This document shows positions 1 to 64,000 of a stretch of DNA of 64,000 nucleotides, one piece after another. The translations under genes were made by a program, and so were the position numbers. Every line of letters begins with the position of its first letter. Position 1 is the first letter of the stretch. The stretch is from Plazaster borealis (lineage: Eukaryota > Echinodermata > Asteroidea > Forcipulatida > Labidiasteridae), in assembly GCA_021014325.1 (NCBI GenBank), contig CM037459.1, positions 17,572,501 through 17,636,500 on the forward strand, written 5' to 3'. Below the pieces are notes generated by a model. The model saw only the letters and a list, made by a program, of their open reading frames with translations. It made no database searches and was not told the origin of the DNA.

Positions 1-1743
1 CAATCAGCATTGTTTTTCAGTGCTTCCCTTCCAGAGGCTAGTGACAAGAGGTATCATTAGGGTGCGCTGCTCATGGTAGCGAGGCTGTGGCAAAATGCTC
101 CAAATTATGTGAACAATGTAAAATATCTGGAATGTCTGCTGCAAACTGGTACCCCAAAGTCCCCCATTGTGTGTTAATCCTGTGGGTGGGCTAGATGTAC
201 ATGTAGATGATCTAGCCAGGTTAAAATAGATCGGCTCAATTGTGTATGTGGGCTTGGGACAAGGGCAGCTTACATGTATGTTTTTTATTGAATTTAATGG
301 AACCAAAACCGAGTCCAAAATTTCTGGAACCGCCCAAGATAAGCTCCCCCCCCATCATACTCCTTGTATGACTGTGAAAATGTTGAAAACTTTGGAAGGC
401 CCCTATCTATGCTATAGCTGTCAGAGTGTGGACACACTTCGGGCAATGCCAAGATCCTACATGTTTGTGTTACCTTGTAATTAGTAAAAACTTACAGTGC
501 TAATTACGTTCCTGCAGCAGATCTCACAGGGTTCTAAGACAGGTCCGGATGACCTTGTTGCCACCTAGAGGTAATTAAAGTGCAAAACAAATGTATGAGG
601 ATCAATGTTGTGTATTATGCAGGGCTCGAATTTCATGAATTTAGGGAAAATTTCCAGACAAATGTTGACACCCAACAGCCCTGAAAGTGAAATGGGCAAT
701 TCCACACTAGTGTACCAAAATGATAACTTTGTCATGAATGTTTGTACGAGAGGCATGGGAGAGTGACACAAAAGTAACTATTTTATCCCAGTCTTTTCCT
801 ACATTCCAAAGCTGTTCATAATTGTTCATAGCAAAAAAAAATAATAATAATAATTATCTGTGACCTTTAGAAATTACAAGGTCATTCGTGAAGAGTTACA
901 ATACATACTGTCATGACTATACAGATGAACAAAGACAAACATACAAGTATGGGCTGGAAAGTGAAGACAGAATTGTTAACAATTGTACCAAATATTGTGA
1001 AAGTAAATCTCCTTACCCTTAAAGATTGTAAGCAGTACAACTGAGATATTGCCATGGGTATTAGGGAAATAACAATGGGAATTAAGTCACGTATGAACAC
1101 TGGACAGACATTTTGAGTCAAAAGTCTGTCCACATTTGTACGAAACAGTTTCTTTTTTAACTTTCTTGAAATAACCAGGGATGGTGCTTTCTTCATTTTG
1201 GCTGGTAACCCCTAAGGGTCTGTAGAATTGGTAGATAATGTTGGGCCAATCAATTTTAGAATAACTTCAACAACAAAAAAATCTGTCGTCATTATACATA
1301 AATCTTGAAGATTTACATAATGTACAGAATCTCCCCAAGTTTCCTAAAACAAATACTTGGACATTTACCTATCTTTTTTCAACCACAATCTTTGTGTCTT
1401 TGAATGCAGGCCTGGAATTAATTGAAGGCCACGGAGGCTAAGGCCTCCGTTGCCCCTGGTCTTGGCCTTGGTGCCCCTTCAAAAAGTTCACATAGACTTT
1501 AAGATTTTCCTGTGGAAGTAATCTTTGCAAAATGAAAAAGGCCTTTCCTCCTTTAACGACAAAATTCCAGGCCTGTGAATGTACGCCAGACAAAAAACAT
1601 GACAACATACTTTATTTTGTTATTACTTCCATGCCACACTTGTGTGCCCATTTACATTAGTGTGGAATTGCCCAATAATGGGGCAGGAGAAAATACAAAC
1701 GGGCTCAGTCTAGGAGGAATCATGGCGGACATCCCTTCCTTAC
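1..1743. other. ARIH1 intron 2 (partial), no exon seen
   Basis: No cysteine-rich RBR exon is visible here, so the next ARIH1 exon lies outside the window. Apart from the MITE at 1407-1575 I see only AT-rich unique sequence with short homopolymers, for example the AATAAT run near 840. Confidence 0.6.
1407..1575. mobile_element. CAGGCCTG-ended MITE with 6-bp target duplication
   Basis: Begins CAGGCCTGGAATT and ends AATTCCAGGCCTG, a 13-bp perfect inverted repeat. It is flanked by TGAATG at 1401-1406 and 1576-1581. The interior is Pu/Py-rich with no ORF. Related ends (GCCTGGAATT or AGGCCTGATACTTCA) appear near 3530-3715 and 39573-39718. Confidence 0.75.
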
Positions 1744-4700
1744 CCTGTTTGAGTGCCTTCCTTGTGTTTTCTTGTATGGACTGACGACATGTGCCTCGCT
1801 GAACAGCTTGTCCTGGTCCTCACTGTAAAACCTCTCCATTAGCTTCTCTTTGTCCCATTTGAAATGGTTTAGAAGAATTCTGGTGACCGTTGCAGGAATC
1901 TACAATGTACAAAAAGGTAAAGGGAAAATAAAATAGGAATTTTTTTGTTAAGTTGTGCTATTACAAAAGATACATTCATGAGAATTTTTTTATAAAATCT
2001 TATACAGTATTTAACTGTTCATTCAGTCAATAAACAAACTGTACCAGGGCCCAATTTCATAGAGCTGCTTAACGGCTAATTTTGTGCTTACTGCGTGAGT
2101 TTCTATTTCATAGTGCTGCTAAGCAAACGAAAAGGCATGCTAACCTTCCAGTGCTATACTTGTACTGTATGAAAATGAATGACATAACAATGCAAATCCA
2201 TGGTGAATGCGCAAGCTGACTGCCTGATTTTCTTGCTAATCTGTGAAACACAGGTACGCTTACGCTAAAATTATGCACATTTTTCGCTGAGAAATTGGCC
2301 CCATGTGATGTGGCAATCAACAGCAATTTACCCCCCCCCCAAAAAAAGAGGGAAGCGCCAGGCACATCTAGACTTTGTACAACATGTACGCTAATTTCTT
2401 TTTTAATGGCACCGCTGAGAAACCAAAAATGAAGAAATCAGCTGCAGAAATCACTTCCATTCCTGCACGTAGCCTATGTAGACAAATTTTCGATGTGAAA
2501 TTTGATGAGTAAGATTTAATGCTTTGTGTGGTACACGCATGGGAAGGAGGAAGGAAGTGTACACGTGGTACTGTACATGTAGCTTGAGGTGAAATCCATA
2601 ATAATAATCTCTTCTTGGAAGAGACGTCTGTGCGATACCTTGACAGGAAATTGATTGAGCAGGGCTCAAATTTAACATTGGACTACAGGCCCCAGGCCAG
2701 TCATTTTATTGTCAGGCCAATAAACCCAGGACCGGACAAGTCCAAGGTCTTTTGATTTTCAATTGAATAATAGTACCTCACTGAGTAATATTAAAATTAT
2801 AAAAAAAGTAGTTTTCAAATGTTCACTCTGAGTCTGGAATTTTTATTTTTCAATTCTGATGAGTATCGAAAATACACTTTAAAGTACCCATAAATCAAAT
2901 GAGATAAATTTCAAACGAAAACAGTTAAAACTTTGGAGAAAGTTCTTTTAAAACTTCTTTCTTATTTAGAATTAGATTCTGGCCAATGTAAAACAAAGTT
3001 TGATCCGGTAAAGTTTTTGAGCTACGAGCCCTAATTCAACTTGTGGACCAAATTCGAGCCCTGTTGAGATTGAAAGATTTCAAGTTGCACTTGCTACAGT
3101 GTAGTACATGTAGCATGTTACTTTCCTCCTCAGTCATGTCAGTCGAAGGTTTTACCGTGGCCGAGCGGTTAAGAGCGCCAGACTCAACCTCTGGTGTTTC
3201 TGATCAGCAGACAGTGGGTTCGAGGCTTCGAGTCCCAGTCTTGACTTGGATTGGTAGTGCAAGTACATTGTAAAAGAACCCATGGAACACTTATCGTGGA
3301 AGAGTAGTGGTTAAACCCAGTGTTTCTGGTTCACTTTTTAAAGCAAGCACCCTTGTTTACAGGTTTTCTCAGGCTTGTGAGCTACAGTAATTAAGTTCAC
3401 TGAAGAGGCATCTTTGTTTTCATCACCAGATATTTAATAATAACTGTACAAACTACAATAGTATACTACAAACATTGAAGTTCAAAGAATACATTGTTCG
3501 TTGTACAATACATTTGGTTCATATGTAGCAGGCCTGGAATTCCATCAGTGAGAGGACAAGGCCCCCCTTTTTTTAAGCAAAGAGCATTATCCCTTGGAAA
3601 ACCTTAAGCCTATCTTTGGGAAATTTTTGAAGGGGCAGCAATTAGGCCAAGACCAGGGCAACAGTCACTGACAGTGGTCATGGCCTCCCTGTGACCTCTG
3701 TGTAATTCCAGGCTAGTGCTTGTGACCTTCACTGTACACTGTACATACATGTAGCAAATTTAATTAAGGAGAATCTTACCAGCATAAGAAAAATAGTTGA
3801 TGTCAGCTGTACTTTATGCACGTAATGTACAGCATACAATGAATACATAGCCTGTACTTGTGTACAACACAATACGTGTACAGTGTAGTCTACAGGTTTT
3901 ATCAATTATATAAATCTCATACATAATAATAATAATAATAATAAGACTTGTAATGCGCACATATCCACCCTGCTGGGTGTTCAAGGCGCAGTAAAAAACA
4001 AAAAACAAAACAAAACAAAACAAAGACAAAACAGACACAACAAAATTAGTCCTTGAAAACCTGTGACATAAGATAAGTTTTGAGAAGAGATTTGAATTTT
4101 GTGGTACAAAGACAAGATCTAAGATTAAGCGGTAGAGAGTTCCAGATGTGTGGCGCAGCTGAAGAAAAAGACCTGTCACCCCATGAGTGTCGAGACTTGG
4201 GTTCAACGAGGAGAAGCATGGAACTTGATCGAAGATTCCTTGATGGAGTGTAAACTTGAAGTAGTTCAGAAATATAGTGGGGAGCCTTGCCATTAAGTGC
4301 TTTGTGGACAATGAGCATCAGCTTGAAGATGATTCGTTGAGAGATAGGGAGCCAATGTAGTTGTTTCAGAATGGGGGTGATAGAACAGGATTTTCTAGAC
4401 AGTGTCACAATGCGGGCAGCGGTATTTTGGAGGCGTTGAAGACGGGAAATCTGGTTGTTAGGAAGACTGTAGAGAAGAGCATTACCGTTGTCAAGATGAG
4501 AAGTAACAAATGCATGAATGACCTTTTCAGTGGCACTTTTGTCCAAGTACTTGCGAATCTTATCAATATTCCTGATGTGATATGATGACAGACGAACGAT
4601 GTTGTTGATGTGTGGTTGAAGTGTCATCGATGAATCAAAAATAACCCCTAAGTTCCGAGCTTGCAGCGAGGGAGCTATCCGAGCATCACCGATGGAAATG

Positions 4701-7700
4701 TATGGCACTGAAACCTTTGTTAACTGTTGACGTGACCCAAATAGAAGGAACTCTGTCTTATCATCATTTAACTTCAGGAAGTTTTGTTGTGTCCAACGTC
4801 GAATCTCTTGGATGCATTTCTCAAGTCTTGCAATAGATGCATTGGCGTTTTCTTGAGAAGATTTAAACGTGATGTATAGCTGAGTGTCGTCTGCATACAC
4901 ATGGTAATTCAGATTAAATTTCAGGATGATGTCACGAATCGGTAAAGTGTACAGCGTAAACCACTGCGGGCCCAGTACCGACCCCTGTGGCACAGAGTAG
5001 TTCAAAACAACAGGGTCTGATATTGCGGTGCCAATACATACATGCTGAGTTCTATTGTAGAGATACGATTTGCACCATGCTAGGGCTGTGTCCTCTATGC
5101 CAAGGTGATTCTGGAGCCGAGAGAGAAGGATGTTGTGATCAACAGTGTCAAAGGCAGCACTCAAGTCTAGCAGGACTAGTGCTGTTAGGTTACCATTGTC
5201 CATTGCAGAAAGAATATCGTTGCTCACACGGACTAGTGCAGCTTCTGTCCCATGGAAAGGCTTGTATGCTGACTGGAACACGTCGGACAGGTTGAAATTA
5301 TGAATGTGATCAGAAATGCGTGATGAAACTACTCGTTCGATGACTTTTCCAAGATATTTTAAGTTTGCAACCGGTCTGTAGTTTTTGAATATCTCCTTGT
5401 CCAGGTTTGGTTTCTTGATGAGCGGCCTGATGTAGGAAACTTTGAGGCTATCGGGGAAACAACCGGAACTAAGAGATTCGTTTACAAGATTAGTGATGTA
5501 GGGTAAAAATATATCAATGTTTTGCTTCATCATGGATGTTGACACTGGATCAAGCTCACAGGATTTTGAAGGAGATTTCATAATAACCCTTTGAATCTCA
5601 GCAACAGTGGCAGGCTCAAACACAGATAGTCTACACTCTGGTTGAAGATGTGGCAATGTCTGCGGCACGTTGTAAGGGACTGATGAAAAAGATGAGCGGA
5701 TGTCTGAAATCTTGGTGACAAAGAATTTCTGGAATTCATTTGCCAAGTCCTGATCACTGTAAGTGGATGGAAGGACGGGGGTTTTGGGTTTGAGCAACAA
5801 CTTACCAATTATCTTGAAGAGCTTCTTTTGATCTCCTGAGGATTCTTGTACTTGGGATGAATAATGGGTGATCTTTGCCTGGTTGATCAAATTCCTGACT
5901 ACCTTACATTGGTTGCGATATTCTTGTCGTTGTATTTCCAACTTGCCATTTTTCCGCCATTTCCGCTCAAGTTGACGACAGATCTTTCTTGCTGTACGAA
6001 TATCATCATTGAACCAGGAAACTTCAGTTCGGACCTTGACTGATCTTGTTTTCCAGGGTGCGTATTTATCCAAGATGTCACTGATAGTACTCTCATATTG
6101 GCTGACATAGGAATCCAAGCAGTTGTGATCAATTTCCAGCTTTGCTAAATGAGTTCCTATGTCGCGGAACACTTCAGGAGAATTCACATGTTTCCACTGT
6201 CGGCTCTTTATAGTGACGGTTGGGACTTTGGGCTTGCACAGACTCAAGTTACACATGACTGCATAATGGTCTGAGAATCCAGGTAGAATAACAAAGTTTG
6301 AGACAATAGGTGGGGTGATGTCACGAGTCATGACAAGGTCCAGGCAATGACCGAGACGATGAGTCGGCTCCTTGATATGCTGGGTAAGACCGAAAGCCTG
6401 AAGTAGATGCTTAAACTGGTTTGCATTCGTGTTGTGGATGTCATCAACATGAATGTTAAAGTCACCAGTGATGATGATTTCCGATGGATGAAGGAGATAT
6501 TCTAAAATCAAATTCTCAAATTCCTTAAGAAAACTTGAGAAAGTCACATGTTGGCCGTTAGAATCTCTTTCAGGTCTGTATACAATGACAAGGCGAACAG
6601 ATTTAGAGTTTCCGGAAACCTCAGCATGAAGAGATTCAAAAGTTGTGTATTGGATGTCATTACTTTTCAATGTACACATGTACTGTACCAGGTACATGTA
6701 TAGCACAATATGTACATGTAGACTATGGATCTTTGTAGACTATGGATCTTCCTGTAAATGGATCTAATGCATGACACTATGTACTAAAAGCAATGTGCAC
6801 ACATGTACAGACATGTAAAAAGTGCAGTTTAAGAACAATCTCCATATAAAGTCATATAAATTTGTCAGTTTGTCCAGTTCACATGTTAGGAACACTGTGT
6901 ATTGTGGAATGCAAAATTTCCACGGTTAGGATTTTCCAGAAGCAACAATGTTGTACATGTACACGTATCCTTCCCCAGTCTTTGAGGTGACAAGCTTTTC
7001 TCAGAAACACATTCAAAAAATGGTACAATACTTACATACATGTACATGTACATGTACACACCATGTCTTTGAGCACTAAATAAATAATTCAAGATCACTG
7101 TTACAATGTACATAATATCATACATAAAAAGTAAAGTAAATGAGTATTTGTATCAAAATACTAGATTTCTGTAACATCAAAAAATCTGCAATGTACATTA
7201 CATGATGGACAATATAGTTTTACAATTCGTCTGCATACATGTACATGTACATGTAGGCCTACATGTACCATGTTTGACTTTGATGATACTTATTTATTAC
7301 ACTTACAGTATTTTATATTTTAACAACTCTCTTTTTTATTTTGCTCTGAAGTTTTTTCCAGACAATACTGCAGAAGTCACAATGTAGGCCTACATTTGTT
7401 ATGCAAAACCCTACATTTGTTATTTATGCAAAAAACCCAGTGTAAATGTTTTAAAATTATACATTGATGTAATTTTCACAATTGTATCTTAAATGCACAA
7501 TGTTCATGGTGAAATACGCACATTAGTTGTGGTATTATTATTATTATTATTATCATTTTAATAAACTGTTTTAAGTATCTTCAGTACATGATGTACATGA
7601 TGTACATATGTACAATGTATGTGTGTACACTGTACATGTACATGCATACAGTAGGCCTATACATGGTTGACAGGTTCAATGTGTAATGCACATCGGTACA

Positions 7701-10700
7701 ACAGTTCAATGTGACACAAATACCAGGGATTCCTTTTATACTGTTCATAATTTGGATGGGATGCATTGTGTTGTTAACAGACATTGCAGTCCCTAGTATC
7801 ATTACAATGAAACCAGTTCCCTGTTTTTACAATAATACTTGATGTGGTGACACCAACAGTATGTTTTGGTTCATATTAGGTCGGGGAGTTGAATAGACTT
7901 AAAGACTAAAGAGAGGATGACTAATAGCCTTGGGGGGGGGGAATCAAGGTTATATAATGAGCTCTGTCTGGTGGAGTTTGTAATACTTCATTTTTTAGGG
8001 TACTTGAACCATTTTGATAAATTCTTTCCAAACTTACATCTAGTGTAAACTATGGGTATGCACGGTTTGCCCTTAACTTTTTCAATGCCTTGCCAGTTGA
8101 CCAGTTACATGTAGCTTGTCATTTCACTGGCCCTCCTTTTTTTGTTTACTGGTCCCTATTTTAAGGTTTCCTTTCAACATTGCCTCGGACTTGTAATCTT
8201 AAGTAATTTGAACAATCAGTGGTTTCCATGTAGCGGTGGGAAGTCATAAAATAGTCAGCCAGACTATAGTTACATTAGACCAAATTTCAACTGGTCCCGG
8301 GCGTTTTAACTGACATTTGGCCAGTGGACCACTTTTAATAAGGCCAAACAAAAGAAATGTTCTGTTTCCGATTTACATGCCATCCTTAAATAGGGTACAT
8401 GTAGGTAGGTCGGAATTTTTGTTTGTTTACGTTTCTTTTTTATTCTGATACGTTTGGCAAGTGTGTAAAAATTCCCTACTTCCCGATTCAATTCAACAAA
8501 AACAACAGTGAGTGACAAAAAACTGCTCCAAAATCTATGAAAGACCTCTTTACATGTAGTATGTACTTTAAACTAACACGGGGTACGCAGTAGATGTTGC
8601 TGGTTAATATGGAGGTACGATTGTGTCAAATATATTTCTAAAAAAGATAATTTTTCGGCTAAATTGATGTCTAAATCGTCTGCTCGCAACTTCTATTGAC
8701 ACTCCTTTGACATCTGTTGAGCGCATTCAACGGATTTGCGCAACAAATTTGACAAAATTGTGCTCAATTCGTAGTTTGCGCTCTGCAAAATTTGCAGCTC
8801 AATCTACTGATCATGCAAAAGCGCGCGCAATTTGTAGTTTGCGCTCTGTATATTGAGTTCTGTGATTGCGCTATGCAATGCACATGACGACGGCCGTAGA
8901 TCGCAAAATCGTCGACTCAAATCACGGAGATATCAGTAAATTTGACTTTCAAGATGTCTTGTGGTTTTTATTTCAGTTTTGTTTAAAACATGTTAAGTTG
9001 GTCAAAGGCAGGCAAATTTTGTCCATGGAACAATATTGTTTTTTTTTTATTGTTTTTTTTTTTTTATTGTTTTTTTTTAAAAACTTTTTCCTTTTCAAGA
9101 CGAATAAAAAGAAATTGCGGTGAAGTTATTTATTTTGTTTGGCCTAAGGGAGACACTGCTACACAGAAAAAGCATTGTTCTGCATGTTTGCATGTTCTGA
9201 TACCTGGATTACAGTACCAGGGGTGCAGGTCTGATGCATGTAAAATGTACATGCCTACAGTACATGTTATACTTCACTGCGGTTGGAGGGAGGACTGCCT
9301 TGGTGCCTTTTGATATGTACCAACTAAACATTTGTGTTTCCTTTATAGAAGTGCCCTTTACCAAGCAAAAACTGCCTTGCCAACATTACAGGAATAAAGC
9401 GTCAGGCTTGGGTGTGTGTATACATTGTAGGCTTTCAATATTTTTTCCCAAATAAAAAATTCAGAATGTCTACCAGAATTTGAGTACATTACAATTTACA
9501 AACACATCATGCACATTAGTTAGCAGCCCAAGGCCAAGACCATCAAAGACTAAGGAAACAGGCTGCACCATTTTAAATGAACACTCCAGCCATAGGCCAT
9601 ACATGTACATGTAGGCAATTATAAAAAGTGCAAATCTATCAGCTCAGCTCAGCTCAATATCAAATCATTGGCATGTTCATTTTACATTATCAAAAACCAA
9701 AATTGAACCCCTCTCACAACAAATTATAATGAAACCTGCATACAGAATATGACTCTTTCTGAATTCAATGTTTTTTTATGACTTATAAACAATTTGAGGA
9801 AATCATGTAGGCCTATACAATGTAGTAGTACATAATGTAGGCCTGCCTACATGTACATCAAAGCACACTGGACATGCTGGACCACTTGCCAGAGTCCAGT
9901 AATTTTAGCACTTGGCCAGTAAATCAACATCTGAATTTAAGTCCTGCATTTGCAAGTCAATTTGATTCAATCTGATTGCATAAAAATTGTAAGAATTCTG
10001 TCATTTTTATCTAATCCTGCAAAAAAACAAAAACAAAACAAAAACTATTGGAGGTACAGGTACATGTACATATGTCAATTTCTTCTTGGACAATTAAATT
10101 AACTTTATTTTTGGTGTGCACATTAACAAGCACAAGATTTTCCTTGAATATTGTTTTCCCCTACTGTACATTACCTTTTTCCCAAAAATAAAAGACTTAA
10201 GTTCTGTCTTTTTTGATGAAATCTAAACTACTTGAGACCTGTGGTCTAGCGAAATTTTCTAAAAATTTGAGCCCTGGCATGCCTGATGTACAACCTGTAC
10301 CAGGCCTCACCCTTAAAGCTTCAGACGTACATTGTATGTACATGTATTTCAGCAGGACACAGCCAATGGCCTTATAAAAAAAGCAAAAATAAGGGACACC
10401 AAGGCCAACTTTGAGCACGAAGGCCACTTTCAAATTGCTTTATAAAAAAAAAATAAATAATAATAATTATGCATACGGCGCCTTATGTTTAAAAATACCC
10501 CATGAAGTGTCTGACAATAAAAACAATTAACACCTAGGCAATAAAATATTTGTAAAAATTAAAACAATTACTTAAAAGTGTATGACAGATCTACATTTAG
10601 CAGCCAAGTAGGCCTAATTTACCACAGAAGCAAACTAAACTAAAATTAGGTTAAAAAGTAATTACATGTAATACAACAAATGATCTAAAAAGCCAAAACA

Positions 10701-13700
10701 ATGCTTTAAAATGGAGATAACAAGTTTTATTTATTTGTAATTATCTTTGGGTTTTTTACATGTTTTATAGGGGCTGAGTTTTGATTATAAATGATGTACA
10801 TGTACATGTCTCGATGAGTGTTTTAAATTGAAACAATTTTCAATAGTTCAACAACTGTGTGTTCTCAATAGTATCACGACATGCATACATGTACAGGTGT
10901 ACAATGTACCAGTGCTGTTCCAATTTCATGTACTTGGAACTTGGAATGGAAGTCAATTGAGGTTTAAAAACAAAATGTTTATGATCCTTAGCATGCTACT
11001 GAAAATATTTAACATTTTGTAAGCATACATGTACACAAACATGACAAAGTCATGTATTTTAAAGCAGGAAACACTCATTCCAGATTTACTGAACAAGTAC
11101 TGATACAAAGCATTTGAGCCTAATGTACTACAATGCTGTAGGGCAAATTCCTTTTGTTCATCATACATTTTTGTGTAGGCCTACACTGTACAGAACGTAA
11201 TTATGTAATTTCAAAAACCTACATTGTTTTAAGTGCACATTGCATGTGCTACTTGTAGAGTCATTTTTCTTTTCACTGGCATTTTCATTAATTAATTACT
11301 ACATAGTATAGAGTATTCTTGATTGTCTTGAAAAATGAAGTGAATATTGTTACATGTAGTTTGTTAAAAGAATCTATTCATCATGTTCATCGCAACACTG
11401 GTGGATGGGGTGAATCAAGATACACATTATTTACACCATCCACAAAGCGTACAGTGCCCAGGATCATGTACAATACATACATTTGTACACATACATGTAC
11501 AGTACCCACGGACATTTCAGTGCACCATTCATGTACATGTACCATGTGTACACTTTTACAGGTTGTTTTGTATGGTGTTGGTGGGTAAAGTTTTGTGTTA
11601 CATTGTACATGTATTGTACATAGTCTGTAATAGTTGAAAGCATTAGGCCTACATGTGTGTAATAAATTTCAGGGCAGTGACATCAAAATGGCAAAAAGGG
11701 GGGGGAGGAGGGACACTGCCTGTCTGAATTCAGACTTTGGCATGTTGGGTCGATCTCCTCCATGGGCCTACTTTTGTGATGTACAGTTACCATAGGCCTA
11801 TGTACGTACATGTACATCAAGTCACTGGCAGAGACCTCAAATTCCCTGACGACTTCTGTACAGTATACAGTGCATTATAAACAAAATTTAATTAGTGCGT
11901 GTACAATACAATGTTCAAGAGGCTAGTATCTACACGTACGTAGGCCTACAATAGTATGTACAAAAATTCAATTTTATAAAAATATCTAATGTCACACATG
12001 TATGTTCAATGTATGCGTGTGCCCTGGACTTTGATACATGTACTGTACAAGTACAACGTACCAGTGTACCAGCATTCGCTATGGTACAATGTACTATGTA
12101 TACGTACACATTTGCATAGAGCAAGGAAGGAATCCTTGCTCTATGGGGTACACTGTGTTGGGTGCAATCTTTGAAGTTGTCCTTTTTTTAAATTCCCGCG
12201 GTGTGCCATTTTGTGGCGGCGCAGGATAGCTCGGACGCAAACTTTGAACATCGCTGGATCTTAACTTCTGTCTGAAGTGATACTTTTGTTCAAAAACTTG
12301 GGAAGAACGTTGAGAAACAGGTCTGCTCACGAACTACTTGTATGTTCAGAAATTCTTGTGACAAAGCATGGGACACTCCTGCTGGCAGATTCCCATGTGA
12401 TAAATAAACTGCGCTGCAACTTGTTGATAAACTTTCTGTTAAAATAGAAAAACAAATTTGACAATTCGTTTGAAAGACAATGCATCCCCGTTTCTGTTTC
12501 TAGTCTGACGATGACAACAACCGTGCTAATGTTTATAAACCGCGGCTGTTTACCAAAGGCTTACAAACATTAGTGAAATCAAGCAATGGTACCGTGATCT
12601 AAGTCATGCTGAAAAAGAAGTGACCCATAAACTTTTGCTTCGTTCCAATTATATAAATTTCGGGTTTTACTGTCTACCCACAGTGTGAAATTTTTAAATG
12701 CTGATACAAAAACATTTTTCAATTGAACTACCTCTGGGCCTAGCTATAATAAACTCACACACATTTAAGTGTAAGCTACTGCGCATGACAGACTGTTAAA
12801 TCTACAATGGTTTTGAATGAACATCGGGTTCTACATTGTGTGCATAATTAAATAGATCCCGCCCATTTCATTCTAGTTATTCAATAAGCATCCATGACAA
12901 TGCACATGAGGTGACTACCTCATTCCCAACACTGTGGGGACGAGCATTGAGAACAATGAGAGCATGGCCCAATCAGCTGCTTCGACTGATTGTCCACATG
13001 GCCGGGGATGCTACCCGATGTGTGTTGTATAATATTCACGGTACAGCCCAAAATACACACACACTCCTCAAAATTGAACAAGAGATCGTGAATTCCTTTG
13101 ACATGTCATACATTTTCAGAAAGGGTGTTTAATTCATGCTTCAATCATTTCAAAAGCTGTAGGCCTACTCTAAGAAATGTTTGCAAAATGTGAAATCTCA
13201 GCCCGATTGTCAGTAAGTTTATTTGTGTTTGTTTGCCATCAATTTACAGAGCTCCGTTTGTGCATGCTTTGTGCATGGTTTGAGCCAAATTTCGAAGTCG
13301 AAATTGCGTCTACAAACATGACAAACTCATTCTCGTTGTTTCATTTCAGATAGCTAGAACTTTAAATATTGTAACCCTTTTTATTATTCTGGAATGTTTG
13401 TGAAATTTTTAAAGTCAATTGCAAATTGTGAAATTTTCACTTCAAGTTTCGGGTATTTTAACGGGTAGGCTAATGGAACCGATAATTGGAACCGGGTATT
13501 GATGTCTGTTTTCGGGTACCCGGATACCAGTTAACCCGGCACAGGCCTACACTCAATGTCCATTTCTATTGCACATGTTGCATGTTCAGTGCTCACAGAA
13601 AAAACAGTTACAATTATTTTGTATTTGATAAGTGATAAACCACAAGGGAAAGTGACTGGGAGAATAGATTCATTTTTAGGTTGAACAAACAAATAATGAC

Positions 13701-16700
13701 TAGAGTAGGGTTTCAACCTGCAGCCAGATTAATGCCGGCGCTACATGAATACCAACTGAGCTAATTGTACATTTAGCCAATCTTGGCGGTCTGCCTATTT
13801 TGTACAATTTGAATTCATAAGTTACATCATCTTGGTCAAACATGTATACAGGGGATGTACATGTACTAAAAAAGTACGTAGATGTACAATATACCTCGAT
13901 GAAAGTACTGTTACTACACGATGTGTATGTACATGTATCTCTATAGAAGGCACATAAATAAAAGCATGCCATGTACAATACAAAGTTTCCATTAATAGGC
14001 CTAATGTTTAAATATTTATAAAACACTTTTGTGTTTATTCAAATTCATCAAATCAAATCTTGTTCAAAAATTGTCCATGCCTTTCCTCAAAGTGCACATA
14101 AGGCCTACATGTAGATGTCTAATATGATTTGCTATCACTGCACAATTCACAATGCACAAGCCACTGCACTGCAGGAACATGAATGTACGTACCAGGTTCA
14201 GAAACATTTGGCGCTGTATAAATGCAATGTACATACAACGTACATTAATCACGTTTTTGCTGATATTGGAATAAAGAGTACTCACTACATGTTCTTGAAT
14301 TGTTCTACAGGTAATTTTTCTTGCACTTGTATTTAATACTTTTTACTCAAATGTATTGTAATAAAAGTTCTACCAGTTATGAAGTTTCATGATTAATGTC
14401 TCCAATTTTGTGCATGTGCCTGGTGTGTACATGTACATGTAATTGCATACATTGTACATGAGAGTCTCTAAGCAATTTTACCACAGAAGGATCCCGCGCA
14501 AGTTCATAAAGTTTAAAACTTACCAACACAAATTTTAAACTTGTGCAGGTACATGTATCTACTTTGAGATTAACAAAGCTAATCATGTACGTGTACTATG
14601 CGTACAACGACACACATGAGAACAATTTGTAGTACGATGGTCAGCTTCTGCCCTTTGAACTCGAAGTATCAGGGCTGTAGTTCCCTACAACATAAAGCCT
14701 TTCCCATGAAAATGCTAACATACAAACATGGATGCATAAGGCCACTATCAGTCACCCCCTTCCAAAAAGGCGCGAAGTTGCCTCATTTTGACAACAATAG
14801 TGTTACTGAGCAAGCGATGTGCAATTTACATTTATGGGAAAGGTCTAAGATTACATTAGACTGACAGAGAATAGATGGAGAATTGTTGGTAATTACTTCA
14901 TGTTTCAGGCTGAATTTTCAAAATTTGCTATAAATTGTCATTTAGAATCTGAAGGCCTCGTTTGAAGTAAAATACCGTCTTTCTATCATGTATGTAATCT
15001 TTTGGTAGCAGAAATTAAAAGGTATAAAAGTTATGTAGTGCACATCATATTCAAATAATTGTAATTTACCGGCAAAAACATCAGCTTTTAAGTTTAAGTT
15101 ATTTTATTGTTCTTGGCAAATAATTCATGGTTGGCAATGTTCTGTATGAAAGTCAATGCTAGGACTAGGAGCTACATATTACTGTATTTTGGCAGAGAAG
15201 CAAAAGGAGAAATTTTGTACAGTACACTGATAGTGTTGTACATGTACATGGATGTCAAAAATCAAAAAAATTGGCAAATCAGTTTTTGTACAACTTATTG
15301 ACATCAAGTTTCAGATCCTAACCTGTAATGGTTTTGTAACACTAGTTAGCATAAACGTTGTTTCCCTAGATTTGCCATTTTGCGTTTTCACAAAGTGACC
15401 TACATGTATCACGATACGCCACTTATCCATTGAAACACATAGCACTGGCACAGTGCCAAACACGCGTAGTGTAGTACGACTTCTGCATTTTCACGAAGTG
15501 GACTATTGCTGTTTATAGCATTTTCACTTTAAGTAACGTATGCATTGGTTTGTGAACAACGCTGTGTGCACATCTCGGTTTTTTTTTTCCACGGAGAGAC
15601 TTACATATGTTTAGCTTTTAGGAATTAATAACTCATCAAGACAGTTGCAAGTTTGAAAACATATCAATTGACTGTTTTATACTAATGAAGAAGTCAGCTT
15701 TAGCTTATTTTTGTATTAATTTTTTTGTTACAAACAGCAGTTTGAAAAATTGTGCAACTTCAACCACGATTTTCTCCATACTCGAGTTCTGGCTGTGGTG
15801 CACCATACACGAATGTCAGTTCATGGTGCAACCAACGAGATTGATAAATAAAAAGGCAGCGCTGGCTTTCTCTTAGTGAACTATATTAAGCTGGAAAATT
15901 ACACAGCGCCTTCTTTGACGCGTACACAGGTAGCCGATATTATAAAACAACTATCAAATTATCAAGTTTTTCGTTCATATCCAAATAGCCGAAAGGAAAC
16001 AAACTGCTTTTCAACTGATGACACGTTTGGCTCTTTTCCAATTTTGTTTTCATACCCAAAAATAACAATATTCTTCTTTTAATTGATTCGTGGCAGTCCT
16101 ACTAAATACCGTCAACACACCGTCAAAACGAACAGTGCCAGACAACATGAACGGTACCGCCAACACACCGTCAACACCTCCAATACATTTTAAATTGACA
16201 ACAATTGTAAAGTATGGGCTAAAGGAGAATTTACGCTAGTTTGAGGTTACTTTTCATTTATGAAAATTGAGGGTTTTTTCAGAATGCGAAAAAATGATCT
16301 CTAAGCAGCATAGCTGTTGGCTGCCATCTTGCCTTCTCACAAAGCTTGGACTGTACCATTCATGTATGGGTGTGCAGGTATTGCAATTATCATACCAACA
16401 GAGGGCGCCTTGCTGCAGAATATTTTATCTTGCCCTGGCTGGCTACATTTACATCTGTTTGCCAGATTCACACGTAACGACCGCCCTCTATTGGTGTATT
16501 GTGCAATTTTATCGCCCCTTCAGCGTAATGGTATGGTCCGCGCTGCCGATTTCGAAGCTGTGCATAGAGACAATTTTCATCCAATACCGCTTCTGTTGAA
16601 TTAGAACGTGTTTTGGGTGTGTTTTGGATGTGTTGACGGTACTATTCGTGTTGACGGTATTTAGTATTTAGTATTTAGTATAGTAGGACCCATTCCTACA

Positions 16701-18100
16701 TTTAAATGGAAAGTGTTTACCTTCCCTTTTTCTGATTTATGGCTCTCATGTTTTTTTTTAAAAGGGAGATTGTAAAGTCTGACGTATTGTAAAAAAGGTC
16801 TGATTCCCATCTTGTGAATACAAAGTCACAACGTGAACGACAATGATGGCACAGAATCAGACTGACAGTTTTAACAGAAAAATTCTGCGTACCAAAACAG
16901 CTCGCACAGGGTACCAGTCTGCGTTGTTCCCTGATGCGTGGGCATGTTTTGGAAATAACAAGTTCTTATATAGCGCATTTTACAATAAACGTATCAATGC
17001 GCTTTACATTAGTGCCCTGGTCATTGGGCCAATAACATTCCTTTTAATCTTTCTCAGCTCCCTTAGGAGTATACAGCCCCGAGCTGCCGTGTGGCGCTCC
17101 GAAGGCTTTTTCAAACACAATATCAACCTCTACCCTCGCAGGTACCCATTTATACCCCTGGGTGAAGAGAAACAATTATAGTTAAGTGTCTTGCTCAAGG
17201 ACCGTCAAGGACACAAGTGTCATGACCGGGATTCGAACCCACACCCTGATGACTTAACCACCAGAACTTGAATTCGATGCTCTTAACCGCTCGGCCACAA
17301 CACCCTGTTTTGTACACCCTGATTTGTACACAAATCACGGATTGCTGCTCTAATTGTTGTAACAGTCATCTGGGATCTGAATTTTACGGTTAGAATTTAT
17401 AATTTGTTAACAATTTTGAGTTTGCGGAGTGGATTTTCTGGGCCATCCTCACGCTCAATGACAGTTCAAAGAACACATAGAGCCTAATTTTGGCGAGATT
17501 TGATTTAAAAAAAAAAGAGATTTGAATGCAAATCGAAATGGCAAAACGAATCGTTTGTGTTGTGTGCATGATCACCTATGATATGAGGTTTGTGGAGACG
17601 ATAGCGAAACGAACCTCAGTTCTAGGAGTAGGCATAACCGGCAAACAACAGAACGAGTGTAAAACCATATGCCATATGGAGCTATATTCATATTGTTGCA
17701 AAAAATTAAAAACAACAATACAGATCGGGTCAGAATGAGAATCAGATTATCATAAAATATCAACATGAACAATGTCTCATATTATTCATATTATTTGAAT
17801 TAAAACAGCAATAAATAACGTCATAGTAAAACTACTGTGGTTGGTATGCATCCCAGTTGCAATCAGTTACAATCAATCACTCACTTCGACAACAGCGTTT
17901 ACTTCTCGAATGGTGTCTACCATGAGTTGTACATTGTCGTCGGGAGTTAGAACTTCATAGTGAAAATCATCGTCTTGCTGATCGCGTTGCGAAGACCCTT
18001 CTTCATCTTCCATCTCAAAATGTCCCTCAAAGTCACTCGAACCAATATCATCCTCTTCCTCCTCTTCTTCGCCCATCATATATCCCTCCTCCTCATCCAT
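1744..18100 (-). CDS. ARIH1: ARIH1 (Ariadne-1 RBR E3 ubiquitin ligase), 5' exons 1-2, partial
   Basis: RING-between-RING E3 ligase that receives ubiquitin from UbcH7-type E2s and works with neddylated cullin-RING ligases. Exon 1 is 17885-18100 (72 codons) and ends GAA|GTGAGT. Exon 2 is 1744-1899 (52 codons), with acceptor TTGTAG| and donor AGG|GTAAGG; both junctions are phase 0. The peptide has an acidic Glu/Asp-rich N-terminus followed by [20 protein letters not shown], then, in exon 2, [20 protein letters not shown]. This matches the start of the ARIH1 UBA-like domain. The RING1, IBR, RING2 and Ariadne domains should lie left of position 1. I chose ATG 18100 because the frame upstream offers only GTG and an acceptor-like TTACTGTTAG at about 18120, so a spliced 5' UTR exon is possible. 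The 16-kb first intron is full of repeats. Family call is firm; ARIH1 rather than ARIH2 follows from the acidic start and this motif. Confidence 0.9.
2047..2303. mobile_element. MITE-like repeat, GGCCCAATTTCATAGAGCTG family
   Basis: The left end GGGCCCAATTTCATAGAGCTG is the same as that of the cleaner element at 47350-47546. The right end (GAGAAATTGGCCCC) is a diverged inverted copy. No coding potential; it lies in ARIH1 intron 1. Confidence 0.55.
3155..3445 (+). mobile_element. tRNA-derived SINE (Ser/Leu-like head)
   Basis: The head contains an A-box TGGCCGAGCGGTTAAGAG and a B-box-like GGTTCGAGGCTTCGAGTCC, the polymerase III promoter of a class II tRNA. It is followed by an unrelated body. 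The stems do not pair well enough for a working tRNA. The 3' limit is uncertain. Confidence 0.65.
3530..3716. mobile_element. MITE, GCCTGGAATT ends
   Basis: Starts AGGCCTGGAATTCCATCAG and ends GTAATTCCAGGCTA, imperfect inverted ends of the CAGGCCTG family seen at 1407-1575. The interior includes AGGGGCAGCAATTAGG and GACCAGGGCAAC blocks shared with the other copies. No ORF. Confidence 0.55.
3922..6706 (-). mobile_element. L2/CR1-like non-LTR retrotransposon, 5' truncated
   Basis: Element in ARIH1 intron 1, antisense to the window. Its 3' end, read on the minus strand, is a short UTR finishing in a TTA microsatellite tail (3925-3943), as in L2-type LINEs. The coding part is described separately. 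The 5' end is lost inside the endonuclease domain, the usual outcome of incomplete target-primed reverse transcription. No clear target-site duplication was found because both flanks are TACATG-rich. Confidence 0.85.
4046..6706 (-). CDS. LINE ORF2 fragment: AP-endonuclease (partial) and reverse transcriptase
   Basis: One open frame of 886 codons. The first ~20 codons are probably flank or junction. The C-terminal half of an apurinic-like endonuclease shows GDFNIHVDD, then DLVMTRD and SDHYAV, the catalytic Asp/Asn and His motifs. The N-terminal part with the catalytic Glu is missing. The reverse transcriptase follows with [48 protein letters not shown] and the active-site YADDTQLY (a YADD box where FADD is common in other clades). 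The C-terminal region ([21 protein letters not shown]) is typical of L2/CR1/Rex elements. There is no stop or frameshift over 2.6 kb, so the copy is young, but without a complete endonuclease it is unlikely to move by itself. Placement among L2, CR1 and neighbouring clades is not certain. Confidence 0.9.
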   Translation of the reverse strand: MLYMYLVQYMCTLKSNDIQYTTFESLHAEVSGNSKSVRLVIVYRPERDSNGQHVTFSSFLKEFENLILEYLLHPSEIIITGDFNIHVDDIHNTNANQFKHLLQAFGLTQHIKEPTHRLGHCLDLVMTRDITPPIVSNFVILPGFSDHYAVMCNLSLCKPKVPTVTIKSRQWKHVNSPEVFRDIGTHLAKLEIDHNCLDSYVSQYESTISDILDKYAPWKTRSVKVRTEVSWFNDDIRTARKICRQLERKWRKNGKLEIQRQEYRNQCKVVRNLINQAKITHYSSQVQESSGDQKKLFKIIGKLLLKPKTPVLPSTYSDQDLANEFQKFFVTKISDIRSSFSSVPYNVPQTLPHLQPECRLSVFEPATVAEIQRVIMKSPSKSCELDPVSTSMMKQNIDIFLPYITNLVNESLSSGCFPDSLKVSYIRPLIKKPNLDKEIFKNYRPVANLKYLGKVIERVVSSRISDHIHNFNLSDVFQSAYKPFHGTEAALVRVSNDILSAMDNGNLTALVLLDLSAAFDTVDHNILLSRLQNHLGIEDTALAWCKSYLYNRTQHVCIGTAISDPVVLNYSVPQGSVLGPQWFTLYTLPIRDIILKFNLNYHVYADDTQLYITFKSSQENANASIARLEKCIQEIRRWTQQNFLKLNDDKTEFLLFGSRQQLTKVSVPYISIGDARIAPSLQARNLGVIFDSSMTLQPHINNIVRLSSYHIRNIDKIRKYLDKSATEKVIHAFVTSHLDNGNALLYSLPNNQISRLQRLQNTAARIVTLSRKSCSITPILKQLHWLPISQRIIFKLMLIVHKALNGKAPHYISELLQVYTPSRNLRSSSMLLLVEPKSRHSWGDRSFSSAAPHIWNSLPLNLRSCLCTTKFKSLLKTYLMSQVFKD
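12115..12145. repeat. Perfect 13-bp-arm hairpin in a GC-richer island
   Basis: CATAGAGCAAGGA, a 5-base loop, then TCCTTGCTCTATG. It is followed by a GC-richer stretch (12190-12260) inside otherwise AT-rich intron. Function unknown; it may be a small palindromic element or an old promoter fragment. Confidence 0.6.
13685..13795 (-). mobile_element. tRNA-Lys-like SINE, degenerate
   Basis: Read on the minus strand it has TTAGCTCAGTTGGTA (A-box) and GCAGGTTGAAACCC (decayed B-box), then ACTCTAGTCA and a TTGTTCAACC body. It shares this order with 52428-52500. Mutated boxes indicate a dead copy. Confidence 0.6.
16096..16690. mobile_element. MITE with GGTCCTACTA / GTGTTGACGGT ends (copy 1)
   Basis: Outer inverted ends GTCCTACTAAATACCGTCAA and its complement, with several inner CCGTCAACAC repeats at both ends. 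The ~400-bp core includes CGACCGCCCTCTATTGGTG. The core recurs inverted at 36385-37045. No meaningful ORF. Confidence 0.75.
16955..17310 (-). mobile_element. tRNA-derived SINE with TATATAGCGC 3' part (copy 1)
   Basis: Minus strand: head GTGGCCGAGCGGTTAAGAGC (A-box) and GGGTTCGAATCCCGG (B-box). Then comes a CTTGCTCAAGGACACAAGTG body, a CCCCTGGGT block, and a GCGCTATATAAGAAC tail. The tail resembles the 3' ends of L2-type LINEs, the likely source of its retrotransposition machinery. A second copy is at 53085-53425. Confidence 0.8.
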
Positions 18101-18819
18101 TGTGTTTTCTGAAGACACCTAACAGTAAAAAAAGTCACAAATTGTCCATTAAACTTTTCTGAAATTGTGGGAAATTTTTGTCGCCCTTGTCGTTCACACT
18201 GTACACTCTAGTCTAGCAATGTTATGATCATGATCATTACGTCACGCATCCTCGTATAATCATTTAAGTATTTGTCTATAACACAACAAGCCTTTTTGTC
18301 TCTTAAAATACATTTTAACATCAATTTAAAAACACAAAACTCACTAAAAAGAGTTGCAATTAAAGAAAACATTGACTTTTTATTTTAAAATGAACGTTAA
18401 GTTTATTTTTAAAATAGTAAATAGTATAGTAATTGCTGTATAGCGGCAGCTAGTAGCCATTTGGTGAACAGTCAAAAGTCTTTCTCGCTCATTCTGTGCG
18501 GTGTCAGAATATAAATTTAATAGAGAGGTGCTAAACAAACATGTTTGTCTTGATTGACATTTTGGCAACCGAAAAGATTAATTTTCAACTACATGTATAA
18601 CTTTGTTTTGGGTTTTTTTTTGTTTTGTATTTTGAGCTTTTTCCAGGTTTGCGACAAGAAACTTTTAGTTTGCAGTCCGTTTCCCATTTTCCCCGTGGAA
18701 TAAGAATGGCGAGTGGCGGCTTTCGAGTGCTTTTCGCTGGTGTACGCGCAGAACTCAGCGCATTCCATATTTTGCCAAACAATTCACACGAGAACCAGTT
18801 TATGCCGGAGATGATTTTT
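18101..18819. promoter_or_regulatory. Divergent ARIH1/COX5A 5' region (left part)
   Basis: The 719 bp between the ARIH1 ATG and the giant insertion. Before the insertion this was the head-to-head intergenic region of ARIH1 and COX5A: about 0.8 kb in total when joined to 33150-33227. It has a GC-richer patch at 18690-18800 with AATGGCGAGTGGCGGC, similar to a YY1/initiator-type ATGGCGGC motif, and a GTACGCGCAG element. An open frame from ATG 18706 ends at CGG TAG on the target duplication. I cannot tell a real exon from chance there. Confidence 0.45.
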
Positions 18820-18828
18820 CGGTAGGTC
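18820..18828. repeat. Left 9-bp target-site duplication of the giant foldback element
   Basis: CGGTAGGTC, identical to 33141-33149. It directly abuts the ACCAAGCTGAAG terminus. Confidence 0.9.
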
Positions 18829-18953
18829 ACCAAGCTGAAGCTAGCCGCGAATTCTCAGCCGCGAATTCCCAGCCGCGAATACCAGCCGCGAATTCTCAAT
18901 TTACGGCCAAAAAGTCCAGCCGCTAATTCGAGCAGCCACGCCAGCCGCGAATT
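18829..18953. repeat. Left terminal tandem repeats of the foldback element
   Basis: About six AGCCGCGAATTC-type units (12-15 bp spacing, some degenerate such as AGCCGCTAATTCG). They are mirrored at 33018-33140. EcoRI-like GAATTC cores recur in most units. Confidence 0.85.
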
Positions 18954-19209
18954 TCATAAACCAAAGTAGTTTCACGAAGCGACAGGATTTCCTAAGTTGT
19001 TCACCCACATTAGCCACTATTTCTTAAGTTTTGTAAAATCATGGCAATTTTGAATGTTGGTTTTGTAAATTTGTTGTCATAATAACAAAATGTAGGCCAA
19101 ATTAGGTTAAAATAATTGACTGTTTAATGCTTTATTCGATCCATGAAACTTTAATGGTTACATATCGACTTTCTGAATATCAGTTGTTTTGGAAAAAAAA
19201 AAAAAAAAA
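18954..19209. repeat. Left unique arm segment of the foldback element
   Basis: Non-tandem sequence with recognisable inverted homology to 32764-33017. Shared blocks include GAAGCGACA/CAAAGCGACA, TTAGCCACTATTTCTTAA and CTTTCTGAA. The divergence is high compared with the perfect 26-bp tips. Confidence 0.7.
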
Positions 19210-22200
19210 ACATTGCATTGAACAAAATGTACCTAACATGATCAACAGATAATTAATTTAGTGTTAAATCTTTTAGACACTAAATGAATATTCCATTGCA
19301 GCTTTACTAGGCCCACTAATTAGTTCCTGTTTTTTGTAAATAGCAAAAGTAGTCACTTTAAAACGCAATTTACCTCGCATAATTAACAAATAATTAATTT
19401 TTAGTGTTTAATGATTAAGACCATTTCATAACACATCGAAATATTCCGTTGCAGCTAATTAAACCAACAAATTAATCATAATGACACCCATTTATAGGGT
19501 ATGGGTTAGTGTCTCTTTTGAAGGGGACTTTCACTAAAAAATAACGTAAGTAGTCACTTTAAAACAAATTGTACCTCACATAATTAACAAATTGTTACTT
19601 TTTATTGTTTAATAATTAAGACAATTACATAACACATCGAAATATTCCGTTGCAGCTAATTAGACCAACTGATTGGTGCCTAATTAAACCACTTTATATG
19701 CTGTGGGTTTTGTCTCATTTGAAGGGAATTTTTATCAAAGAAATAACGTAAGTAGTCACTTTAAAACAAAATGTACCTCACATAATTAACAAATTGTTAC
19801 TTTTTAGTGTTTAATCATTAAGACCATTACATAACACATCGAAATATTCCGTTGCAGCTAATTTGACCAACTAACTGGTGCCTAATTAAACCACTTTATA
19901 TGCTGTGGGTTTTGTCTCATTTGAAGGCAATTTTTATCAAAGAAATAACGTAAGTAGTCACTTTAAAACAAAATGTACCTCACATAATTAACAAATAATT
20001 AATTTTTAGTGTTTAATCATTAAGACCATTACATAACACATCGAAATATTCCGTTGCAGCTGATTAGACCAACTGATTGGTGCCTAATTAAACCACTTTA
20101 TATGCTGTGGGTTTTGTCTCATTTGAAGGGAATTTTTATCAAAGAAATAACGTAAGTAGTCACTTTAAAACAAAATGTACCTTACATAATTATAAAATTG
20201 CAAATTTTTAGTATTTAATCATTAAGACCATTACATAACACATCGAAATATTCCGTTGTAGTTAATTAGACCAACTAATTAGTGCCTAATTAAATCACTT
20301 TATATGCTGTGGTTTTGCCTCATTTGAAGGCAATTTTTATCAAAGAAATAACGTAAGTAGTCACTTTAAAACAAAATGTACCTCACATAATTAACAAATT
20401 GCAAATTTTTAGTGTTTAATCATTAAGACCATTACATAACACATCGAAATATTCCGTTGCAGTTAATTAGACCAACTAATTGGTGCCTAATTAAACCACT
20501 TTATATGCTGTGGTTTTGTCTCATTTGAAGGGAATTTTTATCAAAGAAATAACGTAAGTAGTCACTTTAAAACAAAATGTACCTCACATAATTAACAAAT
20601 TGTTACTTTTTAGTGTTTAATCATTAAGACCAATACATAACACATCGAAATATTCCGTTGCAGCTGATTAGACCAACTGATTGGTGCCTAATTAAACCAC
20701 TTTATTTGCTGTGGGTTTTGTCTCATTTGAAGGGAATTTTATCAAAGAAATAACGTAAGTAGTCACTTTAAAACAAAATGTACCTTACATAATTAACAAA
20801 TAATTAATTTTTAGTGTTTAATCATTAAGACCATTACATAACACATCGAAATATTCCGTTGCAGCTGATTAGACCAACTGATTGGTGCCTAATTAAACCA
20901 CTTTATATGGTGTGGGTTTTGTCTCATTTGAAGGGAATTTTTATCAAAGAAATAACGTAAGTAGTCACTTTAAAACAAAATGTACCTTACATAATTATAA
21001 AATTGCAAATTTTTAGTATTTAATCATTAAGACCATTACATAACACATCGAAATATTCCGTTGTAGTTAATTAGACCAACTAATTAGCGCCTAATTAAAT
21101 CACTTTATATGCTGTGGTTTTGCCTCATTTGAAGGCCATTTTTATCAAAGAAATAACGTAAGTAGTCACTTTAAAACAAAATGTACCTTACATAATTAAC
21201 AAATTGCAAATTTTTAGTGTTTAATCATTAAGACCATTACATAACACATCGAAATATTCCGTTGCAGCTGATTAGACCAACCAATTGGTGCCTAATTAAA
21301 CCACTTTATATGCTGTGGGTTTTGTCTCATTTGAAGGGAATTTTTATCAAAGAAATAACGTAAGTAGTCACTTTAAAACAAAATGTACCTCACATAATTA
21401 ACAAATTGTTACTTTTTAGTGTTTAATCATTAAGACCATTACATAACACATCGAAATATTCCGTTGCAGTTAATTAGACCAACTAATTGGTGCCTAATTA
21501 AACCACTTTATATGCTGTGGTTTTGTCTCATTTTAAGGGAATTTTTATCAAAGAAATAACGTAAGTAGTCACTTTAAAACAAAATGTACCTCACATAATT
21601 AACAAATTGTAAATTTTTAGTGTTTACACATTAAGACCATTACATAACACATCGAAATGTTCCGTTGCAGCTAATTAGACCAACTGATTGGTGCCTAATT
21701 AAACCACTTTATATGGTGTGGGTTTTGTCTCATTTGAAGGGAATTTTTATCAAAGAAATAACGTAAGTAGTCACTTTAAAACAAAATGTACCTTACATAA
21801 CTATAAAATTGCAAATTTTTAGTATTTAATCATTAAGACCATTACATAACACATCGAAATATTCCGTTGTAGTTAATTAGACCAACTAATTAGTGCCTAA
21901 TTAAATCACTTTATATGCTGTGGTTTTGCCTCATTTGAAGGCAATTTTTATCAAAGAAATAACGTAAGTAGTCACTTTAAAACAAAATGTACCTCACATA
22001 ATTAACAAATTGCAAATTTTTAGTGTTTAATCATTAAGACCATTACATAACACATCGAAATATTCCGTTGCAGTTAATTAGACCAACTAATTGGTGCCTA
22101 ATTAAACCACTTTATATGCTGTGGTTTAGTCTCATTTGAAGGGAATTTTTATCAAAGAAATAACGTAAGTAGTCACTTTAAAACAAAATGTACCTCACAT

Positions 22201-23510
22201 AATTAACAAATTGTTACTTTTTAGTGTTTAATCATTAAGACCATTACATAACACATCGAAATATTCCGTTGCAGCTGATTAGACCAACTGATTGGTGCCT
22301 AATTAAACCACTTTATTTGCTGTGGGTTTTGTCTCATTTGAAGGGAATTTTTATCAAAGAAATAACGTAAGTAGTCACTTTAAAACAAAATGTACCTTAC
22401 ATAATTAACAAATAATTAATTTTTAGTGTTTAATCATTAAGACCATTACATAACACATCGAAATATTCCGTTGCAGCTGATTAGACCAACTGATTGGTGC
22501 CTAATTAAACCACTTTATGTGCTGTGGGTTTTGTCTCATTTGAAGGGAATTTTTATCAAAGAAATAACGTAAGTAGTCACTTTAAAACAAAATGTACCTT
22601 ACATAATTATAAAATTGTAAATTTTAGTGTTTAATAATTAAGACCATTACATAACACATCGAAATATTCCGTTGCAGCTGATTAGACCAACTGATTGGTG
22701 CCTAATTAAACCACTTTATATGCTGTGGGTTTTGTCTCATTTGAAGGCAATTTTTATCAAAGAAATAACGTAAGTAGTCACTTTAAAACAAAATGTACCT
22801 TACATAATTATAAAATTGTAAATTTTTAGTGTTTAATCATTAAGACCATTACATAACACATCGAAATATTCCGTTGCAGCTGATTAGACCAACTGATTGG
22901 TGCCTAATTAAACCACTTTATATGCTGTGGGTTTTGTCTCATTTGAAGGGAATTTTTATCAAAGAAATAACGTAAGTAGTCACTTTAAAACAAAATGTAC
23001 CTCACATAATTAACAAATTGTTACTTTTTAGTGTTTAATCATTAAGACCATTACATAACACATCGAAATATTCCGTTGCAGTTAATTAGACCAACTAATT
23101 GGTGCCTAATTAAACCACTTTATATGCTGTGGTTTTGTCTCATTTTAAGGGAATTTTTATCAAAGAAATAACGTAAGTAGTCACTTTAAAACAAAATGTA
23201 CCTCACATAATTAACAAATTGTAAATTTTTAGTGTTTACACATTAAGACCATTACATAACACATCGAAATATTCCGTTGCAGCTAATTTGACCAACTGAT
23301 TGGTGCCTAATTAAATCACTTTATATGTTGTGGGTTTTGTCTCATTTGAAGGGAATTTTTATCAAAGAAATAATGTAAGTAGTCACTTTAAAACAAAATG
23401 TACCTCACATAATTAACAAATTGTAAATTTTTAGTGTTTAATCATTAAGACCATTTCATAACACATCGAAATATTCCGTTGCAGCTAATTAGACCAACCA
23501 ATTGGTGCCT
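19210..23510 (+). repeat. Left satellite array, ~202-bp monomer, about 21 copies
   Basis: The monomer contains AACGTAAGTAGTCACTTTAA, TGTACCTCACATAATTAACA and CGAAATATTCCGTTGCAG. The phrase GTAAGTAGTCACTTT recurs about every 202 bp from ~19348 to ~23372. Monomers vary. A distinctive version (CTTACATAATTATAAAATTG ... CCGTTGTAG) starts at 20181, 20986 and 21792, an ~805-bp four-monomer higher-order period. Outermost monomers are the most diverged. The array ends abruptly at 23510 inside a retrotransposon gag sequence. Confidence 0.93.
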
Positions 23511-24653
23511 TCGTGTGACCCTTCTTATGACAGTAATCACACGGAGGAAAAGACTTCTTCTTGTCGTCCTTGGCTCCACTCGGCGATGAAGGCTTTCTAT
23601 CCGATGAATACGGACTTCCAGTGCTAGACTGCGCCTTTGAACCTGACTTGCCCTTAGTATTTTGGTAAAAACCCTTTGACTGGAAATTAGTTTTGCCCAT
23701 ACTCATTTTATGAGTTAATTCATAATCATCAGCTACCACTGCAGCTTTCTTTAATTTGGTGATCTTGTGTTCTTCCAAATGGGTTTTGATACTCAGAGGG
23801 ACACTGTTTTTGAATTCTTCCATGAGGACAACTTCTTTTAACTCCTCAAAATATTTCTCACATTTGAGAGACTGATACCATCGATCAAAAACAATTTCCT
23901 TCTGTCTAGCGAATTCAACAAAGGTCTGGCCATTCAATCTAGTCAGTTTTCTAAATTTCTGTCTATACGCCTCAGGAACCAACTCATACGCATTTAAAAT
24001 GGATGCCTTAACCGTAGAATATTTACTACATTGGTCCTCTGAAAGTGTGGCAAAGACTTTCTGAGCCTTACCCACAAAAGTGCTCTGCAGGAGCAAAGGC
24101 CAATATTTCTTAGGCCAACTAAGATTTTTGGCAATCTTCTCAAACGACAGAAAATACGTATCAACATCGTGTTCGTTGAATTTTGGCACCAACATCACGT
24201 TTTTCGCTAGATCAAAATCAATTGGAGTTCTCTCCTTGCCTTTCTTTGAACCCACTTCTAATTCAAGCTTACGCAGTTCAAATTCTCGTTCCTTTTCCTT
24301 TTCTTTGAGCTCAAGCCTTCGTAGTTCAAGTTCTCTTTCTTTATCTCTTTCTTGACTTTCTCTTTCTTTTTCTCTTTCTTTCTCTTCAAACTCAAGCCTG
24401 AGCCTTTCCTTTTCAAGCTCAATTTTTGCAAGCTCAATTTCTCGATCAAAAGTCTGCGGAGACTATGAGACAACTCTAAGTTCAGTACTCCTGCTAGAAC
24501 GTTCACTAGTTTTGCCTTTTTGGCACTTCTAGAAATTTCTACATGAACGTGTTTGGCAACTCCGTGCAACTCGTCTTTTGATAACTGTTGCAACTTCTCG
24601 ATTGACAAATCTTCAGAATCCACGAAAGCTTGTGCATCAAACTCACTAGCCAT
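23508..24653 (-). pseudogene. Gypsy-type LTR retrotransposon gag, frameshifted and 3' truncated
   Basis: Starts at ATG 24653 (MASEFDAQAF), about 110 bp after the primer-binding site. The N-terminal part is in one frame (24653 to about 24450). A frame change then leads into a long Glu/Lys/Arg coiled-coil-like stretch and on into the second frame (24255 to 23485). That frame has a SCAN-like capsid region (DVDTYFLSFEKIA, YELVPEAYRQKFRKL, FVEFARQKE) and the start of a zinc knuckle, CDYCHKKGH. The last knuckle Cys and everything after it are replaced by satellite sequence at 23510, which supplies the stop. No protease or pol remains. SCAN-like gag proteins are known from Gmr1-like gypsy elements. 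A dead fragment. Confidence 0.8.
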
Positions 24654-24746
24654 TTTTATACAACACTACAGACTAGTAACAATAAAACGTGCAACCTTGT
24701 TTGACAATTGTACACAAAAATATACGGCTTATTTTTGTTCGATTTC

Positions 24747-24763
24747 CCGGACAGGCCCCCAAT
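24747..24763 (-). other. Primer-binding site, tRNA-Pro-like
   Basis: Minus strand TTGGGGGCCTGTCCGGG, directly after the LTR end TAACA plus one or two bases. It resembles the proline-tRNA primer sites used by many gypsy-type elements and retroviruses, with a small internal mismatch. It fixes the direction of the LTR and gag. Confidence 0.7.
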
Positions 24764-24764
24764 T

Positions 24765-25582
24765 TGTTACGATCCAAAAATCTCCAAACTATCCGTGAAT
24801 ATAAATCACTCAAAAAGCTTGAATTTTCTCAGATGCAACAAAGAAATCAAACAAGGTGACACGGATGTAAAGAACACAGAATCAAAGTGATTTAATAATG
24901 AAACTATCGGCCACTTCAAATACCTATTGGGTTTAACAAACGTACAATGATTGAGTAAAACAAGTGTACATTAAAATAGATCGTATACAAAATAAGTAAT
25001 TTAACAGGCTAATACGTCAACCGGGATGAAATACAGGCGAGGATCACGGCAACAGAAGATACAGCGAGGATCACATACACTGGCTCCAAAACGATCAACT
25101 CCAGGGACGGTAAAACAGTTCTTTGCCGATGTGACTTTGAGCTATCACGGGGTAAACTCACTCCGATAAAATGTCCAGAAGAAGACGAAACAACGACGGG
25201 CACACAATCTGACACCCGCCACAAAATATGGGGAAAAGACCCCAAAATACCGAACTGTAGATTAAGTTCGAAACTGTCCTTTCCGGATTTAAATTAAGCT
25301 CTTTAACTGCACTCGGTCAAAAGCGAACTCTACCAAAAGCTCCTCCAACGAGTTGAATCACAATCACAGAAGTCGTAGCTTCCACCAGTCTTGAGTATTT
25401 GTGTCCCGTCCTAGATTTACCCCCAGCCCGTATATAAAGGATTTGTGTCGTTTTAGAAAGTACTACTCTAGATCATTCTATTAGCACCGCCCACTAGGGT
25501 TAACGACCTTACACACAAAGAATGATTGACAGCGTGCGTTGAACACACGTAAGTAATGTACATGTATTAGGATCTCATAACA
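24765..25582 (-). mobile_element. 5' LTR (818 bp) of the gypsy-type fragment
   Basis: Minus strand begins TGTTATGAGATCC (25582) and ends GGATCGTAACA (24765), the TG...CA form with inverted tips TGTTA/TAACA. A promoter-like CTTTATATACGGG lies near 25430. The opposite LTR is absent because the element is cut at 23510. Its 5' boundary interrupts the last exon of the cargo gene. Confidence 0.75.
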
Positions 25583-28500
25583 GTTAGCATAGTTCAAATC
25601 GCTTAACTCATCAATATTCGCCAGTATTTCAACACTTGGACTTGCAACCCGAGGAACATTTTCATCGTGTTGGATGTTGTCAGAATATACAGATTGCATA
25701 TCAGCATCACCACATTCACTGCTATTCTGGTTATTCGCACCCTGTTCACAACTTGCTGTTTGCTTTGGACACTTTGAGCCTTGGCTCTCGGTATTTATTT
25801 TGTCATGAAACAAAGCCCTAACTGTTTGTCTAAACCCAAACCTGTTACACTTCCACATTAACTGAATCATTTTAAAACCATTACTTTAGACAGTCTACCT
25901 GGTCCCGTAATTGTTGCATCATTTGTGCGGAAATATCTAGAGAGTCGTCGTTTCCCGGATAGGTGTGGAGGATGTCAACCAAGACTCTCGCAACTCGAGT
26001 TGTTCTCTTCTCCCCAGTTAACTTCTTTCCACCACCAGTTTTGCCGTAGACAGTTTCCGTTTGCTGTATAAGAGAAATAACGCGATATTTGTTTTACTTA
26101 AAGCGTATTTCTGAACAGTGTTGAGGACGTTACCGGTCAAGCTTCTTCTTCAAGTTTAATTTGTTTGTGAAAAAACAATTATATATTATTTTTTCAATAA
26201 CTACAGTAGACCTACTTCGAAGTGAAATGTATACTTTCCAGAGTCATTACCGAACGTTAATCACCGTTGAGTAGGATTCACAATCAATTATACAGGTAAA
26301 GTCCTACTATGATATTACAAGATTTTATAACAATTAGTTTAAACATGTGACAACCGGTTGCATTGATATTGCTCTTTGACAGCTTGGCGGACATACGCCG
26401 TTGTAATGGGAGCAGACCAACTGTGCAATTGTTGATAATATTATGTTAGGGCTAGGAGATAAATACATCTTCAAAAATATCAAATTGTACACGATGAGGA
26501 ATACGAAATAATGTAGAAAAAATATGCATTGCCCAGTAAAGTGTAAACCCATTTTGAATGCTTCCGTCACATGCATACACATTGGATTTAAATGAACAAA
26601 CCTATACCATTGAAAAAGGGATTAGGCTATCGTATTCTTATATTTACAATTAGCACAATTGTAATAACGCAACATCCACAACTACACCACCCGTGACACC
26701 AAAGACAAAATAAATAATTGATTTCATTTAAGTTCAGATTAGAATTAATGTTGACTTACACTTGCCTCTTTCGGTCGATGTTTGGCGTAGAAATGGTCTA
26801 GGAATGCAAATTCAGATGTGCATATTCGTTTGCATTCGAAACAACGAACTGCAAGAACGGTTCTCCTTTTGCTTGTTTTGTGGTCATTGTTGGTCCGCTT
26901 TGACTTGTGGTGAGATGTCATCCGAGGACAACATGTTGTAGTTTCATGTCGTCGGTCCTATATTGCATAACAAAACATTTTTCACATTATAATTTTATAC
27001 AGTTCCAAACACAATTGAATATTTATGGACCACAACTTGTTTACCTTCAACAGTTTAGGGATTCCAAATATTTGTCTGTTAAACATCCCTAACCATTGAA
27101 AAAATATACGAATAGGTCGAATTTGTTGAACAGTTTAAAAAATGATCAAATTTTAAAGAGGGCAGTGGAAATTTTTTGTATTTACTCTCACTTATTCATT
27201 AAATTACTCAAAATTGTTTTTAAATTCACGTCGATATTACTTGGTGTATAGTTTTTAGGAAAGATAATGAATAAACTAAAATGATTGGAAACGTGAAACT
27301 TGCCTTATAAAGTGATGCCCTTGGAAGTGGAATTATGTACTCCACAGACCACATGTCATGCGCCCCTCTGCCGGATACGCAGATCCCATTTCTGTAAAGT
27401 AAGATTATTTGAACATAATTATTGTGGCACCAAGATTACTATGGAAACATATATACATTAAGTATTAACATTCATAAACGTATACTGTAAAAAAAAGACC
27501 ACGTCCATTGTGAACGCGTCTCTTTGTTAATTTGTTAAACGCCTCCTTGTGTATGACGCGTAAATTGCACTGTAAAAACAGTGTTTAGAGTATAAACACT
27601 TTTCTAAACACTTTCTTGCTATCACTTTGTAAACACGTCCTAATGATTAGCATGTTTAATAGCTAAACGTCTAATGCACTAGACGTTTAGCTATTAAACA
27701 TTTTAATGTTTAATTTCTAAAATCTAATGTTTTAATCTAAACTTCTAATGTTCAATGTCTAAACATATAATGTTTAATATCTAAACACCAAGCGTCCTAT
27801 ACTGCTAAACACTATAAACATGTCTAAGCATGTTAATCATTAGGACGTGTTTACAAAGTGATAGCAAGAAAGTGTTTAGAAAAGTGTTTATACTCTAAAC
27901 ACTGTTTTTACAGTGGATGTTTAAACGTGTTTTGGTGTTCATAAAGTGTGACCAGCCTTTAAACGTGTATTTGTGTCTTGCTACACAACAATGTGTCTTT
28001 GGTCCACATTAATAAACGAATAAACGTGTTTTGTATATAATAATAAACACCGCAGTGCGTTTTTGATGTAAGGGTTAACGCAAAAACGCGTTCATATAAA
28101 GTGTTACCCAAAATGCGTTTAAAAGGCTTTAAAATATTAACACTTGTTTTTACAATGTGGAATCTTGTGATGATTACTGTGTTTTGATGTCAACTATGCA
28201 ATCAAAAAAGGGATAAAAGTAGAGTGACCCCTTTAATCAGACGTTAATGTTAAAAGCGCTATTAACAGTCTTAGTATTTTGAAGGGTATACGATCGCGCA
28301 ACGATGGTTAATAAAAATGACCGCATTTTTTGTAGGCTGAAAATAAACTTAAAATATCACACAAAACGTGTTGTGTTGTAGGTACGACTCTAGTTGTTCT
28401 TTATTTACTCTCTTTGTTCTTTATTTAAATACCATCTTGCAAAAGGCAGCAACTTCGAAATATCATAGAATAGTGTTTTTCAACAAGAGAATTGTACATA

Positions 28501-28653
28501 CCTGACATGTCTACGAAATACCTCTTGGATACGATGTTTTGAGGGTTCTGTGATTCCTTGTACAATGGAATCGCTGGGCTGAGAGACTCTCTCCGTTTCC
28601 TTTCGAGTATCCCCCCGCAAAGGTTGGATATGAGGATTACAAGTGCTGGTCAT
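25583..28653 (-). CDS. Cargo gene of the giant foldback element, spliced C2H2 zinc-finger protein, 3' end lost
   Basis: Exons on the minus strand: 28502-28653, 27304-27391, 26760-26957, 25899-26063, and probably 25583-25861. Every junction keeps the frame: phase 2 (CAG|GTATGT to TTACAG|A), then phase 0 at AAG|GCAAGT (a GC-AG intron), AGT|GTAAGT and CAG|GTAGAC. ATG 28653 has an in-frame TAA two codons upstream. Exon 3 encodes a C2H2 finger, RCFECKRICTSEFAFLDHF followed by YAKH (C-x2-C-x12-H-x4-H), in a basic Lys/Arg/His context. Exon 4 has VARVLVDILHTYPGNDD. The last intron would be only 37 nt; if unspliced, the protein stops at 25881-25883 (about 205 aa). The 96-codon last exon is acidic and Ser-rich and is cut by the LTR at 25582. 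I do not recognise the family. It may be a captured host gene or an element-encoded protein. Confidence 0.55.
26760..26957 (-). CDS. Exon 3 of the cargo gene: C2H2 zinc finger
   Basis: A 66-codon exon with acceptor CAATATAG| and donor AGT|GTAAGTC. All four metal ligands are present with spacing 2-12-4, plus the usual hydrophobic F and L between the second Cys and first His. It is the only recognisable domain in the gene and suggests nucleic-acid binding. Confidence 0.6.
27568..27915. mobile_element. Nested palindromic MITE, 87-bp inverted repeats
   Basis: Arms 27568-27654 and 27829-27915 are nearly identical inverted copies starting CACTGTAAAAACAGTG. The centre has a second perfect hairpin with 20-bp arms (GTTTAATAGCTAAACGTCTA; 27655-27700), then a chain of TAATGTTTAATNTCTAAA-like units. 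It sits in the cargo gene intron between exons 1 and 2. Outer ACTGTAAAAA/TTTTTACAAT sequences near 27487 and 28155 hint that it lies inside a larger related element. The CACTG start recalls EnSpm-type ends, but no target duplication was clear. Confidence 0.8.
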
Positions 28654-29439
28654 GTCTTACAAGTTTAGCCATTCGATTTTCATTTAAAAAAGTACTATTA
28701 AATAAACGGCGCTGTCCAAAAACCCGGAGGAAAAGGCTCTTCATGAGTATTACGGAACACCACCAGGCCGAAACTACGCAGATTGAAACTTATGGGATCA
28801 TTATTAAATTTGTTTGAGTGTACATTGTATTAAAAGGTCCCCAAAGGGAGGGGTAATTTATCAACATTATCTCTTATACAAGAAGGTCTTTGTTCTTGCT
28901 CAAATTGGGGAGGTACCGCAGCCGTGCGAGTTTCGTGTGTTTGTAACTTTCAAATTAGTATATACTTAAACTTTTAACATTAAAGTCACCGTCCAATTTT
29001 AATAAAAATGTATTCAGTCACAATTCTTGTAGGCCTACCAGCAGCGATAATAACGTCATTTTTGTCGTCATTCCAAGCTGCGATGTGTGTTTAAGGACAT
29101 AACCAAAAACATGAATACTGTAATCAAGCTGCAATCATATAAATTACACTTTTATTTATTTATTAAAAACCTTAATGGTGTTAGAATGTTATTCCTTTAA
29201 TCCCTTTGGTCATCTCCAGATACAGCATGGTGCCATTGACCACTTATGATCACTCATCACTTGTCTCATGGAATGCAGCTTGAGCGGACCACACATTACG
29301 CAATTGAATTACATTAAAGTGAACCAACCCAGTCAGGGTGTGTTTACGTTGAATTACCTTAACTTAGTTTTACGACCATCTGCCAGGGGCATGCAGTCAG
29401 GCTACCGGTTCAAAGTATTAAGTAACAATAATTATAGTT
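28654..29439. other. Upstream part of the foldback cargo, no gene seen
   Basis: Unique AT-rich sequence between the cargo gene ATG and the right satellite array. It is the likely promoter or 5' UTR of the cargo gene. No ORF above 60 codons and no clear TATA box. Confidence 0.5.
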
Positions 29440-32400
29440 AAGGAAATATTCAGTGGTGTTTTGAAGTGGTCTTAATGATTAAACACTAAACATTTACAAT
29501 TTGTTAATTATGTGAGGTAAATTTTGTTTTAAAGTGACTTATACTTACATTATTTCTTTGATAAAAATTCCCTTCAAATGAGACAAAACCACAGCATATA
29601 AAGTGATTTAATTAGGCACCAACTAGTTGGTCAAATTAGCTGCAACGGAATATTTCGATGTGTTATGTAATGGTCTTAATGTGTAAACACTAAAAATTTA
29701 CAATTTTATAATTATGTAAGGTACATTTTGTTTTAAAGTGACTGCTTACGTTATTTCTTTGATAAAAATTGCCTTCAAATGAGATAAAACCCACAGCATA
29801 TAAATTGGTTTAATTAGGCACTAATTAGTTGGTCTAATTAGCTGCAACGGAATATTTCGATGTGTTATGTAATGGTCTTAATTATTAAACACTAAAAATT
29901 AATTATTTGTTAATTATGTGAGGTACATTTTGTTTTAAAGTGACTACTTACATTATTTCTTTGATAAAAATTCCCTTCAAATGAGACAAAACCATAGCAT
30001 ATAAAGTGGTTTAATTAGGCACCAATTGGTTGGTCTAAGTAGCTGCAACGGAATATTTCGAAGTGTTATGTAATGGTCTTAATGATTAAACACTAAAAAT
30101 TTACAATTTGTTAATTATGTGAGGTACATTTTGTTTTAAAGTGACTACTTACGTTATTTCTTTGATAAAAATTGCCTTCAAATTAGACAAAACCCACAGC
30201 ATATAAATTGGTTTAATTAGGCACTAATTAGTTGGTCTAATTAGCTGCAACGGAATATTTCGATGTGTTATGAAATGGTCTTAATGATTAAACACTAAAA
30301 ATTTACAATTTGTTAATTATGTGAGGTACATTTTGTTTTAAAGTGACTACTTACATTATTTCTTTGATAAAAATATTCAAATGAGACAAAACCAGAGCAT
30401 ATAAAGTGATTTAATTAGGCACCAATTAGTTGATCAAATTAGCTGCAACGGCATATTTCGATGTGTTATGATTATGTCTTTACGATGGAATAATGAAAAT
30501 GAAATATTTGTAATTTATGTGAGGTACATTTTGTTTTAAAGTGACGCTCTTCGTCAATTTGTATCAAAAATACCATTAAAAAGTGAGGAAAATCACACGA
30601 TATAAAGTGGTTTATTTAAGAACTAATTAGTTGGTCTAATTAGCTGCAACGGAATATTTAGACGTGTTATGAAGTTGTCTTTACGACTAAATAATAAAAA
30701 TGAAATATTTGTGATTTATGTGAGGTACATTTTGTTTTAAAGTGACTCTCTTCGTCAATTTGTATCAAAAATACCGTTAAAAAGTGAGGAAAATCACACG
30801 ATATAAAGTGGTATAGTTAGGCATTAATTAGTGAGCCCAATTAGCTGCAACGGAATATATAGACGTGTTATGAAGTTGTCTTTACGATTAAATAATAAAA
30901 ATGAAATATTTGTGATTTATCTGAGGTACATTTTGTTTTAAAGTGACTCTCTTCGTCAATTTGTATCAAAAATACCATTAAAAAGTGAGGAAATTCACAC
31001 GATATAAAGTGGTATATAGTTAGGCACTAATTAGTGAGCCCAATTAGCTGCAACGGAATATTTAGACGTGTTATGAAGTTGCCTTTACGATAAAATAATA
31101 AAAATGAAATATTTGTAATTTATGTGAGGTACATTTTGTTTTAAAGTGACGCTTTTCGTTAATTTATATCAAAAATACCATTAAAAAGTGAGGAAATTCA
31201 CACGATATAAAGTGGTATAGTTAGGCACTATATAGTAAGCCCAATGAGCTGCAACGGAATGTTTAGACGTGTTATGATTATGTCTTTACGATGGAATAAT
31301 AAAAAAGAAATATTTGTGATTTATCTGAGGTACATTTTGTTTTAAAGTGACGCTCTTCGTCAATTTGTATCAAAAATACCATTAAAAAGTGAGGAAAATC
31401 ACACGATATAAAGTGGTATAATTAGGCATTAATTAGCGGGTCCAATTAGCTGCAACGGAATATTTAAACGTGTTATGATTATGTCTTTACGATTAAATAA
31501 TAAAAATTAAATATTTCTGATTTATCTGAGGTACATTTTGTTTTAAAGTGACGCTCATCGTCAATTTGTATCAAAAATACCATTAAAAAGTGAGGAAATT
31601 CACACGATATAAAGTGGTATATAGTTAGGCACTAATTAGTGAGCCCAATTAGCTGCAACGGAATATTTAGACGTGTTATGAAGTTGTCTTTACGATTAAA
31701 TAATAAAAATGAAATATTTGTAATTTATGTGAGGTACATTTTGTTTTAAAGTGACTCTCTTCGTCAATTTGTATCAAAATACCATTAAAAAGTGAGGAAA
31801 ATCACACGATATAAAGTGGTATAGTTAGGCATTAGTTAGTGGGTCCAATTAGCTGCAACGGAATATTTAGACGTGTTATGATAATGTCTTTACGATGGAA
31901 TAATGAAAATGAAATATTTATGAATTATGTGAGGTACATTTTGTTTTAAAGTGACGCTCTTCGTAAATTTTCAAGTTAAGGTTCCATTCAAAAGTGACGG
32001 AAATCACACCATAAAAAGTTGTCTGATTAGGCACTAATTAGTGGGTCTAATTAGCTGCAACGGAATATTTAGACGTGTTATGATTATGTCTTTACGATGG
32101 AATAATGAAAATGAAATATTTGTAATTTATGTGAGGTACATTTTGTTTTAAAGTGACTCTCTTCGTCAATTTGTATCAAAAATACCATTAAAAAGTGAGG
32201 AAAATCACACGATATAAAGTGGTATAGTTAGGCATTAATTAGTGGGTCCAATTAGCTGCAACGGAATATTTAGACGTTTTATGATAATGTCTTTACGATG
32301 GAATAATGAAAATGAAATATTTATGAATTATGCGAGGTACATTTTGTTTGAAAGTGACGCTCTTCGTAAATTTTCAAGTAAAGTTCCATTCAAAAGTGAC

Positions 32401-32763
32401 GGAAGTCACACCATATAAAGTGGTATAATTAGGCAATAATTAGTCGGTCTAATTAGCTGCAACGGAATATTTAGACGTGTTATAGGATGGTCTTTAAGGT
32501 TAAACACAAAAAATTGCTTATTTATGAATTATGTGAGGTACACTTTGTTTTAAAGCGACGCTCAGCGTTAATTTTGTGTAAAAATTCCACTCAAAAGTGA
32601 CAATAATCACACCATATAAAGTGGTGTAATTAGGCATTAATTAGTGGATCGAATTAGCTGCAACGGAATATTTAGACGTGTTATAATGTTGTCTTTATGT
32701 TTAAATACTAAAAATTAAATATTTGTGAATTATGTGAGGTACATTTTGTTTTAAAGCGACTCT
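29440..32763 (-). repeat. Right satellite array, inverted, about 17 monomers
   Basis: Reverse orientation of the left array (AGCTGCAACGGAATATTTCGATG; GAGGTACATTTTGTTTTAAA). The latter phrase recurs every ~202 bp from ~29512 to ~32738. The inner five monomers (to about 30470) are the same type as the left array. The outer dozen are a second type with CTTCGTCAATTTGTATCAAA and AGTGAGGAAAATCACACGAT. The array is shorter than the left one. Confidence 0.92.
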
Positions 32764-33017
32764 TATGTATTTTAAAGACAAGAGATCTTCAGAAAGTTGA
32801 TAGGGAAGTCCGTTAACTTTTTAAGGACCAAATGAAGCATTAAATAATCACTTATCTTGACTTAATTTGGTCCAGAGTTTGTCATTATGTTATTAATTTT
32901 GCCAAAATAATATCAAAAAATCACTATTAAATGTTAAAGGTTAAGAAATAGTGGCTAAAGTGAATCTACAAGTTTAGTAAATTTTGTCGCTTTGTGAGAC
33001 TAGTTTGGTTCAGGGAA
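32764..33017. repeat. Right unique arm segment of the foldback element
   Basis: Inverted, diverged counterpart of 18954-19209 (TTAAGAAATAGTGGCTAA, TTGTCGCTTTGTGAGACTAG). Non-coding. Confidence 0.7.
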
Positions 33018-33140
33018 TTCGCGGCTGGCCGGCCTCACGATTTTGCAGCTGGATTTTTCAGCCGTGAATTGGGACTTCGCGGCTGGCATTCGCGGCTCTG
33101 GCATTCGCGGCTGGGAATTCGCGGCTAGCTTCAGCTTGGT
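33018..33140. repeat. Right terminal tandem repeats of the foldback element
   Basis: GAATTCGCGGCT-type units in inverted orientation to 18829-18953, ending GCTAGCTTCAGCTTGGT. The last 26 bp are a perfect complement of the left end. Confidence 0.85.
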
Positions 33141-33149
33141 CGGTAGGTC
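33141..33149. repeat. Right 9-bp target-site duplication
   Basis: CGGTAGGTC, identical to 18820-18828. It lies 79 bp before the COX5A ATG. Confidence 0.9.
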
Positions 33150-33227
33150 ATAGGTCGTTCATTTCATTTTGCTGGTTTCATACTAACTAACTACGGAAAA
33201 ATCGAACCGAAGTTACAAACATACAAC

Positions 33228-36200
33228 ATGTTTCGTCGAGTAGTATCCAGCATTATTACAAACACGAGAACAGCACTAACTGTACACGCGTGCAGTCGAC
33301 CTCTTGGTAAGTATTTTTCTTTGGCTGAAGTTTGATAAAAAAGCTACACATAAAGGCTAAGCATAGCCAGTTACTCTTGACTTGTCTTACTCTTAAAGTC
33401 TTATCATTCATCAACAAAGCGCCTACACCCGGATGTAGCCCCATTAATAGTGCCAAATTCTCTGGACGTCCTCCGATCCTTGGCCCTACGCCCACGTACC
33501 TCCAGGAGGTGACATTTGTTTTCGAAAAGAAACTCACGTTTTATGCCGAGATTTTTTCCCCAGTTGTCACTTATTGTAGCTCATTTGTGGACAGCACATT
33601 AATTCGAAAAAGAGCTTGCTCTTTTTGGTGTAATTTATGAAGAAAATCGGCGGCGTTACTGACACGGTTTGACTGCCCGGCATCCGCGATTTTGCTTATG
33701 CGCTATGGTCTTGGTGCAAGACGTTTCCGTTTACCTTTCACGCACAGCGCGCCGACGACCCGCTCATTCAACTCGCCAATAGCGCGCCCACGAACACCTG
33801 ACTTTAGCCCACGAACCGCCCCGCGCTATTGGCGAGTTGAATGAGCGGGTCGTCGGCCGCGCTGTGCGTAGAAGGTAAACGAGAAACGTCTTGCACCAAG
33901 ACCATAGCGCATTAGCAAAATCGCGGATGCCGGGCAGTCAAACCGTGTCAGTAACGCCGCCGATTTTCTTCATAAATTACACCAAAAAGAGCAAGCTCTA
34001 TTTCGAATTAATGTGCTGTCCACAAATGAGCTACAATAAGTGACAACTGGGGAAAAAATCTCGGCATAAAAACGTGAGTTTCTTTTCGAAAACAAATGTC
34101 ACCTCCTGGAGGTACGTGGGCGTAGGGCCAAGGATCGGAGGAAGTCCAGAGAATTTGGCACTATTAATGGGGCTAACCCGGATGATGAACACCCGTACCG
34201 TCATGACCGTCGTACCGTAAAGTCATGAAGTAACCGGTCCTACTATTCTAATGAAGGAAGCCCTAAAGAATGCCAGTCAACTCGCCCCCAGCAAAGTCGC
34301 CCACTACAAATTTCGCCCTTCGCATCCAAGCTCGCCCCTCTCACATGTCTCAAGTCAAAGTCGCCCCTCAAAGTCTCGAAAATCAAGTGACTAACTAACT
34401 TTAATTCAACCTCAATCGAGTCAATCCTCATGTCTTGCATGTCATGATCATTGTGTTACCACCCTTCCAATGTATTGACAAAGTTTTGTGTATGTTCCCT
34501 TTCAATGTATTGCTTTTGTGTATATAAACAATAGCACCCTTCCAATGTATTGCTTGTGTGTAGCCTATGTTCCCTTTCAATGTATTGCTTTTGTGTATCC
34601 TCCCGTGTCCGGTTTTCGATGTACTATGCCTTTTTCTTTGAATTGAAAAAAAAATAATGATGCCATATATCAACTGATGCCCTAATTACCTTCCTTTGTT
34701 TATAAGAAGTATGTAAAAATATATTAAAACTTGATAGACATTGAAACTTTCACACCACGCACCGATCTTCGATGACTTCAATAGCGTCCCCGTGTTTTGA
34801 GTTTGACCTGTTTTCGAGGCAAACAAGAAAGTATGGTGTCCTGGTGAAGCCATACGCAGAAGAAACATCTGCAGTGACTTCAAGTGTTCTGTGAGACGTT
34901 GTGTATGACTCTATAGCCAGCAGTTGTCTTCATTTTATTTAAAATATTTTTTATTTAATTTTAAAAATTACGATGGTAATTTGCAAAAACTAAACAAAAA
35001 AAACAAAAAACAAAAAAGTGTCAATAAGTCTTGGCTTTCAAATCTGATTTTTTTTAAAGTTTTGAATCTTTTTATGTTTCTTAACATTTATAATAAAGCA
35101 TATCAATAAACAGTGATATTTGAATCACCAAGCCAATGTTTAAATTTTAATGTTATTAATAATAAATGATATGAGGGTTTAAAAAAAAATTCTCCAGACT
35201 ATTATATATGTTATATGATATAAGGCACATGGCTTCTTTAAGCCTCTGTATTTTTTTCCCCAGAATGCTCAGCAGAATTTTAAGTCACATGATTTTATCA
35301 TCGTGAATTGTGAATTGAAAAATTGTTCGATGAAACTTTTTCGGCGGGCAAATTTTTTTTATGGCCCCGACAGTATGACATATTTTGTACCTTGTAGAAA
35401 TGCCTAAAATACCACAACTTTTTGCAATACAAGTGCAACTTGCCAGTGGAGCCTTACATGTTTCTAAGTTTTGGTCAAAGGAGAGGAGACTCTTTGCTTG
35501 GCAAGTCAAACCACAAAAATTGTATCTAGGGACTGTTTACATCGCGCGCAGAGAGGTAAAAGATTTGCATCGATTTCAGGGACGCCCTGAAAACAGGACC
35601 TCCTACGGTATATAAACAATAGCCCCAAACAAAACATTGTAAGGGTGGTAACATATTCATATGCTCATCATAACATACATACATAGTCATTGTAATGTAT
35701 TTTCAGCACGTATGCCGGAGAATTCGTACATGTGTATGGTTAAATTATTTGGTATTCACTGCGCGTGCGTCATTTGCAAGTGATTTTATGTGCGTAGTTT
35801 TGTTCGTCCGTCCGTGAAAAGTCATTTTCCGCAAATCATTCAGATAACCGTACAAATCTGCGAGAAGTGTGTCAATTTTTTGACTCAGGGTGGGGCTTTG
35901 GACACGCAAATCCGACTCATGGACAGTGACGCACCATCCTGGGGGTCATATAGTGCGCATTACAATTGATAGGTGTATAAACAACATAATTAGATAAATA
36001 ACTTGGTAAAAAATATACTTATAACTTAACTTAGTTTAAAAACAAGTAAATACAAAACAAGTAAGTTAATAACCATATCAAAACAATAAAGTAAAATAAC
36101 TGATTAGATATTGTACGAACACAGATGTACAAAAATTATTGTTCTACCAACATGCAGAGTGGAACTCCTAGTACAGAATCTATCTTCCAAATTGCCTGAA

Positions 36201-39200
36201 TAAGTTGTTTCAAAATTCTCAATAGCGCCCTCACTTTGTGAAATGAATTTACGTCGCTCAACCTTTTACACGACTTTGATGTAGGGGGGCGACTATGTCG
36301 GGGGGCAGCTATGTCAGAGGGCGACTCTGTCGGGGGGTGATTTTGAGAGGGGGTGAGTTTGTATGTGAGGGGGCATCAAAACACGTTCTAATTCAACAAA
36401 GGTGGTAATAGTTGGACCCTTAAATACTGGTCGAAATGACATTTGGCTTAAAAACAGGAAGTTAGAAGTCCGAAAATTGCCATTTTTAAGTTCACAAAAA
36501 TTGTCTCTTTGTACAGCTTTGAAATCAGCAGCCATGTTGCCTCGGGGGTGGGGGGGGCAGCGCAGACTAGGCCTAGCGCAGACCATACCATTGCGCTAAA
36601 GAGGCAATAATAGTGCACAATACACCAATAGTATAGAGGGCGGTCGTTACATGTGAATCGGCAAACGGATGTAGCCAGGGCAAGAAATAAAATAATTTAT
36701 GCTGGTTGGGCAGGGCGCCCTCTGTTGTCCATGGCGCCATCTGTTGTCCGTGGCATGGTACATGCATTACCTGATCTCCCATACATGAACGGTACAGTCC
36801 ATGCTCCGTGAGAAGGCAAAATGGCGGCCAACGGCTATGCTGCTTAGAAAAAACAAATTCGCGTGAAAAGAACTCCATTTTCATAAATGAAATGTAACCT
36901 CAAATCAATGAAAATTCTCCTTTAGCCCATACTTAACAGTTCTATGCCTCTTTTGTTGATTTAAAATGTATATTGGAGGTGTTGATGGGGTGTTGACGTT
37001 ACTACAATGTGTTAACGGTGTGTTGACGGTGATGTAGTAGGACCCTAAGTGACAACACGAAATGTCCGCTCATGTGCTGTATGCGTGAGCTCTTCAAACA
37101 TGTCAAATGTCTGAGCCAACTCGCCCTGTGCTATGGATGGATGTAGATCATTCATTGTTGTCTATGTATGACTATGATGAGTTTGAAATCAGCATGAAAC
37201 TTTAAATTAAGTAAGTGGACACGATGGACAAACGTGGATGCGATAACCAAATATAAAAACAAAAAAATCAGCAAGTCCGTTAATTTTAATCATGGAATGA
37301 CTAAACACTGTGTAACAGTGTCACTGAAACCGGAAACTTGCTGAACACATGCGCAGTGACTGTTTATTTTGGGGGGGGACTTACAACCTTGGGCTTTACC
37401 ATGATAAGCAGTTAGTCTGGTTCCATGCCAACATTCATGATCCGTGTGACTTCAATCATATCTATGAAATTAAAAAAACCTTGGGAGCCACAAGTTAGAA
37501 AAAAATTTGGTTTTTAATATCTATCGAAATATGGGATTCAATTTATATTTGTAAAAGAATGTTGAGTATTCTAAACTTTGGGGATGAAAAACAAAAATTT
37601 AATAAAGGGACTTGATCCTCACACCTTGTGCTCTGAAGACCTAGCCTCGGCCCAATGTATCATGCCACACTACACAAACTGAATCTTAACCCTAACTCCC
37701 AACCAGCTTTTTTTTAAAACCTTCCCCATTCCATCAAATTCCAACATGGATAGTGCTACTGCTAATTCACTGTACCTAACCCATCAAACTCCAACAGTAC
37801 AATTGTAATAACGGTACCCAATCCATCAAAGTCCAACTGTTGGATATTGGTGGAGTGTGTATCCTTGGTCCTGTTCAAAGTATGAAGAGGGGGGTTTGGC
37901 ATAACCCAACCCAGCAAAATCCAACAACTGTTACTGCACCATGGTTGAATGGTTGGGTCTGCCATTGTAAGAAACAATGGGATCAACAATGCACCACATA
38001 CATACAATAACATCACATGCCTTTATCAATTGTTTATTCCTCCTCCTTGCGCTTACAACAAAGGGATCAACAATGCACCACATACACATCATATGCCTTT
38101 GTCAGTTGTTTATTCCTCCTCCTTGCAATTCACCATACCCAATCCAACAAAGTCCAACAGAGAACTGCAAGTCTACAGTACCCATTCCATCGCATTCCAT
38201 CACTTTATCTATAGTACACAGTACCCAACCCATCATATCCCAACAAAACAAACTGTTGGAGTTTGAGGGGATAAGGACTGTTAGGGTTAAGGTACATGTA
38301 TTTTAAACCTCAATGATTTCGGCTACTCGTGTTCGCGTCAAAGAGGGCTATAATTGCTTAATAATGTTCACTAAAACTAAGTTAACTGGGTATATATCCA
38401 CTACCTAACTTTAACAAAGGCAAGGGGCAGATGTGTTTATTTCAAAAACACGCGTTGCCGCGCTTGGGGAGTGGGCATTAATGTTAGAACTCCACAGATA
38501 CATCTGGAAGGTAGGTTGAGTGCCGAGTTGCAGACTCGTGTTCAAATAAACGCATCTGCCCCTCAAACAAGATGGCGCATATAACAATGAAGGTGCTTCA
38601 TTTTTTATTTTATTTTTAATAATAACACCACAGCTGCATCACAGAGCAGGAGTTACTCATCAAAGAAGGAAGAGACAGACGAGCAATTTGATGCCCGATG
38701 GGAGGCATACTTCAACCGTCCAGAGATTGATGATTGGGAACTCAGACGAGGCCTGAACGAACTCCACGGTCATGATCTTGTCCCTGAGCCTAAGATAGTG
38801 GCTGCTGCTCTGCGGGCGTGCAGGCGCCTTAATGATACTGCCATGGCAGTGCGTATCTTGGAAGCAGTGAAGGTAGAGTATTTATTGTATCCCAAAGTTT
38901 TGCTTGGAAAGCAATTATGCATTGTTTAATTGGTGGCTGTGGCTACAGCTACTGTTTGTCTGGATTGCTGCATAATGTGTCGAAGTATAGGATGTCTTCA
39001 GTCGTAGCTGTAGCCGCTATGGTCTCATTTGCAGTTTTTTTTTATTAGTCATGTTTGTACAGGGTAACGTTAGCTGAAAATAGAGATTCTTTCACAAAAA
39101 GGCAAGACCGGGGGAAAGTTTTTCAAGGAATTTAGTTGAGTTAATAACAAGCAGTATGCATCCATCTTTCTCCTTGGGCTTGTCAAATTATTAGATGATC

Positions 39201-40262
39201 AATTTTTATTATTAAGCAAGTCAAAACAATAAAGTTAACAGGCTCAAAGCAAGCAAAACAAATGAATGTACCTGGGTAAGGTGCACTATCCAGATATGGT
39301 GCAAGGCTGCACACAAGACAACAACAACAAAACAACAACAACAGCAAATATTCAGTAAGGGACTTAAAATGGTCAAAAGATACACAGGAATCAAAAGATT
39401 ACTGAAAAGCTAAACAATTTAAAGCTAGAGATGAGACTGATCAGTAAAGGATACTGAAAACACTAATTTCATAATCAATCAATTGGCCCTTTTCAGAATT
39501 AGCACAAGTCCACAACACATGAGTCATTATTTCTATGGTTGCTATAACTCATGATAGTGAGGCATTATCATTGCAGGCCTGATACTTCATTCTTGTGAAA
39601 AAAGGACATGGCAGTTTTCCTTTTAGTTAAAATTAATAAACAGAATATTTCAAGGGGTACCAAGGCAATGATCAAGATTGCCTCTGTTGCCATCGTGAAG
39701 TATCAGGCCTGCCAATGCCTGAGACCCTTGGGTCTTGAAGCATAAGGACAGTCCAAAGCTGAAGTGTTAAAAGGTATAAAGTGTTAAATTCTCCATTGAT
39801 TTTAAGAATAATTGTAATTGGACAAATAGTTTTGTTATGGATACTAATCGATATTTACCAATCACTAATAGGCTCGGAATTAAACAAAGGTCCTTGTTCT
39901 TGTTCTTTGCGCCCCATCATAAGTTTCCCATAGTCTTTAAATTCTTAAAATGGAAGTGCCCTTCGCAAAATGAAAACGGCCTTGCCCTCTCAAAAGTGAA
40001 ATTCCAGGCCTGCACTTATCCTGCATTTTGTCTTCAGCTATCATTATTTTCTGTGAAGTTATATAAACTTTTTTCTTTTCACGTCTCTTGCTAAAGAAAA
40101 TTTATGAAATGTTTTGATTTGAATTTTCAGGACAAAGCTGGAAGCCACAAAAACATCTACCCTTACATGATTCAGGAACTCCGTCCAACTTTGGATGAGC
40201 TCAGCATCAGCACACCAGAAGAGTTGGGACTAGACAAGCCACTAGCAGAGAAGATTATGTAG
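33228..40262 (+). CDS. COX5A: COX5A, cytochrome c oxidase subunit 5A (mitochondrial), complete
   Basis: Nuclear-encoded subunit of respiratory complex IV on the matrix side. Exons: 33228-33306 ([20 protein letters not shown]..., donor CTTG|GTAAGT), 38634-38872 and 40131-40262 (stop TAG). Phases are 1 and 0, giving 149 residues, close to the mammalian precursor. The N-terminus is Arg/Ser-rich without acids and reaches RSYSS, a mitochondrial presequence with a likely cleavage region. The mature part has the conserved [52 protein letters not shown] and [11 protein letters not shown] donor (A|GTAAGT at 40264) follows the stop at once, and a 3' UTR exon starts at 41964 (TAATTTCAG|). AATAAA-type signals lie near 42167. 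The giant foldback insertion ends 79 bp before the ATG. Identification is secure. Confidence 0.96.
33436..34175. mobile_element. TAGCCCC palindrome (740 bp) with 9-bp target duplication, copy A
   Basis: Two inverted arms of about 350 bp (left from TAGCCCCATTAATAGTGCC, right ending GGCACTATTAATGGGGCTA) around a ~35-bp loop. Flanked by ACCCGGATG at 33427-33435 and 34176-34184. It lies in COX5A intron 1. The high arm identity suggests recent movement or gene conversion. Confidence 0.9.
34265..36385. mobile_element. Possible second foldback-type element with TCGCCCC terminal repeats
   Basis: The left edge 34268-34380 has about six irregular AGTCGCCCC/CTCGCCCC units at ~16-bp spacing. The right edge 36280-36385 has the complement (GGGGCGACTATGTCGGGGGG and relatives). 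The interior holds the tandem repeat at 34464-34602 and AT-rich sequence without ORFs. Target duplications not resolved. Confidence 0.4.
34464..34602 (+). repeat. Short tandem repeat, ~75-bp compound unit
   Basis: CCCTTCCAATGTATTG and CCCTTTCAATGTATTGC units alternate at 34464, 34498, 34538 and 34573, so two 35-40-bp halves make a ~75-bp unit repeated twice. Confidence 0.7.
37680..38265 (+). repeat. Irregular CCCAATCCATCAAAGTCCAAC repeat cluster
   Basis: The phrase ACCCAATCCATCAAAGTCCA and variants (ACCCAACCCATC, CCCATTCCATCGCATTCC) recur about eight times. An ~85-bp direct duplication beginning GGGATCAACAATGCACCACA lies at 37979 and 38063. Non-coding; the overlapping ORFs are by-products of the repeat. 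Confidence 0.6.
38423..38564. mobile_element. Small MITE, AGGGGCAGATG ends
   Basis: Left AGGGGCAGATGTGTTTATTT and right AAATAAACGCATCTGCCCCT form inverted ends ~25 bp long. It lies in COX5A intron 1, 70 bp before exon 2. Confidence 0.65.
39573..39718. mobile_element. MITE, CAGGCCTGATACTTCA ends
   Basis: Begins CAGGCCTGATACTTCA and ends TGAAGTATCAGGCCTG (perfect 16-bp inverted repeat). COX5A intron 2. The GAAGTATCAG motif recurs near 40470 without the full structure. Confidence 0.7.
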
Positions 40263-41963
40263 AGTAAGTTTAATAATACTATTCTAAAAGCAGTCCTATG
40301 ACCAGATCTGATTCTTGGTTATTGTAAGGGCAAGTAAGTTTTTTCCTTGATAGGAAAGGGCACCTTATTGGGAGAAATGTAAATTTCTATTGGATAATTT
40401 CCAGGTGCACCAAGGCATTGACCAGGGGCATTGAGGCATGGAGGCAATTGCCTCCATTGCCTCGGTGAAGTATCAGTTCGCTCGGCATTAAATATCCTTT
40501 TCCTGTTACCTGTGCGGGATTATTTTCAGTCAAAAAGAAACTTATTTTCTAGCCATTAATAACTAGTTTTGTCAATGAAACTCAGTTTGGAAACCTATGC
40601 AGAGGTTTCCCTAAACTTTTGTTTTCACTCGCCGGCTGGACGAGTCAACCAAAATTTTGGGTCGCCTGCAAGTTTGTTCACTAGCCACACATGTAATAAT
40701 GCACACAATTTGCGCAAACTTGCGTTTTGTTGACAATCTTGTCCCCTAATTTCTGACCTTAATAACACTTTTTTCATCAACAACCATTTTCATGGATTCA
40801 TGATTTGATGATTGGTTGTAAAAAAACTTCTTTTGCAATGGCATCTTTGTGATTTAACGATCGGTCGACGGCGCACTTTGGGTAAAAATTGTGCGTCGAG
40901 AGTGATGTGTTAAAGAGTACGAGGTTATAATTTTGCATAAAATATAACAGGAACGAGGTTGAGATTAGACTAGATTAAAAGTTTGAGTTGTGTGTTTCCC
41001 TACTCACCTATGTTTTGTTGTATTGAACATGGAGGATTGAGCCAGACTAATACATGCATGCGTGTTTTAACGTTTGTATACTGGAAATGAAAGATCCTGA
41101 TTACAATCGCGATTGCAGCCACATTAAATCTAACAAATATCAAGACTTGTCAAACCTTTTTACAAACTGAAAGATAACCACTCTTTAGGGTTTTACCACC
41201 GTAGGCCTACCCCTCATTTATTGTGAAAAGGAAAACAATTTTGACTCGCCTGGCGGGTTTTGACTCGCCCGTCTCTGTTTTTACTCGCATTTGGCGACCG
41301 CTAAGGTCGAACCCTGCCATGTAAAGAAGTTTTGTCATTGACATTTACAGATTTTAATGGCTTGTGTTTTTTACGGCGTGTTTCTGAAGCACAATCAGAC
41401 CTCTGGAAAGCCGTTATGTAACGACTGATCATCATAGAAGAGCCTGATGACAATGCAGTATAATCCGGCTTTACAAAATCTTGGCTGGTATGAGAAAAGG
41501 AACAGGTCTTCAATAAAGGCCTTTTGCACAAGTCCATTCCATTCATTGTTTGCAGTGCCTTTTGACCAGAGGCACCGTACGATGACCACATGGACTCAGT
41601 TGCCTGTGTACACGCAATCTGCCACATGCTCTCACCACACATGTTGACATGACCACCGCCAACATGCACAGTTTGTAAGACCGCATGTTGTGTAAGAGTT
41701 TTGTGCATTATTTCATCTTCCAAGAGGACTGGTTAAATAGCAGGATTTATAATGCCGAGCGAACTGAAACTTCACGGAGGCAACACATGCAATTGCCTCC
41801 ATGCCCCTGGTCACAGCCTTTGTGTCCCTGGAAATTCTCCAGTAGAAATTACCTAGCAATGTTGGTTGTTATACAAGCAGTGAGTGTATACAGTCCAATC
41901 TATTTCAGAGTATAAACATTGTTAAATGTTCTAATTTAGGTTTTTTATTTTCTCTAATTTCAG

Positions 41964-42460
41964 CAATCCATCTTGACTTCCTGACCTCACATTACTTCAC
42001 ATCGCTTGGAATTCTTCTGGACTTCCTCTTACAATGCAGGAGGGTACTGTGCATCTGACTCACCATCGCCAGCCGTGCACCTACTTTTACTTCTTTTTTT
42101 TCTTTGCCGTCGACATTTTCGCATAAACTATATATGCATAATGCATGTATTTGAAAATACCATGTGAAATAAACATCATCAACTGGTAGCGAATTGTCCA
42201 TTTCCCCAGCAATTTTTGTTGTGATGTTACAAATTCAGTGGATGAACGATGCCCTGCTTAAACTGCAGTCAGGTCTTCAAGTTACTGAAGTAGTAAAAAG
42301 TTGAGATCTTAAGTTATACTTTTCGTTAATAATTTTACTCAGAGTTATTAAACTATGATGTGTGCAGTGTGTGTATCAGGGAAATTCAAGACTGTATATG
42401 TAAATCTGTTAGTGTGTGCATGTCTAGCAATTCTGTACAATTAAAGTTGATTTTCACATA
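41964..42460 (+). other. COX5A: COX5A 3' UTR exon
   Basis: Acceptor TCTCTAATTTCAG| pairs with the donor right after the stop codon. Possible polyadenylation signals are AATAAA at about 42167 and ATTAAA at about 42440. The exact end is unknown and could extend to the signals near 42960-43035. Confidence 0.6.
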
Positions 42461-43049
42461 GCTTTTTCGTTTTTCAAATTGAGAACCAAGTTCACAAAGC
42501 TGTCATCCTCTGAACATGCGGAACAGACGTGCGAAAAGAATTCACAGAAATTTGTATAAGCATGTATGGAATGCCAAGAGAGTGTTATTTCCCATCTGTT
42601 TGAAAAATTTCTAATTTAAAAAGCTTGAAAATTTCACCCAAAACCTATTTCCAATTTCATATATTATTTGTCTGAAACTATTGTAGACTCAGTACTGCAT
42701 AGTCAAACCATAGAGCAAGGCTGCAAGTGTGCTTGTTGTGAGGGCAGGTATTCTATCAGCATCAAGAGGTGGGTCTCAGTCAGCTGAACATGCTGTATTA
42801 GATTTGGATGGATGTTGAAGGACTTTAAAAGTCAAACGCTTTCAGACTTCCAAGGGTTGATATTTTGTCAGAGCTTGTGATGGATGTTACTGCCAGTAGT
42901 GTATTTCTGATTGAAATTTCCAGGTGGGGGCTGTTTGGCAGATTTGTGAATTTGGTTCCTTAATAAATGTTCATGAATGTTTTATTCAATTGAGTTTTGA
43001 TTTGTAATAGAAGTTTGAATGCTTTAAAGAATCAATAAATCTTGAGATG

Positions 43050-46000
43050 TTACAGATAAACAAGAATAGTGTTTGTTGTTGTGCTTCTTTGGGCAGTCTC
43101 ATAAATGAGTGTATATTACTAACTATAGACATTTTATCATGTATGTGTGAAAACAAAAATTAGTATCACAAAATAGAGCCATGTAGGGCATTAGCCCTAA
43201 CCCTCCCAAATCCTCCAAAAACTTCAGGAAGTTTTTGGATTGTGGAGGATTGAGGATTGTAGGCCGAAATAACAATTGCTTATCACTGGGCCAGCCACAT
43301 CAATCTTAAATCCAAGTCCAAACAATTAGGTGTTGAATGACCATTTTGACCCCTTGAATGACGCAGAACACACGTCACAATGCATTTCCGCCCATTTGGG
43401 GGACAATTCCTAAGCCAACATTTTGACTCCCAAAATGGCAGATGGGATATGCGCGTTTATTTGCGCTGAGCGTCATAAAATGGGTCAATAGTAAAGGACT
43501 GAAGTGTCTTTGGTTAATGATCAATCATGTGAGTAAAAATGTTTTACAAAATACAACTTGTTCACAAGGACTCTTTTTAAAACTATTGCTTACAGTCTCC
43601 AGTTTGGGCTCTGTCAGAAATCAAGCATGATATTTGGCCCTTGGGGGAAAAAAGTAGGAAACTTTGTTGGTTACAAGGGCTGACCTACAATGTTATGGTA
43701 CATCTATAGGCTTTTATATACCCTGTTTCAGGCTATTTCAATAACAATTTTGCTAATGTTTCAGGGGGCAAAACAATCCAAAATCAGGCTAAATCAGAAC
43801 ATCAGGCCTAAAGGCGTGCACTTTGTGTGGGGCTTCTGACAGGCGAACAGTCCCCAAGTCAAAGCCTTTAGAGACCATAGTGGCCACAAGCAGCTTGTAC
43901 CAAAATGGCCATAGTGGCTGCCGGCTGCAAGATTTGATCTACTTCTATTCATACAAAGAGGTCATAGTGAAAGTCATGTCCAGAATTGACTCTTTCCAAT
44001 GTCTCCCATGTTGACATACTATTTACATTTGTAAAACAAAACAGAACTTCTGTTTCATATTGTTTTTGTAGAATTTTTTACTGACAAAAAATCAACAATA
44101 GTAGCCATGTATGGGCATTTTGTGATGGTGACATGCTCTATGTTCCAACAACCCTGTTTCAATAACCCCTCATGATCTACACGCAAGGGTTAGGGTTGGA
44201 TGAGGAAAATGTTAGGGGTATCAGAACATAGGAACACGGAACATAAGTGTGAACCATTGTGATGATTATAGAGAAACAAATGGTCTCTAAAGTGCTAGAC
44301 CATAGTTTCAAAAAAGGTCCAAATGTGCATTTGAAACTGCAACATTGTATACCAAAATGTATTCTTTATGTGCAGGCATGCAACTTCTCAGCAGATCCCC
44401 CGTTTTTCCCTTTTTTCGGAGCGGGGGGGGGGGGGGGGGTGGTGGTTGATGGTTGTTTCAGGCAAACATATTTCAAGGGAAGTTTCCCTCAATGAACCAT
44501 CTTTGCACCATGCAAGTTATGTGCAAATCTGTGAATTTTATATTTAAAATCTTACCAATGTTGGCACACCCTTTAACATGAACAGAAGTAACAAGAAGAA
44601 TGTTTCATTGCAGAAACATGAATTTCCATGTTGTTCATTCATAGGTTTTCCATGTACTGGTGAAAAACAACCAACTCATTCTCCAGGGGAGCTATCATGA
44701 CAAAAACCCATACAAATGCATAATAGTGAATTGATTGTTACTACAATAACTGCACAAAAAAGAAAGGGGAAAAAAGAACAAACACATTGTAAAGTTCATA
44801 TATAAAATAGATTTAATAAACTTTTACTAATTAATTATGAGTATTTCAACAATGAGTAAATGTTTTTTTAAAGCTACTTTGAGACTTAAAAAGAGGCTCC
44901 AAGGTCAAATTCAGTTTTGTGATGCAGTCACTTTCTAATAGACAGAGTTCTTATGATAGTGGATAAATATTACAAGTCCCTAACCTAACATTAAAACGAT
45001 ATCAAATGCCATTGCATTTGATCCCCTTCCTGTGCGAAATTTGTTTTTAAAAAACATCCAATGTTGTATCTCAGGTACATTTTTTTCCTGAGATTTTTTA
45101 GTTTATTCATAAATTGTTATGATAATGAATCAAGACAACATTGAATTTGACCTTTTGACCAACACCCACACACGTGCTGCAGGCGCAAGGTTAATTCTAC
45201 TTCCAGCTCCAGGGTCTTTGCGAAACATTTTAATAAATAAAAGGCAAGTACTAAGGTTACTTTTCACGAAAAGATAAAAACTAGCTCCATGCATTTCCTT
45301 TGAGCTTCTGGTAATCGCTTGAGCCAGTTTGGTAGAGTGGTGATGAAGTCATGTCATATTTATTATAGGATCTAGACAAATTAGGCGGCAATAAGCCATT
45401 TGTGAGTTAGATTTTTAAAATGTCTGGTGCAATGACTTGCTTAATCAATTTTGAATTCCTCAGACTTCAGAGACAATTGCTAACTGTCACATGAGTTAGG
45501 GCAAGCTTTTGCGTAGTTACATGTACATAAGAGATGGCGAACGCTCATACACAATATTGAATGAATGTGTATGGTATAATGGTACCCCATACACAATTTT
45601 GAATGAATGTGTATGGCACAATGGTACCAGGCTTTGCCTACCTGGAGGTTGCTACAACAGCTTGCCCTGAACCATTTGACATGGCAACTGTCTCTATAGT
45701 CCAAGGAATTCAAATTTAAGCGGTAACTTGTGACTAAGCAAGTCATTATTCAAATCACAAATGGCTTATTGAGCTACTCCACCACCCAGCTGACCAAGTA
45801 ATGAGGTGTAAGCTAGACTTCTTACCACAGGAGATATAAAGCAAGTTTTAATAACGTTAACGGTTATGATTCCCAAAAGTACTTTTCATGATTTTGAAAA
45901 TGTAATAGTAATACATAATGAACAGTCTTATCTTTACTGTAATTTATACAAATAGCTATTCCATAAATTTAATTGTCAAAAAGAAGAAGTGTGTACCCTC

Positions 46001-47040
46001 TTTGAAGAGTTTGCTAGAAGTACCCACTTTACTATATTTAAAGGTTGGGTCATTGCTTGGTTTTTGTCAAGATAATGCTGATTTATAGGCCAAATTATCA
46101 AGAAAGATACAGTAAAAGTCACCAGTGAAAGTTTCAGTTAAATACAGTAATTACTTGTTGAGAAAACAGGGAAAAACTGCTATTTTTTTTCATCAAGAAT
46201 GTCAAATCCATCCACATTTAGCGAGGTGACAGTGGGTACCAACCGCATCTCTGGCTGCAGCATTCACAAACGGACATCACGAAAATTTGAATCCCCAAAA
46301 TGCACCTGTTGGCAATCTTTGGAGATTCAAATTTTTTGACATACTTTTATTGATTTCTAATCAATGGGAGCACTTCAGACAAGATAAATATGCAGGATGC
46401 TTACAACCATTACCATTTTTATAAAAAGTAAGCTTTTGGATAAAAATTATACAACTTTTTTCCGGGTCATTACCAAAGTATGACCCTATATTTAAACCCC
46501 TGTTGGTACTTGCACACTATACATTTCACGCATTCTAAATACAATAGTTTCAAGCTATACTTTGAAACGCTGTAAATGTATATTATCAAAGGTGTTTCAA
46601 AGTGCTCAGGTTAGAGGTGTTTTTTATTGATAAGACCCTTTGATATGTATTGCTGTCATCCACATCTGAGATGGTTATTGACCTATAGACCGTGTAACAT
46701 TTGTTTCCAAAAAGAGTGACCTTGTACATTCCAAGGCATTTCCTGGCAGGCAAGATACTACTCTGGTCATATGGAAATTTGACATTTTGTGTCATAATTT
46801 CCACATAAATTTAAGAGTTACAACAATAACAACTGAACACATTTTGAGATGTGCCCGCTTTCTACTTATCAAAAGTTGATAAAAATCAGACAGTGCAATC
46901 CCCATAAAATATAAGATTGAATTTGTCTTTCCATTGAGCTGTGTACAAATCGTGCCAGCAGGAAGTCCAGGCTCTGTGGCTCTTTTGTCAACATGTGATG
47001 TCACAGGTTACATGGTCTTTACTAGGCAGTAAGATGTTCA
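43050..47040. other. COX5A-CIAO2A convergent intergenic region
   Basis: Holds the CIAO2A 3' UTR (immediately right of 44800-47044 on the minus strand; AATAAA candidate near 46625) and repeats. These include a poly-G run at 44423, an AAGAGGCTCCAAGGTCAAA element copy at 44890-45110 related to 48434-49185, a 45-bp direct duplication (GAATGAATGTGTATGG) at 45556 and 45602, and inverted AATGACTTGCTT blocks at 45430 and 45740. No other exon found. Confidence 0.5.
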
Positions 47041-47044
47041 AGTG

Positions 47045-48675
47045 TCATTTTCTGCAACACATTTTTCAACCAGTTCTTTGAGGTTAGGATTCTCCATTGC
47101 AGCTGCTATTCTCTCCTTATCGTTAATTTGTTTGTTAACTGCAAAAGAACAATCAAAACATTGTCAATAGACTAAGTACAAATCTTAACACAATAAAAAG
47201 CTTTACCAAGTAATTAACCATAAGGGAAATTAACTGGCTGTAAAGTATTAATGTAGGACTCATTCAAGTCTAATGTTGTGGGTTACGTCTCAAAGCTCCA
47301 CTGGGCGCCATATTTTGCTCGGGTAGTACATGACACTTAAGGTATAGCTGGGCCCAATTTCATAGAGCTGCTTAAGCAGAAAGCATTACTTAACAATTGT
47401 CCGCTAAGCAGAAATGAGCAGGATACCAGTCACAAATTGTACATGTGGCATGGTAGTTTGGCTGGTTGGGTAACCTTATTCTGGTAAGCATAATTTTGTT
47501 GTGCTTGGCTATTTTTTGTGCTTAAGCAGCTCTATGGAATTGGGTCGAGGTCACAGAACAGAAATAAACCAGGATTGACGTTCATTAAGTTCCCTCTATA
47601 GCATGCTTTTCTTTCAGCAATAACTAGTCTATTATAGTGGGTACATTTTAATTAATTTGGGGTTGAACAAAGAAAGAACCCAAGTTTAGGATACAACATG
47701 CCGCTTCCCAGGTTGTATCTTAAACTTGGGTGTGATCCCTGGCTACACGGCAGTTACAGGTTAAATGGCTTCTGACTGGCACCCTCTAATAAAGATATCG
47801 ACAAACTTAAGTAGGGAGACCGCCAACATGAGGGCTAAATGGCTCAGTTGGTAGAGCACTTACACATTAATTTGGAGACCATAGGTTCAAATCCCGCCCT
47901 AGTCAAAGTCAATGGGTTCAGGTCCCACACGAGTGGCATGTAGATTTTTTTTTTTTCCAAGAGGATTCAGAAAGCACCTAGTATACAGTGCTTATAATGT
48001 CACATCAGCTTAAAGACTAAACCAAAATAATGGGTTTCATTTTTAATGTATTTATTCCATCAGCATACAAAATGCAGTTTCTCACCAACAAAAAGGATGA
48101 AAGTGCCAGGCACAGCAAGACTTTGTATTGTGTCTTTCCACATGTAATGGCACAGCTGAGAAACCAAAAATGAGAAAATTAGCCGATCAGCTGAAAAGTT
48201 GCGGGTCTGATTTCAAGAGAAATGCAAGTACTTACTTTCTTCTTCGGTGGAATGGGTGCCTTTTGTTATATAAATATCCAGCTACAGTAAGAAAGATAAA
48301 ACAAAGTTAACAGAAATTACAAACGAAAAATCACAAGCTTTTTACAACACAATTTGTCTGAAGTGCATGTTGTTTTCAAAGTTGGATTTGGAGATATAGC
48401 CCAAAAAGCTATTTCCAATTTACTTTGGACATTAAAGAGGGGCTCTAAGATCAAATTCAGTTTTGTGATGTACTCATTTTCCAATAAATCCTCATAAAAG
48501 TGGAAAAAACAAAAATGTCTATCATCCTCATTTTAAAATGGTGTAAAATGTCATTTTATTTGATACTCTTTCAGAGCGAAATTTGAGATATGATGTCCTG
48601 ATGACATCAAAAATAAATGGGTCTGCACATTCCAAAGAGGTATTTTTGCGCCAGTCAAAATGTCAAAATCAATAC

Positions 48676-48709
<34 letters not shown>

Positions 48710-51700
48710 CTGTTTTGATTGCATATCATCAAAATTCAGGAATGAACTGAAAATTTTCTGTACACAAATTGTACTGACGATATATCTAAAATGTGACATC
48801 ATTGAACCTTTTGGATTTCGACAAAAAATGCACATGAAGGTTATCAAACATAGTGGCATTGTACACTGTTTAAGGTTATCAAACATAGTGGCATTGTACA
48901 CTGTTTTGAGGTTATCAAACATAGTGGCATTGTACACTGTTTAAGGTTATCAAACATAGTGGCATTATACACTGTTTTGAGGTTATCAAACATAGTGGCA
49001 TTGTACACTGTTTTGAGGTTATCAAACATAGTGGCATTGTACACTGTTTAAGGTTATCAAACATTGTGGCATTGTACACTGTTTTGAGGTATGAGACTTG
49101 TAATATTTTCCCCATTTTCATAAGGACTCGATCTACTAGAAAATGAGTGCATCACAAAACTGACTTTGACCTTGGAGCCCCTCTGTAACTGTTTACTATA
49201 ACTTGTTGTCATTTAACCATCTTACCATTAAGAAACCTTCCACAACCTGGACTGTGAAATAATTGTTTATATTTGGCACAAAGACCCATGGACTTTCATT
49301 ACTGGCATACAATGTACATGGCCCCATTCAAAGCCTGGTTCATTTCATTTCATTTCATAATGGCTGATTATAACAACATGAGTCGCAGCTAAAGGTTGAA
49401 TTGCTCATGAATTACAATTTTAAAAAAACCCAGAAAATTAAAATAACATTAATTTTGAATAAAAAAATTAACAGTAAAAAAGATCCATACAAAAATAGAC
49501 TGAATAAACTTAAGGAGGGTCGTGGCCGTTCGATCTCACAGCCATGACCCTGCAAGTTTGAACAGAGAGCTGTAAATTTAACAAAGACCTCATCGCCACT
49601 ACTTTATTCGCTTATTCATAAATACCTCTGACAGTTTTATCCATTCTGATTGGTCGAGAGGAGATCAGGTGGCTTACGCTTTTTAACAAAAAGGGCATTT
49701 AATGGGAATAAAAGAGTGGTGACTCAGTCTTAATTGGCCCATAACCAGATAACAAACCTTGCAGGCTCATGGCTGGTCCTTTATCACCAGCCATGACCCT
49801 GCTGGTTTTAAATAGCCGTTACATAACAGGAAATAATAGGAAATAGATAACAGGAAGTAGATAACAGGAAAGTAGATAACAGGAAATAATAACAGCAAAT
49901 GCAGGGGAATGAATTAATTTATGTAGACCAAAACCAAAGTATTTTAGTTGTCTAAATTTGTTTCTGATTTTGAGAACTAAAATTACCTTATGCTTTTGGG
50001 GAAGACTTCTTTCCAGTTTGACTCTGATACACAAACCTGAAGAAGAAATAGAAACAGTTCAAACTATACAACATGAATACCTGGCAAAATGCACTTCATA
50101 CATGTCATAAATTGTATCAATGTTTGATGTTGGTGTGGTGGGGTTTGACGGTACTGGTTTACTTCACTTCCTAATGATGGCACTTTCAATAAGATATCAG
50201 CAATAAAGAGACAACAAGAACATAGATATTTGTACCTCAAGACACAAAGTGACCAGGGCCTAGTGTTGTAGTACTCATACTCAATGTTTGTACTTGAGTA
50301 CAACTTGAGTACCATTTTGATGGTACTCGTGCTCCTACTCGTACTCGGCTTGCAAAATATTCGTACTCGAAGTCCATACTCAATACTCGACCGAAAACAT
50401 TTATGGACAATTTTTTCAAGTCTTATTTGATGCGAAATATTCACTCTGTTATTGTGGAAAATCATGCAGCGAAATGACGTCAGTAAATATGGCACAGGGA
50501 CAGCATTCTTTAATGCAGAGCACAAATGACCTGTAGTATATAGTGTAAAATGTGGCGTTGCAGAACCAACACAGAGGGTTTGTACCGCCTGTAGATCTCT
50601 ATTGTTACAGCCCATGGTTCGAGCTCCTTCCATGGTCATATCTCCATGGTATACTTATCACCATAGGCCTAGATACTTGTATAAATGCCGCCTAATATTG
50701 GTGATTTTTTTAAAACTAAATCTTTGTTTAGTAACCAGATAATAAAATGTCTACATAAATAGCTCAAAACACAAACTTAGTTTTTGTTTAAGAACTGTAG
50801 ATTGTATACTTTTTTAACATAGGCAAAATTTAGATGTGTCAATTCATGATGCGACCTTTACTTTGACCTCTTTGGGCGAATAGAAGTAAATCATATCTTG
50901 TTGCCATTGGTGACCACTATCGGCGGTTTGGTATACAAGCCATTGCAGCCGCTACATGTACTGCCTTCAAAGTGTTAACAATTTAATTGGCTTGAACAAT
51001 AATAGAACAATTTCCTGCTCAACAGTTCATTTGAAACTGTGCAAGTCTCGCGCTTATTCGAAAAATTTTGGGACCACCTTGGTCCCACGTACATTGCTTC
51101 AATGCGTAAAGGAAACAAACTTGCTCACTTTAATGGGTCCCAATGTTCGAATAAACGCGAGACTTGCACAGTCTATTGTACATGTTATGTATAAACATAC
51201 CAATCAATGTAGCTAATGAACAGTGTGGCACCGTTGGAGTGAACTGAACACGGATGATGTACCCTTCAACAGAACCTTTCAAGGGATAAACTTTTACACC
51301 TTCCTCAAACACAACTTCAAGTTCCTCCAGCGAGTTGGGCTTTTCAGGGTCTCGGATGTCCTTAATCAAGTCTGATGACAGAAAGCATAGCGGCTAGTCA
51401 GTAAATATTAATAACACAAAGCATTTCAAAACGCCTCTACTTTGTAAACAAAATCACAGCGCTAACAATAAGTGAATCTGAAGAAAAAATAAAGAGTGAT
51501 AACAAATGATTAAAGAGCGGCTCTAGGATGCTCTCAATGTTTTAATTTACCTTTTTATGGCCGAATAGACATCAAAGATACCGGTTAATAACCATTTTAC
51601 ACCTACAATTTGCATTTAGTAATAAAGAATTCAAGTCAAAAATGCACCTCTCCGCGCGGCTTTTTCAGCCAAAAGTAGAGAACGTTTTATCTATGATAAT

Positions 51701-52820
51701 GATATGCATTGACCCCTTGACGTCATTGGACGCTAAAAACTCACGGTTAGCATTATAAACACACACAAAATTGTCTCTTTGCTTGGAAAAACAAACAAAA
51801 TCAAGAAGAAACCAAACTTACATCATACAGTAAAATACTCTTTCTGTCCATCCAGGGTATCCTAAATTGTGTCATTGTAAAATGAAGCCTACACATTGGG
51901 TAGTTTTTCGCTATAAACAAACTAAAATTTCTAAGGAACTAAGCTCCGCAGAGTGAACTCTTGCAGTGGTGTGTATTACATTGTATGTTAGGGCTGAATG
52001 CTTGACGCGTAGAACGATGTACTAAAAATCAAGCCGAGCTGCGAAATCGCCTCGCCTCTCAAAGATTGAAAACCCCCAAATCATCAAACCGGTTGTAAAT
52101 TGGTTTGCTGATTATTTGCCTGTTGGATCGTCCTTTAAAGAGTCACATTTACGGCCGTATTTTAAGCAAAAGTGCGTTATTAGTGCGGAGTGCTATTAGT
52201 ATAGCAATTTAGTTGCAATGGTTGTAAATGGTACGAAACAGTATGGAAACAAAGTTGCCTTTAGAATGTAATGCTTGACTCTATTTAATTTCTAGTACTA
52301 CACTTGGCTTGAATTTTTATTTGTTAATTAACAGTTCTTATAGGCGAATGCCACTTTATCAATATGGGTGTCTAAAAGTGCATGTATAGATTAAATGTTA
52401 AATTCATTTTTGGTTGAGCAAAGAAAAATTGACTAGAGCGGGACTTGAACCTGTGACCTCCAGATTAACATGCCAGTGCTCTACCAACTGAGATATCTAG
52501 CGTATGGTTTTGTAAACGAGGTGATGATAATGTTCTATACAATTATGTTGGTGGACATTATGTTGAGTACAGTGTAGGCAGTAAGTATTTTATCTTCATT
52601 TTCATACAGGTAGCTAAAGGGAGAAGTCTATACCATAGATATCAGCAGCGACGTCTTCCATAATATCGTCCTCGGAATTTGGCGCCTTCTCTTTCTCTGT
52701 GCCTGCTGACCTCGCTTTGTCAACCCCCTCATCACCAATGTCTGTGTCTAGTGGAGCGTTGCCTCCAGCAGACATCATGAACAGGTGGAATACTCCAAGA
52801 AGTGTGAAGAACATTGGCAT
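47045..52820 (-). CDS. CIAO2A: CIAO2A (FAM96A/MIP18-family cytosolic Fe-S assembly factor), complete
   Basis: MIP18/DUF59-family protein of the cytosolic iron-sulfur targeting machinery. In mammals CIAO2A acts with CIAO1, notably in maturing IRP1. Exons: 52634-52820, 51201-51371, 49987-50036, 48236-48281 and 47045-47138, with compatible phases and good GT-AG sites. Family motifs run across the exons: [71 protein letters not shown] and [20 protein letters not shown], ending CVAENDT. RDPEKPN and the short [13 protein letters not shown] point to CIAO2A rather than CIAO2B. Total is about 182 residues. The first exon encodes [16 protein letters not shown], a hydrophobic start unlike the cytosolic core. 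A start at one of the Met-Met residues before SAGGNAP is a real alternative. Introns hold MITEs at 51036 and 48434. Confidence 0.93.
47350..47546. mobile_element. MITE, CCCAATTTCATAGAGCTGCTTAA ends
   Basis: Inverted ends GGGCCCAATTTCATAGAGCT and AGCTCTATGGAATTGGGTC continue through GCTTAAG...CTTAAGC. CIAO2A intron 4. Relative of 2047-2303. Confidence 0.75.
47828..47965 (+). mobile_element. tRNA-Lys-like SINE
   Basis: GGCTCAGTTGGTAGAGCAC (A-box) and ATAGGTTCAAATCCCGC (B-box) with an ATTAAT anticodon-loop region, followed by CCCTAGTCAAAG, a partial second B-box and a poly-T. Same order as 52428-52500 in the other strand. Not a functional tRNA by stem pairing. Confidence 0.65.
48680..48710 (+). 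repeat. (TTA)n microsatellite
   Basis: About ten ATT/TTA units, inside the 48434-49185 element. Confidence 0.85.
48838..49087 (+). repeat. Minisatellite, 7 copies of a 35/36-bp unit
   Basis: Unit AGGTTATCAAACATAGTGGC + ATTGTACACTGTTT(A or TG). Copy starts are about 48838, 48873, 48909, 48944, 48980, 49016 and 49051. Two versions (35 and 36 bp) mostly alternate. Not CRISPR: there are no spacers. The peptide-like ORFs through it are artefacts. Confidence 0.9.
49815..49895 (+). repeat. Short AACAGGAAATAGAT tandem repeat
   Basis: Four to five irregular AACAGGAA(G)TAGAT units, just left of CIAO2A exon 3. Confidence 0.65.
50265..50395 (+). repeat. Degenerate TACTCG repeat
   Basis: Many TACTCG/TACTTG hexamers with irregular spacing. 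No ORF of interest. Confidence 0.6.
51036..51172. mobile_element. MITE, ACTGTGCAAGTCTCGCG ends
   Basis: Left ACTGTGCAAGTCTCGCGCTT and right (complement) ACTGTGCAAGTCTCGCGTTT. The inner blocks TTATTCGA and GGGACC are also inverted. 137 bp, immediately downstream of CIAO2A exon 2. Confidence 0.8.
52428..52500 (-). mobile_element. tRNA-Lys-like SINE head
   Basis: Minus strand ATCTCAGTTGGTAGAGCAC and ACAGGTTCAAGTCCCGC with a GTTAATCTGG anticodon arm. The T-stem has mismatches, so it is a SINE or pseudo-tRNA. The body continues to about 52380. It lies in CIAO2A intron 1. Confidence 0.65.
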
Positions 52821-53084
52821 GAACTCAATTCCTTAGATTGTCTCTGAAAAATATTTAAGATGAACATTTTATTTGTATTACTTTTTATAGATGGGTGTTG
52901 GAACAAACTGAAGGTCCTAGTTTGCCAGAGTAGGGTGTTAATATACATGTGGGTAGGCCTTAACCCATAACATAGACTCGGTATGATACGCAGACAAATC
53001 CTCTAGTTTGGAAGGTTGGAGGGCAATCTTGTTCTAAAGATATTGTACGTATGTATTTAATCATCAGATCAAAAATAAAATAAT

Positions 53085-53425
53085 AATATTAAATCTTATA
53101 TAGCGCAAATCCAAAGAATGATCAATGCGCTTCAAACATTATTACCCCTGGTCACTGGGCCATATATTTCATTCCAATCTCAGCTCCCTGAGGAGTACAC
53201 AGCCTGTGCTGCCAAGTAATGTAGCGCACTAAGCTAAATCAATCACAAGAACCATCTCCGTCCTCACAGGTACACAGTTACCCCTGGGTGATGAGAAGCA
53301 ATTATAGTTTTAAGTGTCTTGCTCAAGGACACAAGTGTCAGACCAGGAATCGAACCCACACCCTGATGACTCAGCAACCACTACTCGAGTCCGGTGCACT
53401 AAAACGCTCGGCCACGAAATTATTA
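53085..53425 (-). mobile_element. tRNA-derived SINE with TATATAGCGC 3' part (copy 2)
   Basis: Same architecture as 16955-17310: GTGGCCGAGCGTTTTAGTGC head, GGTTCGATTCCTGG B-box, CTTGCTCAAGGACACAAGTG body, GCGCTATATAAGATT tail and a trailing ATTATTATT run. Confidence 0.8.
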
Positions 53426-53949
53426 TTAATTTAACACTTGATAATGTGGACACCAATTTAACAATAGTAATGCAAGAGTGAACCCTCAGCCCAGCCCAAT
53501 CATTCCATCCAAACTGGCAAAGATTTGTCTGCACGTCACACCTAGTTTGTCCGAGTTGTCATTTCAACTGCCATATTTTAAACGCAATCTGTGGCAAGCT
53601 CCGACCACCATGACTTTTACCGTTTTCTTTTTTTCCTGACCAAGTTCACTGTGTTGCCAACAACATGCTGTACATAATGCAGGCCTACTACATGTACATG
53701 TATACTCCTAGCTGGAACAAGTATATGAGGTTCCTTCCGCTAACAAACCTAATCATAGTTCTAGGAGTACATGTACTACAAATCTATGTACATACATCTA
53801 CATGTATAGGCCTACTAGATAGTAATTTCTTAATCTAAATGACAATCATGTTCTGGTTCTGTGTTACTGCAAATATAATCTCCTCAACCAGAGAAAGTTT
53901 ATAATGCATACACTCGTGACTACATGCACGCCATTGGGGCTCAAGCAGC

Positions 53950-54170
53950 CAGCCACATCAACCCATTATGACCACGGAGCACAGCCAGAGATCAAAATTT
54001 TTTTGATTTTTCCGAGGGAGGAAAACCGGATGGTCTGGAAAATCCTCGTGGCACAGCAGAGAACCAACGCACAACTCAACTCACATATGGCCCTGGCCGG
54101 GTATCGAACCTGGGTCACCTTGGTGGAAGGCGAGCGCTTTACGCACAAGCCAACCATGCCACCCAAATAA
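53950..54170 (-). mobile_element. tRNA-derived SINE (third family)
   Basis: Minus strand TGGCATGGTTGGCTTGTGCG head, CCCAGGTTCGATACCCGG B-box and a body with CCGGTTTTCCTCCCTCGG. The family differs from its neighbours. Confidence 0.7.
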
Positions 54171-54198
54171 TTCATATGCAGCTACGCTATCGCTAGCT

Positions 54199-55057
54199 TA
54201 GCCCCATTAATAGTGCCAATACTCTGGACTTCCTCCGATCCTTGCCCCTACGCCCATGTACCTCCAGGAGGTGACATTTGTTTTCGAATAGAAACTCACG
54301 TTTTTTATGCCGAGATTTTTTCCCACGTTGTCACTTATTGTAGCTCATTTGTGGACAGCACATTAAGACGAAAATGTGCGCGCTCGTTTTGGTGAAATTT
54401 ATGAAGAAAATCGGAGGCGTTACTGACACGGTTTGACTGCCCGGCATCCGTGATGTTTACTAATGCGCTAGTCTTGATGCAAGACGTTTCTCGTTTACCT
54501 TTCAAGCACAGCGTGGCCGACGACCTGCTCATTCAACTCACCAATAGCGCGGGGGCAGTTCGTGGGCTAAGTCAGGCTGTGTCCGAATTGGCAGCTACAG
54601 CTACGGCTACGGCTAGATTTCCACGTCATCATGCGTTGAAGAATAAGATGTCCTTAGCAACACCCTTACCTTTATTTAGCAACAGTCGTAGCCGTAGCTG
54701 TAGTCGCCAATTCGGATACGGCCTCAGGTGTTCATGCCGGGTGAGTTGAATGAGCGGGTCGTCGGCCACGCTGTGCATGAAAGGTAAACGAGAAACATCT
54801 TGCACCAAGACTAGCGCATTAGCAAACAACACCTGAACACGGATGCCGGGCAGTCAAACCGTGTCACGACAGTAGCGCCTCCGATTTTCTTCATAAATTA
54901 CACCAAAACAAGCACGCACATTTTCGTCTTAATGTGCTTAAGTGGCAACTGGGGATAAAATCTCGGCATAAAGGAGGAAGTCCAGAGTATTGGCACTTGT
55001 CTTGACTAGTGATTGGCCCAATTTATGGGGCTAGTCTTGACATGCTTGATGGGGCTA
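54199..55057. mobile_element. TAGCCCC palindrome (859 bp) with 9-bp target duplication, copy B
   Basis: Same family as 33436-34175. Flanked by TCGCTAGCT at 54190-54198 and 55058-55066. Its central loop is interrupted by another MITE at 54575-54723. Its right arm has deletions and an extra GGGGCTA-containing stretch near the tip. Confidence 0.88.
54575..54723. mobile_element. Small MITE nested in the TAGCCCC palindrome (Harbinger-like)
   Basis: Inverted ends GGCTGTGTCCGAATTGGC and its near complement (GCCAATTCGGATACGGCC), then GCTACAGCTACGGCTACG both sides. The 3-bp TCA at 54572-54574 and 54724-54726 fits the 3-bp duplications of PIF/Harbinger. Superfamily is an inference. Confidence 0.7.
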
Positions 55058-55073
55058 TCGCTAGCTCTAGACC

Positions 55074-55189
55074 CAGTAACTGGGGCGCTGTACTACATTA
55101 TCGGTCCTACTATACACTAGCTTAGTAGCTAGTACGACCGATAGTGTCAAAATGTTGAAAAAGGAGTACAGCGCCCCAGCAGTTACTAG
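55074..55189. mobile_element. Small MITE, CAGTAACTGGGGCGCTGTAC ends
   Basis: Left CAGTAACTGGGGCGCTGTACT and right (complement) of AGTACAGCGCCCCAGCAGTTAC. An inner CGGTCCTACTA...GACCG hairpin is present. Confidence 0.65.
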
Positions 55190-56774
55190 CTATGTTAGAG
55201 GTCGCGCGATATTGACATTTTCTATTCTGGCCGCACACAAAAAAGAGGTTTTTCAAATTAATGTTACTTCGACCTAACATGCTGTCTGAGCTTCAAATTA
55301 CTCCTGTAGGTCAATAAAACTCTCTTCTTTCATAATCCTTTTGAAAAAAGGCACAAATTTACCTCACTTTTTCAAGCATCAAAAAGATTCAGAGCATGGT
55401 CACCGACGACTATACAGCAAGCGCAGCCATTTTTGAACTTTTTGAAAGAAAAATGTGGTCACCGTTTTCAATAAATACCGCCCTCTCTTGACTTCTACCC
55501 CCAAAATAACGCCATCTATTGATAGAAAGAGGATTAGGAAGGATACGGTGCTTTTTTCCCCGTCTCAATCGGTGAAGAAATAAGGTTTTTATGTATTTTT
55601 TACCATTTTGGGCCAAATTTTGACTAAATTTTCCATTTTAAAGGAATGTATACATTCAGCGACGGTGGGGTATGCTGTCAAACCTATATCAGTTTAATCC
55701 TTGTCCATTTTTGAGTATGAAAAGTTGGATTTTGTTCCAGCGCGAGGTCGCGCATGCAATTTACGGAGGTTTTAATTAAACCAAGTACTCGGTAAAATCT
55801 CATTTTTTGAACCTTTGAGTGCGCGTTAGGGATAGGGCTGGTAAGCTTTAGTAGTGTGGGTGGTCTTAATTTAACAATTTCTGTACCTCAGTCGGCGGCC
55901 AGAAGGGTGCCGCGTGTTTGTTGTCTTTTGGAAGGCATAACTCATTAACGAAAGCACCCATGACAGTGGGGTTTGCACCATTGAATTTCTCCTGAGGAGA
56001 CCTTTAATTTGATGTCAAATTTTAATATATTTGATAAAAAGAAATTTTTACTATAACATAGCTACAGTTACAGCAGTCTGGGTCTACGTCTACGACTACG
56101 CTCCCGGTAAAATTTCTGCTATTGTTTCGGCTGTTTATTTAGAACAATTTAGGTACAAATTCCTTCCACCATGATTGATAGAGTATAACCGATATATGTT
56201 TATTTGCTATACTATATTGGACCACTATAATTATATTTACTAAACAACACTTACCCAACATAATCTTTTTTTTAGAGGCAGGACTTGTTTGTTATGCAGG
56301 TAGGGCATCCGATGTAGTAAAACTAGTATTAAGTTAACACTTGAGGGGGCTATTCGTTTTTCATTCGCTCAGTCTCAATTTCGTCTGAAGTGCCCCGTTG
56401 TTTAGAAATCAATAATACTAGTATGTCGAACAGAAACGAATCTCAAAAGATGATATATTTTAATCTAAAAAGATTGCCTGAACTTACTCTCGATAAATGA
56501 TTAATTAGTTACAACTCCAGTGCATTCTAGAATCAGTATTTGCTTGGCCTCACCCCGGTGTCTCATCATGAAATTAATTGTTAAAGATTTGAACTACTGA
56601 GGGCGCTATAAATTGTTTTGAAATCTTTCCTCACCACATGGTCATCGAAGACGAGACTATTCCGTGCTCTATGGTTGTATCATAGATCATGGAGGTAGGA
56701 TGAATCTGGTAGGATAGCTCAGCAAGGGTTGTACTGTAGTTCCTGCATTTCATTATTACCATTTTAATCTAAAG

Positions 56775-59700
56775 ATGCCCAAACTAAACTTCTCAAAGTT
56801 GAAAAGCTCACCGAACGGTGCTGATTCTGGAAGTTCGTCGGGTAAAAAACAAGTGTCAATTTCTCGATTCTTCTCGCCTGCGAAACCGCAGCAACAAAAC
56901 GTAGCCACCGATGCCGCGGTAGCTTCGTCAAGAAGAGCCTGTGGGCGTGGCACGAGCCTGACAATAATGGGGCCATCCACGTCGTCCCACAGCCATGACA
57001 GCGGTCTCGGAAAGAAAGCAGAGAGGAGTGGGCCGCTTGAGGTAAACATTGATTGGGAACGATGCCGAGTCCGACCTGCCGACTGCCACTTTAATTTTTT
57101 TTCACTCAAATATTCACATGCCCCCTGCCCTGGGGTGGATTTCACAAAGAGTTAAGATTGATCGTAACTGCAAGTCCATCGCAGTTGCTTAGCAAAGAGT
57201 GATGTCACAATACAAATCACTATGGTAATACTGATAACTCGTCTTCAGATGTAGCCCCTGATAACTCGTCTTCAGATGTAGCCAAATTCTCTGGACTTCC
57301 TCCAGTCCAGAGAATTTGGCACTATTAATGGGGCTACTTCAGATGAATCATAGTGCTTTGTGAAATCGACCCCTGGGCTGGTATAATCTAATATTTTGGG
57401 GTAAATCGGAATTCAATCTTACCTGAGGCTGATTAGTGATTACAAACATTGTAGGGAAACATTTCCTTATCCGACTGCCACTTTTTCACTCATCTGCTCA
57501 TTGTGACCAAAAGCAGTATCTCATTTGAGTATTAAAATAAGATACTATTTTATTTCATAATAATGAATGAAAAGTGGCAGTCGGATATGGACAATTTACG
57601 GACTAATATGCCTATTTTTGTACATTTTTGAGTGAAAAAGTGGCGTTTGAATTTGGCATCCTTGCCCTAGGAGTAGGTCCTTTCAACCTATTACCACTGG
57701 CAGTGCGAACTAGTATTTCTGGGCTCCTCCGGAATCCTGATCTTACCCCCACGTAGTTGCAATAATCGTAATCGATTACCCTCCATCCTCCTGACCACTG
57801 GCACTGGGAGGAGGGTTGCGATTATCGCAAATACACCTCCCCCCCCCCCAATGCTTGTGAACATAATGTTTTTAATTTATTGCTAAAGAAATTAAATAAG
57901 GACCGGTAAAACACACCGAAAGAGAACAAAATACTGTTTTTGTCATTGAGAAAATACAGTATGAATAGATTCACAGCAAACAATTTTAATAATCCACTCT
58001 TTTCCTATCAATCAATGTGAAGAAGGAAACAAAGCTGAATAAATGTTAACAAATGCTCGTTGCAGGTGGAGGTAAATTCTCCCTTCCGGAAGCGTTTCAT
58101 CTCACCAGGGCAAACTGGCAAAGAAAGTTTCAAGAGACAGAAAATTGAAGAAGGTAAATTGAAATAAAAAGAAGAAAAACCCAAAGAATTACCGTGGTCA
58201 AGTGGTTAGACTGCTGCAGGACTGGCAATCACAAGGTTGTGGGTCCGAATCCGGCCGAGCTAACCGCTGATTTCACAATGACTAGAATAATCTTTGTCAC
58301 TGAATCACAATTCATTGATTTGTGCAATTCATAATCATACATGTAGACGTTAAACCAACATTTGTATGTGAGAGATTGGCTGTTGCCAGTTGGCGTTTAG
58401 GCCTATATCTCCTTGTGGGAATTTTGCCGTGGTTCCCTTGTTGGGAAGATCATCGTAACAAACAAACAAACAACCAAAATCTATTTTGATTAGGGTGAAG
58501 TGATCTCTTTCCAAACAGCTAACATGATTGGCACTTCCACTATAGGTTAATGCCCTCTTGATTCAGCAAATTTTCTGATGGATTAAACACTTTTCGTCAA
58601 ACAATGATAATATGAATTTGGTAGGCTCTATCTGTGTAAATTTCACTTATTTCCAAAAGTTTAATTACTGATCTTATGCTTTAATAGTCCCAAGAAGCTC
58701 AAAAGGTTATACAACACCTCCAACAACAGGAGGAATTTTATATTTGTTCAGTCATTACTCAATGTTGTAGATGATGTAGACCCTAAAGAATTTGTTTATA
58801 AGCCAGTATGCTGACGTGTTTGAATATATTTTGCTATGATAGTTTATTACAGAAGAAATTTGTTAGTTCCCTAGCTATTCTCTAGTTTATAATTTTAGTT
58901 CAACTTTTTTCACCAGAATCATCGTGTCAGCTATCTAGTCATACAGTTAAAAATCTGAAACACTTCGAGTCACCAGGGCACTCTTCAAAATCCGCCAAGG
59001 TGTCATTGAAGAAGTCGACTAATAAAAATAGTGCTGCGAGTGAAACATCTCTGTCACATCCAGCCCCAAGCCCTACCTCAGAACGGGTAAAGAGAAGTCG
59101 GCACAACTCTGACCAAAAATCCACCAGGCTCCTACCAAAACAAAGTTCTTCAAAAAGTTATGACAACCTTGATGATGAAGATGAGTTTGAAAGTATTCCT
59201 TCAACCTCAAAATCTACATGTAGCCGCAGCAGCACAACCCAGAAAACTACAAAGGTTCAACCGTTTCAGAAGGAGAAGTTTCAGTCCCACCCGGACAAAA
59301 AGAATGCATCTAGCACTGAGAGAACTGAAGTCTCATCCAAGTTGTCTTCAACCAGACCAGTCAGTGCAAAATATACACCACTGGAGCTGCAGTTTCTTGA
59401 GATTAAGAGGCAGCACCCAGACACACTGCTCTTTGTGGAGTGTGGGTACCGGTACCGATTTTTTGGTGAAGATGCTGAGGTAAGTTATACTAGATGGGAA
59501 TTTGCCTAATTGAGACAAAATAACTGTTTCAAGTTTGTTTACTGTCTACAAGCTCTTTGAAAAGATACAGATACAAAAACTACTTTGTTTATTACGATTT
59601 ATAGACCTAGAGTCTAAGACCAAACATAACCGAACTGGAACAACAGTCACAGAGTGGGAGTACTGTCTTGCACTGGCTACAAAAGTCTACCAAAACATAC

Positions 59701-62194
59701 TGAGCAATACATGTATGTACAGTCAAGTGAAGTTAATGACTATTAATTAAGACACCTACAGTTTGTTTGTTTGTTTGTTTATTAATTTCCACTCAAGTAA
59801 ACAACAAGTCATAAATCAACGGCTTTGAAGAAAATAATACATATTGAGCGAAGGTGGAAATGCCATCGTTTCAATCTTCCTCCTACAATCTGGATCCCAG
59901 TTTCAGAATTTGTTCATGACTCACTCTCACCCCTGGTTTTACTATTCCACACGCATGACACGTTGCACTCAATATTTGTACACTATTTCCAGATTGCTGC
60001 CAAAGAGCTGAACATCTTCTGCCATCTGGACCATAACTTCCTGGTGGCAAGCATCCCCGTTTACCGTCTCTTTGTCCACACCCGACGACTGGTTTCCAAG
60101 GGTCACAAAGTGGGCGTGGTCAAGCAGACCGAGACTGCAGCTCTGAAGGCTGCCGGGGATAATAAGGGCGCGCCCTTTGAGAGGAAACTGACTGCACTGT
60201 ATACAAAGTCTACGTTGATTGGCGAAGATATCCTTTGATGCATATAAACTTTTACAATTCTAGCTGTTATCAGTCTATTCTCTGTGGTGATTGCTCTTTA
60301 AGCCGCCCTTAGGTTGACCTATATTTTGCTTGGGCTATGACGAAACCAACGGGATCAAGCAGAAAGTTAACGCTGTGGTCAATCAAAAAGAAAACTCATG
60401 TGAATATCGTGGAACAAGAGTCATCCCGTCAAAACCATGCTCGTGTCACCCACAATTAAAGCAGTTTTGGCGTTAATAGCCAAATGCGTGTTGGTGCGCA
60501 AGCTTACGCGGGCGCTAATAATGCTTAGCGCAGTCAATACATACAGTAGTCAATGTAAAATCTATTGATTGGTTCATACCTGTCAGCAACATATTGCAGA
60601 AGTAGGAATTTTCTACTCTTGTGACTGGTTTTTTCTGACTGCGAATGATGCGGATTGTCTATGGTAGTTATACTCAGGTCGTAAACAATCAGATGTGTGC
60701 TCCGGACAGTGTTGGCTCAGGAGCAGCATCATCCTGAAAAGTCAGTTGCTAACTGTTTTTGTGTCATCGCAAGGTCGACCTGAGAGCGGCTTTAAAACTT
60801 ACTCTTATTGAGCAGTTTTATCAGCAGTTTAGTGTATTTTCTGACTATTCCAAATTCAACAAAATCCATGCATTTTGTTTTTCTTCTCTACTTTTGATAG
60901 ATTCAGCACAGCACTACAAAACTTACTGTACGTATTCCAAATCTTCCATTACAAAGATGTTGGTCGTTTTGCTGCGTGTGGACAATGAGGAATGGTACAG
61001 AGAATTTCAAACATTCTGCAACTCTGAAGTTTTCTACCAAAACAATTTCTTTGAGGGTGGGGCATTGTTTTTCATTGTCTTCCTTTCAGAGGGGTTAATG
61101 ACAAGAAGGATTAATGTACAATGTAGGATTAATTGACTATTTCACAGGTGCATGCTGGTCTAGATAATGACAAGTTGTGTCATTACCTAGACCAGCATGC
61201 ACCTCATTTTACGGCTAACGCGCGCGTTAAATGTTTTTCGTGAAGTAGTCTATGAGAAGGAGGTTTCTTCATAGCTAAAGAAAGTAAACTACAACATTCA
61301 ACCCAGATTGCCTTCACATTAAATCCTTAATATGATTTGAACACATGTGGACCCTGTCAGTGGCGATCCTGAATGTGAGATGTCGTCAGCCATTGCTCCT
61401 ACCAACTACCTGTTATGCTTCAGTGAGTTCACAAAACCTGGGAAAGCAAAAGTCAAGAAGGACAAGTTGGAATTTGGATTTGTGGTGAGAGTAATGTCAT
61501 TTTATAATGGTTTTATTCCTGGTGATACATGCAATAAAATGCCTGAAGTTGCTTATGGTATGAAAAAAGGGGCTGTGTCCTCATGATCAGAGCACGCCTG
61601 TGGCTGCACATGGAATTATGAACTCTCACCCAGTTATTGCACGTGCACGCTCTCCCTCCGTATCATATCTGTGGAGAGTGCGCTAGCAGTAACTGGGTGA
61701 GAGTTCATACATGGAATTCCATGTGCAGCCACAGGCTTGCTTTGATTCTGATGACACAGCCCCTTCAACAACAATGGCTGCAAGAGTGTGTCTCCTAGCA
61801 ACAGAGGCATGCATCTGCCTTACCCACATGAGTAATCTTTGAAAACAAACACCTTTTGTGATTATTGAACTGGGAATGTGACCACTGAGATGTTCATTCT
61901 CTTGGCTGAAACATTTTTTTTTATCCCAATAAATATAAATAACAATTACACTCTAACACTCCAAATTATTGTCTTTCAAAATTTTAATCTCAAAAGAATT
62001 TATAAGTCTAGTCAATCTTGTTTACAGGCCATCCAACCAGCCACTGGTGACATCGTCTATGATAGTTTCCATGACAACAGTCACCTTAGTGAGTTAGATA
62101 CGCGCGTTCAGCATATCCAACCAGTGGAGCTCCTCATCCCCAGTGCCATGTCCGACAAGACAGAGAAATTTATACATGACTTAGTCTCTAGCAG
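56775..62194 (+). CDS. MSH3: MSH3, DNA mismatch repair MutS homologue, 5' six exons, partial
   Basis: MSH3 pairs with MSH2 (MutS-beta) to recognise insertion/deletion loops. Exons: 56775-57041, 58066-58153, 58917-59479, 59993-60227, 61345-61484 and 62028-62194. Phases 0, 1, 0, 1, 0, 2 all fit, giving about 486 codons; the rest lies right of the window. The N-terminus has a PCNA-binding box QVSISRFF (residues ~26-33) in a Ser/Lys-rich linker. The mismatch-binding domain starts at [20 protein letters not shown] and contains [46 protein letters not shown] and [14 protein letters not shown]. The connector domain follows ([25 protein letters not shown]). Human MSH3 has Tyr-Lys where this has Tyr-Arg in CGYRY. 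Intron 4 is AT-AC. There is no MSH6-type PWWP domain. Identification is secure. Confidence 0.96.
57132..57373. mobile_element. MITE, GGGGT(G/C)GATTTCACAAAG ends
   Basis: Left GGGGTGGATTTCACAAAG and right CTTTGTGAAATCGACCCC. Nested in the 57060-57668 element and itself hit by the 58-bp TAGCC element. Confidence 0.75.
57279..57336. mobile_element. Minimal (58-bp) TAGCCCC palindrome with 9-bp target duplication, copy C
   Basis: TAGCC + AAATTCTCTGGACTTCCTCC, then the complement ending TTAATGGGGCTA. CTTCAGATG flanks it at 57270-57278 and 57337-57345. The left tip lacks 14 bp present in copies A and B. A 27-bp direct duplication of flank plus tip (57231-57257, 57258-57283) precedes it. Confidence 0.85.
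58185..58470 (+). mobile_element. tRNA-derived SINE with CAAA tail
   Basis: Head CCGTGGTCAAGTGGTTAGAC, B-box GTGGGTCCGAATCCGGCC, body to TTGTTGGGAAGATCATCG, and a tail of CAAA repeats at 58459. MSH3 intron 2. Confidence 0.8.
60228..61344 (+). other. U12-type (AT-AC) intron of MSH3
   Basis: The 5' splice site ATATCCTTTG fits the minor-spliceosome consensus. The branch site TCCTTAAT (61324-61331) lies about 14 nt before the terminal AC (GAACAC|ATGTGG). Splicing here restores GED-V-D-P, the MSH3 consensus, whereas no GT donor exists near the exon end and read-through stops after two codons. Confidence 0.92.
61146..61204. repeat. Near-perfect hairpin in the MSH3 U12 intron
   Basis: Arms AGGTGCATGCTGGTCTAG-ATAATGACA and complement, loop of a few bases. 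Probably a solo palindromic element. It lies about 120 bp upstream of the branch site. Confidence 0.75.
61569..61763. mobile_element. MITE, GGGGCTGTGTC ends
   Basis: Inverted ends GGGGCTGTGTCCTCATGATC and its near complement. Long inner homology (GCCTGTGGCTGCACATGGAA, AACTCTCACCCAGTTA) makes almost the whole element a hairpin. MSH3 intron 5. Confidence 0.8.
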
Positions 62195-62261
62195 GTGAGT
62201 AGTGATTGAAGATTGTCATCTTATTCAAGTTTCGTTCAAAGACAGCCAGATTCACTAAAGT

Positions 62262-62520
62262 CATTAGGTGGTTGGGTTGGCTTAGTGGTAGCTGTCCTCG
62301 CCTTCCACCTCTGGGACCCCAGTTCGAATCCCGCCGGGAACACTATGTGGATTGGGTTTTCAGTCCCTACCTGATTGCGTTGGTTTTCCCTGGAATAATT
62401 CTCTGGGGTTTTCCTTCCTTGTCTTCTCTCCATGGCGTTCTTGGCTAGTATAGTGATTAAGTACAATTTACTGAGAATCGTTGGCTTCACAACCAGAATG
62501 AAGAAATGAAATGAAATAAA
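62262..62520 (+). mobile_element. tRNA-derived SINE with GAAAT tail
   Basis: Head TGGGTTGGCTTAGTGGTAGC, B-box CAGTTCGAATCCCGCC, body with GGAATAATTCTCTGGGGTTT, tail GAAATGAAATGAAATAAAT. MSH3 intron 6. Confidence 0.8.
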
Positions 62521-62565
62521 TATATAATCATTTTGTGTTCTGGATATTTGATTGTTTGTTCTAAT

Positions 62566-63698
62566 CAGTGGCGTAACTAGACATTTTCATTTGGGGGGGG
62601 GGGCAAGTGGGGGCAAAGATTAAATTTGGGGGGGCCAAAGAATTGCAAGATTATCATTAAATATGTTAACTGATAGTTGATACCTGAAATAAATATATAA
62701 TCATTTTGTGTTCTGGATATTTGATTGTTTGTTCTAATCAGTGGCGTAACTAGACATTTTCATTTGGGGGGGGGCAAGTGGGGGCAAAGATTAAATTTGG
62801 GGGGGCCAAAGAATTGCAAGATTATCATTAAATATGTTAACTGATAGTTGATACACACCAGCTGATACACACCAATGCAGTCTACACTAAAACAGTCTAC
62901 ATAGTTTGCAGGTAACAAAAGATTGCGAAAACAACCAAATCTTAGAGAACTTGTCATTTTTATAAGATAAAACTTTTCGACTGTATACAAGGATTAAATT
63001 ACCAACAGTGATTACCAAGTATCAATTTAGAGTTGTACACGGCATTCTCAAATTAGGCTCTGTGAGTACTAACTAAATTATTGTTTGTGCTACTAGCGCT
63101 TCCAGTATTACTAACGGATACATCTTCTTCGAAATTCTCCTCGGCGGAATCCTCGTATGCAGAGTCCATGCAATAATCTGATGGTACCACATCAGAATCA
63201 GAATCTTCTGTATTTTCCCGTCTCTGCCTCTTAGGTGTTGGAGCACGAGGCAAAGACGGGCGCTTTGATATGGAGAAGAAATGGTCTAAGGATGGTCTAA
63301 GCTACCTTTTTCGCTAGCCGTTTGCTGTTTAAAACTCTCTGTTGTGCATCTGACTACGTTGTGTTAACGGAGCTATTGGTCTGCGTTCAGACCACCACTT
63401 ATTAAACTGAACTTTGTGACTTCCTGCACTCTCTGTAACCGCAAAACCACAACATACATTTACCGCCAATACGATCGCGCGCGCGTTTCCATGCATTTGT
63501 CGGCATGACTGCGTTATAGTCCACATACTGATATGAATAAAAGTTTTACTTTTTACGGCAGCATTTTATGCAGCCTCAAACGATTTATATATTATAAGAA
63601 TATACTTTTCTGTGATTTCATATGGGGGGGGGCAAGAGGGGGGCAAGGGTTCTGAGCGGGGGTGCAGGCCCCCCTGCCCCCCTCTGGTGACGCCACTG
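62566..63698. mobile_element. hAT-type DNA transposon remnant with 8-bp target duplication
   Basis: Begins CAGTGGCGTAACTAGAC and ends GGTGACGCCACTG. Flanked by GTTCTAAT at 62558-62565 and 63699-63706, the 8-bp duplication typical of hAT. The left end together with its flank is present twice (CAGTGGCG at 62566 and 62739), a 173-bp tandem duplication. G-rich strings abut both ends. Non-autonomous. Confidence 0.8.
63053..63283 (-). pseudogene. Short acidic/Ser-rich ORF in the hAT remnant, possible transposase N-terminus
   Basis: Reads RPSLPRAPTPKRQRRENTED followed by an acidic tail with SDYCMDSAYEDSAEENFEED, stop at 63053. A basic then acidic N-terminus is seen in many transposases, but nothing diagnostic (no BED finger, no dimerisation domain) remains. 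Weak. Confidence 0.3.
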
Positions 63699-64000
63699 GT
63701 TCTAATGCTTTCTTTTTAACTGGGATTGCTCTTTTAGGTAGTGATTGAGTTCGCTTTTGGGCAATGCTAGGCTGTTGTTTGTTTTTGCATTTCTACATAT
63801 TCCTCTGTTTTTCGTAATTCTTGGTCTGATTGTTATTCTAAGTCTTCTGTATATGTATTGTATTGTTTTTTAAAAACCTTAATGAATAAAAAAACTCAAA
63901 AACTAAAGGGCAATAAAATGGTTTAATACAGGGAACTGCTAGGAATAAAGAGTCCCTAGAAAATGCCTCTTTCGCTTGAGAGCTTTCATGTCAGCTCTTA

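Follow-up and report, generated by a model that had tools for sequence, protein, structure and literature searches.

Long inverted arms built of tandem repeats, together with duplications of 8–9 bp at the target site, characterize the TU elements of sea urchins and FB of Drosophila, whose arms are far shorter than those of the sea-star family described here (the comparison is by description, not by sequence). Foldbacks with ~200-bp repeats in their TIRs also exist, in the form of Tetris and Galileo F. Tetris, a non-autonomous, satellite-linked foldback of Drosophila virilis, has ~220-bp tandem TIR repeats and target-site duplications (TSDs) of 8–10 bp; its TIRs are at most 1,735 bp long, and separate satellite-like arrays of its repeats occur as well. 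Galileo (Drosophila, P superfamily) is foldback-like, with ~210-bp tandem repeats in the TIRs of the F subfamily, chimeric copies and changes in TIR length; its TIRs span 18–1,250 bp and hold at most 3 repeats, and its TSDs are 7 bp. Tm1 of root-knot nematodes (Mutator/Phantom) has TIRs of 13–15-bp (mostly 14) tandem repeats and mostly 9-bp TSDs, the copies described being ~1–2.6 kb long, without a ~200-bp satellite, and associated with a MULE-type transposase. The particulars of Tetris, Galileo and Tm1, and the TSD range of MULEs used below, are taken from PMC4079207, PMC3169594, PMC6446971 and PMC3573991.

The stretch of DNA analyzed here, called the window, is 64 kb long. Its segment 18829–33140 is very probably a copy of a recently active, non-autonomous family of foldback-type cut-and-paste DNA transposons with arms that are zoned satellite arrays and a relic centre. 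Three features of the foldback class were looked for and found: long inverted ends of tandem repeats, TSDs at dispersed sites, and a centre that varies or is missing. Unlike Tetris, the sea-star family has arms of up to 7.1 kb, two monomer zones and a satellite that is nearly absent outside the element, and unlike Galileo it has up to 34 monomers per arm and TSDs of 8–9 bp. Against the literature searched, the novelty lies in the large scale, in the division of the arrays into two zones, in a copy without a centre and in the almost complete restriction of the satellite to the element; no such element was found described in sea stars. The origin of satellites from mobile elements has mostly been inferred from old remains; here, near-identical centres combined with arrays of differing length, each insertion being fixed by its duplication, make the gain and loss of monomers countable copy by copy. 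The family also raises the question of how elements as long as 17.9 kb, with inverted satellite arms of several kilobases, can be processed by a transposase.

The window copy and its family

When the whole window was scanned, CGGTAGGTC was present at exactly two places, 18820–18828 and 33141–33149 (both plus strand), which flank the element as the 9-bp duplication that an initial annotation had noticed and enclose 14,312 bp (18829–33140). The termini form an inverted pair that is perfect over 26 bp, ACCAAGCTGAAGCTAGCCGCGAATTC at 18829–18854 (plus strand) and its counterpart at 33115–33140 (minus strand). The arm ends are built of a 14–15-bp repeat of the AGCCGCGAATTC type, which makes up the outer domains at 18843–18952 (plus strand, AGCCGCGAAT type) and 33017–33126 (minus strand). 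Unique arm segments follow, of L type on the left (18953–19220, plus strand) and R type on the right (32762–33016, minus strand), and the outer parts of the two arms are ~76% alike. Inside these lie opposed arrays of one ~202-bp satellite. The short-repeat terminus, the homologous arm segments and the opposed arrays had likewise been described in the initial annotation, and each was recovered.

Perfect inverted pairs of at least 12 bp with an exact 9-bp direct flank occurred three times in the window (the element itself, one pair within the arrays, and a separate palindrome at 33436/34175) versus 0 times in 30 Markov-1 random sequences. Taken as a whole, with its duplication, terminus, repeats, arrays and centre, the structure is beyond chance.

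The window copy lies 78 bp ahead of the start codon of COX5A (Pfam E 1.3e-32), the similarity of which is highest to Asterias rubens (88%), with 80% to Acanthaster, and which identifies the host as a sea star. The other neighbor, exon 1 of ARIH1, is a weaker call (best PDB match E 8.5e-4). The insertion site falls in what would be the divergent ARIH1–COX5A promoter of ~0.8 kb. To the right of the element stands a 759-bp near-perfect palindrome (33426–34184) with its own exact 9-bp duplication (flanks 33436/34175), relatives of which are found at 54198–54972 of the window and in the left flank of another copy of the element, E6. The window further contains a frame of a non-LTR retrotransposon, with domains for endonuclease and reverse transcriptase (4049–6736, minus strand), and a tandem array of ~7 copies of a 36-bp unit (48837–49090).

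The genome search covered an assembly that totals 560.6 Mb in 717 contigs. Since CGGTAGGTC is common there (866 matches), the duplication by itself proves nothing, and it is the terminus that carries the proof. With 24 terminus bases and up to 2 mismatches, 25 matches were obtained in the assembly, and the reversed control gave 0; among the 25, 22 pair up as 11 inverted pairs, and 3 are single. The resulting 11 copies (E1–E11, the window copy being E4) are spread over nine contigs and measure 6,121 to 17,928 bp. Target duplications are exact over 9 bp in five copies (E2, E4, E6, E7 and E10) and over 8 bp in four (E3, E5, E8 and E9); in E1, 8 of 9 positions match, and E11 has no simple duplication. 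Both the expectation that the terminus and its duplications would recur elsewhere in the genome and the proposal of an unusually large foldback-type insertion with a target duplication were thus borne out, the latter for a family with a size range of 6.1–17.9 kb. The terminus and monomer patterns gave 0 matches in the viral contigs searched. One copy, E10 (C18:20457291-20470825), is flanked by ~820-bp inverted repeats that are 78% alike, as if it lay inside another palindromic element.

A palindrome that arose by segmental duplication or inversion would also have arms that are inverted copies of each other, and some flanks do have other repeats in common. Across the 22 flanks of 1.5 kb that were compared, the similarity consisted of such other repeats and never extended up to the junction; the copies stand at unrelated sites, and 10 of the 11 carry 8–9-bp duplications. 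An origin without transposition is therefore extremely improbable, and this explanation was dropped in favor of insertion of a transposon.

Zoned satellite arrays

The left array (19347–23510, plus strand) comprises 20.7 copies with a period of 202 bp and is preceded by a degenerate outermost monomer (72%; 19221–19328, plus strand); its first monomer is ~83% alike and is followed by type A monomers of 201–202 bp. The right array (29445–32761, minus strand) comprises 16.5 copies with a period of 201 bp in the opposite orientation, and consists of an outer block of type B monomers (30548–32761), a chimeric monomer with a first half of B and a second half of A (30350–30547), and an inner block of type A monomers (29445–30350). 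Types A and B are 70–80% alike.

Monomers were counted in each arm by their core motif, with at most 3 mismatches allowed. The 22 arms of the 11 copies divide into 4 of L type, which contain A monomers only (19–34 cores counted), and 18 of R type. In 15 of the 18, the zones from the outside in are the 14-bp repeats, the unique segment, a block of B monomers, a single chimera that begins as B and continues as A, and 1–6 A monomers; the remaining three show no clean chimera, the right arms of E8 and E9 being ambiguous and the right arm of E2 being without A. E2 (13.4 kb, exact 9-bp duplication) is centreless: its A and B arrays join head to head, and a small A-oriented piece lies within its B array. 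In a damaged copy on C13, the A and B arrays are likewise in direct contact.

Within the left array of the window copy, the monomer groups L05/L09/L13, L06/L14, L07/L15, L08/L16 and L11/L19 are 99–100% identical, and identity at these offsets of 4 and 8 indicates that blocks of 4 and of 8 monomers were duplicated recently. Five comparisons of arms were made between copies, and in three of them the length difference was a single gap of whole monomers (606, 1,207 and 2,418 bp, or 3, 6 and 12 monomers). One comparison gave a gap of 1,833 bp (~9.1 monomers). The right arms of E8 and E10 differ by 483 bp in broken gaps with no clean block, and their left arms are equal in monomer number. From these patterns we infer that the arrays change by unequal exchange and conversion. 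The earlier statement that the arms had turned into satellite-like arrays agrees with these data, the similar monomers running head to tail, up to 34 in one arm.

A core 22-mer of the monomer, AAATATTCCGTTGCAGCTAATT, had 310 exact matches in the assembly and 0 in the control, a count by exact matching that passes over diverged monomers and over arrays absent from the assembly. Three hundred of the 310 lie inside the 11 copies. The others placed (305 of 310 in all) were 2 in L073, a diverged relative at C3:13430000-13437000, 2 in the examined part of the C13 copy, and 1 isolated match at C4:17950398. By this measure, no long free satellite arrays were found in the assembly outside the element, and the satellite has hardly left it within the assembly. 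The link that had been drawn between mobile elements and satellite DNA thus stands for arrays within the element and fails for spread out of it, since 300 of the 310 core copies are inside.

That the transposon captured a satellite already present in the genome is improbable. The monomer does not clearly resemble the arms (best E 0.86), so that an origin from the arm would be conjectural and capture gains some room; against it stand the near restriction of core copies to the 11 elements and the monomer-like repeats in L073 and at a terminus on C11, which indicate that such repeats have long been part of the family. The arrays might conceivably have a function within the mobile unit, with the fixed zones serving as platforms for transposase binding or arm pairing; all-satellite copies such as E2 might be mobile themselves, and the satellite might be dispersed by cut-and-paste rather than remain where it is. 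We regard this suggestion as tentative and rather unlikely.

Centres and the relic gene

The centre was found in three states among the 11 copies: 5.9 kb, 483 bp and none. The full 5.9-kb centre, with an LTR/gag piece, a relic gene and a palindrome, is present in E3, E4, E5, E8 and E10; in pairwise comparison these centres differ by 2–25 substitutions in 5,900–5,921 bp and by 6–16 indel events (~99% or more identical), with 2 differences in 5,905 bases between E8 and E10. A 483-bp derivative with 0–1 differences is present in E1, E6, E7, E9 and E11.

The centre of the window copy had been taken to be free of repeats, which did not hold, as it contains a fragment of a Gypsy-type LTR element and a ~357-bp palindrome, and the whole of it recurs in four further copies. 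The fragment comprises a piece of gag with a SCAN domain (E 2.3e-12), cut at the array boundary (23511–24665, minus strand), and an 818-bp LTR (24765–25582, minus strand). The nested element is abundant, with at least 41 matches, mostly at 93–98%, among the 40 of 616 candidates that were scored. In each of the five full-centre copies, 4–5 bp separate its cut edge from the array, and the Gypsy-type insertion and the deletion therefore predate the spread of the family. The palindrome is a MITE-like insert (27568–27925, unstranded) inside the relic gene.

An open frame interrupted by the LTR (25583–25885, minus strand) is homologous to a frame of L073. Next to it lie four pieces of a putative gene on the minus strand: exon 4 (25881–26063), the acceptor of which is positioned as in L073, with ~63% protein identity there; exon 3 (26766–26957), with a finger that we take to be C2H2-like; exon 2 (27304–27391); and exon 1 (28502–28653). 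In the window copy all four pieces (25881–28653) are in frame with consensus-like sites. The exon model was read by eye and is supported by the frame and by the homologous acceptor in L073; a splice scan with strict scores returned a single donor and did not find any acceptor. In the other four full-centre copies the frame is broken, by a 1-bp shift in E3 and E10, a 2-bp shift in E8, a stop in E5 and an 8-bp loss in E8 and E10, some of the 1-bp indels being possible sequencing errors. The product has no protein relative at E 10, and a Pfam scan of it returned nothing. At the sensitivity used, the DNA of the region (25583–27567) matches, in the assembly, the ten centre-bearing copies, a pair of diverged loci on C3 and some short pieces. 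Because the frame is broken in four of five copies and the DNA, these two diverged loci apart, is confined to the family, we interpret the centre as the remnant of a gene region that belonged to the family itself.

The spliced gene had earlier been interpreted as a cargo. A host gene captured and kept under selection would account for the four in-frame exons of the window copy and their consensus-like sites; its frame is open in that copy alone, it has no protein relative, and of the two diverged loci that match it elsewhere in the genome, one bears the arm and monomers of the family. Captured host cargo is thus very unlikely, and it was dropped. The locus with arm and monomers is L073, where an arm segment is 84% similar to the R arm and about five B-like monomers are present, along with an exon that resembles exon 4 of the window copy at 63% and a frame that resembles the LTR-interrupted one at 56%. 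This locus is decayed and lacks its terminus.

Transposition, superfamily and kin

Under the mechanism that we propose, a transposase acting in trans would recognize the conserved terminus, ACCAAGCTGAAGCTAGCCGCGAATTC plus the 14-bp repeats, excise the element, and reinsert it with an 8–9-bp duplication. The ~202-bp satellite array of each arm keeps to a fixed zoning, with B on the outer side, A on the inner side and usually one chimera between them; unequal exchange would add or remove blocks by whole monomers, and exchange between arms or between copies would shuffle A and B blocks and arm types. Before its spread, the family had its relic gene region invaded by the Gypsy-type LTR element, the remaining part of which was lost as far as the array.

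No transposase is encoded in any of the 11 copies. Matches in the genome to PF21787 (35) and to a P-type transposase fragment from L073 (22) included none inside the 11 copies or the kin pairs described below, among the matches listed. In L073 the fragment lies upstream of the exon-4 homologue and is joined to it over a canonical intron. It matches the P transposase 6p5a (E 7.7e-5) and, weakly, PF21787 (E 0.0049, under the curated cut-off); among 11 database proteins that match at E 0.1, ten match the P-type part, and nine of these carry PF21787. Because L073 joins the exon-4 homologue to this fragment, superfamily P is likelier than Mutator, the profile evidence covering the P-type (PF21787) side only. 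The fragment is a lead to superfamily P, short of proof, since L073 is decayed and without terminus. On these sequence similarities, a transposase of the P superfamily is moderately probable for the family. The comparison with TU and FB was apt as to structure; the one coding clue points to superfamily P, as in Galileo.

With the first 20 terminus bases and up to 3 mismatches, 187 matches were found in the assembly versus 2 in the control. Among the 100 of these 187 matches that were listed, a kin terminus, [AG]CCAGACTGAAGCTA[GC]CCGC, occurs beyond the 11 copies on C2, C4, C5, C6, C9, C10 and C11, and at least about ten inverted kin pairs lie 19.5–30.7 kb apart, mostly near 26 kb. The ends of two kin copies were read and have exact duplications of 9 bp and 8 bp.

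The TSD of the P element is 8 bp. The mixed TSDs of 8 and 9 bp compare with 7–8 bp in the P superfamily and are within the 8–11 bp given for MULEs in the papers cited above; 9-bp TSDs were found in 5 of the 11 copies and in 1 of the 2 kin copies checked. These lengths, together with the short tandem repeats and predominantly 9-bp TSDs of Tm1, would suit a Mutator-superfamily foldback (Phantom/FB/Tm1 group) mobilized by a MULE transposase from elsewhere in the genome. Among transposase-like sequences, the only one linked to a relative with the satellite is of P type, and we consider a Mutator affiliation possible and less probable than one to superfamily P.

Further on in L073 come frames with a match to UCH (E 9.9e-20) and a weak one to Ulp1 that falls short of the cut-off (E 0.0022); these UCH-like and Ulp1-like protease frames lie at L073:2650-4373, beside the P-type fragment. 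No P-type element carrying the two proteases (UCH, Ulp1) was found in the literature searched. The UCH frame has 15 matches in the genome, and 5 kb inward of a kin terminus at C2:11400437 lies one of them. Around L073, the 145 kb of C3:13330377-13475511 contain several P-type transposase frames, including open frames of 635 and 650 aa.
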